From Sphagnum magellanicum (taxonomy: Eukaryota > Streptophyta > Sphagnopsida > Sphagnales > Sphagnaceae): a stretch of DNA of 64,000 nucleotides. Under the pieces are notes generated by a model. It had not been told where the DNA came from and made no database searches. It was given only the letters and a program-made list of their open reading frames with translations. The DNA lies in the NCBI GenBank assembly GCA_021904315.1, contig CM038925.1, forward strand, positions 6,574,501 to 6,638,500, written 5' to 3'. The translations under genes were made by a program, and so were the position numbers. This document shows, one piece after another, positions 1-64,000 of the stretch; within the stretch, counting starts at the first letter, position 1; the number at the start of each line of letters is the position of its first letter.

Positions 1-3000
1 CACCTCTATTTGAAAAGTCATTTAAATGCCATCATTTATAACCAAGGAAAATCAAGTTTATCAAGCCTTTCAAAGTTTTGCATGCAAAAATGTTCCCGAC
101 TAATTTGCACTTGTTTAAGGCCATATGTGGTAGAAATCAACTCCACGAGGTTAATACAAAAAAATGATGGATAAGTGTGATGGGATACACATTTCTACTT
201 TCTTTTGAATGATGCCACCCAATGGAAAAGAGAATCTTTGGTATGTCCATAAGAATAAATTTGTCGTATATTGACAATAATGTCATCACATTTGGAAGTA
301 GGGTAAATAATTTAAATTTTGGATGAGAAATGGAAAGTGAATTACTTGTATGTGAATTAATCTTTTCACATGTGCTTTTTACATGGTCATTTATTTATTT
401 ATTTTCTTTTAAGTGAATTTTTTAATAAAATACATGCCTTTCAATGAATCTTTAAACTAATAATAAAGATTGAGACCTAGCTTATTTGTACCAATTGTTT
501 CCACCTCCTTGGATAGTCATCAAGATATGCACTTGCAATAAATAATTTTAAAAAATGACCACTTGTAAAAATAGGCACTACATGAAAATGAATCAAATTC
601 TTTCAATGTGTTTTTTATATTATGCATCATCACCACACCCATAATAAGAGAAATTAAATATGCACAAGGTCGCAAGCTTCAAAGTATGTTAAAAATGATG
701 GGACATTTATGACATTTTGAAGATGTTAATAAAAACCCAAGCAAGTTTATTGCATTCACAATGTGTAAGTCATGTTAGTTGATAATAGTAGGCAATAATA
801 CAAGTCCTTCAATTATTTGGTACCATTTCACAGTTGAAAATATGTTAACGTCTTCCATTCAATCCACACCTACTCAACAAATAGCCATTCACATGAGAGA
901 ATATGATGTTTCCAATTTGATTTGCAATGACATTTAATTTTTTTTTATTTTTACAAGTTTATAATCCACGTGATTATTCATAGATGTTTAAGAAAAAATT
1001 ATGATATTAATTCAAGATTTTGTGTATTATAACCAACTTAGTTAGTGTAATAAGGGTCAAAAAATCACATAGTTGACGAAAACCATGTGGTTCCACTAGG
1101 GGTCAAAATTTAGGGAGGGTTTTAGACAATTGGATTGCCCAAATCCATTATGCTTGTAAAAGGTAAACATCTTTGGCAAAATGCATTATATGTATAGGAT
1201 CCCTATAAATTAAAAGCCATTTTATCATGTACATTTAACAAACTTGATGTCTTCCCATTGTTATAACATTAAGAAGTGTTGATGATATAAGATGTCATGT
1301 GCATGTACACCCACACACAATTCTTATTCCCATGCCTCATGCATTAATTAATTAGCTCAAACTCAATCTCAATGTTTCAAAAACAATTAGCTTGATTTTT
1401 TGACATGAATTAGCTTTTGAATTCACAAGTTTCAATATTAAAATGATTTAAGCATATGATTTTTTTTTGAATCTAAGATTCATCAAATTGAAATAATGAT
1501 GTGGTTGTAAACTCTAACATGATAAATTGAAAAGGGTAGTTAGTTGATCAAGATTCAAACAAAAAAAAAACATTTGACCAATTGAAAAGGGGATCATCTA
1601 GCTTATCTAACAAGTTCATTTTGGACAACTTTATAACATGGATTCTAAAAATGCCAAATGAGAAAGAGTTTGATAATCATTAGCAAGGGGCAACAATTAC
1701 ATGCCAACCAAATATGATTGAATGTTTTTTTTCAATTGCAAGTCATTGCTTCTTTTTCAAAGCTGAATATTTTGTGATTAATATATTGGAAGCAACACAT
1801 TTGCACTATATTTTCCCCAAGGATATGGAAGAATCCTTTCATGAAATACATTTGTGGAAATCCAATTATTTATACATTCACCCCATTATAGTTAGGTTGC
1901 TTATCATGGGTCACGTTTAAATCATGATTTAATAGTGAATTGAACCTTGGACCACTTACAAGTCATGATTCCTAACCTATTGCATTTATGCTTAACCCAT
2001 CCTTCTTAGGATGTTCATGATCCTTTATAGTAGAACAATGTATTCAAGTCTTGGTAAAACAAATTGATCCCAAGTATTTGGAATTTAAAAAATATTCTTA
2101 ATATGTTATGGGAACATTTGTAAATTTAAAATGACTTTAAGGAATTTAAAATACCCCAATTCGTTTTAAAAACAATGAAACTAATATTTTTAATGTTTAA
2201 AATATTTTTAAAAAGCTTGAAATGATTTTTAAATGCCATTTTAAAATAAAAATTTGCATGTACACCTTTATGACCCTCTCATGAGTAATGTCATCATCTG
2301 AATCCATTGACAAGAAATTTAATGTTTTATTTATTAAAAGTTTTGTTTAATTTCCGTTTTGAATGACACTCATCACATAAGAATTTTGGTTGTGGTTGTT
2401 TTCTAAAAGGATTCAATAATGGAATGTAGTTATATTTTTTACAACATCTCCAATAACCCATAATCTATCACTAATTTATTTCACTTGGAATGTCATTTGT
2501 GAATTTGACATGAATTGTTTAATCAATTAGGTGATTTTAAAAGACATTACACATCATTTTCATTCAAAAATTAATCAAGTAATTTTGAAATATCCCATTT
2601 CCACTTTGGTTTATACTGAATGGTTATTTACTATTTCAATACATATTATTTAAAAAATTTCCTTTTTGTTGTTATAGCAATTAATTGGGTTGAAATGGGT
2701 ATGTTTTATTATTTTAACCAAATCTTCTTTTCTTTATTGGATGGAGCTCAATTGCCTAATGGTTCATATATAATGCCATTTTGTTGGTCAACGATTTTGT
2801 TGGCACATTAATTACACGAATGCCTTTCAATTATTTTTATTTGTTTTCTCTTGGGTTGTAGGAATAAAATTGGTTGTCCAAAAAAATAAAGTTTCCAAAA
2901 AATTGCTAATTAGGTTGTTGTAAATCAACTTGTGATTACAATATTTCTCGATTATAACTTTCATGTGGTGATAAAATATCATAATGACAAAATTTTCCTT

Positions 3001-3769
3001 AATAATTAGAAATATGGATCTATCCTTTGATTGGATACCATGGGTATTTTAAAATATTTTTCATAACTTGGGTATAATTTTAAAAACTAAAGAAATGTTT
3101 CCTTGTTGGGCATCACTAGCAATTGTGAACTTTTTTGCATTGGAAATCAGTGGAACTGCATTTAATTTGATACAATTGTAACTAATGTAAACTAATAATG
3201 CTTCACAAATTACATTCAAAACTCCTAAAATGAGTCAAAATTGACAATTTTACATGAGATTTGGGCAATGAAAACATGTATCATAAAAATATTAATTAGG
3301 GGACAAAATGTAAAAGCATGTGGATGTTGCTAGCCTACCACCAAAGAATAAATTAAAAAATAAATAAATAAATAAATTTTAAAAAAGAAAAAGAAAAAGA
3401 AAGCTCTAAATTCTTTATGATTTTCTCTCTTGTGTTTGTTTGGGTATCTTTTTTTGGCCTTGTTCCCTACCTTCCTTCCCTTTACCCCATCAGGCCTTCA
3501 GTTAGTTCCCCTTGTTAATAGGCTTTGTCTTGTGGGTTCCCATGTCTGGTGCTCCTTCACCATCCTCACACTTCTCTTGTTCTATACACTAGAGCATTGT
3601 TCACATATCATGTTGTTTTTCCCAAACAACATGGGAGTATATTAACTTGTTAAAAGTCACTCATAACAAACAAACAAACAAACAAACAAGCTTTAGAATA
3701 AGGACAATGCTTTTGTTCATGCTATTTTAAGTATTCACAATCAATATATAATAATAATTATTATCACTT
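1..3769. other. AT-rich intergenic DNA, no gene seen
   Basis: No reading frame here gives a recognisable protein, and ORFs are short and compositionally random. The stretch has poly-A/T runs, an (AAAT)n-like tract near 3350-3385 and an (AAAC)n tract near 3667-3690. Nothing resembling a tRNA, rRNA or transposon terminus was found. Confidence 0.6.
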
Positions 3770-3783
3770 AAACCCTAAACCCC
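3770..3783. promoter_or_regulatory. Telo-box-like motif upstream of the RING gene
   Basis: AAACCCTAAACCCC reads across this site, about 720 bases upstream of the RING-gene ATG. Telo-boxes (AAACCCTA) are a known plant promoter element. The assignment rests only on the motif and its position; similar strings occur elsewhere in the window without a gene. Confidence 0.35.
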
Positions 3784-4317
3784 TACCCCACCACCTCCCT
3801 CTCCCAATCTCCAATCCCTGAAAAAGAAAAAAAATCAAAAAAATTAAAAATCTTCAATCTACCTCCAACACCACATACTTACATCATCTTTCAATTATGT
3901 GAGAAATGAGATAATTTGACCCACCCACCTTCACTTCTTTGGACCCCTCCCTCCATGTGCTTGATTTATGCTTTTTTGGTCTCTTGGGGGGGGGGGGATA
4001 TTTCGGGAACGTGCCCGAAATAAGAGAAACGAAGAAGAGAGTCGGGCAGCAGAGAAAGAGCGCTCCTCGTCGTCTTTGTCGTCGTCATCGTCGCGCTCGT
4101 CGTCGGGGTTGTCGTACTCGTCGTTGGCGTCATCGCGCTCCTCGTCGTTGGCGTCGCCCCGCTTCTCGTCGTGCTTCTTGACGACGGTGGAGCTTCCGCG
4201 TAGATAGGGTACAAACGACGGAGCAAGCGTGAAGCTCTACTCTTCTCTCTCTCGCTCGTACCTCGACACGCCTTGCTCTTCTGTTGTCTCCTGTGCAGGA
4301 TCTGTTAACATCTATCC

Positions 4318-4323
4318 ATGTGA
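4318..4323 (+). promoter_or_regulatory. Minimal upstream ORF (AUG-UGA)
   Basis: An ATG is followed at once by TGA, 168 bases before the main start codon. If it lies in the mature leader it is a start-stop uORF, a type known in plants to stall ribosomes and cut downstream translation. Whether transcription starts upstream of it is not known from the sequence. Confidence 0.4.
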
Positions 4324-4433
4324 CAAGAAGCGGGGACTGGTTCTGGAGAGGTGCCTTTGTGGTTGGAACAGCACAAAGCAGGGAGGGCGGGGTTTGGGGT
4401 TTGCGCTGGTGGAGGAGGAGGAGGAGGAGCTCC

Positions 4434-4469
4434 ATGTTTCTGTGGCTGGGAGGAGTTTACGCAGAGTAA
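4434..4469 (+). promoter_or_regulatory. Upstream ORF of 11 codons in the RING gene leader
   Basis: ATG at 4434 opens a frame of 11 codons (MFLWLGGVYAE) closed by TAA at 4467-4469, 21 bases before the main ATG. It overlaps no coding sequence, so reinitiation at the main ATG is possible. A regulatory effect is inferred from position only. Confidence 0.4.
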
Positions 4470-4490
4470 TAGTCATAATAGGAAAGGGAA

Positions 4491-7400
4491 ATGGGATCCG
4501 GAAGTAGTCGGAGTGCATCGGATCAACGTGCTGCTTTAAGGCGAGAGAGAGATGCTGCTACTACTGCTGTAGTCATGGTTGCCGCTGCTCATTCCGTGGA
4601 TCGCCGTCCTTCGTTTCGTCGTAATCCGGAGGTGATATGAACCGAACTCACTCCCTCTTTTTCTCTCTCGATATTCTTTTGCTCCCGGAGCTCTGTTTTT
4701 TCCCAGTTGTGTTTGCGAGACACTCCCGAGCATTATATTTTGCGTTTCTAGCGTTGCGCTTAAGGGTTTGCGTTGAAGTCCAAAACAGGGAAGTTTTGAT
4801 GCTCTTACCACGATTTGCTGCGTGTGTATTGCTGCTTTCTTAGAACAGACTTATCATGTGAGGGAGTCAGTAACAAGGCATGATTGTATGCCTGGTTTGA
4901 TGGTCAACAGTTCTTTTGGTGTTGCACATGTTAGAATCTGTCTTGAAGTCGAGGGGAGATTTCAGCCGGGTTGTCTCAGCATGATATGTGTACATTTGTC
5001 TGCTGCTGCTGGCTGTTGTTTCCAGATTCTGGTGTTATATTTGAAATTCTGGTTCTTTTTTTACTGAACCTTCATGCTTGGTGCTTTTGTGATCGGTCCC
5101 CAAGATGACATGCATGGTACCTAACATGAGAGAGAGGGATTCTTCAGAGCATGTTCCATGAAACATGAATTGCACAATTCAGAGTGTGAGTACCATGCCG
5201 CTCCATGAGCATGTGAAGACTTGTGCTTTACTGAGCTTGTGGTGCATGTGTACGATTGTTGCAGAGGTTGAATGTTGAGGAGATTATGAGGCCAGGAAGG
5301 CGGGATCATTTGAATTGGTGTAGCATTGGCAGTCATGGAGAGGTGAACCCATGGGAAGCTGAGGGTTCAACCAGCAGAGAGCTAGGCTCTTCAGAACCTC
5401 AACCATCAGTCAATCTTGCTGTGGGTGGCAGTGCCAACAATTCCCAGTCCACCCCGTTTCACCATGTGCATTGGGATAGACCTAGCCTACCATCAGGTGG
5501 AGAAGGCAATATCCATCATCTGGAATCAGAAGCAAGTAGTAGTAGTCAGCCTGGTGTCTTGAGAGGACAGGGTGTTTACTTGCAGAGAGGAAGAATGAAC
5601 TCTTCCTCAGGAATTCATGATGAAGAGGCAGGTGGGAGCCGGCAGCTGCTGAATGATGAAAGGTTGCATTACACTTGTGAGACAACACAGCAACGGCATC
5701 GAGTGAATGAGATGCAGGAACGGCTGAGAAGCTATGCAGGGCTGCCATCATCTGTTGATTTGGATGGAGGAAGCTTTATGTTGTCAGATTCATCAGACTC
5801 ATACCACAGAATGGAGCTGGTTTCTGGTTCTGCAAATCAAGGTCTTTTTTCATCTGCATCAGATGACAGAGATGCAGACAGTACATCAACATGGCCAGCC
5901 CCATCTTTATTGCAGTCTTGGGGTCAGTCAAATGTGCGGGAAGGCAGCTTTTCACGTGGTCAGTCCAGTGCAGGCCCAGTTTCAGTCCGTAGCAGTACAT
6001 CTGTGGGGCAGAATTCTGGCCTGTCAGCTTCAGAAACAAGGCGCAGTAGTGGAAGAAGGCTCTGGGATGCTTTGTCAAGAGGAACATTCCATCGCCGGAC
6101 TTCCCCACAGACTATGGCTGCACTAGCTGATTTAGAGGAGAATTCCATTGTATCAGGTGATGTTGAACAAATTGTAGATGCTGAAGCCTTACATGGCAGC
6201 AGGAGCTTGGACTTGGAGGAAAGGAGGAGACGTGTGCGTTCCCAGGTAGGGTTTTTGGCTCTGGCAAAATGTTGCCTTGCATGTGGCTTAATTGTGATCC
6301 TCTCTCTACCTTCTCTGTACATGAATTGTGTGATGTTGAAGTCAAGTGGATGCAGGAGACCCAGAATTGTGCCATATATTTTCTTCATTTTTTTCACCAC
6401 TCATCTGTCTATGATCAACGTTGCAGGTATGGGCATTGCGTCGTTTAAGCAATGGTTTGGATGGGACTTCATTTCATTCAAGACTGTGTGCTGGAAGCCA
6501 CAATGGTCACCGTTGCTCATGTGAAGCACACAACATAGGTGATGACTTGGATACAAGAGCTAGCATCTCCCGGATCATCATGCTGGCTGAAGCTTTATTT
6601 GAGGTGACCCTCCTTTGCTGGAAAGATCTTGGCTTCACAATGTACCCATCACAGGTTGGTAGAGCGCAGGTCTGATGTGCATATGTATAATTCAAGGAAC
6701 TCTTTTATTGGACATTTGACCAATTCCATGTTTTCTGACATGGGTGTATGTCCCAGTAGTGGATCATGGTTGGGTGTCATGCTTTCTGAATTGTGGTCAC
6801 TCTGTGTTAGTCATTATTTTATGCTGCAAGGCCAACTTTTAGGAGGGGCACTAAGTGGGTGCTAGGTTTGGCAGGTTCTTGATGAGATACACAGGCAATC
6901 AGTGGCATTGTCCCGGTCAGCCACTGTGTCACTGGCCTCACAGCCTGCACCCCTCAATGTGGTGAATGCGATTCCTCTTCATGCTCATTGCAAACCTTTT
7001 CATGACTCTGACGAAGAGGCCCAGTAAGTTGTTGAGTTTTTTCACCTTTGACAAAAAGCCTTTGATCTTCAGATTTTGAACCATAAGTAAGAGGAGATGT
7101 ACTGGCTTTTTCTGCATGTAGTGAGGTTAGTTGAGGGGTCAAATGGTTCTTGATGGTTAATAGCCATTGAATCGGGCCACCAGACTTCTGCATCCAGGAG
7201 CAAGGTGTCCAGAAATGAGAGCATTGGAATGTGGCATCCAAACTATTGTGATAACTTAGATTGGACCTGCGCGTCGGACCTCCCTTGGGGACCACTTTTG
7301 GTACAGCACTCTTAGAGCAAGTATTCTTTTGGATCCAGGTAGAGTGAAAGAATCTCATTCAGTCAGATCTATGCCATTGCATGCCAGTTACAGAAACTGG

Positions 7401-8350
7401 AAGACTTACTCTATTTTGTTGCAGAGCATATTTTGCTGTGGTTCTTCCATCTCATTGTCCTTATTTTCCTAGGGTCCAGGACCCTTTTGGTAGAAGGAAA
7501 TTGCTGTTACTCTTGAATCTGGACTCCTGTTTCATTCAGTTGTAGGTCATAATGTGCTGAGGTCAGGAGATTGATAGTATCCAGTACAGGTGCCAATTCA
7601 GGATGATGCAGTTTGTATGGATGAAATCTCTTGGTACCAATTTGAGTACACCAGGACTGCTTTAGTGGAACACCAATCCTACTTTATATTCACTGAGATA
7701 GAATCCACCAGTAGATGTGTATTGTTGGTACAGGCCTGGCCAACTGAAGACCAGGTTGCAGTTTGAAGTGAGTTTAAACAAACATCCACTAGACGCAGAG
7801 GACCATTTCTCTTTAGGATCAACATTCGTTCTTTTGGTGGGAATATTGAGCTCATGTGAGGTTCAGGGAATATGTGAGCTTAAAACTTACATTTTCTCAT
7901 GGTTCATTTCAGGTGCTATATTTGCCTTGTGGAATATGAGGAAGGGGATGCCATCAGAACACTTCCTTGTAAGCATGAGTACCATAAGGATTGTGTTGAT
8001 AAGTGGTTAACGGAGGTCCATGGGTAAGTGTGTGCACCTCCCCCTCCCTCAGTGCAGGTCATGGGTTCTTCTGATTCCATGCTTTTTTAGTTCATAGGCA
8101 CTCTCCCTTATCCTTTTTCACCCATCTTGAATGTTGTGAAACCAGGAGAAGTGCATGTTGCATTTCTGTCAGATTTGCTTTCCATTTATTGTGTCAGGTT
8201 CTTGAATTACTGTTGCATAAACTGGACGTGCATAGTTATGATCCAGCTCCTGACAGAGGAAATGGTGGTGTGTGCAGAGTGTGCCCGCTGTGCCGAGGCA
8301 ATGTTTGTGAGCCCAAGGCAGTAGAAACTGGAGTTGAAACAGCTGTGTAA
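4491..8350 (+). CDS. RING-H2 E3 ubiquitin ligase, six coding exons, complete
   Basis: Coding exons by splice signals and frame: 4491-4631, 5265-6245, 6427-6603, 6875-7023, 7913-8023, 8278-8350 (TAA), giving 543 aa; all introns are GT-AG. The start is the first ATG after an in-frame TAG at 4479-4481, with G at -3 and +4. Residues about 48-374 (exon 2) are Ser/Gly/Arg-rich and look disordered, ending with a conserved-looking [12 protein letters not shown] block. Residues about 390-440 hold a Cys/His cluster (RLCAG...CSCE) and the [20 protein letters not shown] helix. The C-terminal RING-H2 finger spans C484-C525: CxxC, C502, H504, H507, C510 and CPLC, which fits E2-dependent ubiquitin transfer. 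I recall plant RING proteins sharing the RASISRI and HEYH...CVDKWL blocks but cannot name the ortholog. Reading through intron 2 (6246-6426) produces a false hydrophobic tail. No membrane segment is coded by the spliced exons. Confidence 0.9.
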
Positions 8351-8880
8351 ATATGGAAGCACTCTAAAACTGCATGGATCCTGCTGATTCTGTACAACAA
8401 GACACTACACCTTTTTTCCAAACCCTCCAATCTCTGAAAGCTTTGGACATAGATCCAACATAGATCTAGTTTCTGGTGTTTTGTGTATTTAAACATTCTT
8501 TCTCAGTTGCATGTGCATGCTGAAAGTATCAATAATCATCTGCTGAAGGATTTGCATTCTAATGTCTGAACCGCAAGGTTTGGGGTCAGATAGAAGAATG
8601 AATGCAAATACTTAAGATGTGTACAGGGAGGGAAACATACATGAGAATTAAATGCAAGTTCGTATTTCTCACTTGGTAGATTTGTCATGGCGCTTATATT
8701 GTTGAAGTGGGGAGGTATCAACTATGGGTCCTATGATGATACCTTCTCAAACCTGGGTTTCACATCTGCTGTGTAAGAAGCCAAGAGCTATTGGTGGATG
8801 AGTATTTTACAGTGATAGCTTTATCTCATGCAGGTGAAATTGGTAGAATATATTTAATGTAGTCGAAATGTAGACCTTGA
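8351..8880 (+). other. 3' UTR and downstream flank of the RING gene
   Basis: Composition stays intermediate after the TAA at 8348-8350 and grows AT-rich past about 8900. No canonical AATAAA was found close to the stop, so the poly(A) site is unplaced. No ORF here has coding character. Confidence 0.4.
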
Positions 8881-10780
8881 TAGTTGGCCTCAATTGTTAA
8901 TACAAGCAATTAGGTCAACACCAATGGCTCTTGATTTGGAAGGTAACCATTTCAATTTTGCGTTTATTTTGTTTGGTTTGAGAGAACCTTTAGCACAATT
9001 TTTAAAAATATTTAATTTTTTTAATAAAACCTCAGGTTTAGACTCATAATCATATGATTTAAATAGTACGTCTATTTCCATTTATTATGCACTTAATTGG
9101 ACCAAGTTGAAAGTAACATCCTTTAGCTTCAAATTCTTTCATTTTGAATAGTCCTTGCAATTATGATCCTTTTCAAACTTGGGGGCTGGCAACACATCTC
9201 GAAATCTTAGTTGCATGATGATCCTATATCAATCAATCCCTTCCAATTGAAATTGAAGATTAGCATACAATGTTCAGGTGGCTATATCTTTCTGTAAAAA
9301 GAACTTAATCACAACCGTTTGTGGTGCAATGGTGGCCTTTGGATTGTCTAGTTTTCCTTTGTGACCTTTAATTTCTTATGGAAAGATCCTTCATAAGTTG
9401 ATCCAATTCCAAACTATTTATCTTTTGAAGATTTGTCTTGAAGGCTTTTGGATGTAAGGTTTTGAAAGGAATCTTTTATAAGGCACTTGGACAGTGAATC
9501 AAACATGTTGCCCACACACTTCAACCACACTCCCCACCTTCCAATCAATAATTGCCATAAACAATTGCAAATTTTCAAGGTTAAAATAATTGGGCAAGGG
9601 AACCTTGTAATGCATATAGTGGTCATCCTTCTTTCCAACTTCTTATGCTCCCCCAAAGTTCCTTACACTAATTGCAAAGAGCAACCAAAGACTAGGAACC
9701 TATTATGGCACATAAAGAGAGGTTGAAGAGATGATAAAATAAGATGGCAGTGGCCAATTTATATTCATGTTCGATTTTGTGAAGGCACATAAGTTTAAGT
9801 TAATGGTGACAACAATTCCCACTATTTCAACATGATTGAAATTTGGTTACCACTTGTTTAGAAAACGATTGAAATTTGGTTAACATCTCTCCATAGAGCA
9901 ATTTGGATAAGTGTAATAGCTTGTTAGGGTGAATGAAATTCAGTCATTTTCCTTGGATAGAGGTGATTGCTATTTGGATAGGGGTGGATAGGGGTAGATC
10001 GGGGTGATCATTTCTTCAACATGGGTGATCACAATTTGATCAATCCAAAAACAAGGTTAAGTAATATTGTGAGTGATTCTCAATCATAATCTAAATGGCT
10101 ATGATTATTTGCATGATTTTATGAACCATTGATATCGATGTAATTGGTTAGATGGATGATTGAAATTTCCCTTTTTTTGAAAACTATCCAACAAAATTTT
10201 CTTGTTGTAACATTTAATGTTTTTTTAAATATTCAATAAAAAATGCATGTGTTGGGTCTGAAGACATGAACTTGTCCGCAAAACAAAGGTGGTCAGACAT
10301 AATGATTATTTGTACAATACAAAAATCTTTTGATAAAAGATATTTCAACAATTTTAACAACATGATTGTGAATCAGTTATTTTAAAAACACATTGAAAAA
10401 TTGATGCACAATTTGCAAATGTATCCTACAAAGGGTTATGTAATTAAGGGCATCATTATAGGAATGTGAAAAGAGACTACAAGAAATTGACAAGTACACT
10501 ATCATGAATATTTATTTGGAACCTAGTAATGCCACTATCTATACAAAATCTAATTGCCATTGTTATAAAATCTAATAGGTTTGTGGCCATTGTTACACAT
10601 GTTAGGAAATTATTGTAATGCAATGCAAACCATGTTTTAATTATTATATAAATGGGTATTTAATCCACGAGTTTTTTTGCACACATTATCAATAACAACC
10701 TATTTTTTTACTGTCTCATGAGTTTTCAACACAATTTGGATTTCAATTGTTTTGTTCCATTTTGAAAAAGATAACAAACA
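8881..10780. other. AT-rich intergenic DNA
   Basis: No gene recognised. Short ORFs at 9414-9726 overlap on both strands and resemble nothing known. A local repeat of the phrase 'gataggggtggat/gatc' lies near 9955-10010. Confidence 0.5.
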
Positions 10781-10790
10781 TGGTTTATCG

Positions 10791-11400
10791 AACTTTTCAG
10801 GACTTAGATTTGTACCTTGTTGTTGGGAAGAAAGAGGTGAAATCCATTGATGTAAAATACCAAGTACAAGTTGGATATTGGGTAGTAAGGAACCATTTGT
10901 AGGACTACAAAATTTATGCAACAATGATTTGTATGTTTGATGGAGACTTTTTCAATAGTTTATTACAACTTCCAGCAGACAATCTGTGGTTAGCACATTC
11001 AACAAATCGGAACTATAGAACTCAACTCTTGAGGCAATCAAATAATCTATTGGGATTTGTGTCTTCGAATAAGTATTCGTTTGAGATCACAATCAACAAA
11101 AAATGGTTAGAGAACCAAAGTGACTTGAAGGAAAACGAGTACGAATCACCAACATTTGTTTATTGTAGGAAGACAAATGTAATGGCGCCACTACTGAAAA
11201 CAAGCTTCAAACTTCACTTAGAATGTAAGGATCTTGGAACAATGATGACGTTGAAATGCCGGAAGTTATGAATCGTTTAGGGGAATGGACAACAAACTGA
11301 GTTCAAATGTTGAAGGCGCTCTCTAATACTACCATAGATGAAGCCATTGACATCAATGACATTTCAAAACCATGAAAAAGTAGTAGAGAACTATAGGAGT
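10791..11400 (+). pseudogene. Relic of a dispersed repeat family (family C), copy 1
   Basis: The plus-strand translation at about 10795-10910 contains a DLDLY block and a VGYWVVRNHL block. These match a minus-strand ORF near 44307-44425 that reads DLDLYPP and VGYWASNNGL with the same spacing. Downstream an open frame runs 10924-11271 (about 115 codons, frame different from the block above). The family is not one I recognise. The pair is most likely decayed mobile DNA; frameshifts separate the pieces. Confidence 0.4.
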
Positions 11401-12950
11401 GTCATTTGCAAGACCATGAAATGAACCAACATGATTGAAATGGAGTAATTGAATTGGTGCAGGATGTGTATTTGTTTGTGTGTGTTTGGTTATTTGATCA
11501 TGGCCACTTGAGAAGTAATGCATTTAAAAATCTATGATAAGCCATATCATTAAATTTTCTTTTAGGAGTTGACAAATGAAAGTCTTGATTTGCTTGAACA
11601 ACAACATCCAAATGAGAATCACATGAAAGTAATTTGTAAGACCATCAAACAAATTGACAAATCCAACTAAAAATTGAATTATGTTTTACCCATTACAATC
11701 TTGGAAATTTGTATATGGATTGAGTTAGGATGGAAATTTTATTCATAGTATAAAACTACTTGAGATATAACAATTGACACTAGATTCCATATATGTTGAA
11801 CACAAATGCAATGTAGGATATAGAAGGACATATGAAATATTTACGGTCATTAAAAAACAAGTCAATTGAGAAATGGCTTCAAATATATTGAAAATTACAT
11901 TCATAATTAGAAAACACATTCCACACAAGATTGATCTCACTTGCAATAAATATAGAAAATAAAATTCCATCTCTTGATGTGGTTATTCATTATTTAAATT
12001 TGAAATTTGTTATTAAGTAGCCACAAACTTTATTAGAAATTGTTATGAATTGTTTAGGTATTGTTTAGGTATTTTAGGTATAATTCCCCACTGTAGAGCA
12101 CAACAATCGTTAGAAATATTGACAATATAAATAATTATATACATTTGTGTGTTAGGTTGCTAAATTGATAAAATTGAAAGGTTTGATTTGATACCAACAA
12201 AATAATTTTGATATAAATGACATCAACATAAATTATTTATGAAAATCTCCAATTCTATAATTTGAATATGTTTCCAAAAAACATGTACATTGGAACTTTG
12301 GATAGAGATATTCTCAAAAAAAACGGAACACTAAAAAAACAAGAAAACATATAATCTTTATTTGACATCCATGTAATGTGTACAAGTCAATATGGTTTTC
12401 CAATCGCAAAAAACCCAATTCTCTTGTAGAATTTTACAGATGTAAAGGATGGTTTGATTGAACATTCCCATGAATCATTTAAAGTTTGAGATCATTATGA
12501 AAGCAATGATATATTAAATTATTTTCCAAAGAAGTAATAGGTTAAAAAATTTCTCTCAGAGAAGTAATTGTTTTCTATGGGGACAATTTATGAAACTTTT
12601 GATTTTCCTTGATGTGTGCTTTAATCATTGCAAGGTAGAGGTCATTCTTACAACCCAAATTATTTAATGTGAAAACCTATGCAGAAACAAAGAACACCTA
12701 AAGAACATGGAATTGCATGGGTAGAATATAAAACTAATCCCATGACTGGGCTTAAAATTGGAACATGCATTATAATAGTTAGCATTATATTATCACTCTT
12801 GTTTGACAAAGATTATCCCAACATTGTGGTCTGTACAAGCTTCGACACAAATTTTATAGGAGTTCCAAGAGGATGAATTAAAAGGAGCTTTGTGTGAAAA
12901 TTGACAGAAAAGAAAAGTTTGGCGTAAAACATAAAAATGTCATTAGAGTT
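11401..12950. other. AT-rich intergenic DNA
   Basis: No gene recognised. An ORF at 12679-12876 has a hydrophobic middle (about IIIVSIILSLL) but no upstream or downstream coding signal, so it is treated as chance. Confidence 0.5.
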
Positions 12951-13019
12951 CTCCACCCAACCTTAGGGCCACCCAACGGGTTCATAAACTTAGTGATCCA
13001 CCCTTGAGTTCAAGAAAAA

Positions 13020-15990
13020 ATCCTAAACATCTTCTAATGTTTCATCATCAATGTAAATTCTAACTCCTAGATCATAACCTTGGGAAACTATATGTGAAAG
13101 AGGTGGAGCCAGGGACTCCAGAGCTAGGGCTTGAGCCTCGGCATATGATGGTAGCAAAAAAGAAATGGTAGAATCTTGGAGCATCTCATCCTCCCTAAAT
13201 GAAAATAAATTCTTCAATGGAAACAATACTCTACAAATAAAGAAAGAGGAAGTGTGAGGTGTACAACATAAAGAATTGAAGGAATGCATAATATTGATGC
13301 AAGTGAACAACTTATTCATAATCAAGCAACCTCCTTGAACGTTTCTTGATAGGAAAGTCAATATCAAAGCTATGAACATGTTCGGTGTTAGGTTCGAGCA
13401 TGGCCATTTCAATGAGAGGCTTTAACACCTCCATAAAAACCTCCATATCTAACTCCAAAGCCAAGATGTGGCACCTAAGGCTTTGGTAGGCCTTGGTAGT
13501 GTTACTTGCAAGGTGAAAGATGGTTAGATACAATTTTTGATGCAAAGATTGAAAATGAATTTTTTGAGGAAGGGCACATACTTGTGGATGCAGATAAACT
13601 TGCAATAGAGGATCTTGTCTTCAACTAAACATCAATCAAAGCAGTAGCAAGATGCATTTTCTTTGCAACCTTAAAAGGTCTGTCGGCCTTGGACATAGAC
13701 ATAGAGGCCCTATTTGCCCAATTATACAACACATTCTCATTATGAGCTTCAATAGAGTTGTTCACAAACTCATCAGATGGTGAGGAGAAGACGAATCTCC
13801 CATTGCTTGAAGAGCTCCCATCAGGGACCTTAACAAGATGAGTTGCACAACTAAGGAGAGTCTACAAAATTAAAGACAAATTTTAGTTGAAGGAGAGAAG
13901 AAGAAAAATACATGAAAGTTTAATGGATTGTGATGGAACCTTGAAAGATGGGTCCTCGCTATTTGTTAGTGGTAATGAATTCACCACATCCCACTTCATC
14001 CGAATCTAAAAGCCATAGCTCTTTAGATAAGATTTGACCTCCTTGAAAACTTTGAGGTCATCCGGGTGAAATAACAAGACAACCCCATTAGAGGCCAATT
14101 TTTTTTTGGCAAAATCAAAAATTATAGTAATGTATTCATCAACCTTCTGATTCCAAACATGAATATCATTTGGGTTCCTGGATACAAAAGGAACATGGAG
14201 GTTTCCATGAACGTCTACAATGACAAGCTGAACCTTGCCACCAAGATTCATCTACTTAAAAAGAAAAAAAAAGTTAATGCATCTAGGACAAGCTATTATA
14301 ATTATGTTGTAAAGTGAAAGAAAATGTAATGCAAACCTACGTTGTGGATGAACTTGGAGATTGTCTCATATTCCAGCGCCAAGTTTGGGATGAGGTCTTG
14401 GTTGCCACAATGGAAAGGCAATGTGAATGGGAAGACCCTATGGTGAAAGCTAGGACGCCTATTGGAGGTAACAACAATCGGACTTGGGTGGGATGGAAAA
14501 AACTGTAATGATCCCTGTTGAGTGCTTTGAACTCCACTAGGAGAAAGGGTGGGAAGAATAGGTGGCATAGTAACCTTCTCTCTTTTCATATCCTCTGTTG
14601 TTTACAAACCTACAATCTAGTTCAAAGAAACCTCAACAAAGGTGTTTTAATCTACATTGGAGGAGGGAGGTTCGGTCACTTTCTCCTTCAACTTTCCCTT
14701 TCCCTAGGAAGCAATTTTTCGCCTCCCACCCTCAACCTATGTTCTTGTTAAGTTTGCAAGAGTCTCCGTGAAAGATGGCCTAATGTTCTCCCTCAAGGGA
14801 ATTTTCAAGGTGGGGGTGCTATATTTCGGGCAGTCAAGGTACCAACCACATTGGATAAGATGGGAAGAAGGCCAATCCTTGAGTAGGTCCTTTTAAAACA
14901 TAATGCTATCAACCTTGGGGTCATGCCAGATGTCCAGGAGAAATCTCTTGCTACAAGAATAAAGAAAAACAATGATGAACAAGTTGAATACAAAGGTAAA
15001 AAAAAGTCTTGAAAGGAGTCTAAAATATTTCATACCTTATACATATATTCAAAAAACGTTTCTGAGGTTAGGGAATGCCATGTCTTGCAAGATTTGGACT
15101 AACATATCTTGTAAACCTTTGTTAGCATTGCTTTTTTGAATTATTCCAAGGGGAAAATCCCAATTGATTGGATTTTGAAAAATTCATGAACAAGGCTATG
15201 TTTTATGTGGTCCAACTTCATCGATTTATAGAGATACAAAGAGAAATGAAAAAAAAATCCTTTTAAACCTAACTTTGATGTAGGAAATAAAAGAAGGGTC
15301 AAAAACATACTTGTTGAGTTCCATCATGGCAATGAGGAGCTCAACAAGCCCATGAGAGGTCTCAAGGACAATGGAATCCATAAAGATGTACCAGGAGGGC
15401 TCATCATTATGTAGACAATTAATATAAGGTAGCCAAATTTGCAATTTGTGATTACCATCCCAAACAAAAAACATGCGCTTGGAGAAAAACTTGAGGTTAG
15501 GATTGGCAAACAAGAAAGTCTCAAATCTCTCATTCTCAAACATCTAATGCTAACTCCAACAAAACATGTACTGCTTTTGGAATTTTTCTTGCCCTTTCCA
15601 ATTAAAAGGTGAAACATAAATTTTTTTGTCCCTTTTTCGATAGCTAGTCTAAAACACCCGTTCCATTTTGAGGATGTTAATTTTGAGAGCAAGACAAACA
15701 ACTAGCATCAATATCATCTGGCACAAGGGAATAGTCATTTGGGTTTTGTTCTTCAGCACCACCTTGTGTTTATCAAGGACTTCAAAGCTATTAAACTTTG
15801 TCTGACTTTGAACAGCTTAATAGTCCTATCAAAGGACAAAGAGTCTGCATATGCCACTGCTTGGGAAATCTACCAAAAAATTCAGAATGTTATAAATGCA
15901 CAAAGAAAACTGTGAAAATAATCCATAATTTTCAAACAAAAGTCAATTCAAAATGCACTTAATACTTGAAGCGTCTCCATAATCCTTGTG
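13020..15990 (-). pseudogene. ParB-like/methyltransferase-like repeat-family gene, degenerate copy 1
   Basis: Reading on the minus strand, exon-like blocks follow one another from high to low coordinates. At about 15540-15300 is a block with FFVWDGNHKLQIWLPYI, resembling the DGxHR core of ParB/sulfiredoxin-like domains, closed by a GTATGT donor near 15311. At 15200-15040 is a second block, also closed by a GTATGA donor. Then come a linker (about 14980-14560) and a segment at about 14250-13940 reading DFAKKKLASNGVVLLFHPDD, then KSYLKSYGF and MKWDVVNSLPL. This alternation is typical of the C-terminal half of a Rossmann methyltransferase. Blocks at 13860-13600 (VLYNWANRASM) and 13600-13040 (SFLLPSYAEAQALALESL) finish the gene. 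In-frame stops (for example after YGF) make it a pseudogene. A diverged plus-strand copy lies at 39.9-41.9 kb. The domain calls are from motif reading only. Confidence 0.55.
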
Positions 15991-16109
15991 ATAGAGATAT
16001 CTTTGCAAGATATGTCTTGTAAAAGTAGACACAATAAAGTTTAGCATTCTTTAGGGGAAAAAAAAACTTGAAAGGAGATGTTTGGGTTTAAAAAAAAAAG
16101 GAGCCAAGC

Positions 16110-16800
16110 TCTTGCTCCCACGTTTAGAGCTGAGCTAAATTTCAACTCGTCACATTTTCTGATGCATCCAAGGTTCTTTTGACGTCGAAGATCTTCAATT
16201 GCAAGAAAAGTAAAGAATTGAACTAGAACTCAGCTTTTAAAATAGTTTTTGGCCAAACTTTTCTCAGTGTTGAGAGAAGCTTGGCTTCATCAACAAATGA
16301 AGAGCCAAGCTAGAACTTGGCTCCACTTTCCAAGCTCTAGTTTAGTTCCATTTCCCCCTTGTGCTTTTTTAAGGGGGATTGAATTCTAGTTTAGTTCCAC
16401 TTTTGGAGCCGAGTTAAATTTCGACCATTTTTTTTGGTAATTGAACTTCTTTCAGTGTCAAGAGAAGTTCGACTACAAAAACAAATTGGAGCTGAGCTAA
16501 AGCTTGGCTCCTTGAGGTCTTACTATGCTTCTTTTGGTACTGAGAGAAGTTCAATTGTAGCAAACCAAGGAGTCGAGTTTAGTTCGGGCTCCATGTTTGG
16601 AGCTAAGCCTAAGCTCAACTCCTTTTTTTCCTTTTTTTGGTCGATTCCACCATCGTTTTAAAATCCAAACTCAAGCTTGCATTCAAGTTGAAGTTTTGTT
16701 GAGTTCGAATCCAAGCTTGAGCTTGATTTTTCTACACATAAAACTTGAACAAAAAACCAAATTCAAGTTTCAAGTGCTTACTTTGAGCTTGCTACTCTCC
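16110..16800. repeat. Degenerate tandem repeats with 'gagctgagctaaa' and 'gagagaagttcgac' motifs
   Basis: The phrases 'tg-gagagaagcttggc' (about 16268), 'tcaagagaagttcgac' (about 16457) and 'ctgagagaagttcaat' (about 16539) recur, each near a copy of 'gagc(t/c)gag(c/t)taaa' (about 16129, 16406, 16490, 16570). The units have diverged and spacing is uneven, so this is an old array. No coding role is apparent. Confidence 0.55.
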
Positions 16801-18610
16801 TCTTGAGGTGTGTTGAGATCTCTTGGCGTGTTTGGGCCTTCTCCTTCTTCATGCACAAAGAAATCAATAGGAAATATTCTTCTAAGAATGAACATTTATA
16901 TACAAATGTGGATTCAAGCCCTACCTCTCTACTTTGTGAAACCTTAGAAAAAGGTAAACAAGGTTTTTCTAAAAAGTGATATTTTATTGAACTCAAAAAC
17001 AAAAACAAAACTGGGGTGGCCAAAAATTCAACTAATGGTTTTTTCTTATCAAAGAAGGAACTTTTAAATGTTTTTCACTTTGACTAAGCATTTAAATCAA
17101 AACTAAATTATGCAGGAAATTGAGAAATGTATTAAAACCTCATTTGAGAAATTAAAAAATATCTCAATTAAGCTTTGAATTGATCTAGTTGAGCTTTACA
17201 AGGATTGAGTTGCGTGGAATTATCCAACATTGACAAATGCAATCTTAAATTAATGTATAAGCATTGTTAGATTTATTTATGAAGAAACCCTAAACTTTAA
17301 ATTGTGAACACATTTTCTGTTAACAAGAAGTTTTTAAAAAAATGTAATTACGCTAACATGTATTGAAGGATGAGGGCTTGTGCTTTGTGTGTTGTTGCCA
17401 TCATTCCCTAAGTCTTCGCCATAGCTTGCCTCTACCTCCTTCTTTGATGACAAAAATCCACTGGTTAGAACTCATGAAATTTTCCAAATTAATGTACTTT
17501 CATTCACAATGCAATGCATGTGGGCCTATAATGCATAAAATGTTACCTTTAAAGATTCCTCCCTCCTTTGAGAGAAATCAAACTTTTTTCCTCTTACTAA
17601 TACTTCTATCTCCTTCATAGTTGCACAAAAAATGTATTAGAAACTATGAAAGTTGCGAAAATACAACACAACACATCTTTGTTCCACTCCAAGAAAAGAC
17701 ATAACACCTCTTGTTTAGGAACTTGCAAGGTGCGTTTCCTTGTTTTCTTCAATGCCATTGTTAGCTTTCGTTGTTTTGCTTTTATATGAGTCCATTTGTT
17801 GTTGCGCCTTTTTCTATTCCTGTGTTGGGTTATGGTTAGAAGTTCGCTAACCTTCTACATCTGAAAAATGTTTCATCGAATCCACTCTATGGTTTTTATA
17901 CTTTCTTCTTTGAAGGATGTAGTCAATTTTTGGCTTTTACAACATCCCTTTTGTACCCATGACCATTTAAGGAAAATATACATAATGATTATTGATTCAA
18001 ATTGGTTTTCTGTGTGTCAAGATAACTCATTATTTGATGTGGCTATTGGGTTTGATGCCAATCATTAAATGGATTAGGTAAAAGCTATTGACAATTTGTT
18101 AACATCCTTACTTGCAGCAAATGTGTCCCTTGTTGCAATTCTAACAATTCAATGTTATTTCATTGCCATTCAGTTACATGATAGACGTGGTGGTAACTAA
18201 TGTTTCGAATAATAAAGACAAAATTCCAAGAATCAATCAACTACACTTCCATCTTTCATTAAGATAACAAGTTTGAACAATTACAATTTGTTAGATTACA
18301 TTGTTAAAATGATCAAATGTTATTAACTATTGACCTAACAAACATTTTTTTTCACAATGTGTACGGAATTTATAAAAACCTTCACCTAATTAATTTAATG
18401 TTAACAATAACCATCAAATCTTTTTGAACATATTCCTAAGTATTTGTGAAGCCTTAAAGAATAATTGCACAGACATATATCCCAAAATTGAAAGGACTGT
18501 TTAGTTACGACTATATTCAAGATAGTTGTTTTCTTGGTCAATAGGTTAGGGAGAAGGTTTATTTGTTCAAGATGTCCATCAATGGAATTGCGTTTGGATT
18601 TGATTTGGTC
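16801..18610. other. AT-rich DNA with no supported gene
   Basis: ORFs of 60-85 codons occur on both strands, such as 17363-17620 (+) and 17868-18068 (+). None has recognisable motifs. The last may be a decayed upstream part of the Mutator-like relic that follows, but this is not shown. Confidence 0.4.
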
Positions 18611-18614
18611 CAAT

Positions 18615-19545
18615 GAATATAACTAGGTGATGATTTGCAAAATGCATGGATGATGTTCAATCATATAAAATGTTTTCAAGGATGGACGACCATGGCTTGG
18701 GACATTTGTGATTCGATCTATTGTAAGGTCATGATGATTTCAATTTGTGACATGTAATCCAAGGACATGGAAGCTCAATGTATTTTGTGGAGGAAGCTGA
18801 ACGCAATTGTCGAGAAAAAAGGGTTGGGTATGCCCGTTTTCAAAGGGTTCATGGCAGATTGGTGTACAAGCAAATTGGAATTTTGTTCGCATTGTTTATG
18901 GGACTAAAGATCCTATGGTCAAGATGGTTGATAAAGAGTGGACCTACTTTTTCCATTGGACTTTGTTTCTAAATAGACACATTAAGCAGTTAATCACACT
19001 AGAATTCCATGATCGACACAAAGGCCCTCTGTTATGAGTACAAAAAAACCACATCCTTGGAGGAAGCTAACCTTCAATTTCTACCATTTGGTCTTGGTGG
19101 TACTTGTCTAGAACTATAAGCGAAGGCACCATTCATGAGCTCAATAATTGGTTCAACTTCTAGCACTTTCATGTGCGACAATGGGGAGGCTTCATGTTAG
19201 ATGTAAGTTTTTCCAGATTATTCTATTCAAATTTTATTTTCCATTTTTCCTTCCTGAATTCTAACCATTCCTTTTATGTGATTGTAGAAATTTTCTTTGG
19301 AGGAAAAAACTGATATGTTGACTTGGAATTCATTTGAAACAATTTATAACATTTGGCTTCAACAATCTAACAATAGGGGTACTTGCCTCTTTGCTACAAT
19401 GTTCAATGATTACATGTGAACATTTAGGTACTCTTCATTGTATTATGCCTTTTTACAAGGAGGTGCATCTAGGGCCAATCTGGACAAAAATGAATTGCAC
19501 TTGCATAGGGCCAATTGGTTTGGGGACCTAATTTAAATTGTTGCC
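18615..19545 (+). pseudogene. Mutator-like transposase relic, copy 1
   Basis: Plus-strand frames, joined over frameshifts, give in order DDLQNAWMMFNH, GWTTMAWDICDS, QCILWRKLNAIVEKKG, then QANWNFVRIVYG, MVDKEWTYFFHW, IKQLITLEFHDRHKG, WHFHVRQWGGFMLD and finally DKNELHLHRANWFGDLI. A second relic on the minus strand at 36.4-36.9 kb carries the same blocks. There the core reads ERTCSFHW; the C-x2-H in this place is a hallmark of Mutator-like DDE transposases. In this copy the Cys is Tyr (EWTYFFHW). The protein is broken by stops and frameshifts and cannot be functional. Assignment to the Mutator-like class is inference from this motif layout. Confidence 0.5.
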
Positions 19546-19865
19546 GTAGTTACAAAGTACACCTCAAACTTTGGTCTTTTTGTTAAAATACTGCATTTGG
19601 AAGGTGAGGAAATGCTTTTGGATTAGCCAAACACAAGGCAAACCTTCCACTTGGGTTGGAAGCAAATTTACACTAACATGATCAGCTGAACTTCTTTTAT
19701 CCAAAAGTGGTTAATGCAACAGCTCTAATCAACTAGTCGTCAATAATAAATATGAAGGAAACCGACAACCTTGATCTTGTTATCACCCACAATGGTGCAG
19801 ACATCTTTGAGTGCCTTTGTGGGGACGACATTTGGCGAATTGAATGTTGCCCCTTGAAGTCAAAT

Positions 19866-20690
19866 TGTTGCAACCCCACGTTGGGGCTAAGTGTGAGAAG
19901 GCAACTCACACTCCCAAAAGTGGGAAAATGAAGTCCTCCGGGACTCCCGAAAACTCAGAAGACGATTTGAGGGGTCAAATCTCCTCGCCTTGATGCGTTC
20001 TTTATATCAATGGAAAGCTCTTGAAGTGTAGATGTCCAAAATGGCCTCACATTGACCATTTGGACATCTTCAGCCCAAGTTATGGGAAAAAGAAGGGCCG
20101 GGAGTCGAACTGCCAGTTTGACTCCCGACCACTAAAAGTCGAGAATCGACCTCTTCCCGACGTCTCCTTAAGGAGTGCGACACGGCGTTGGAAAGCTCTC
20201 GACGAGAGCTACAACTTTGGTTTAGAGCTCGTCCCGATCCGAGCTCGGGGCGAGGAGCTATGAGCGTCCAAAGTCCTGGGACTTCAACCCGGGATAATTT
20301 TGGGACTCCAACTTGGGAGTCCCGGGAAAAAGAGCCATTTGGATGTAGCCTCGGCGGAGAGCTACAAAGTATACTATATGGGGGAAGGTGGTGGTTTCCC
20401 CCGAGTCCGGGCTGTGGTGAGTCTTGTGTGTAAAAGTGCCCGTGGTTTGTCCCAACACCCAAAGGTGTTTCCGAATGTGAACTAACCCTCTTGTTGTTGG
20501 TTTTGGATGCAGATTCGTGCTTGATCTTCTAGTCCATCTTCCTAGTCTAATCCCGGAACTTCTAGCACACCCCTCTACCCCTCTTTAGTGCTGGAAATCG
20601 GGAGCACCCCCTCAAGTCCCAACTTTCCGCAACTACACATAGTTGGACCCTCAAGTGGGTTCAACCCGGGACTTGGGAGTGCGTCACAAA
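19866..20690. mobile_element. GC/CpG-rich LTR-like block, possible solo LTR
   Basis: About 0.8 kb of GC-rich DNA sits in AT-rich surroundings. It starts TGTTGCAACCCC and ends near GTGCGTCACA, so TG...CA ends are possible. It contains many CCCGGGACT/GGGAGTCCC-type inverted words and a TATA-like stretch near 20370. No polyprotein motifs lie on either side, which suggests a solo LTR. I found no clear 5-bp target duplication, so exact ends are uncertain. The short ORFs inside (20021-20485) overlap on both strands and look like composition artefacts. Confidence 0.45.
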
Positions 20691-21865
20691 CACTCATTGC
20701 TTGATGTTGTAAAAATACATTAAACATTATTACAAAGCCAAAATCATTTCAAAATGAATAGATCATGGTATTCCTACTTCATGTTATGTTGATTACTAGT
20801 TTGTAGCCAAAGGTGTATCAATTGAACTACATAAGTTTTGGTTTGTCATGATGACCTTATGCATTGTGTGGGAGGGATAAGTAGGAAATATGCACTTGAT
20901 AGGCCAAACCTTGCCTTCTTTATGGCTTATGTAAACATGGACAAATTTCAATCAAATTGAGATGGTGGCATTGGAAGAGGCTGGTTTCTTGCTCTTGGAA
21001 AAGCCAATATGTCCCCTTGTTAATTAGGTTGGAAACAACATTTTGCCACTCATGAATTAGCCTTCCACATGTGCCCGTCGAAATTTCTTTGGCGATGGTC
21101 CTTTTACCCATGTCTATAAACCATTGGATTCAGAGGCTTGGCCCAAATAAGGAATGGGAAGAAGATTTGTCATCCTAACATGTTCAAACTATCCATTTTG
21201 TAAGAAAACAAGTGGGAGGTGGGACGAACTATTGAAGCCACATTATTAACTCCTTTAAACATTCCCCCTCTGATATATGGACAAATTTATTGTCTCCTTT
21301 CAAGATTGCTAAAAAATCATAAGCAATATGAAGCAACGATTAGTGATTACTTGGCTTGCAATTGCGTGGATTTTTCTTCCATGATGTTTGGGTCCCTCAA
21401 TAAGTAGGGGCCGTGGGTGCCATGTAAACACTTGCATTATTTTGTGCAATATGCCATATATTCTAGGATTAAAAAACCATTCATCCACTATCCATTTTGA
21501 AGCTAGAATGAGGTTCATAGATTATTAGATCATGCCAAAGTCTTGGAGGTAAATTAAGTTGCAATGTCATTAGATAATTGTCAAATAGGATTGTTATGGG
21601 TTCTATTCTTTTGGAATGCATATTACTATAGAAATAAAAATATTCTTCAGCATGATGTGTGTAGTGCATTATTCATTAATTTCTCAAACATTTTCTTGGT
21701 TCCATGATTATGTGGACTTCCTACCCTTGACTTACCGTGTGGCTTAACTTAAGTTACACAAGTTATTATTTCACCTTTTTGCATTATGATGTAGCTCCTT
21801 CGAATTTCACCTTTGGCACCTTTTCTTGCAAATGAAATTGAACATGAAAATTATGTGAATCTAGT
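20691..21865. other. AT-rich intergenic DNA
   Basis: No gene or repeat with clear edges was recognised. ORFs at 20920-21111 (-), 21219-21407 (+) and 21309-21669 (-) overlap one another and have no motifs. Confidence 0.5.
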
Positions 21866-21868
21866 AAT

Positions 21869-22210
21869 TTCCATTCGTCATAACTATTTTGGAATTACTT
21901 TATCCATACATTCAATTAGTCGAAAGTTTCATGCAAACATTCATCTACTTCCAATCATCATCCAAAATATCATTCATGATCCATGTTCATCCCAATATTT
22001 CATGTTATTTGTAACTTTCATCCATGTACATGTGGTTTTCATTTGGTATAATTGTTTTGGAATTAGTTTCATTTACACACTTCAACTTGATGAATCTTTC
22101 ATCCAAACAATTCATCTACTTACAATTATCATCCAAAAAGTTCATTGATGTTTAATTTTCATCCAAACATTTCATCCATTTTCTGGTTTTCATCCATGTA
22201 CATGTGGAAA
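21869..22210. repeat. Two diverged direct repeats of about 168 bp
   Basis: The block beginning 'ttttggaatta' near 21887 recurs near 22055. Both are followed by 'ttcat(g/c)(c)aaac', 'attcatctact' and 'catccaaaa'. A third partial copy of 'tcatccaaacatttcatcc' follows near 22160. ORFs here follow the repeat and are not genes. Confidence 0.6.
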
Positions 22211-22464
22211 AATATTTTCCACATCATTCCTATGTGGCACAAGGATATTCTAAGAATATTTTGTCCTTGCCATCAAAATATTCCAAATATATCTGTTCCT
22301 ACTCATAGGCTCATGTTCATGCTCACATGTTTGTTTCTTAGTGTTAGGTAAACTATTTTATTATACTAAGAATAGGTTGACCTTAAACCTACATGATGTA
22401 AAGTTAGGTTGGTGTCAAAACAAATATGACTAACGTGACATGACAAGGTTGACATTAATAACTA

Positions 22465-22650
22465 GGTGGTTTTAAGCATTTAATTTCAAGGTTTTAGGTT
22501 TTCAAGTTTTAAGTTCTAGGTTTTTGGCATTTAGCTTTAGGATTTCAAGTTTTCAAGTTTTAAGCCTTAAGCCTCAAGGTTTTAGGTGTTTAGCTTCAAG
22601 CATTTAGCCTCATGGTTTCAAGCATTGTCTTTTTGGGGTTTAGGGCTCAT
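22465..22650. repeat. Short degenerate 'caaggtttta-ggtttt/agcat' repeats
   Basis: A run of words such as 'aggttttaggttttcaagttttaag' variants repeats about every 20-30 bases. It is simple degenerate tandem sequence with no coding content. Confidence 0.6.
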
Positions 22651-25600
22651 GATAGATTTCTTCATCCCTCTTTTCTCTCTTTCTTGTAGAACTAATGTAG
22701 GACCTTTTGCCTTGGTAAAATAGATCTTTTTAGTAGGATTAGTTTTTTTTTTCCTTGAAATAGTTTTTACTACCCCTTCCTTAGTCTAGTGATTACAACG
22801 ATGTCATCACAAATAGAAGGGAAGATGATGTTAAGGCTAGAATAAACTTCAAAAAGAATTGGACATAAACTTTAACTTGATTTGGATGATCAAAAAATAT
22901 GTACCAAAAAACATTACCAAAATCTCATTATTGAAAACCTTGTACAAAAAATAGTTTATTGAAAACCCTTTACCATGTTTAGATAGAAAATCTACTTGTG
23001 CAACTTTTTTGTAATCTATCTAGAAAATATTCCATGATATGTTTAGTGCAATTTTTTTGTCAACACTCTTCTTTATGTTTCTCCTATCAACTCCACAAAA
23101 CTTTATTGCTTCCTGATGACTTTCAATTGATTGAGAGGTTTGCAAATGTGTGCATGATGTTTTTGGCCATTGTGAAGTTAAAAGATTTGGTGTTTATTAA
23201 GTGACTTGCCAATCCATATTTAAAATTTTCAAGTAATTATTAATTGTGCTTCAACTTCTTAATGTCATGTAAACAAGGTGGCATAGAATTAACAAAAGTT
23301 TGTATGACAAAACTTCCTTTAGAATGGAATTCTACTTTGCATAAAAAAATCACATCTAAACATGGTGATGGTCCTTGTTGCACTTGTGATGGACCTATGA
23401 ACCATTTTCCCAACAATACTAATTGTGATTAAAGTGGTCTCCACAATACATTTAAAAGAGCCCTATCTTTTTCTCTTCATTGCAATTTTTCTTCATTAGT
23501 TTTCAAGCTTGTCAAAACTTGTAGTTTCATTAATATTCTCATTTCTACTCTATTTTCCACTTTCTATGAACAACCAATTCAAGGTCATCGTCTTCTTCAA
23601 CCTCACTCTCAAGCCTTTCGTCTTGCTCATCCTCACCACTAGACCTAAAATTTGGCAATCCTTCTACTCTTTCTATTGAGTCACACAAAGGATGATCAGT
23701 GTGTTTTTTTTTATTCTTATAATTCCCCATTTAAACAATGTTGACAACAACCCAAAACTCACTTGGATGTAAACATCTAACAAGGCATTTGCAAAATAAA
23801 ATATGCAAGAAGTCAAGCACTTGCTTGAGTTGTGTGTAATAAGTAACATGTCAAGCACAATTCCATGGTAGGAGTTTGCAACATAGTTCTTGCTTCAAAT
23901 GTGTTTGGCAACACCTTGGTGTGTGTGGAGACCTTGGCTAGTGAATATCGATGACAAGTTTGAAAAAGTGGAATAAGAACAATGGTCATCATTGTGTAAA
24001 GTGAAGCTCACCATTAAACCTAACTTTGCTTCTTTGAATGTTGGGCATCAAGGGCTTACTTCGATTCAAGAATCATTAAGACACTACAAGAATAGTCCCA
24101 TTTTGCACCTAATCTAAGATGATATGAATTTCATCCATAAATGGTTCATTTTGAAATATATGTTTTTAATAAAAATATTTGAATTTCCTCAACTTATGAA
24201 ATTTTAGTCCTTGTTCAACACATATTTTGGCTTTTATGAAGGTTCTTATATTCATAGACTTGTCTAATACATTTATAGTTCCTTCATGGTATAGTAAGCA
24301 TTAGGTTCATTGCAAACCTTACAAAACACATCAAAATTGCTAGGCAATGTAGCCTAAACCTCCATTACAAAGAATCAAAGATTTAATCTTCAAGAAAGTT
24401 GATAGAATTATGTACTTTTGGGGGCATGAAAAACATGTTCAAAGTACTCTAGTGTAAAGTAAAATTAAAACATAGTTTCAAGATCTTTTTAATGCTATGC
24501 GCTCATAATCACTAGTATATGGCTTCTGTTGAATTTTGAGAGAAAAAAGTCTATTTTCACATAGTATTAAATAAATTTAAAATTAAAAGTAGTTGTCCAT
24601 TGTAGGGTTTCCATTGCTTTGCAATCACTTTAAAGATAAGTACAGTGATCTTCAAATCATCTTCAAATTACCCAAAAATCACAAAAGTGAAAATTCACAA
24701 CTTTAAGAACAATTTACAACAAACTTCATTACATTTCAATAATCATGAACCTGCAAGATTTATGGATGACTTCCTAGTCCTTGGCTCCTTTTAGCGTGCT
24801 TGGACCCATGTGACAACTTGTTTTCCAAAAGAGGAGATCCCAGCTATGATGGTGTGTGTATGCTCTTGATTTTTGTTTTTGCAGGTTCTAGACGGTGGAT
24901 GGATTTGGTGAAAGGTCCACAAAGGGTAAAATTTGCTATGCTATGTGTGTAAAGGCAATGAAGACTTCGATGGGATGTGTGGTGTGGAGCTACCGAGCTC
25001 AATAATATGTTGGCTGTTGTGGATGGCTATGGCAAGGAGCATTCTGGGCTAGTTTGTTTAATTTTTGTGGGCAGAATTGAATGTTTCAAGAGAGAGAGAG
25101 AATCAGAACTGTGTGTCTAGTGTAGAGCACATAAGGAAATAGGTTCCACTGCATTGTCCTTATGTTCCTGTGTGTAACTCTCTGTGCAATAAAGAAAATG
25201 GGAAATATGAGGATGTGATGAAAGAATAGTAGGAATCCTCTGCAATCTGTGAGGAAACTTTGGGGAGTATGGGAATGCTGCAATTGGGTTGGCATTCACA
25301 AAAGCCTGGACTTGGGTAAATGGGGATCATCTAAATCTTAGAAATTTCTCCTCTGGGCAGTGGGGGTGTTGATGGGTGTGATTGCCAGATGATGAGGGGT
25401 TGGATCATGAGATTGGGAATTATCGAAACATATTGGCGTCCAATTTGTGGAATATAGGAGTGACATGAGAATGGAGCAAATTGCAGAGACCTGAGCAACA
25501 GAGGGTTCTGTTCCAAGGTTTCTTCACAGTTATCTTTCTTTGTTGTTGCAAGAGAAGCATGACAGTAAGTATTCATATGAACAATATTCCTATTGCCCAT

Positions 25601-25950
25601 CTTATCTCAAATTTAAATGAACCCCATGAAATACAGACAATATAAATATTGATTTTCAAAAGACAAATGAAAAATATAATATAATATATAAATTATACAT
25701 ATATATAGATATATGCGTCATCATTTTAGTGTTGATTCATTTCCTACATAATTAACAAAACTTCAAAGGAAGTCCTTTTTAAAGGAAATGATTCTAATTT
25801 GAAGGTTCAACTTTCTGCATTGAGTCCCATTATTTGAGCAGCTTTTGAGACAAAAAGGGGCAATAGTGAAGGCAAGGGAAAAAAATGAAATAAAAATTCA
25901 TCTAACAATCCAATGACAAAAGTCAGTTGTAATACCTACAATATTTGAGG
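22651..25950. other. AT-rich DNA, no supported gene
   Basis: A minus-strand ORF at 23545-23730 has an acidic stretch (SEVEEDDDLELV) but no context. The 24.8-25.6 kb part is somewhat less AT-rich with overlapping ORFs on both frames, and no homology is recognised. A string 'cactacaagaa' at about 24081 resembles a CACTA terminus, but no partner end was found. Confidence 0.4.
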
Positions 25951-25953
25951 ACT

Positions 25954-26143
25954 GGGTGTGAATGAACACCCATGTTGGTATTATTGTAAAAATCCCAGAA
26001 TTATTTATAAATATTACAAATATCCCATGCATAGAATAAATCAGGGTCTCTAAGTTCAAATCTAAATTTTTTTGGGCTTGATATGGCCACTAAGAGGTCT
26101 CACTTAAAAAGGTGAAGGTACCAACATGGGTGCTGGTTCACCC
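25954..26143. mobile_element. Short inverted-repeat element (MITE-like), family B
   Basis: The left end reads GGGTGTGAATGAACACCC then ATGTTGGTA. The right end, reverse-complemented, reads GGGTGAACCAGCACCC then ATGTTGGTACC. These form imperfect terminal inverted repeats of about 27 bp around a 190-bp unit with no ORF. Related ends occur at 28784-29125 and 57497-57655. The target-site duplication is not clear. Confidence 0.6.
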
Positions 26144-26174
26144 TAGCCGTATGTGATGGGGAATTTCTAAGCAA

Positions 26175-26555
26175 GATGCATGTGAAAAATGCTTTCAACT
26201 TTTGACTTAGGTTGAATACTTTGAAAGTGACGATATTGTGCAAAATTGAGTCAACTATTTTCCAAGAATCAAATAATGTAATACTTTGAATGTGACGATA
26301 TGTGTATTGTTGTACAAAGATGAGTCAACTATTTTCCAAGAGTGAAATAATATACTCATGTTGTGTGATGCATGTGAAAAATGCTTTCAACTTTTGACTT
26401 TGAAGACGATGATATTGTGCAAAATTGAGTCAACTAGTTTCCAAGAATCAAATAATGTAATACTTTGAATGTGACGATATGTGTATCGTTGTACAAAGAT
26501 GAGTCAACTATTTTCCAAGAGTGAAATAATATACTCATGTTGTGTGATTCTTCAT
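26175..26555. repeat. Higher-order tandem repeat, 192-bp unit in two copies, each with two sub-repeats
   Basis: The word 'gatgcatgtgaaaaatgc' begins at 26175 and again at 26367, and the following about 185 bases are nearly identical apart from a small deletion. Inside each unit a sub-repeat ('tactttgaa-gtgacgatat' ... 'gagtcaact(a)ttttccaaga') occurs twice, so the order is A-B-A'-B'. A W-box-like core (TTGAC on the other strand) lies in every sub-repeat. Confidence 0.8.
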
Positions 26556-26940
26556 TTTGAAGAGAACGTCATGTTCTAATGTCAACATTCATTTTTATTT
26601 TTTGATTCTCTAGGTGTGGGTGTGAGCTTGGTCCTTTCAATTTTTAAATATCTTGGTTTCAATTCTCATTCTTTTTCAAATAGTTCAAAAATTGGGTCCA
26701 ATTTTGTATACACACTACGCACTCTCCAATCTTAGATATTGTATAAATACAAAGTTTTGTATTAATAAAAAACATGTGTTTCTAGAGGTATGCAGGTCAA
26801 TGACTAATTAAAATTAATATTTAATTATAAAGTTCAGATTACTTGTCAACTTTTTAAAAAAGTTGAACTTGCCTTTGTAAAGAATTTAAACACGTGTTCA
26901 AAAAATGTTTTTTCACAGTTTCAGTTTTGGTTATGTATCT

Positions 26941-27551
26941 AGGGTAGACCGATTGATGACCGTTCTCTTAAGCACTCAAGGCAGGCCGGATCCAAGGGGA
27001 GGGCTTTGTTGCTTCTGATGTCCAAACAAAACTTGAACCCCTTCCTCTTAATGCATCTGACACACTACCTTGTTGAAAACGAGTTAGAAATGAGAAAGTT
27101 ACAGCCCCCAAAAGTAAAGGGGTTCAAGAACTCCAAAACACAAATCACTGAATACTACAAAGGCTGGTTTTTGAACACTCAAAAAATTCATTGTATGTTG
27201 CTCTGTTGCTATTAGAGTTCAATAATGATTTGTAGAATTTCAGGTGGTGCTCCTATAGCACTTTAAATCGTTGAAAATGAATAAGAAATAAGAAAGTTAT
27301 GAGGTTTAAAAGTAAGAGGGATCAAAATGAAGAAAAATGAAAAAAAAACCTGTTTCATAATTCCAAAAAACGTATTTTCTTTACTGCTCTTTTGGGGCTG
27401 GTCCTTTGTCTTTGCATTTTAAAGATGATTTGTAAAGCTTGAGAAGGTGCTCCTATAACATTTTAAATCACTAAAAATGGAGAAGAATTGAGAAAGATCA
27501 GCCAAAGTGTTCGGTCATAAGCAGGCAATTGATGATGGGTTGGTCTGCCCT
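26941..27551. mobile_element. Terminal-inverted-repeat element, family A, copy 1 (611 bp)
   Basis: It begins AGGGTAGACCGATTGATGA and ends TGATGGGTTGGTCTGCCCT, so AGGGyAGACC is an inverted terminus. The flanks read TA on both sides if the element starts at GGG, which hints at a TA target site, but copy 2 does not show this. Internal text is the reverse complement of 58284-58854. The ORF at 27006-27215 is element-internal, with no transposase motif, so the element is non-autonomous. Confidence 0.75.
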
Positions 27552-27994
27552 AGTAAAAGGCTTGTTCCACAATTTGATTCTTGTGTCTATTCGAACGAAA
27601 GGGTGCTAATTCAACTTCAAGTCACAAGGACTTGAATTCTTGGATTTAACATTGCAAATCAGATACCCTCACAACACTAGAACATCGCCATATTATTGGA
27701 TTGACTTTTTTTACACGAGAGGATAATTCTCTCACTTGTTCTCTATTATTCATTTACAAAAATTCATCATTAATTTTTCAATGTTGATTGTGTGTATGAC
27801 ATTTTGAATACATGTGCAAGATACAAGTGATGAAAAGAGGAGTTTGTGACTTTGAAAATTGCAAGGACATGTTGCCCTTTACAGTATGTGCTTTGATTTT
27901 GTTTACCAAAGTCTTCAAGTGCACAATCCTCTTTTGGGTGGGCGCAAGGTCAACTTAAATTCAACTTTTCTGGTTATTTTTCCTATGAGCCCAT

Positions 27995-28200
27995 CAAAAT
28001 ATGGGTGAAAAATAAACTAACCCATCAAAAGACCAATAGACAAAATATTGCCCCATCCAAAGAAAGACCGATTGGTATGCTTTGTCAAAAACTGAAAAAT
28101 GAATAACTCATCAAAAGCCCCCCTAGAACAAAATATTGGCCATTTAAAAGAAAGACCGATAAGTACACTATTTTGATTACATGTCAAAAACTAACACTGG
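27995..28200. repeat. Direct repeat of about 86 bp, two diverged copies
   Basis: 'catcaaaag' followed by 'acaaaatattg' and 'aaagaaagaccgat' occurs from 28023 and again from 28109. It is a local tandem duplication without coding content. Confidence 0.65.
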
Positions 28201-28783
28201 CCTCTAAAAACTTACTTGGGGTCTTATCTTACAAAGGAAACAGTAGGTGATCAGCTGGAGCTCTAGCTACATGCAACCACCAGCACCAGCAGCTCCACGC
28301 ACTGACACATGAATTTCATGGTGATTGATATATGCACTGATTTGCAGTTTCTTCAGCCGAAATACCATGGGCATTGGGGATCAGTTCAAGGAGCTAGACT
28401 CTACAGCTACATGCACCGTCCATTTCACAATGCTCAGCTGTGCTGGTGCACCAAAAATCCTTAGAGCAAGGGCAACACGTAGATTGAAGTTGCCGTAACG
28501 ACTCCTTCTTTGGTTAATACTAATAATAAACAAGTAATAGAAAGCAGTGATACCCAAGCAAAAAAAGCACTGGTTGAGATCCAGTGTGTACAGTTGCTAA
28601 AATCCACGCACCTTACCAATCACCTTACTTTGCGTGCAGGTGTTTCATACCAATCAGAGCTTGTGCATCTTCTTCCTATGAAAGACAAAATCACTCATGA
28701 TCGAGTAGTGCCAACTGCTTTGTACACTATATGAATTTTCTGAGCCTTCAGAACTTGTGTATATACTATATATACTAGGCCAC
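28201..28783. other. Unique sequence with a partial direct repeat, function unknown
   Basis: 'gatcag-t...agct-cta' and 'agctacatgcac/a-cc' words recur at about 28248-28285 and 28378-28425. One ORF (28510-28734) has no motif. This stretch is less AT-rich than its surroundings. I see no gene. Confidence 0.35.
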
Positions 28784-29125
28784 AGTGAACCAGCACCCAC
28801 CAGTGCACCATCCACTCAATGAACCTCAACTGAGTTAATATTTGGTTTCACCATGCGAACCAATTCTGTTGGAAATAGGTCTCATACATAGGTAGATAGG
28901 TAGGAAAATAGGTAATTACTAGGTATGTAGATGGTTTATACATATGTAAGGGCTGTTTTTACTACCTACTAACAACCTGCTTGTGGGTTGTTAGTAGGTA
29001 GGTAGTGAAAAAAAGCAACAGAGCTAACCACCATGGTTAGTGAAGGAACTGGAACACAACTGAAAACTTTTTCCAAACCATTTCTCATCCATCCTTCATG
29101 GTGTACTAGTGGGTGCTGGTTCACT
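28784..29125. mobile_element. Inverted-repeat element, family B, with internal hairpin
   Basis: The left end AGTGAACCAGCACCCACC and the right end (reverse complement) AGTGAACCAGCACCCACT match over about 17 bases and continue with AGTGCACCAT/AGTACACCAT. Inside, ctacctactaacaacc (28962-28977) pairs exactly with 28986-29001 across an 8-nt loop. There is no ORF, so it is MITE-like. The target duplication is unclear. Confidence 0.65.
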
Positions 29126-29153
29126 TAAGAAATACCATCCTTCATGGTTGCAC

Positions 29154-29222
29154 CTTAAGAGTGGGAGGGATCTTACACCTACTAAGCTCCCTTAAGAGTG
29201 TAAGATCCCTTCCACTCTTAAG
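29154..29222. repeat. Near-perfect stem-loop, 25-bp arms
   Basis: Arms 29154-29178 and 29198-29222 are reverse complements at 24 of 25 positions, with a 19-nt loop that contains a further copy of CTTAAGAG. It lies 28 bases beyond a family-B element. A small foldback transposon or a hairpin RNA gene are both possible; the sequence alone does not decide. Confidence 0.7.
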
Positions 29223-29739
29223 AAGTAGGCATAAGGACCCTTCCCCCACCTACACCTCATGATGTGTGTGTGTGTGTTTAAATTCATGATAATTTCATGG
29301 TTTATGATGGGTAAAGCCCATGGACGGAAGACATTCCCAAAATGTGGGTCCAAACCTGGCTACCATCTAAAAGTGAAGGTTCCAATTCTACTAATGTCTC
29401 ATCCTAGGCCCCTTCTTTTGGAAATAGCACCACCACCTTGGGGCTTTAGCCTATATTATACATAATATTAGGTGTTGAGTACAAGGGTATAAGTGCTACT
29501 CCACCAACAATAGTAAACTAGCTTGCATAAAATATATTTTAGATGAAGTACAATTATTTGATGATGAAGACAGCCAATAACATTGATAAATGTATGGAAG
29601 ATTATGAGTTAGAGGACCCAATAGGGGGTTATGGCTGGAGCTGCTAAAAAAGTTACTCATGTGAGTGTGAGGGTGGTGACCCTTGCAAGTGAGCCTCTCA
29701 TCTTTCAGTAGCACCACCATACATGAGCCAAGGAGTGAG

Positions 29740-31400
29740 CTCCACTTTTGCACTCCAAAGCCACGCAATGCATGTGATTGCAAAAGCAAATCTTGTTATA
29801 TACATTGAGTGTGGAGGCAAAATCTAAGGGTGCTGCTCCACATAGGCTGAAAAAAGAAGGCTTTGCAGCCATTGAGCAATGGCTGCAGGTTGCAGTTGAT
29901 TTGAAAATTTGTGCTGTACCATCCAATACTTATAATAGAAGCAAAAATTCAGAACTTTGTCAAATCACGTTACTTGAGATTTCAAAAAGTAATATGCTTC
30001 TGTCCACTAAGGATTGTGATTGAGAATCTCTCTTTCTCTCTCTCTCCATAACAATTTAATAATATTATATTATTATTCCACCCAGTATTCTACCCAGTGT
30101 TAGTTTCTTTTGCAAAGGAAGGGGTTCATTGGTCTTTCTACAGAATTTTCAAAATTTTAATTTATCCGTGTATTTTGACAGGAACACTGGAACACTTTGG
30201 AGGCTCTTTGAAGGTTTGGGGGCCTTACCCAAGGACGATAGCAGCCTGGCTTGGGAGTGAGAAGCAAGGAAGAGCCAAAAACAAGTTCATTACTTTGCAC
30301 AAAGAAGTTTTCAAATTTTATCAAGCTTACAAAAAGTGAAAGATCCTTTATTGTAGGTCTTCTTCTTCCTCCTGGGGTCCTTATGGGCCACCCCTGAGGG
30401 CTTTCATGGCATCAAAACTGTCACAACTTTTTTCATATAAAAATCTTGGATACCCAGTGATACCCTCTGGATACCCTTCAGATATCACAGGGAAAAAAAC
30501 CATGGCTAGTCTCTTGGTACAGTAACTTGCCTGCTGGCATAGTACCTATTACGCTTAGTAAGGCTACCTGCAACAACACTTTAAAAGCAAACCGTGCAGG
30601 TTTGTATGTAATCAAATGGGGATCTTCCATGAACACAAGGTTCACTTTTTTGAATTTTGGAAGTACATTCTGCCAAGGAAGGTGTGACTGAAAACGTATG
30701 GAAAATATGTGAAAAGTTCTATACAGACCTGGCAAAGACGCTAAATGCTGTTAGCTCTTGGATGCAAGCTAGAGTCAATTTAGCAATCTCCTGGTGCACA
30801 GACTTCAATTCAACTTTTGCCAGCAAAAGCCGGTCCCACCTGCATCAGTGCCAAACTACCCACCTCCAACTTTGTGTCGGGGTGAGTGATGATGAATTAT
30901 GATCTGATGCTCCAAAGATGGGATCCTTGTTTTCTTGTCTTTATTTGTGTCTGTGCTGGACACCCGCAAAGTTCGTTCCCAGGGGATTTATTTGTAATGT
31001 CCTGGGTGCAACTGTTCACTTCTTGGCGGTTGGCAATATGCTCCAAATCTTAGGAGACTTTGTCTTGTCCTGTTGCATACCCTCCTCATCCCTTTGATCT
31101 TGGCTTTGGAGACATGAATATACCCAACCAACATGTACGAATCTTTAGGCTCCTCCTCCTTGGAAGTTTTTGTGGTCCCAGGAAGAGCAGGTCCAGATGG
31201 GGAATCCTGTTGTTCCAGGGCATGGCCACCACTAGGGTGGCAACTTGGCAACAGAACGATTCCCCACTTCCCTCCCTCCCCCCCCTTTCCATCAAACGTG
31301 TCTGGCTTTACCTCGCAAGTTTATGTATACTCATACTCCTTGCCCTTACCATTATTAGCCTAAGTAAAAAATGGTCACAAATAGCATGAAGAATATAAAT
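29740..31400. other. Higher-complexity region with unexplained ORFs on both strands
   Basis: This stretch is less AT-rich than its neighbours and has several ORFs that look less random. On the minus strand 30478-30735 includes LPKFKKVNLVFMEDPH and ITYKPARFAFKVLLQ. On the plus strand 30657-30902 includes KFYTDLAKTLNAVSSWM and ends at a GTGAGT-like donor (about 30879). A plus-strand frame at 31060-31389 ends in a hydrophobic segment. I recognise none of these. A decayed host gene or gene fragments inside a transposon are possible. Confidence 0.3.
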
Positions 31401-31453
31401 TTCTAAACCAATGCTAGTATTCTTTTCACTTGGGAAAGTTCAAAGTGAGTTTT

Positions 31454-31487
31454 GGGGGGGGTGGGTGCGGGCGGGGGAAGGGGAGGG
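31454..31487 (+). other. G-rich tract with G-quadruplex potential
   Basis: Six G-runs of 3 or more (8, 3, 3, 5, 4 and 3 G) occur with loops of 1-3 bases, followed directly by TTTAGGG. A second G-rich tract lies at about 31780-31812. No gene is nearby. Confidence 0.6.
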
Positions 31488-31489
31488 TT

Positions 31490-32505
31490 TAGGGTTGAGG
31501 ATTTTCTTTGGTTCCTTCCATTGGGAGAAGGTGAAAGAGGTATTCACTTTACTAAGGTGAAGGCAAACGTCTCATTGTTACATTAGTGGTGTGGATGGTA
31601 GTTAACTAATGAAGGCAGCAACCTCAGCAACCTCACTACTACCTCATGGTAGTTGATTGAGTTGTCTCTACACCTTTTTCCCCTAGTGCCTCTATTTATC
31701 TCATATTGTTTGGGCATACTTCAACTTTCTTATATATTTATTTGTAAAGCGGGCAAAGGGAAGCTATTGGGGTTCTATTTCTTGGGGGGAGGGAGAGGTG
31801 GGGGGCTAAGGGTTTTTTTCTATTCGAGACTATTCACAATTCTAGAAAAATTAGTGAGAGGTCAATCCATGTGGATGAACATTAAAAAAAAAAAAAAAAA
31901 TTGAATAAAATTGTGGGTGCACCCATGAACTTATTGATAGAATGAAAAATACCATACACCCATATATATATAAATTTCACCTTTGTTATTTGGTGTACCG
32001 GCATACACATAATAATGGGTGTGTCAGTTGAACCTCAATTTGGAAATTTAAAAGTGCATTATGCAAGGGAGGACTTCTTCTAAGTGAACCAACACCCACA
32101 AATGCACTTGTATGGATAGATGATGATTGGATTGGGATTTTTTTGCACAATCAATCTATTTAATGCTCTACTTATCTTTACTTACTTTTCAAATTTATTT
32201 TGTTCCTTTTCATTTCATCTTTCTTTCTACTAATCCTTTTCATCCTACCTTCCAACTAAAAAGGCAATTCGTCCCAATTCAAATAGTGACTTCCCCACTT
32301 ACATAGGTACCTATTTTCTTGAAATGACCTCTTTATTTACTCACAAAATAAGGGATACCACCCTTGAAAGATGAAAGTATTAAATGAAAAAATAATTTTA
32401 ATTTATGTCCCCCCACCTAGCTACCTACTACCCATTGACATGGTTCTACCTACATGAGCCCACTTACCTACCTATCCTATAAATTAACCTATTATTGGCA
32501 ATTCT
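31490..32505. other. AT-rich DNA with an A17-type run
   Basis: There is a poly-A run near 31883-31899. A lone copy of the family-B terminus (AGTGAACCAACACCCAC) lies near 32075. No gene was seen. Confidence 0.45.
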
Positions 32506-32509
32506 ATCA

Positions 32510-32995
32510 TAAGCTACTTTTGACTATTTGTTATTTTTAGATTTTTAAAACTATTTTATCGTAAGCTATTTTTGGTTGTTTTTGGCTATTTTAAATTATT
32601 CCACCTTAGATTATTATGGGTTATTTTATTGTAGGTTTTTTTGGATATTATACCACAAATTATTTTTGATTATTTTAAGCTATTTTATTGTAACATATTT
32701 TAAGCTATTATTGGTTATTTTAGATGATTTTACTTTAGGTTATTCCACCTTAACTTATTATATGCAATGTTTTATACATTATTTTATCTTTAAGTTATTT
32801 TAAATTATTATACCTTAGGATAAAATAACCTAGATAATAACATATAGTAAACCTTGAATAACCTAAGGTATAACTTGAAATAACATATGATAGTTTAAGG
32901 TATAACTTAGGGTAGCCTAAAATAACATGGTATAACCTAAAATAGTTTAAGGTATTTAAAACAATAACCTAAAAATAAACCTATATACCATAGTA
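32510..32995. repeat. Low-complexity foldback: TTATTTTA repeats facing TAAAATAA repeats
   Basis: About 32510-32815 is a degenerate tandem array of 'ggttattttaagctattttat' words. About 32815-32995 carries the complementary words 'aataacctaaggtataac...'. The two halves form an imperfect inverted repeat centred near 32815. The ORF at 32576-32803 is a translation of the array. Confidence 0.7.
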
Positions 32996-32999
32996 AATT

Positions 33000-34575
33000 A
33001 TAATAGTGAATTATGTCAACTAGTGATGAAACATGATGTTTACATAGTGATCCTATAATGAAATAACTTTAACCAAGTTGACATCATGTTGTGCATTTGT
33101 GTATAGCATTGTTGGTTGCAAGAAACACAATGTTACAATTCATCATTTTTTTCATGGTTATTATCTTCAAAGACTTTTCATCTTTGGGTCCAAATTCTTG
33201 TTGCATCATCACTTTTCTATATTTTTTTTAAAAATTATTTATTATTATCATGTATTTAGTTGATTCCAGATTTTTGAAAAGCTTAGAATTAGCAAATGAC
33301 CATTTGGAGATTGGAAATTTGGAAAGAAATTTTGGTTTGGGCCACCATATGATGTAACAACATATAATAATAATGTTTTGCTTCATTAAATGATTCAACA
33401 GAAAAATGTTTCCAATATTTTGCTTCAAATTTAATAGAAAACTTGATTATAACCACCAAGTTTAAAAAGTCCAAAATTAACTAAATACATGTTTATTGCT
33501 TCTCATTGTCAACATAGACATAAAGTGGATGATATTAATGTTTCTAGATATTCAATGTTGCTACCAAATTAGCTTGTGAGCATGAGCAATGAGTTAGTGA
33601 GCATGAACATATGAGCTTGAAAGTAGGAGTCCATAAGCCAAAGAAGATATTCTTTGGAATTTTCCTTGCCATAAATATAAAATATTCTTGTTACATGGAT
33701 AGATACTCTTTCCCTATGGCAAAATATTTTTGATGACATGGAAAATTATTTTATCCATGGAATTGTGTTGATGGTTTAGGATGTGGGTATTGTGTACTTT
33801 ATATTTGCACATTTGGTGTCTTTGGTTCTAGACAAAACTTCATGGTTTTTTTCAACAAACAATTAACTAATTTTTATTGCACTTGATTGATTCAGATTTC
33901 ACATAACAATACGGGTGTAGGGTTTAGGGTCCACATAAAGTTTAGGGGGTGTTTTTCTTGTTTTCACACTCAATTCATGCCAATTAATGTATTCATATAT
34001 AGGAACCAAAACTTTTATTGCATTAGATGACTTATTTCCCTTACATATGCATAAACATTACTACTTGTTTCTACGTCTATATAAAATGTCTTCTTTAGAA
34101 GCTATAGCATAACTCAACAAGTGTTGAACTTCATCCCAATTCCAAGCTGGAAAATGAATGAAATCTTCAACCTTCAACAATACATGTAACATGTTGCAAG
34201 ACATAGTATAGGTATTTACATGGAGTTCATTTCCCCTAACTGCCCAATGCACTATTTAAAGCAAACTAACAAAATTTAGGTGAACGCAATTTAGGTAATT
34301 CCCAATTGTAACTTCACATTAGATATTGTTTGGAGGAACACTAGACCAAATGTTGTAAATTTGTTCATATTTAAGTGTTGGAACCTCCAAGGGTGGGAAC
34401 ATAATAACTTGAAGAAGATGACCACCTTCCCATCGATTAGTATGTGGTTTCAACATTTAAAAAGGGAATGTTTGTCAAATAGTTTTACCATTACATGGTA
34501 TAGGCCATGACATTACATCAAGAAGCATTACAACAAAAGGTGTTTTTGTACACTAAGTGATTTCACTGAATTTTG
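33000..34575. other. AT-rich intergenic DNA
   Basis: No gene recognised. A telo-box-like AGGGTTTAGGGT lies at 33919-33930 with no gene downstream. Confidence 0.5.
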
Positions 34576-34578
34576 AAT

Positions 34579-34675
34579 GAATTCATTGGTTCTAGTGAAC
34601 GGGACTTGGTGGGGATGCAGTGAATTCATTGGTCCCAATGAACAAGACCTAGTGGGGATGTAGTGAATTGCACCG
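34579..34675. repeat. 43-bp tandem duplication
   Basis: 'gaattcattggt' opens copies at 34579 and 34622; both continue with 'gaac-(g/a)ga-c(t/c)-(g)gtggggatg' and differ at only a few bases. A third partial copy starts near 34665. Confidence 0.75.
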
Positions 34676-36440
34676 CACCCACATTTTGTAGTAGTCAATT
34701 GATTGCAACAAAACTTTCCCCATTAAATAGACTTCAAGGAATCATAGGAAGGCATTCATTGAAAACAAAACCAATCTCTTCCAAAGATGTAATTTCATCT
34801 TGTGTCAAATTTGTGCCCATTTTTTAAGGCCAAATATTCTATAGAGTTGGTTTACAGATGGCATATTTATGTTTGGTACCCTTTACACAATGATGCATTA
34901 ACACAAAACCAAAACTTATAAAGCTTTTTTGGTGCGACTACAAAAATCATACCAAAATTTTTAGAAAGTTGGGGCGGGAATTCCATTGAGAGTTTTCTTG
35001 GAAATTATCCATGATTTGTAGTTTTTTTAGTGGTTTTTTGTAAAGTGAAACAATGAATGTGTAAGGAAGGAAGGCATTGTTTTACATGCCATATTCTATC
35101 TCCACATGCAACTTCATGGACTTGCACACCTCCATGAGAGAAAACAATACAAGTTTTCAAATGGAATATCACAAGTTTAGAATTCTTCCTTGAGGCACAT
35201 ATGTGACATGGTAGCATGTTTAATAATTCATGGGTGGGAAAAATTGACACAATTGTGCCTATGTGAATCTCCTTCAAATCTTGGAAGAAAATTTGACTTT
35301 TGCTCACAAGAACCAAAGATTTCTCCAATGTCCAAATGTGGGTGTCTCATTTTGAAAGAAGATTTGAAAGCATATTTATGAATAGCTTTCATGAATTGAA
35401 TAGGGTCACTAGATTGGAATGTTCTACATAGGAAAAGCTCATCCGTATTAGGTCCTTACTAAGAAGGACCTCCTTTCTTGAATTGGTAATACAAAATCTT
35501 TTGCTTGAAAGTTCAAACATAGTCATTTAATATTATAGTATACAAGTAAGCACCCCTTTTCCTAGATTGCTCAAACTAGATATTGTGCACTATTTCAAAT
35601 AGGTTGTAGGCAGGTATGTCCACAAGCTCCTTTAATGTGAATTTTAAAAAATTGAAACAATACAAATTAAGTCCCTTTGAAAATAAATGTGAGATATTTA
35701 ATCAACAATTATGAAATGGTTACAATCATAATCAAATGAGCCAACAATGACAAAGGACTAAACCATAAATGGGCCTTTTGTGGTCATTTTAACTTTTTCA
35801 TTGAAAGGATTTTTTGAAGGATTCTTTTTGCAACATATTGTTAAGATATTTGAAATTCCCCCAATAAATTACATGATTTGCGTTGTATTGTTGAGTAAAT
35901 ATGAATTGTTTAAAAATGTACAAATTTTGTTAGATCTACATTTTGTCTTGAAAAAATGATCATATTTTCAAATCATGCTAAAATATGATAACTACTTTCA
36001 AATTTAGTATTTTGTATCATAAAGCACAACTTTGTTCATATGTCATACACATTATGACCCATTTACATTTAACAAATGATTCTTGAAATTTGAACATTCT
36101 AATATTATATTTTTAGTTTCTAAAACTTTCAAGTATGTTTTTAAAAATATGTTTGACAAAATTGATTGTTTTTCAATTGTTTGACATGATTTTTGGCCCA
36201 TTTGATTATGATTGTACCCAAATGGAAGAGAATATTTCCATACTTCCTTCATGAATCCTCCCCATTATCTAACACTAAAATGCCAAATACTAAGCCAATT
36301 TTCTAACTCCTAAAGTCCAACTTCATGAGCAACACTAAAGGAATACTAGACATTTGCCTTTTCCAAAGACCTAGAATTTGTCTATTCATAGCACAAAGCC
36401 TAGTGTTGGTCTCTCATCTTGGGCTTGATTTGTTATTTTG
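34676..36440. other. AT-rich intergenic DNA
   Basis: A minus-strand ORF of 107 codons (35005-35328) has no recognised motif and overlaps a plus-strand ORF. No supported gene. Confidence 0.45.
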
Positions 36441-36890
36441 TGTGTTTGTCAATCAATTGATCCAATGAAATGAACAAGTTCGCTCCTTATCTTGTAATTG
36501 CACATATAGATCATTAAATTCATAAACAATATGCATCACATTCCAATTCACTTGAGCACTATTGACCATAAAACCCTTGAAATAGGGAGAAAAAACTTTG
36601 TGTTTTGCCATCACCTTGTTCAATTTCCTCCACATAACACATTGAGCATCTATGTTTTCAGATTGCATGTTGCATATGGTTATAATCATCACTTTGTAAT
36701 ACACATGATTTAAAACATGTGGCAAGCTAGGGTCGTCCAACCCTAAACACGTTTCACATGATTAAACATGATCCAAATTGATTGAAGGTTGTCAGCAGGT
36801 TGCATTCGTTTCACCAAATCACTACCATTACCATGTCCATCCACAAACATCTTGAAGAGGAAAGAATTATTTCTAGACATTTGTCCAATT
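36441..36890 (-). pseudogene. Mutator-like transposase relic, copy 2
   Basis: Minus-strand translation gives DNLQSIWIMFNH and GWTTLACHMF, then QCVMWRKLNKVMAKH, FKGFMVNSAQVNWN and KERTCSFHW. These are the same blocks, in order, as the relic at 18.6-19.5 kb. C-x2-H (CSFH) is intact here. The part downstream of FHW is missing or unrecognisable, so this copy is truncated. Confidence 0.5.
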
Positions 36891-37483
36891 GGAAAAAAAA
36901 TTATTTAAAATTTAATTGTTAGAACTCCTAGCTTTTAGAGCTAATATGTTATTTATGTAACCTCTATTACCTAGATGATGATTAAGAAAGTGATTAGGTT
37001 CTTGACATTAGGAGAATAGAAGGTCAAGGAAACTTATCCATGGCTTGATAAAGCTTTTCATTTTTCAACATCTTGTCAAAACCTTCACCATTGTTATTGA
37101 GCAAGTGATTTGAAAGTAATGTTTTGTTGGTAGCCAATGTGATAATTGTAGAAGTTTTTATTGAAAGTGCTAACAAACTTTTCTTTGACCAAAGTTTTAG
37201 TTTTTTTGACAACCTCTCTAAACTTTCCTTATGCCACAAGGTGTTCATGTGTATCAAGATGAATTGCAATTCAATTCTTATTCACTTACTTATGAACAAT
37301 GTAGCACAATCAAGCTTGATCGCTATTGATGCAAAAATGCAACTTCAAATAGAATTTGCAAAACAAAGGACTAAAACAAAAACTACCTTTTTGAAGAACT
37401 TTAAGGAAATTTCCATTCCAAGCAACCTTGTTATGGGTTCCATTAACAATAAAATGGTCACATTGATCATTTTGACAATGTAA

Positions 37484-39478
37484 GAAACTACTAGTAAAAA
37501 AACGTCAATTTGCGACTACAATTAGTGACTAAAAACCAGTTGTAATCAACTTTGCAACTATAAAATCTTTTAGTTGCATAAGTGAAGTCACATTGAACCT
37601 TTAATTGCAAATGATGATTTAGCATGATGTTAGCACATTTCCCATGGATGAAATATACGGTTAACATATACACTTCCATCCTTTGACTAATGTATAACAT
37701 TTGCAACTACTAACCATTCTTTTGTAACTAGTAAATAACCTTATCACTACTCCTTTTGGGGAATATTTTTAAAAATATTCTTTAAAAAGTCTTCAATAAT
37801 TTTTTTAATAATTTTTTAATTTTAAAAAATATTATTATGTCAACGTCTATGTAAAAGATTTCAAAACATATGTAATTTTCAAAAGTTTTGAAGTTTATTA
37901 ATAAGTTCTTTTAATGCTAAAAAACACACGTTATAGTGCTTGATGAGTGCTTTTGAGAGCTTTTTATTCATCGGATATTTTTTCAAATTAATTCACATGT
38001 TCTAATGATATGTTATGAACCTTACTATATAGAAAAACCTTATGTTTTCAACACCAATTTAAAACACCACTTTTAAAAGTATAAAACTAAGCATGCATTA
38101 CCTTTGTTATGGCTCATATTAGTGTGACTACACCCACATGTGCACAATGATGATCCATTGTGGCACATTCCTATGGACTCCATATTGTTTAACACATCCC
38201 ATGGTCAAGTTGAACTCCTAATTACCATTATCAACCTCAACAAATATCCACAAACCTTTTTTGTTTTCTTAATGTAATTTTTCTTGGAACATTGATTTTC
38301 ATTGGATTTTTTTGTTTTTTGGGAGGTTTGTGGAGTCAAGTCAAGCCTAGTCCATGATTTTTTTTTGTAATGAATCCATTTGAATAATCCCCTTGGAGTA
38401 GTTCAAGGATGTGTTACTTGGAAATGTGTCTAAGAAGTGCAAGAGCAAGTCCCACAAGACTTGGTAGTCCCTCACTTTTGAGGCCTTTTTTTTTCACATG
38501 TATAAGGTTTGAAATATTATCTCTTGCCCAAAATTAATACTTCATATATTAGTTGTGTTTTTTTCAATTGAACTTTCTTTTTTTCTAACAATGTGAGATT
38601 TTTGCAATAGGAAATGTGGAGGTCGAATTGTATTATGAAGAGTTTCCTAGCAGTCAAAAACATTTTCTATTGAAGCTGCAAGAGCACATGGAGAGGGCAA
38701 TGCAAAAGGTAAAAAAGGATCATTATTTGATGTTTTGCAAACACTTACTAGGTAGTATGTGATTTTGCTTTCAATCCAAATTTTTGAAGGAAATTCAAGT
38801 TCACTATGATATGAACTCAAAGTTGAAAATGCTAATATAAAAACTTGTTATAAATGTTGGTTTACTCTTGTGTCACTACATAGTAGTAGCTTTCTTGGCT
38901 TAAGTAGTGGAATGAATGTGCTATTTTGAAAGAGACCAAGAAATTCCCTAAGCAAGGTTTCTTTGACTCCCAATTTGACAAGTGGTTGCACAAGGAAACC
39001 TTTTGGCATCAAGTAATTCAATCTATCTATGCTTGTCCATCCTCAAACTCTACATTTTTTTTTCATTTTGAATATTTTTTTTTTCATTCCATTCTATTTC
39101 GTGTAGCTTGAAACTAAGGCATTCAAGTTCTTTGAAGTAATGTTATCAGACCTTGACTTGAAGTGAGAAAGGTCCCTAGTATGATTTCACTTAGTTCATA
39201 TATCCAACACTAAAGGTTGGTAGCATAACAAACTTACTTCTTCCACAAATTCAAGCCCAATGATGGAATTTGCAAAAACAAATCTCGGGAACAACAAAGT
39301 GGGGGCAAGGAGGCTCTCAAATAGGTGATATAATATATTTTAACTTTCCTTGTTCAACCCACTCCTTTTTTTAAAAAACATCTAATGCAACCACTTTTGT
39401 CTAATGCAATTATTTTTTGTCCCACGCAACTAAAACATAGTTGCATTAGACAAGGTGTTAATAACCATTTTTCTTCTA
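37484..39478. mobile_element. Candidate CACTA-like element with a captured gene fragment
   Basis: The left end reads ACTACTAGTAAAAAAACG. The right end, reverse-complemented, reads CACTAGAAGAAAAATGG. Both resemble CACTA-type termini and both are followed by short subterminal repeats (TTGCAACTA/GCAACTA words at 37540-37730 and 39390-39450). Inside, exon-like plus-strand blocks with splice-like edges read ELYYEEFPSSQKHF (about 38625-38710), KFPKQGFFDSQFDKWLHKE (about 38940-38998) and TKAFKFFEVMLSDLDLK (about 39110-39165). I do not recognise the protein. No transposase was found, so the element would be non-autonomous. The ends are imperfect, so this is tentative. Confidence 0.35.
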
Positions 39479-39919
39479 GTGATTTGCTCTTTTATCCTAC
39501 CCTCAATGCTGAAAATAGGTCACAAATAATTAAAATTAAGGAAACAATGATCTTGGATCCATTAGTCTTGGAATCATACCTTTATTTTTCCAATACCCTA
39601 TTCGTTTCTTTTCTAAAGAGTCTTTCAAAGTCAAAAGCCATGTTCATTAACCCCATACTTTTATTTTATTTTTTAATTTTTCTTCAAAATCAATCCCCTT
39701 GTGCATTAACTCCTACATAATTCTCGTTGCCAAAAGTATGTGAAGGACCCTAAAAGTTTTTTGGATTTGGGATGGAATCTTTGTCATATGAATTCCTTTT
39801 TCATATTTTTGATCTAGATTACCAATAATAACATTATGAATTTTCCATTTTCCTATAGGTATTTTTATCATGTTTTGTTTGCCAAGGGAGCAATTGACCA
39901 AATCCCCAACCTTTTAAAG

Positions 39920-41910
39920 ATTTAGCATGCATGACCCTAAAATAGACAACACAATGTTTTGTAAAAATTTGTTCACGAAGTAGCCATCTTCACACTTTCA
40001 ATGTGGTTAGTATTTTGATTGTCCCAAAGACAACACTCCCTTTTCAAAAATTGCACTAAGGGAGAGTCTTGATCTTGGATTCATGGAGAACCTTACCAGT
40101 TTAGTTGGGACACATGGTGAAGGTGGAAAGAGGAAAGTTTTTTCAAAGGGGAAAACTAAGGGGAAGGATAAAATGAAGGGTGTAGTAGACTTGGATGCAA
40201 ATAGGGATGCATTTGTTGATGTTCCATTACAAGAGACTATTGCACCTTCTAGAGTTCAATATTTTGAAACTAAATATATCAAAACTTCAATTAGTCCCTC
40301 CTACTCCTTCTCATGGTAGAGGCCCAAATACACAACGTGATTCATTGTGCTCCTTCTAATTTATTCCATTTCACCCCAAGCCTAATCATTTTGTCCTCCA
40401 CCAAGCTATTTGGGTTCCATTAGAAAGTTTTTCCATTTTCTTGGCCATCAAATGTGGTGAATAAAATCACTACTAAAAAATGGCATGTATAATATATATG
40501 ACACCATGTTAAAATTCAATCATCAAATGAGTTCATGTTCAATTCCCATTGTTTGTCCCAAACACTTCAAGCATGGGCTTTGGTGCATTGACTTGTGCAT
40601 CCTATTATTTTGATTTTGGGCAAGTGAATCCAAAAGACAACGTTCATCTTGGCCTAGATGACGTTCCATGGAACCTACTTACTCCTTTGATCTTGATTGT
40701 CCCTTCAAAGATTCCTCCTTGGAATAGGAAGGTGGATGCCTACATTGTTTCCATTTTTGATTTTGCAAAAAAGTTCCTAGCCACTAATGGGGTTGTTTTA
40801 CTTTTCCACCTTGATGATCTATATGTTCTAAAAGAGGTTAGGTCATATCTAGAGAGCTATAGGTGAACGTGATTTGGATGAAGTGGGCCATGGTGAACTC
40901 CCTACCACTTACTAGTAATGAAGACCCATCTACTAAGGTTCCATCTTTTTCCCATATTCATTGATGCAATTCCTACTATTTGATTATCTTCAAATTAAAT
41001 AACTTCTTATTTTTCATATGATGCAAATGGTATTGAGTTGGATTATTTTTTTGGTTAGGGTACTCAATTAAAGTTCATTTGTTAGTGGTTGATTCTTCTT
41101 CTCCTCCCCATCAAATTAATTGTAAACAAGGGTATCAATGTTTGTGGAAATGATGTTTTGTATAATTGGATAGACATGACCTTTATGACCATTTTCAAGT
41201 TGGTTGGTAGGCTTTCAAAGCAATGAAGGAGCTTCATGTTGTTATGCTTAGGGTCTTGATTGAAGTCTATTCCAAGTTGAGCACCCTTGTCACTGATTTG
41301 TCAACATCCATAGGTTTGTCCCCTTTCCTAAAATTTGGTTCATTCTTATACAACATTTAACAAGTTTATTTAACTTTTTTCATGTAGGCAAAATGTCAAA
41401 GCTCGTAAAATCCTTGGTTGTCACATCCTTGTTGGAACCTGGAGGTTCTCAAGGAGGTGTTGGAACCTTTAGTTGTAGTTGCCATGCCTAAGGTTGACAC
41501 CCCCTTCCTTTGTGCACAACTTTGACCTTGATCTCATGTCAAGATGTGCTCTAAGAGGATCTTTAGCTATGACTAAGTTTGCCTCTTGTTTCAAGATTCT
41601 TTATTGCAATCTTGTTTTTTTTGTTTTTTCTTCATATTGTTATTCCATTTCATTTGCAGAGGTCAATCATTGCTCAAGCCCAAGAGTCTCCCTTTCTCCA
41701 AGAGGGAAGAGTTCCTATGGCATCCTTTTAACAACTTATTATTGCCATCATACATTAAGGCTAAAGCCCAAGCCATGGCTTCTTTGCTTTTGCCTCCTTG
41801 TAGAGGTTCCTTTCATTATGATCCTACAATTAGAGGTTACTTTGATGATGAGGCATTAAAGTTCAATGTAGGATTTGTTTTTGAGTTCGAGGGTGGATTG
41901 TGGGGTTGAT
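39920..41910 (+). pseudogene. ParB-like/methyltransferase-like repeat-family gene, degenerate copy 2
   Basis: Plus-strand blocks match copy 1 (13.0-16.0 kb, minus) in the same order. The linker GEGGKRKVFSKGKTKGK (about 40113-40165) corresponds to VEGGRRKIAS in copy 1. DVPWNL (about 40660) sits where prokaryotic-type adenine or cytosine-N4 methyltransferases carry DPPW/DPPY. FDFAKKFLATNGVVLLFH and KEVRSYLESY follow (about 40755-40863), then MKWAMVNSLPL. VLYNW-like and MKELHVVMLRVLIEVY blocks lie at about 41155-41275, and LLLPSYIKAKAQAMASLLLP (about 41740-41800) ends it. Frameshifts and stops interrupt it. The part carrying the ParB-like motif in copy 1 was not found here. Intron-like gaps fall in similar places in both copies, so the family was duplicated as DNA, not by retroposition. 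Confidence 0.55.
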
Positions 41911-41959
41911 CAACCCATTGTGTGGTCCTTAGGTTGGGTGGAGAATTCTAATAAAACTT

Positions 41960-44300
41960 TGATTTCTTGTGCCACAATTTTGTGCCTTTGGAATTGTCAA
42001 TAATAGTTCCCTTGGCCTTCATGTTCATTTTTATGAATGTGTGTTTCAAACATTTGGATTCCAAAATATTAATGTACAAATCCAAATGTTTAAAAGTATA
42101 AATTCAATTCAATTTTTTGGATCAGATTCAAAGAATAAATTTACACATTTACACATTTAATTTTTAGGTTTAGATTTTGGTACAAATGAACCATAATGTT
42201 ATTTAATCTATATTTAAAAAGTTATATAAGAATACTACCTTTATTTTTACAAATTACTTACAAAAGCCAAATTATTTTACAAATTGCAAACTTTTGTGGA
42301 AATTCTAAGGTTCTAATAAAGTGCAGATGTGTACATTAATAAAATTGAAGTACATATTAAGATTTATACAATTTACAAATTTAGGCACAATTTACATATT
42401 AAAATGTAAGTAGCTTGTTTGTAACTTGTATAGATTTCAAACAAAGTACACATTAAGGTCTTTTCTTATTTTCAAATTTAACTATAAATTAAAGTTTGAC
42501 CAAATTCACAAATTACAAATCATGGTACAAACTTAAGTTTGGATTTTTATGTTCTAATAAATTGCAAATCTCTACATTTTAATTGGATTAAGGTTCACAT
42601 TAATGTCATTACACATTTAAGATTTGTATAGATTGCAAATTACAAATTAGAATATGGTAGCTTAATCTATAATTTGTTAAGATTTAAAATAATGTGTAGA
42701 TTACTTGGCCTTAACTTATTTCCAAATTGAGGTACAGAGTAATGGTCATTTTCATATTAAGGGTTGTACATAATTGCTAATTGTAAATGATGGTACAAAT
42801 TAAAGGCTAAGTAATTAAAGATCAAATTTTTAAGTTCCAATAAATTGCATATCTATCCATTTTCACCAAATATGATTAAATCATTTAAGGTTCTAAAAAT
42901 TAATTTCTTAATTGAATATATGTCCTTGCCACTCATATTCTTGTTTTGGGCAAACTCGATTAACAAACCATTATACATTCCTCAAATTCCATTTTTCAAA
43001 TCCTAGATTCTATATGCTAGCAATTTTACATTTCAATGTTCTATCATCATACAACACATTCAAGGCCTTTACACATCACTTAATCAAAACATCTTGATTT
43101 TGTCCTTGGTTCATTTTGTCATCTAAATCTTCACAATGCAATAATTTTTTTATTCTTACCTACAAGCTTGAATCCTACACTCATAATTTTATTCTTTCAA
43201 TTTTTGTTCACCAAACCTCTCAATACAACCTTCCTTCTCAATGAAGGATCCAATCTACCATGCATATTTTAGATCTTTAATTTTCACATTTTAAAACAAT
43301 GAGTCCCACACAAAATAATGCAATCAAGCTACTTTGAATGAGTGTTCCATGACACATCCTAAATTTCATCATGATTGCATGTATGCTATGTGCATGGTCC
43401 ATATCTTCCAAAATTATACCGTGGCTTCTTTTGCATTCATTCAAAGCCAATTGTTTTGAGCTTTGTGCCTGAGTGAAGAACTCAACACCCTTTATTTCCA
43501 CATAGTCTTTCCACATAGTCCTTTCCACAATTGATATTCCCATCCTTGTGTTTCGAATTTCTTAGAATTTCTGATTTCATATTCCCGATCATTGAATGAC
43601 ATCATCCATTTATCTAAAATCTCAACCAATACATTAATCTACTATTGCACATATTAATGTAAAAAATGTGGCTGTCTTTCTTTTCATCTTCAAGAACTAA
43701 GTTAATCATTTTGTTCAAATTAAAGACAAGATAATGCACTTCCTACATCCTCCCTGTGTCATTAAATTTCAATTTTGTATAATTGTGATATCAAACTTGC
43801 ATTGTTTCATGTTTTCATTGTTGGCTGTAGTTTCTTCCATGAATGTATTCAAGTGAGCTTACTTCTTCAGTTGGTGACATTTTATCATTGATATTGCTAT
43901 AGGAATCATGGGTGTTGTTTGATGCACTTTGCTTTTTGCCTACAAACTTTCTTGAAAGCCCTTCCAAATATGGCATATTAGTCTACTCACTTGCACCTCC
44001 TTGGGTCCTTTCATTTTTAGCACCAACGTGTCTTGTTTTTTGCTATAGATTAGGATGAATGTCTTAAATGTGTCTTTTAAGTCCACATGGTTTTCTAATC
44101 ACTTCTTGCACATCATGTCTTCAAGACCATAGGTTACTTTGTTTTTTTATCCTTGGAAGATAATCTGACTACCTTTGGAAATGTGTTTTATAGTTTTGGT
44201 TGATTGACCGCATTGGCTATGGATTGTCTTTAGAAGCTTGTCACAAGTTGTTTATAAGTTTTAGAATAAACATATGAATTATTGTTGTTTAATTTTTGTA
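41960..44300. other. AT-rich DNA with a diffuse degenerate repeat (about 42050-42850)
   Basis: Words such as 'aaattgcaaa', 'ttacaaatta' and 'aagatttgtatagatt' recur across 42050-42850 with about 130-200 base spacing, suggesting an old tandem array. A minus-strand ORF at 43277-43543 has no recognised motif. No gene supported. Confidence 0.4.
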
Positions 44301-44303
44301 GTC

Positions 44304-44597
44304 CTACAACCCATTGTTTGAAGCCCAATATCCAACTTTTAGTTTGTACTTTGAATTTACCCCAACCAATTCATTTTGGTCTATAGGTGGATATAAGTCT
44401 AGGTCTATTGGAGTTTTGAAAGAATGTTGTCCACTCCCTTTAAACATGGTTATAATGTTTTTGTCATGCTTGTTTTGAACAACTAAGATTGTAAAGTATA
44501 TAGGCTGCAAGGGCATTGTTGATGCAAAAATATTTTTGTACATGTAAACAATATTGACATAATCACTAATGAAACAATGGAAATGCATATGCATCAA
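44304..44597 (-). pseudogene. Relic of dispersed repeat family C, copy 2
   Basis: The C-terminal 38 residues of this minus-strand ORF contain DLDLYPPIDQNELVGV and KLKVGYWASNNGL. They align without large gaps to a plus-strand translation at 10795-10910. The protein is unknown to me. The two copies support an old dispersed family. Confidence 0.4.
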
Positions 44598-44599
44598 AT

Positions 44600-47500
44600 T
44601 TCTTTTTCTTACTAGGGGTTGTGATAACTTTGTTTACCACTATGGAAGTTGGCAATAAAAAAAACTTACTACATTATATATTGTTACATTGTGCAAGTTT
44701 ATTCAAAACACTTTGACTTCCACGACATTCATCAGGAAATATTGACATTTTTATCGTACACATTTCCACCTCTCTTGATCATTTCACAATTAATGAAATT
44801 AGACTAGCTAAATTAACTCCCCCCATCATTACTCCAAGACTTTCATCAAACAATAATATTTAATTATTGGATAATCAATGTGTTCAAATGATATCTCATT
44901 TTTTCCTAGCTTGACATTATGGTGGATTTATTGATCCTGATGGATTTGTTGTGGATAGAAAAACATTCAAATAATGTCACTTTTTGGAAGTTCATGTAAC
45001 AATTTGATTTTTTTGTGAGATCTCATATATTAAAGATAACACAAATTTTTTGAATGGTGTTACAATGGTCATAATTCGCCTCCTTTATAGGGTCCCCTAC
45101 ACTTGTTAAACTACAAAATCTTGTTGTTAGTCTAAATAATATTCCAACAATGTAAAATGTGTGAGATATTTTTTTGTTAATTGGGGCTAGGATAGATTTT
45201 ATCACTATATTTTTTGACTTTGGTTATGTTACATTATGTTCAAAGCAAGATCCAACATGTGATGACATTTGTCAATGTTTTGTGATGATCACTCTATGTC
45301 ATTTAGATTCTTAAATACATACTGAAATTTGTCCTTACAACACCTCCATTGAAATGAATATGTTTAATCTTATTCAAGGTTTTTGTTGTAAGAATGAATA
45401 ATTCCTATTTGTTGTGTTGTTCCTTTCTCATTCAAGCTCATTTTCAAGCGTGAAATTTTTTCTCTGATTATGCAAGTAGTCCATGTGTACACTATGATGT
45501 GGCTTATGTGTAGAGGAATATTTGAATATTCTTTTGATGTGGTGGCATTTTTGAACATGTTAGAAAACATTTGATCCATGTCAAAGAAAACCCCTTGCAT
45601 ATTTTAAGAAATATTTTTATTTGTTGACATTCACATGTTCATGGAATAATAATCTTGCTAAATATAGAATGGTCTAAGCTATCATATACTTCAAAATATG
45701 ACATTTTTTATTGATTGATGTGTACAAAATATAAAAATATAGGATAAAAGTAAGGATTATGTCCAAGATTACCTCCACTTTGTCTTGGGTGGTACATCTT
45801 AAAGAATCTTTTAGCTCATCACAAAAGATGTTAATTTATATCCTTGAACATTTATGTTTAATGTATCTTAGAATTAAACAACATCCATGCCTAAACACAA
45901 TTTTTGCAAATTTTTTTGCTAAATACCAAAGACAATTATTTTTCACTACATGTTTGGTCAAGGGTGAATGTTTGGCCATAGGTTGTTTTATCTTATAGAA
46001 ATTCAAGATTTTTCAATTGTTGGAATTGGTCATTGATAAAATATACCTTGGCAATGGGCATCCATTGATGTAGAAACAAAATTTATAACATTAAATATTT
46101 AAGGTTCTATAACATTTTGAAACATGTTGATAATGCAAATACCCTTTTCAAACAACTTACGATTTCTCAATGGTGAAGGTTGATAGTGGTGGATGATAAA
46201 TGGATGATGATTATGGATTTAAATTTCATCCATTGATCTAAAAAATGATTATTATTGAATGAACAATGAAAATTAAACCAAATATGACATGATGATAATG
46301 GACATTCATGGGATAAATTCATCCATGAATGATAAGCTAATTAATGAATCATATATATACATATTTTTTTAAGTTATAATTTTAAAAAAAAATTAATATA
46401 TGAATTATGTATTACCTTATGTTAGAGATTGATGTGATCCATGGTATCTCCAATTTGTGATAAATATATTCTATTACATAATGAAAACCTTTTCTTTCTA
46501 GGTGATAGCCAAGAAATATAAATATGCACTTGGTTGCACTTTTAATTCATCTAGTATTTCTTTGAAATTCTTATGGAATTTGAACAAAGACTGTAGTTGT
46601 TAGACATCAATGCAATATTTTATTGCACCCTGTTTGCAATGGTAAATGTGTCATGTGTTATGAAAGTTTAGTGCCAAACAATTCAATGTGTACATGGGTG
46701 TCATTATACTTCCTTTGCCCCATAATCTCAAAATAATTTCCTATCATAAATCATATAATGATTAATGGGTGAAAGCATGGTAAAGTATGCCAATGAGGGA
46801 TACTTGAATTTTGTGTGGAAAATATCTATAAATTAAGCCTCAACACATTGAACTCATGAATATGTTTTATTTTAATGATCAATAAAAGGAAGTTATTTGA
46901 CTTCATTACACATTATTTAAAAAGTTTTAATATGCAATTAAGTACATTTTTAGAAATGCAAATACAAGAAAACATGTGTCCCACTTTTGATTCAAGTATA
47001 TGAAAATATGATGAAAGTCCAATTGTAATTAAATTTTTTATATTTTCAAATGGATAAAACACTAACATGTATCAATGTGTTTTTAAATTTTTCATATAAA
47101 AGTATGTTTGAAAATTTTAAAACATAGAAATTTTAGAACATATTTTTCATCCATTTTTCTTATACTAAAATTCCTCACACTTTATATGTAGCTTACTATA
47201 AACTCAATAAAGGGCACCATTGCTTCATAATGAAAGTTAAAGACATTTTGAATAGGTTTTTCATGTTTATGCCATAAATGTGATTGTGACTACATGGTGG
47301 ATATTTTTTTGACATATTTTACTATACTTTCACCCTAATATTAATTAAAGTTTGATTATATTTCTTAATAGCTATTCCATTCTACTTTGGAGTGGAAAGA
47401 AATATTCAGTTTTGATGAATTCTTTTTGTATTTTAATAATTCTTTGATTCATTGTTGGTGAATTCACCATCACGAGATTAGTTTGAACTGTCACAATTCT

Positions 47501-50500
47501 ATTTTCCATCTTTGTGAATGGTCTTTTCTATGTTCAAATATCTATAATTGAGTCCTTTGAACACAATATAGAAGTCTATATCGACTATGGTCATCTTTGA
47601 AAGAGATAAGATATGTTACTCCACCTACTTGGACACAAGGTTTAACATGGGTCCATCAATGTCCCCATGCTAAAAATTGTCATGAAATTTTCTTGCTTGT
47701 TATGTTGAATTATTTCATACATAGGACCTTGATCATATTGATCAATCATCACTTTCATTGGTAATTATAAGTTCAAGGTTTGGAGTTCAAACTTTGATAA
47801 CAAATTGGTCTTACAATTGAAAGTACCACCTTAAACTTCACATATGCCTCAAAATTAAATATTCAATATTTTTTATTCTTGTCAACTCAAACTATATTAC
47901 TACTTGGATTCCTAGAGTTCTATGTTTTTCATGATGAACCTATGGTTTTGATCATTCATCTTTTTGAAAAGTTGTTGTGAAATCAACGTATCATCCATCC
48001 TTTTATGCTTTGTGTGATTAATTAAACATGACTTGCTTGATTCACTTAGGTCTTTTCAAGATTGAAACTTATAATCTAAAACTTGAGTGTCTTATTTTTG
48101 AACTACTCTAAGTGTCATAACTATTCTTAAAGTCTCCTGAAGTATTCCATAAATATATTTTCAATGTTTTTCAATTATTTTTGAAATAATACCAAAATGC
48201 TTCTTCTTTTTTCATTTTAAATAATTGGCTATTCAATAACTTCTACTACAATAATCAATACATTAATTGGGTAGTAATGTTGGACTAACTTTTAGCATTG
48301 TTAGGGTTTAAGGTTTAGGTATTAACTTATTTTGCAAATGTGTTATGTTCTCATTTATTATTATAAAGTCATGAATCATATTGAACATACATTATTGTTG
48401 ATAGTGTGCAATTGATTTTATGTGCCCTCTCAATGATGTGTACCTAGTATGCTCACCATAGCATTTTTGTCTCACTTTTTTTCATTTTTCCTCACCAACA
48501 TTGCTAGTTGTAGCACATAGTTTTTCCATTACTATTTGTCATCACTCACATGCTCAAGTATCAATATGTTTCTTCACCTAATATATTCAATTTATCAACC
48601 AAACTGAAACAACTTTTGCCCTTTTTGTTGCTTCTTCAATAATATTGGTCCACAAAACTTTCCCATCTATATGGTAATGGAATATTATAAAGTTTTAAAA
48701 AAATGCACAATCCATGGTGCAACTCCAGGACAACAATATTGTCATGGGGCCCATACCCTATTGGTGCAACACTATTTCTTTTTGTGGTTTAAAATTGTCT
48801 TTTGCCATTAATTGCCTCTTTCCCCTTTGTACATGCAAGGTGAATGTTTAGTATGTAAAAAAAGAACATACAACAAGTTAGAAATGAAAGCAAAAACTTT
48901 CTATAAAGATTTTGTAAAATTGGTTAAGGTATTATATTCTTGGCAAAATACCATAATCAATTTTTAAAAAAATTATTACACTTTTGGCCATATCCAACAT
49001 TGATGGCTAAATAAGGATTTCCATTTTTGACCAATATTTTCATATGAATGTTTTGGGTTGTGATGCACGTGTTGCAATATATGGAGTGCTTTTGAATAAA
49101 TAGTGTTTAAGCTAGCTACTTTAAATGATTTTCAATAGGTACATTCACAATGCATGGATTTCAGTAATAAAAAGTTATACTCAAAACCCAAAGTGCCTAC
49201 CTCGAGCAATTTACACTCAATGGCATGCCATATTATGCAATTTAACTTGCATAAAATTCCATGATCCTAATTTACTCAGTTTTGTGATTAAATATTCTTC
49301 TCTTTTGCATACCAACATCAGCCCACTCTATGCATATAACCAATGGATGAATTTGACTAAAGTCAATGAATTTTTTCAATTAAATAAAATGTGGCTTCTT
49401 GTTGGAGCAAATTATTTTGCTAGTTACATGTATTATATAAACTTAATGAGTGATATCAATTTTTAAAACTCAAAGTTTGTAGTGTCCAAAACAAAATTGA
49501 TTGATTGTCATTATGTAATGCCCATTCAATTTGCCTAAATTTGCCAATTTGCGTGATTTCTTAATTGTCAATATCTTTAAAGCATGAGTAATAGAAGTGA
49601 ATTCATTTTGTTTTTATTTTCTTTTGTTGTTGGTATTGAATGTTGTCAAATTAAGGTCATAGATTAGTATAATTCATGCCAACATTCTCATGCACTTTAA
49701 CTTCTTCAATGCTATTCTAATGAGTAGCTATGAGTAGTACCCATCTTGAAACTTGAGGAATGAACAACACATATGTGCAAATGATTTAAAGCATGCCCAA
49801 TGATGTGACCAAGGGGGGTTTTTTTTTGGGGAGGGGGGAGACAAATTTTGTTGATTTATTGACCGAGGAAATGGGGTTTTTTTTTCTACTGTAAATTTGA
49901 GTAATTTGCTAAATTTTTTGAAGAAAATCACCAAAATTTCAATGTCACACAATTAAAACAAAAAAAACCCTGGATACAACTATGTCAAATAAAACATAAG
50001 ACAAGAAAATACCATTAACACATCTATTTATGATATGTAACCTATAAAATGGATAAATATTTTTCATATAGATGAATGTCATCCAAATGGGAAAGCTAAT
50101 AGATGAATAATAGGTGGTAATGCAAGCATTTTATGTCAATAATATTCACAAACATGACTGATGATCATCATGGTAGGTGAAGTTAAAACCTCCAATTCCT
50201 ATTAACAATTTTGTAGTAAGGACTAAGACTATGTTGTGTGTGTACACTGTATGGAAAGTAAGGTGGTGGACAATATAGGCACGCTAATAATAATAGATAG
50301 CTAACTATCGTAGTACCTGAATGATCTTGGCATAAATTAAGTTATTTTAAATTTTGTCAAAATTTTGAAAAATTAATTATCATTTGTGCCAAATTTTATA
50401 TAAAACTAGCGATCTGCAAGATTTTAACTGTCAAGTTTGAACTGCAGACCTTGAAGTTCAAGAACTTGAGACTGAGGCAAATTGAGACACAATAGCCTGT

Positions 50501-51050
50501 TCCTAAACTTAAGAAATTTGTGCTTGTTATTTTTTATATTTTTATTATCTGATGCAAATTTTCAAAATAAAAAAAACTCAAGTGCCAAAGTTAAGATTTC
50601 AAATTTAATTAATTATTTGACAATTTGTTGCCAAATCCGATTAGGGTGTATGGTAGGTCTTCAATATGATATCATAAAATAATAAAACAGCAAAACTAAG
50701 CTGATGAAGGGGAGACCTGGTGTCCCAATGAATAATTATTTTCTGTCTAGCCACCATCCATCCATTAAACCGCCCTGCTGGGTCGGTTAACTGTGAATTT
50801 ATTCTCGCAAGTGGGTTTTAGGGTTTCAGGAATTGGCTGAATCTTGAATCTTGAAAAGTCATTAAATCGAATCAATCCTTTGGTAGATCTTATTCGGGCA
50901 CACGGTAGTCCAATGATTAAAATTTTCAAAGTACTGAAATTGGGGGCCAGAGTGAAGCATCATATGGAATAATACTTCCATACCAAAAGGGCCATACTTT
51001 TACCACTTGTCTCAGAGAATATTTCATCAGCTCCAACTAGATTTCATTAG
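44600..51050. other. Long AT-rich region, no supported gene
   Basis: More than 6 kb contains only short ORFs without motifs (for example 49125-49466 plus, 113 codons; 45370-45600 minus). Around 46170-46330 'gatgg-tgat' words occur on both strands as a weak foldback. I found no tRNA-like cloverleaf, no transposase block and no clear element ends. Confidence 0.45.
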
Positions 51051-51055
51051 CATGG

Positions 51056-51114
51056 TGGGCGGCGCAGCGGGGCGGGGCGGGGCGAGAAAGGCAAGACTCT
51101 TTTTTTTTTTTTTT
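51056..51114. repeat. GC-rich GGGGC repeat followed by a poly-T run
   Basis: GGGCGGCGCAGCGGGGCGGG and two further GGGGC words (51057-51084) are followed by a run of about 15 T at 51100-51114. It is an abrupt island of pure GC in AT-rich DNA. On the minus strand it would read as A15 followed by C-rich sequence. Confidence 0.6.
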
Positions 51115-51194
51115 CCTTTTTCCGGGAGAGCCCACAATTTCTAAACTTCTAGAAGGGTGAATTTTTGAGTCCAAGCATATGAGGCTTTTGATTT

Positions 51195-51290
51195 CAAGCA
51201 CTAGGGTTAGATCCTATGCAAGTTGGGCATGAGGTAGATGAGTGCAGGCTCAGTTGCTTGTGCAAGCTATATAGGGTCTAACCTAATACT
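51195..51290. repeat. Imperfect inverted repeat, hairpin-forming
   Basis: 'ctagggttagatcctatgcaag' near 51201 faces 'cttgtgcaagctatatagggtctaacctaat' near 51259-51289. The arms pair imperfectly over about 20 bases around an about 45-base centre. It could be a small foldback element; no RNA gene motif was seen. Confidence 0.45.
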
Positions 51291-51480
51291 CACCCCAAAA
51301 GAAATTAGTGCAATGTGAGTATGGAAAGGAATCATCGTAATGAGTTTTCACTTGTTGATTGAAAACCGACAAAATCACTTCATTTCTGAATTTGGAATTA
51401 AATTTTTTTTTCTCTTTGCCAAAATTTTTCCAATTAAAAAAGCTTGCTTAGTGATTATATTTCGACTAAAATCCACCCTG

Positions 51481-51520
51481 CCACAGATATGTGGATTTTG
51501 CCACAGAAATGTGGATTTGG
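51481..51520. repeat. 20-bp tandem duplication
   Basis: CCACAGATATGTGGATTTTG is directly followed by CCACAGAAATGTGGATTTGG. Each unit itself contains the small palindrome CCACA-(N)-TGTGG. Confidence 0.85.
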
Positions 51521-53470
51521 CCATATGAAATCTGACCACAGGAGAGCCTATGTAGTAGGCCTCTTCTGCTCTTAAGGACTTGGGAAATGTGAAATTTGAA
51601 CTCGGAGACCTTGATGTTGTCCTGGAACAAGATATTTATAATATTTAAAAACAACCTGAATTTTTTTTCAGTTTTTAGTGTAGGGTTAATGGTTGATGGG
51701 TGGGGTGTTCCTGAAATAAGCACTTGCCTAAGGTATAGCTAAGAGGACACCCACTCTGAGGGTGTTATTTGACATAAAGTATTGACAAAACAATTTTTCA
51801 TGTGATAAGGTAGAATTGCTCATTAGCAAACATGTACTTATCATCAAACACTTTTCAATATTTTTTTCATTTCTTAACCACATTGAGTGATTTTTGTGTT
51901 GTTGGACATGCAAACTATAGGGATACAAATGTTCTTTGAGCATCAGAAGTAAGAAAACACAGGAAGAGGAGGAGTGCTAGTTTGCTTTGAAAACTAGCTC
52001 TAGACGTCTCTCTCTAGTTTCAGCCTCATATCTTCCTCATTTTGAAGCTGTTTTGAGTGATTAAAAACCTGATTAGTGCACCAACTAGAGTTTTACAAAA
52101 CATCTCTGGAGGCAAAAATGCAATGATTCAAGATTTTAAATTGAAACTTTAATTTGTTTTAATTCACTCATCACTGAGCACTGAACCTTCTTACACCAAA
52201 CATTTCATGCCTTTCCATTCTTTTATCAAATTAAGTCAATGTTGTGTCATTGAAAGTGCTAGGTGAAAAGTTATAAACATTCTTTGAGTTTTAAAAGCAA
52301 AGGATGTTATGTGTAAAAGTTTGACCTCCTTTGAATTATTAAATGTTAACTCACATGCCTATTCACACCTTACGATTGTGTACCATATGGAAAAATAAAA
52401 TAAAATAATGTCATGTGTTTCAAGAAGCGAAATGCCCATAAGAATGGGCATTTGATTTTTTTAGAATGCCCCAAAAATTTTGTGGAGGAAAAATTAAACA
52501 AAATAAACTGGCTTGCAAACACATTAAATTTCTATTCTAATGTTTAGAGTTTTTATTAATGTTGGGTTTGAGAGTAATTATAATAATTGAACAGGTAGGA
52601 ATAGTGAAAATATATGTAACATCAGTGAAGGTGCTCAAGAAAAAAGAACCTCAATTTACCACAAAAATTATGAATTTTCAAGTTTCACCCTTAAATGCCA
52701 ATGTATTTTTTTTTCAAGTTTTTTAAAAATCTCACCTGTGTATGACCAAACTCAGGGATTTGGTGCTATGTTTTCCTTCCTTTATCAACAATTCTATTGC
52801 TTACGATTTTAAATAAAATAAAATAAAATAAAACTAATAAAATGTTTGTAATTTTGATTATGATTTTTATTTGAAAAAATTAATAATCAATTTGTGCAAA
52901 CTGCTAGATGATGATTGATTGTTCTCAAATTTGTGAGAACTGGTTCAAATTATTTTTAAAAATTTGTTATTCTGCCTCAATAAACTTTTGTAAATTATTT
53001 TGTGAAAACCGAATTAGGTGGATATAAGGAAATTTTGATACCTGCCCAACATTGGTTTTTACCAATGTTATGCAAACATCAAGTTTTGAAACTTATTGCA
53101 GAATACCAATATAACATATTTTGTATAAAAATTTAACATAAGGATATGCATTGAATTTTTTTTCATATATATGTGTCAAGACAGATATGAATTCATGTTC
53201 ATCTTTCTCCTTTGACCAAATACGGATTTGCCTATGGTCAAAATCAAACTAACAAAAGGATATTTATAATGGATACATATAAAAATTTTATATTTCAAAT
53301 TTTGTTTACAATCACACAAATTTGAGCACATTAATAACTTGTGGGGGAGTTGAATCCCAGTCCTTTATAGGATCTACCCAATGTAACACAAGCTACCTAC
53401 CTCAACCACACCCCACATACACCTTATCAAAACACATAAACACCCAAACCCCACAAAACACAACTAGGAC
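51521..53470. other. AT-rich intergenic DNA
   Basis: It includes an (AAAAT)n tract near 52811-52835. There is no gene and no element boundary I can support. Confidence 0.5.
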
Positions 53471-53770
53471 ACCATCCCTATTATTGGTGAACTCCAATAG
53501 TAACTTGCAAATTCACAATGGCACAAAGATAAAAATCTTCAACAAGCTTTCAAAAGAACAAAAGAAAAAAGATTATAAGGTAAGAAAGAGGTCCTAGATC
53601 TTACCATGTAAAACCTAATCACCATCCCTATTGTTGGTGAACTCCAATAGTAACTTGCAAATTCACAATGGCACAAAGATAAAAATCTTCAGCAAGCTTT
53701 CAAAAAAACAAAAGAAAAAAGATTGTAAGGTAAGAAAGAGGTCCTATATCTTACCATGTAAAATCTAATC
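53471..53770. repeat. 150-bp tandem duplication, two nearly identical copies
   Basis: Copy 1 is 53471-53620 and copy 2 is 53621-53770, both opening ACCATCCCTATT; they differ at only a handful of bases. A third copy starts (accatct) at 53771 and breaks off. The ORF at 53322-53597 crosses the first copy and is not a gene. The array lies immediately beyond the 3' side of the hAT relic on the minus strand, so it may be element-terminal sequence. Confidence 0.85.
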
Positions 53771-53774
53771 ACCA

Positions 53775-56215
53775 TCTAGTTCCAATTGTTCAAAAAAAAT
53801 ATGTTTTCTCAAACAAGTCATAATTGTTTTTAGTTAATGAAGTTTCAACTATCATAAAATCCTTCATATCTTTATATTGTGCGCAATTCATTTGCGAATC
53901 ATCTACCCAAATTTTCACAATAGTGATAACATGGTCTAAGTTTTCCATTTGTAACGAATAGCATCGGAGAGCTATCAACACACCAATATGACTAAACATT
54001 CATTCAGTTTCAATCTATGATCCTAGAATTCCAAAGATCTACTTGGCAAGGAAGCCAACATTTGGGAATGAAGTCTCATGAAGGTGCCACCAAGCAAGGG
54101 AATCAGCACATGCAGTTGGAACTATAAACAACCTCTTGAATAAAAATAGTTCCCCTACAATAAGAGCACAAGAAGACTCCTCAATAAAAGCACCAACACA
54201 AAAGATGTTATTGTCTTCTTTTTCAACAATAACTATTCCAACATATGATCCACCAACTTGGGTTGCAAATGCTTGGTTAATATTGTTTAATACATCAAAA
54301 ATGGTCATCATTAAAAGAATTACCACTTTTGCATCGTACTCAATAACAAGATGGATAACATCCCCCCTTCCCACATAATTTTCCAAAACCCACAAAGACT
54401 TGAAACGAGGATCAAACATAAAGGCAAGCATGTTGTGAACTTGATGTGAATCATAAGCTATTAAGAAACAAAGCCAAAGTTCAATCACCTTAACAATTTG
54501 AACTTGCATGGTTTTTTGAAAGATGAACACCTTGGAATCAAATGGGTCAAGAACATTAGTCACATCAACAACCCATCCCATCTCAATGTCCATAGTTTGT
54601 GTTAAGTTAATACATGTAATCAAAACATCAGATAGGAACCATTGACCTTGAAATCAATTCATCACACAAGTAATGACAACATGATTCAAAACACAGGTGA
54701 ATGCTTTTGCAATTGCCCATACCTTAGCCTTAGGAACCCTTTATTGTAATGCCATTGTTCGTTGTTGCCCATAACACAAAATTATAGTTTTTTGAACTGT
54801 AATGTTTCGTCAAACATTATCAGTTTCCTTGCAAATCTCATTTTCTTTGGTGTTTGGAGTTTATGGAGCCACAAACCATTCTCCACACATGCCTTTTCCC
54901 ACTTTTGCCTCCCTTTACCTAAACTTTTTGTCCATGTGAACATCTCCTAAACACTACCTTGGGTAGCCTTCACACTAACATGCTTTAAATCATTAATCAC
55001 CTTTTCATCATTTATAGCATATTGGCATGCCTTAGACATAATGTTACTAAAACTTGTGCCTTCATAAACCTTTTAACGTTTCAAAAGCTAACAATCAACA
55101 ACAGAATGTAATGTTGCTACCATTGATGTCAAGTTGCTACCTTCATCTTTCACAAAGGTGATCACATGATGCGTCAATTTTCAAATCATACTTTCCAAGC
55201 AAAAATTCCAATTGTCCAACCATGGAAACCTTAATGGTATCATGCACCTCAAATAATCCAACTATAGCATGCATAAGAATCTAAGAATCACTCAAGTAGT
55301 TTATAACCAAAGCAAATGTATCTACACTACCTTTGGAAATCTAAAAATCAAAACTAACAAACACAATTGCTGCAAATTTGAGGTAAAGAAGCACATGCAA
55401 GTTCATTGTTTTTTGGACCAGTTCAAATAAAACTTCTTCAATTAAATCAAAGTGAGAAGGAAAAATTACATGAGGACATTATCGTAATACTAACCTTCAT
55501 AACCAAACATTTTCACAATTTGAAAGGGCCATGTACCCTTTGCAAATGTACAGAACCAAATCTTCAAAAACTATTGTTGTGCTTCATCTAGTTTTATTAT
55601 AAAGATTGGTTGTGCACCAAAAAACATTATAATTGCACACACAAAAGGCCCACACCTCTTCTTGTTTGGTTACCAATTGTGACTTGTTTCCATGACAAAA
55701 TTTTCAACAACAATCCATACTCTCCATTGAGCAACCAACCTAGGATGTGTAGAGTCAACATGAAATCTCATGAGTGTAATCCCCAAATTAGTCTTGTTGT
55801 ATTTCATTAGAGCTTTTTTTAGGGTAGATGTTGGGAACAAAGAATTACCATATGTTTGTTCTATTCCACATATTATACACCCCAACATTTGCGGATTCAC
55901 AACATCCATAAGTAAGTTTGTCATTGATAATAAAGAAAACCCAACAAATAGAGTTCTAGTTATGTGGTTTCCAAGCTGCAATTTGAGCTTGTATACTTGC
56001 AAGTTGCATAACCTCAATAGAAACAAAGCCAATCCTAGTGTGTACATGTACACTTTTGACATTTGACAAACTTGTTGCAATTGCAACACTTAATGCAAAA
56101 ACACTAGAAGTTAGATTTGTGTGTTGATCCTCTTCAACCTCACTGGCATATTCATGTAGGTGCACATCATTGTTAGTCATCATTGTTGGTTGTTCAAAAT
56201 TAACCAAAAACTCAA
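53775..56215 (-). pseudogene. hAT-family transposase relic with N-terminal BED-like finger
   Basis: Minus-strand frames joined over frameshifts follow the usual hAT order. An N-terminal block at about 56090-55700 has CxxC (CIICG), then STLKKALMKYN and LMRFHVDSTHPRLVAQ, like a BED zinc finger. A middle block at about 55210-54780 reads FVKDEGSNLTSMVATLH, SKACQYAINDEKV, TWTKSLGKGRQKWEKAC and RFARKLIMFDETLQFK. Then the 194-codon open frame 54623-54039 has HNMLAFMFDPRFKSLWVLE, CADSLAWWHLHETSFPNVGF and LAKQIFGI. It finishes at 53999-53790 with FSHIGVLIALRCYSLQMENL. The DPRFKSL and WW-H-FP-(V)GFLA-QI blocks are classic hAT C-terminal dimerisation-region motifs. Several stops and frameshifts leave it non-functional. 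An 8-bp target duplication was not located. Confidence 0.7.
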
Positions 56216-57330
56216 ATGCAAACTAATTGCTACTAAAAAAAAATGTATCCAAAAGCAAATGAAATGGAGTTTCATTGAAGCCTCAACAAGAGCAGCAACA
56301 ACACCTCTTGTTGTTGTTATTCTTGTTGCAACCTCTTGAAGCCAAAACTTGTGCAATACTTAAACCTGGGGGGGGGGGTACACTAGTAAAAAATAAATAA
56401 AAATACATGAGTAAAAATATGGGGTGCAATATATTGGTTGTTGGGTAAAAATTATATGTTAATTAATTTTAAAATAAGGTACATTTCATTCAAATAATCA
56501 ATTTAATTATAATATAAACTATGTAATAATTTAAAATAATGAACTATAATTAATATAAGGTGACTTTAATATTTATATATTAAAAATTAAATGATAAGAG
56601 GGTGATAAAAATAAGTTGAACAATTATCTAATACCCCCTAAAAATGGTCATTCGGCGCACATAGATCCCAAACTTTGCATAAGTGTCCCCTAGGACTTAA
56701 GCTCCCATAATCAAAACAACTCAATCAAGAAAGACAACTTGAGGAAATAAACAATGTGCAATGTACTAAAACAAAAGTGTTCATTCTTGTGACAAAGAAA
56801 AAAGTAGATCAAAATTCATATTTCTATGCAGAGAGATGAAAAAGACATGGAGACCCTCAAACTACCCTAATGCAATGTTTCATATCAAGCCCCTTAAACC
56901 CTAATTTTAAATATATATTTTGCATATGCATATCCGGCAACTATAATTTGTCTACCAGATATGAATAACATGAACATTCATATCCGGACTTGAACTACCC
57001 ATAACATACAAATATAGATAGCTGTGTAGATAGCAAGCTTGTTGACATACGGATATACATAGCTGTCAGTTGTTGGTTGAAAGAACATCCACCCAATACC
57101 CATAACACAGGAAATAAAAAATTGACACAATTTCAGGATATGTGTGCTTCCATATCCGGATAATTGCACTTATCCGAACAACACTGGTTTTTACCATAGA
57201 ACCTGGGCACGTGCTGGTTCACCCAAGGCTGAAGATTATAGTTGGAGACCCTGCCCACAATATATTGCTAGTGTGTCAGCTTGTGGACAATCTACAAAGA
57301 GCTGCGGACTTAGTGACTGATGGATCAATT
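56216..57330. other. AT-rich intergenic DNA
   Basis: It contains a run of about 11 G near 56368 and short ORFs without motifs. 'catatccgga' words recur near 56928, 56978 and 57151. A family-B terminus in the reverse sense (GTGCTGGTTCACCC) lies near 57211. No gene supported. Confidence 0.4.
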
Positions 57331-57422
57331 TCACAAGATGCTCAAACTATTTGATATTGGCCAAGAGGTTCAAACTCACAAGATGCTCAAACTATTTGAT
57401 ATTGGCCGAGAGGTTCAAACTC
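57331..57422 (+). repeat. 45-bp tandem duplication encoding a 15-residue repeat in an ORF
   Basis: 'tcacaagatgctcaaactat' begins at 57331 and again at 57376, with one difference over the 45-bp unit (ccaagagg/ccgagagg). In the frame 57320-57502 it reads HKMLKLFDIG(Q/R)EVQT twice. Because the period is divisible by 3 the frame stays open, but no upstream or downstream coding context supports a gene. Confidence 0.8.
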
Positions 57423-57496
57423 ATAAGGTAAAGCCCCTCGCCCCCCTCTTTCGTTTAGTTGCTTGTAATGGACATAAAAGTTGGCTGGAGTGGTTT

Positions 57497-57655
57497 GAGT
57501 GAACGAGCACCCATGAGGAATGGATGTTAGCTGGAGAAATAACACTTTTTAGTTGGGTTCCAAGGTAATCACAATGTCAAATTTGTTGGGTTTCATCCAC
57601 AACTGAGTCATTGTAGCTCCAAAGGGGATGGGTGCACTAGTGGTGTGGGTGTGAG
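57497..57655. mobile_element. Probable inverted-repeat element, family B
   Basis: The left end AGTGAACGAGCACCCAT matches the family-B terminus. The right end, reverse-complemented, contains CACACCCACACCACTAGTGCACCCATC, whose AGTGCACC part recurs in the element at 28784. The termini are diverged and the target site is unclear. Confidence 0.4.
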
Positions 57656-57684
57656 ACACTTGGGCCCATTGATTATTATTTTTT

Positions 57685-58195
57685 GTGGTAATTTTTTGTG
57701 ATTTTGTGAAAAAAAATTTGGAAAATGAGAATTCTTTTGCAAATTCCTTGTTTCAAAAAGGAAAGTATTTGTCAAGAGAAATAGCTTTTTATGTAAGAAA
57801 TCATCACAATTACCTACAATATGAAATGTTACTTAAGAATTTCTGCAAACATGTTTTTGTGAAAAACATAGACAAGAAAAACAGGCACTGGACAGTGCTC
57901 GATGGGGGCGCCTCCCGCCTGCAAGCTGCTGGGGGGAGGAGCACGTGTGCACGCCCAAGCAGCTTACAGCAGACGTAACTACAATAATATAATAGCGTAA
58001 AGAACTAGGAACACAGCCGTTGCACGCCAGACACTTGGAGCTTCATCCTCAGAAAGGAAGAGACGTATTCATGGCAACCCTTAATGCTTTTTTGCTGTAC
58101 TAAAGGTTGCGACTACTATATAAACACGTACACGATCAAGTGGCCCGCCAGTGAGTGCTTAACTTAAATTAAATTGTGTTATATTAAACTTAGGT
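57685..58195 (+). other. ORF and promoter-like fragment of unknown nature
   Basis: A 97-codon frame (57685-57978) runs from AT-rich into a GC-rich end (GGGGGCGCCTCCCGCC near 57904), a sudden change in composition. A TATATAAAC box lies near 58117, with ACGT-containing words next to it, but I find no coding exon downstream. It may be a decayed or partial gene copy. Confidence 0.25.
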
Positions 58196-58199
58196 CATG

Positions 58200-59995
58200 A
58201 TGGCAGCAACCTAATGGAAAGAGACCCCTAGAAAGTTGTTGGAGTGTTATCAATCCAGACTTGTTACCTTAATTAAATGCGCCAGGGTAGACCGCCTATG
58301 ACCGAAGAATTTGGCAGATCTTTCTCAATTCTTCTCCATTTTGAGTGATTTAAAATGTTATAAGAGCACCTTCTCAAGCTCTACAGATCATCTTTGAAAT
58401 GCAAAACCAAAGGACCACCCAAAAAGAAAAAACGTTTTTTCGGATTGCAAAACGCAGCTTTTTTTTTCATTTTGATTTCTCCTGCTTCCAAACCTCATAG
58501 CTTTTTTATTTCTTATTCATTTTAAACGATTTAAAGTGCTTCAGGAGCATCACCTGAAGTTCTACAAATCATCTTTAAACTCTAACAGCAACAGAGCAAC
58601 ATAAACGAAAATTTTGGAGTGTTCGAGAACTGGCCCTTGTAATGTTCAATAATTTGTTGTTTTGAGTTCTTGACCCTTTTACTTTTGGGGGCTGTAATTT
58701 TCTCATTTCTAATCCATTTTCGACGATTGTTGGTGTGTCAGATGCATCAAGAGGAGGAGTTCAAGTTTTATTTGAACACCACAAACAACAAAGCCCTCCC
58801 CTTGAATCCAGCCTCCCTTGAACATTTATGTTCAGTTACCAGCTTGTCTACCCTACAAGCTTAGTTTATGCTCAGAGCAACCTAATGGAAGGCTGAAGTG
58901 TTCTTGACCAGACTCATTAACCTAATTAAATGCACTAAAATTAGCTTAGCTTGTGACCACAACAACCTAATAGCCTCCCCTTTCTTGAGTTGATATGCTT
59001 CAAGCGACTGGTGAAGGTTTCCATACTTAGTAGTTCCTTGCCTCCTTGTGGCCCGCCTCTATTGGGCTGTTTGCTTGCCTGGACTTTGGTCTTTACCCTT
59101 TGTTTTTTTTTCTCTACCTTTCTTGTGTGCTTTCTTTTATAAAGTTTGGCAGGGTTTTTTAGGAAGCTGGATAAGAAATGAGTTATAACCAATGTTGGGT
59201 GCTTTTCACTTTTTATAGGAGAATCATTCGATTTGATTTTGATTTAGAAAACATAATTTAATAGTTGATTTCATTCTTTTGAATTTTTTTAAACTTTAGA
59301 GGATCAGTCATGGTTTCAGTTTTTTTTATATATAATTCCTCCAGTACTTTTTTAATTAGTTTTTGCTAATATGAAAATCATCAGTTTGTAAAGGTGATTT
59401 TTCACAACTGAATATATAAAAAAATTCTAAAAAAGTTGATTTTTAAAGTTTTATTTTTCAATAAAAATGAATTGGACCTAATGGGGATCCAATGAAAAAT
59501 TCAATCGATGAATTCATTAAAATTCCAATGAAATCATATGACGTACGTGGACACGTTTTGTTTTGTTGTAGTGATTTTCGATTTTTTGACCCCTTGAAAA
59601 CAAAGCATCATAATTTTCTTATTTTTATTCATTTTTGACAATTTTTAATACCTTAGGTGTGTGTCAAGATGGGAGCTTTCATTTTTCTTTGGACACCATA
59701 AACAAAGAATCTCTATCTTGAGATTCGATCTCAAAGAAAACGTATGAGATCCACTGATAATGACAAGATTCAAGATGATAACTGTCCTGAAAACCAGGAC
59801 AATTTCTGACCCAATCGCCATGCAGTAGTTATGATCACAACAACCTAATAGAAAGAGACCCAAAGAGAGCTGGTTGAGTTTGTCGATCAGACTGGTTAAC
59901 TTAGTTAATCGGGTTATGATCACATCAACCTAAGGGAAAGAGTCCTCTAGAAAACTGGGTTAGTCTTATCGATCAGAATCGTTATGGTAGTTCAA
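58200..59995. repeat. Dispersed and tandem about 85-bp repeats ('acaacaacctaatagaaagagac')
   Basis: Copies or part copies start near 58200, 58874, 58953, 59831 and 59916; the last two are directly adjacent with an 85-base period. Each has 'caacctaat-g-aaag' and most continue to 'ga(t/c)cagactc/gg-ttaac-ta(a)tta'. The family-A element at 58284-58854 lies between the first and second copies. A fragment of a further family-A-like sequence lies at about 59575-59745. Confidence 0.65.
58284..58854. mobile_element. Terminal-inverted-repeat element, family A, copy 2 (571 bp)
   Basis: It begins AGGGTAGACCGCCTATGACC and ends ACCAGCTTGTCTACCCT, inverted termini with AGGGTAGAC shared. The interior is the reverse complement of 26941-27551 over nearly its full length, with moderate divergence. 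It contains no transposase. It lies about 1.8 kb upstream of the dioxygenase gene. Confidence 0.75.
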
Positions 59996-60590
59996 GCTCC
60001 TGCAATATAATTAGGGATTATGACGAGCGGGCAAACTCGTCGTAATTTGCAGCATTGCGCGGCCGGCATGAGCCAGGACCTGAATTAGATATCTAGATTC
60101 TAGTCCATCCCCCTGATCAGAATGAGTGTACTGAAAAAAGTTTTGAACTCTGATGAAAAAGAAAGAAAGAAATGAAGGAGCACTCTTCTTCGTGTAAGGG
60201 AAGGAAGGAAGGAACTAAGTACGTTAGATAGCTAGCTAGCTAGCTTGCCGAAAAGAAGGAATCGTGCGAGCGACGTCTCCATGGAAAAAGAAGAAGGCAA
60301 CTTTTATCGCAATGTTTGCTTCCCATTGACAACCTGAAAACTATTCCGAACCATTGAAGAAGAAAGATTCGTTTACCATGCTGAGTGTAGTTTTCTCATA
60401 GCTCAGAAATTAACGGCTCCCCAGGCTGTGGGAGCCACACATGACACAAGGACAAAAAAAATAAATAACTAGCTTCTCATGCTTCAGTGTTGCTACTGTG
60501 CGTATCTTGAGGAGGGGTGATGGATTCCACAACATCTGAGACTTGCCAGCAGCAAGCAGGTTTGGCGTGAGCCTCCAGAGATTGGATGAA
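59996..60590. other. Upstream region of the dioxygenase gene
   Basis: This region is less AT-rich than the rest. It holds a small hairpin (attatgacgag/ctcgtcgtaat, about 60014-60044), GAAA/GGAA microsatellites near 60165-60215 and a (AGCT)n tract at about 60228-60244. No ORF with coding character was seen. It is likely promoter-proximal DNA. Confidence 0.45.
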
Positions 60591-60593
60591 GAC

Positions 60594-60600
60594 TTATATA
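60594..60600 (+). promoter_or_regulatory. TATA box of the dioxygenase gene
   Basis: TTATATA lies 64 bases before the ATG at 60664, followed by GGGAAAG. This predicts transcription start about 30 bases downstream and a leader of only 30-40 bases. The call is by position and motif. Confidence 0.6.
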
Positions 60601-60663
60601 GGGAAAGAAACTGGCTTCAAAGCTATTTGGGCAGCTTCTTATTCAATTCATAACTAGTTCTTG

Positions 60664-63600
60664 ATGGTAGTTGCTGCTGCTCCAGCAGGCTCGATGTCGA
60701 CTCTCATGCTACGTACTAGTACTCTCTCGCTGAATCCCAGCTGCTACTATAACCATCACTCATGGCAAGGAAGGGAAAAACAAGGTCACCCTTCGAGAAT
60801 TGCCATGATTGTAATGGCGAAGAATCGGGGGCCGGCCGTAGAGATTGGAAAGTCAGCAGCAGCAAATGTCCCAATTTGCAAGACTGCAACGCCGTCTGGT
60901 ACTAGTCGTGATATTGAAGAACCTGCTGCTGCAAGCTCTATTGCTGCCACCAAGTTGTTAGCTAAGAACCTGCAGCAGCACCAGCACCAGCAAGCCATGA
61001 ACAGTAGCAGTAATAGTAGTAGTAGCAGCAGCAGAAGCACCACGAACAACAAAAACAACCACAGTACTACTACGTCAACGAGGCCGCAGCAGCTGCAAAA
61101 GACAGCTACAAATATTCGTCCCTCACCGGCAGCTGCATGGGCATGTGATTCTTTGGAGAGAGCCCTTGTGAAGATTTTCTCAGGCTCCGATATCGGCGGC
61201 GCCGCACATAATGATCATGATCGGAAGCATAACTCCAATTTCTTCTTGAATGGCTACTTCGAACCCGTGGCTCATGAGACCAGCCCCGTTTCCAATCTTC
61301 CAGTCTCTGGATCAATCCCTGTGAGTCTGGTCCATAAGATTGAGCAGACATATTATTGCAGAATTAATGTGTGGACAATTATATAGTGTCAGGTTCGTTT
61401 TGCTAATCCCACTGCTGCTTCGCTGATTACATACAACAGCGCATGCATGCATAAGAGATCAAACGAGATTGAATTATATGAAGAATAGCTAGCTAGCTAC
61501 TCGTGTACTCATGCATGCATGATCAGCACGATCACAATTCCGGTTATAGACCATTATAACTGTTCCTGCTGCAGGCATCTCCAGGACATCATGATTCTTC
61601 TTCTTCTTCTTCTTCTTCTTCTTCAGACGATGGCATGCAGATGCCATCAAAACTGCAATCTACATGATCATATAGAATCTCAGCTATCGATCTTACAGTC
61701 TGTTTCTTGAACTGTGACAGAAGTGTTTGAACGGGCAGTTTATGCAAGTGGTGCCAAATCCAAGATTCAGTCCAGTTGCCGACTATCATTGGTACTACAT
61801 ACTTCCGTAGAACACTGCTTCAAATCTTTCAGTGCATTTTTTTTTTTTGTATGAAAATTTTACTCTGGAGTCTAGATCCTTAACTGTTTCCGGGAAGAGC
61901 AATGATCACCTGCATGTGTATGACAATTTCTAATTTCTCGAGAGAGCTGATATTGATGTACATGTCTTCATCTCTCATGAATGTCTAATTGATCTTGCTC
62001 ATGTGCAGGTTTGATGGAGATGGGTATGACCATTTATACCTTGGCAACTTATTCTTCTTCCAATTTGACATGTTACCAATTACAATAATTTACAGTCAAA
62101 TCCTCTCTAGAACCCACCTGCATGAGACTCTGCCCCTGAGACACACTTCAATTCTTCATGCCCATTTCCAAGACCATACATGTTTGAACATGTGCGGAAA
62201 GTTGGGGTTTCAGTTGTTTTGAAGAAGTTTTTCCTGTTTGTTTTTCCCTTTTCAAGTGTAGAGAGAAAGATTCCTGTTTCTTAGGTGGCTCTGCATGCCC
62301 ATATAGGGAAGAGACTAGTACACATTTGTGTAGGATTTGGGCATAGAATTTTGGCTCCAACTACTTGATCCAATTTGTGTGAGTTACAATATTCTGGAGT
62401 AGTATATAATGTGTGCATATGATGTATCCTGGGCATGTTCCATAGAAGTGCACATCCATCTACATGAGAAGATCTCTAGATGATCTAGTACTTGGGGAAG
62501 TTTTTTTGTTTGAAGATTGAACCAATCTGCCATAACTTGGGTATGGCAGAGTCACTATGCCATGAGCTGCTTGGTTTAACCCTTTTAGTACAGAGATGAA
62601 TCCTGTTTGTTTTGCCCATTTTTTTGTAGAAATCAGTTGCAGATAACTTGCTTAAAAGGACTTCTGGTGATCTGATTTACATGAATTTTCTTGTATTCTT
62701 TCAGAGATTTGACAGTCCTGAAAAGAATTGATTGACAAGAACAAAAGTGTCTAATTTTTATATTATTGCAGGGTTCTTCATGGTTTGAACATCAAGAATG
62801 GGAAGGCCACTTACATGGCAAGGTTTGTAAGAACCTCCAAATTGCAACAAGAGGAGTACTATGGTGCAGCAAAGTTCCTCAAGGCAAGTCAATTTATAAG
62901 AACTTTGGTACACATGTTTGTCAATTCCCCCAGGACTGGTTAGTTTTCTCTCTGTGGCAAGATCTGTAGCAACATTAATCTTGATGATGACGAATTCTTG
63001 GCTAAATAAATATGCTGAATTTCAAGGTCCCAACATCAAGCAACCCTGGTTGAAGCTTGATGTGATGTGCAGAGCTCTCAAGGGTTACAAGCCCAAGTAT
63101 GAAATGGATTTAAATTCAGATTTAAACCATACTGAACTTGTTTTAAAATTGCTAAAAATTCAAGGAAATTTTTTGCCCAAGTGTAATCAAATAATTTTAC
63201 ATGTTTAGTTTGTCCATTATTGAATCCTATTTTTTTGGAATACTTCGCTTAAAGTTTGCAACCCTGGATCAATATGTGATGCATATGAGCTTGCTGCTAG
63301 TTCCGATTTAACTAGGTTGCAAATTATGGAGTAAAATCAAAAGCTGGTGCTCCTTGTGGAAAATCTATTTTACAGATTGGAGATATGGTCGGTATCAAGG
63401 GCATCCTTTTCTTCTTACTTCACCTTCTCCGAATCAAGTTAGGTGTGCTTGACATCTCACATGGCGTCGGAACAGGTACAAATTCTTCCAAGGTCTCATA
63501 TGCTGCAAGGTCATGAGATCTTGCAAACCCATCAAGTTCAACAATACCTCCAGATCAATTATGTGTAGAGCTGCTCTTGTGAGTGAATGCATGGTCTGAT

Positions 63601-63835
63601 GTAAACAAAAAAACTGTCACAAGGTGACAATTTTCAGAGTCATGGAAATTTGGTGTAACTTGGTAGATATTTGGAAAAGATTAAATGATGTAAATGAAAA
63701 TTGTAATAATATAATACACATCAAGTCTTACAATATCTGAACTTTGGAATGGGTTTTGGCCAATTTGTGCAGCAAATACTGCGCTTGTATACCACAACAG
63801 GAAGCTGCTTGCCTTATATGAGGGTGATAAGCCCT
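60664..63835 (+). CDS. CCD1: CCD1-type carotenoid cleavage dioxygenase, 5' part, runs off the window
   Basis: Exons by frame and splice sites: 60664-61320, 61721-61791, 62009-62023, 62772-62883, 63376-63475, 63773-63835, totalling 339 codons plus one base; the last intron continues past 64000. The ATG at 60664 is the first after an in-frame TAG at 60655-60657; an ATG at 60694 is an alternative. Residues 1-165 are a Ser/Gln/Asn/His-rich extension not seen in typical CCD1 enzymes and possibly a plastid transit peptide. Family blocks follow: [92 protein letters not shown], and NTALVYH-KLLAL-EGDKPY. These are closest to CCD1 (versus CCD4 or NCED). Known enzymes of the family oxidatively cleave carotenoids to apocarotenoids with Fe(II). 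The iron-ligand histidines lie in exons beyond the window. A conserved Gly of GPNP is Val here. Intron 4 has a GC donor. Confidence 0.85.
60972..61090 (+). repeat. CAG/AGT trinucleotide repeats coding Gln/His and Ser tracts
   Basis: In exon 1 of the dioxygenase gene, CAGCAGCAC-type codons give a Gln/His run and AGTAGCAGT-type codons give a run of Ser, followed by Asn/Thr-rich sequence. Such tracts vary in length by slippage. They lie in the N-terminal extension, outside the catalytic domain. Confidence 0.8.
61594..61625 (+). repeat. (TTC)n microsatellite in intron 1 of the dioxygenase gene
   Basis: About ten TTC units end in CAG, about 95 bases before the intron 1 acceptor at 61719-61720. 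It could act as a polypyrimidine tract and create an alternative acceptor (CTTCAG), but that would break the frame to CLNGQF. Confidence 0.8.
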
Positions 63836-64000
63836 GTGAGTGTTTTTTTTATAAACATTTCCTTAGTTTTTCCCCACTTCACACCCCTGCCCTTTTCTAA
63901 ATCGATTGTAACCTTCCAAACTTTATTAGAAGCGGAAATTGTGACAACAAAGACAGAAGAAAAGGAAGGAAGAAAAAGGAAATTATGGAGAAAGGAAAGA

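Follow-up and report, generated by a model that had tools for sequence, protein, structure and literature searches.

The window analysed here, a 64,000-nucleotide stretch of the genome of the moss Sphagnum magellanicum, contains a decayed repeat in which a DGNH motif resembling ParB lies next to a segment resembling a methyltransferase. This raises the question of whether the two segments belong to one gene, what kinds of domain they represent, and what kind of unit carried them.

Extent and architecture of the gene relics

Both segments named by the original prediction are present on the minus strand, where FFVWDGNHKLQIWLPYI sits in the open frame 15543-15229 and DFAKKKLASNGVVLLFH..KSYLKSYGF..MKW sits in the open frame 14251-13883, about 1 kb beyond the first. 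They belong to the relic of an intron-bearing gene (copy 1, about 12913-15813, minus strand). The block originally delimited, 13020..15990, therefore contains a real relic but understates its extent, since homology between copies runs from 10264 to about 17500. Comparison of the window with itself revealed a second copy in inverted orientation at 38140-41981 on the plus strand, whose matching blocks are colinear with copy 1 at 67-74% identity, and the view that both copies are decayed is borne out by stops, a broken frame and a lost core. Relative to the copy in another locus of the genome (L018/L019), copy 1 is missing about 960 bases, including exon X3, at 14941. The features are as follows, with exons lettered as in the profiles described below.

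15310..15813, minus strand: copy 1, ParB-like exon, 168 codons long and interrupted by three TAG codons, with the DGNH core at about 15443-15470 (supported by exon HMMs P and A and by the profile match)
14740..14892, minus strand: copy 1, conserved exon G, linker region (exon profiles; exon G is present in 34 of the 45 sources searched)
13946..14251, minus strand: copy 1, methyltransferase exon for the catalytic half, which spans the regions of motifs IV to VIII; motif IV is DVHGN
13583..13861, minus strand: copy 1, exon C, ending within the first part of SAM motif I, with a donor that splits a codon
13315..13503, minus strand: copy 1, exon D, remainder of SAM motif I and the next strand and helix
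13008..13190, minus strand: copy 1, exon E, C-terminal extension
10744..11184, plus strand: copy 1, convergent gene 2, exons Q2 and Q3
10264..17483 (to about 17500), minus strand: copy 1, stretch of about 7.2 kb homologous to the copy in L018/L019
38047..38247, plus strand: copy 2, ParB-like exon (3' part), in which the DGNH core is lost
38893..39012, plus strand: copy 2, exon X3, missing in copy 1
39963..40100, plus strand: copy 2, exon G
40639..40931, plus strand: copy 2, catalytic half of the methyltransferase, motif IV being DVPWN
41030..41267, plus strand: copy 2, exon C, frame broken
41433..41570, plus strand: copy 2, exon D
41706..41864, plus strand: copy 2, exon E
44006..44459, minus strand: copy 2, convergent gene 2, exon Q2, with a weak Q3 (E 0.023)

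When we searched the window's own assembly (439 Mb in 31 contigs), the best 150 of 243 candidates were scored as matches for the methyltransferase-like exon and the best 150 of 292 for the DGNH exon. Among these best 150 per exon, the places are spread across the numbered contigs, and none of the large ones, C1 to C20, is without them.

The family is over-represented several-fold on C20, which holds 8 of 147 places of the catalytic exon, 10 of 150 of the ParB-like exon and 8 of 150 of gene 2 (among the best 150 each), compared with an expectation of about 1.6 places if C20 is assumed to measure 4.8 Mb; none of the C20 places listed lies beyond 4.58 Mb. The available text of PMC9946827 describes a Sphagnum genome of 20 chromosomes in which chromosome 20 is minuscule, at about 5 Mb, and C20 is probably this roughly 5-Mb sex chromosome.

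The gene structure was reconstructed with exon-by-exon profiles from 45 sources, namely 43 loci of the same genome and the two window copies, some of which are too short for all exons. The exon series is fixed as P-A-X3-G-B-C-D-E, with P and A forming a single exon of about 170 codons, and about six spliceosomal introns split the gene. Intron position and phase are conserved, and exon ends fall mostly at GT..AG across subfamilies, with some sites mutated. The description of the repeat as intron-bearing and multicopy is confirmed, each exon being represented by 150 places or more. Wherever a source has both the ParB-like exon (A) and the catalytic one (B), which is the case in 21 (19 of 25 fetched loci plus both window copies), order and strand are the same; the remaining fetched loci comprise five with B alone and one with A alone. 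Genome-wide, we compared the best 150 of 292 A places with 147 of the best 150 of 243 B places, three second fragments of B being omitted. A B place was found within 10 kb of 67 of the 150 A places, in all 67 cases downstream and on the same strand, at a median of 2.5 kb, compared with 0 to 5 such pairings in 20 random placements. Since order and strand are constant in every one of the 21 copies with both exons, the ParB-like and methyltransferase-like exons are one gene and not unrelated neighbouring repeats, as the original prediction had allowed they might be.

The methyltransferase domain and its motif IV

The spliced exons B, C and D (METHYLTRANSFERASE) show the permuted order of class-beta amino-methyltransferases, running from motif IV to motif VIII and then to X and I. 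The first half comprises a DxP-type motif followed by the strand-helix-strand '..NGAILLFHDDD..VLKEIKSYLESYGF..MKW..', and the second half reads '..PF..AKEMHLSTLQALIDV....SLVVDL-S-T-S-T-G-N.IRACQSLGRHILALE'. The KSYLKSYGF..MKW segment, previously attributed to the C-terminal half of a Rossmann methyltransferase, does come from a methyltransferase, but from its catalytic half, which stands first in class beta and is followed by the SAM-binding half (13628-13861 and 13315-13503 in copy 1). In SAM motif I (DxFxGxG), the D is kept, the first glycine is replaced by S in most copies and is G in locus L020, and the second glycine is kept in copies with an intact donor; where the donor is intact, the codon of the glycine near the end of the motif is split by a phase-1 intron.

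When pieces of the window were searched as single sequences, neither Pfam nor the PDB sequences yielded a meaningful match. In the consensus profile search proposed with the original prediction, PF01555 (N6_N4_Mtase) was the top Pfam match of the exon consensus, at matching profile positions (E 0.013-0.039), with bit scores of 14.3 and 15.9 that fall below the curated Pfam cut-off of 26.7; the single typed member from L020 did not match PF01555. The exon consensus also matched PHROG 6952, a DNA methyltransferase, with an E value of 2.6e-5. The tblastn search against phages yielded 22 matches, none of them significant by itself (E 0.9-9). Of the 20 listed, however, 19 carry the annotation DNA methylase or methyltransferase, and the twentieth repeats one of these phage genes with a different accession; all three plasmid matches (E 3-9) are annotated likewise. 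Four of the tblastn matches were checked, and all are PF01555 proteins (E 1e-33 or better). Aligned with hhalign to a profile of 142 PF01555-type proteins, motif-selected from 175 prokaryotic, plasmid, phage and viral-contig loci, the moss family matched end to end with a probability of 96.3 and a score of 69.8; family columns 1-227 fall on positions 70-266 of the 142-enzyme profile, the residues at the uncertain exon junction being written as X. The controls reached at most 20.0 in 100 column shuffles, at most 21.4 in 100 block shuffles, and 18.0 with the reversed alignment. These comparisons strongly support descent of the C-terminal domain from the class-beta (N6_N4, permuted) amino-methyltransferases, as the name methyltransferase-like had implied.

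The catalytic (D/N/S)PP(Y/F/W) motif of the PF01555 class is absent from the family, which has DVPxN instead of DPPY. Across the 32 rows covering motif IV, position 1 is D in 11, N in 8 and E in 8; position 2 is V in 22 and I in 9; position 3 is P in 14 and L in 14; and position 4 is G in 12, S in 8, R in 5, L in 3 and W in 2, so that an aromatic residue is lacking in 30 of 32. The residue that follows is N in 23 rows and D in 8. An ancestral tryptophan at position 4, as might be read from the DVPWN of copy 2, was considered and set aside, since the codons at this position do not favour TGG (GGA 10, TCN 8, AGA 5, TTA 3 and TGG 2 of 32). Because distant subfamilies share it, the loss of the aromatic residue probably predates the subfamily split, and catalysis may have been lost while the family was still active.

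The DGNH exon

The DGNH core is the most conserved stretch of its exon. Even in decayed copies, W is retained in 29 of 34, D in 31 of 34, G in 22 of 33, N in 29 of 33, H in 30 of 33, and R or K in 23 of 32. The comparison set consisted of ParB proteins from 22 genomes and from the fetched loci. The columns of the family profile that match best are those of the DGNH(R/K)LQAW core, which align with the GERRWRA or DGHxRLEA core of ParB, so that the profile match contains the ParB/sulfiredoxin-like core, G(E/H)xR or DGHxR with an alanine helix. With an alignment of 63 rows, hhalign gave a score of 18.0, compared with a maximum of 14.2 in 100 shuffles, and a probability of 1.7. With the 14 in-frame members, the score was 20.7, the maximum of 200 shuffles 19.8 and the probability 4.0. 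The same 14 members scored 24.4 against 25 more diverse ParB rows (maximum of 200 shuffles 19.3; probability 12.3% over 28 columns), a subset that was picked after the first result and contains three duplicates. The untrimmed alignment of these 25 rows gave no match, its scores of 10.5 and 11.3 corresponding to only 4-5 aligned columns located elsewhere.

Family searches were negative for this exon. PF02195 matched neither the 13 members and the consensus nor anything in the moss genome itself, and the other Pfam matches were at chance level and in single members; profile searches of PHROGs, NCBIfam and PDB sequences gave no match, and no relative was found when the alignment was compared with the genome and viral contigs. 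The AlphaFold model of the window's ParB-like exon, built from two sequences only, has a pLDDT of 36.7.

These observations could also mean that the exon is unrelated to ParB and has converged on a short motif. The empty searches, the aligned region of only 28 columns, the roughly 50 additional residues that separate the preceding strand from the motif, and the low pLDDT are all consistent with such convergence. Nevertheless, we consider it unlikely, given that the best profile match falls exactly on the ParB core and exceeds 200 of 200 shuffles twice and 100 of 100 once, that the motif is the best-conserved part of the exon, and that a class-beta methyltransferase is a known fusion partner of ParB-like domains. 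The N-terminal segment is thus graded as probably ParB/sulfiredoxin-like. The core match exceeds its shuffles, as expected for the DGxHR core originally proposed, but the low hhalign probability, the empty family searches and the unusable model keep the fold assignment at this level.

Probable mobility, age and nearest published relatives

Downstream of the ParB-methyltransferase gene, a conserved coding stretch lies on the opposite strand, which we call gene 2. Of 147 methyltransferase exons drawn from the best 150 of 243, 48 are followed by it in the opposite orientation and no more than 10 kb away, compared with 0-4 in random placements. Gene 2 has no Pfam match above chance; that it may encode the transposase is a guess. 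Its exon candidates in the genome number 478 and 260, more than the 243 of the methyltransferase exon, and gene 2 therefore also occurs apart from the methyltransferase gene.

No intact copy was found among those examined, and most scored copies carry stops. Divergence was measured over exons B, C, D, G and X3 in 461 pairs, the least divergent of which differs by 17.5%, equally across the three codon positions. The third-position ratio is 1.17 in the six closest pairs and 1.48-1.67 in pairs at 30-60% divergence. As the third-position excess is confined to distant pairs, the protein appears to have been under selection while the subfamilies diverged, after which the copies drifted.

Of the 296 stop codons that could be classified in the exon alignments, 118 lie at consensus columns for W, Q or R, changes from W to TAG alone accounting for 40. 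This raw count is at most suggestive of C-to-T decay of methylated DNA and does not enter the argument here.

We give a probability of about 0.7 to the reading that the two copies in the window are dead remnants of an ancient mobile element that was copied as DNA and carried two convergent genes, one encoding a ParB-like segment and a class-beta methyltransferase and likely specifying a transposon accessory protein. Its mobile nature is argued from the number of places per exon, the retention of introns, homology that continues between copies for kilobases beyond the exons, and the convergent gene 2; carriage by a transposon is what we infer from these features. Terminal inverted repeats and target-site duplications were not found in the window around the copies, where the inverted pairs are short, AT-rich and unconvincing as ends.

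Fusions of this type were originally said to be known from prokaryotic mobile elements, which is broadly correct, although the closest published example comes from a eukaryote. According to the available text of PMC12477816 (2025), the 21.5-kb Sola1 element Sola1-1_Ec32 of the brown alga Ectocarpus encodes a 1104-aa protein with ParB-like and N4/N6 methyltransferase domains on the strand opposite its transposase, and ParB-methyltransferase accessory genes occur in brown, green and red algal transposons, those of green and red algae being credited to Iyer 2011 and Petroll 2025. The moss family resembles Sola1-1_Ec32, as far as described there, in joining both domains in one protein (the ParB-like part provisionally), in belonging to a multicopy element, and in having another gene on the opposite strand. 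By the same description, it differs in its moss host, its many introns and its altered motif IV, and whereas Sola1-1_Ec32 has a Sola1 transposase and ends, neither was identified in the dead moss copies. According to that paper, the green and red algal genes have the same two domains as the moss family. The moss family can be regarded as the same kind of gene as the Ectocarpus transposon accessory genes.

With prokaryotic and phage PF01555 enzymes the moss family shares motif order, spacing, the SAM motif region and a ParB-like part ahead of the methyltransferase, ParB-type motifs preceding the methyltransferase in the N6_N4_Mtase proteins of two such loci (L202 and L208). These enzymes differ in having no introns, an intact DPPY/W motif and a shorter ParB domain. 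Bdelloid rotifer N4CMT (PF01555, five conserved introns) and the Marchantia 4mC methyltransferase are, like the moss family, bacterial-type amino-methyltransferases in eukaryotes; unlike it, they are described in the available part of PMC8885841 as single host genes that are active, have no ParB part and are not multicopy elements. We found no report of ParB-methyltransferase transposon genes in land plants in the open-access literature, which is weak evidence given that subscription papers and most preprints lie outside it, and the accessible part of PMC3671162 holds nothing bearing on the present question. What is apparently new here is the land-plant host, the six or so introns, and the family-wide altered catalytic motif. 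The bacterial-type module of ParB and amino-methyltransferase, so far described in algal transposons, is thereby extended to a moss, and several hundred fossil sequences make it possible to ask whether such elements persist through base methylation or through DNA binding alone.

The gene product would most likely have acted as an accessory protein of a transposon, as described for algal transposons, its ParB-like part binding the element's own DNA and its methyltransferase part marking it. Alternatively, the methyltransferase part may only bind the element's own DNA, since its catalytic motif is altered throughout the family. An extended form of this alternative, which we put forward as tentative and on balance doubtful, is that this land-plant lineage of transposon ParB-methyltransferases was already without catalysis, that selection acted on the fold and the DGNH core, and that a pseudo-enzyme bound its own element's DNA without marking it, the ParB-like segment being the part that was needed. 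Should the altered motif be ancestral, the widespread view of these genes as writers of marks on the element that carries them would not apply to this lineage.

Among the alternatives to a two-gene element, the ParB-methyltransferase gene could be the passenger of a non-autonomous element, with gene 2 as a second passenger and the transposase encoded elsewhere. The lack of a transposase match for gene 2 and its surplus of exon candidates would fit such an arrangement, which we nonetheless hold to be rather unlikely, as the convergent order is fixed in 48 of 147 cases and the algal precedent has its transposase on the opposite strand. A moss host gene family that was segmentally duplicated and then decayed appears still less plausible. 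It would explain the retained introns, the coding constraint on distant pairs and the element termini not found in the window, but the places are scattered over contigs including every large one, most scored copies have stops, gene 2 travels along in a fixed convergent arrangement, and the exon-by-exon search of the moss genome revealed no PF01555 or PF02195 member at E 0.01. Large DNA viruses carry bacterial-type methyltransferases, yet an endogenous viral insertion is highly improbable in view of the six or so conserved spliceosomal introns, the dispersed, multicopy units and the fact that no adjoining virus genes were seen.

Apart from the two relics of the proposed mobile element, the window holds other repeats. 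Positions 19871-20686 hold a further repeat, matched 7-10 times in the fetched loci, where it lies inside or beside several element copies. An inverted pair at 26976-27522 and 58821-58294, 82% identical over 551 bases, belongs to another dispersed repeat, and adjacent direct duplications of 150-195 bases are found at 26175-26548, 53470-53776 and 21868-22207 (91%, 96% and 77% identity, respectively). The region 4001-8000 has a G+C content of 0.45-0.50, compared with about 0.3-0.4 elsewhere, and is perhaps another inserted element.
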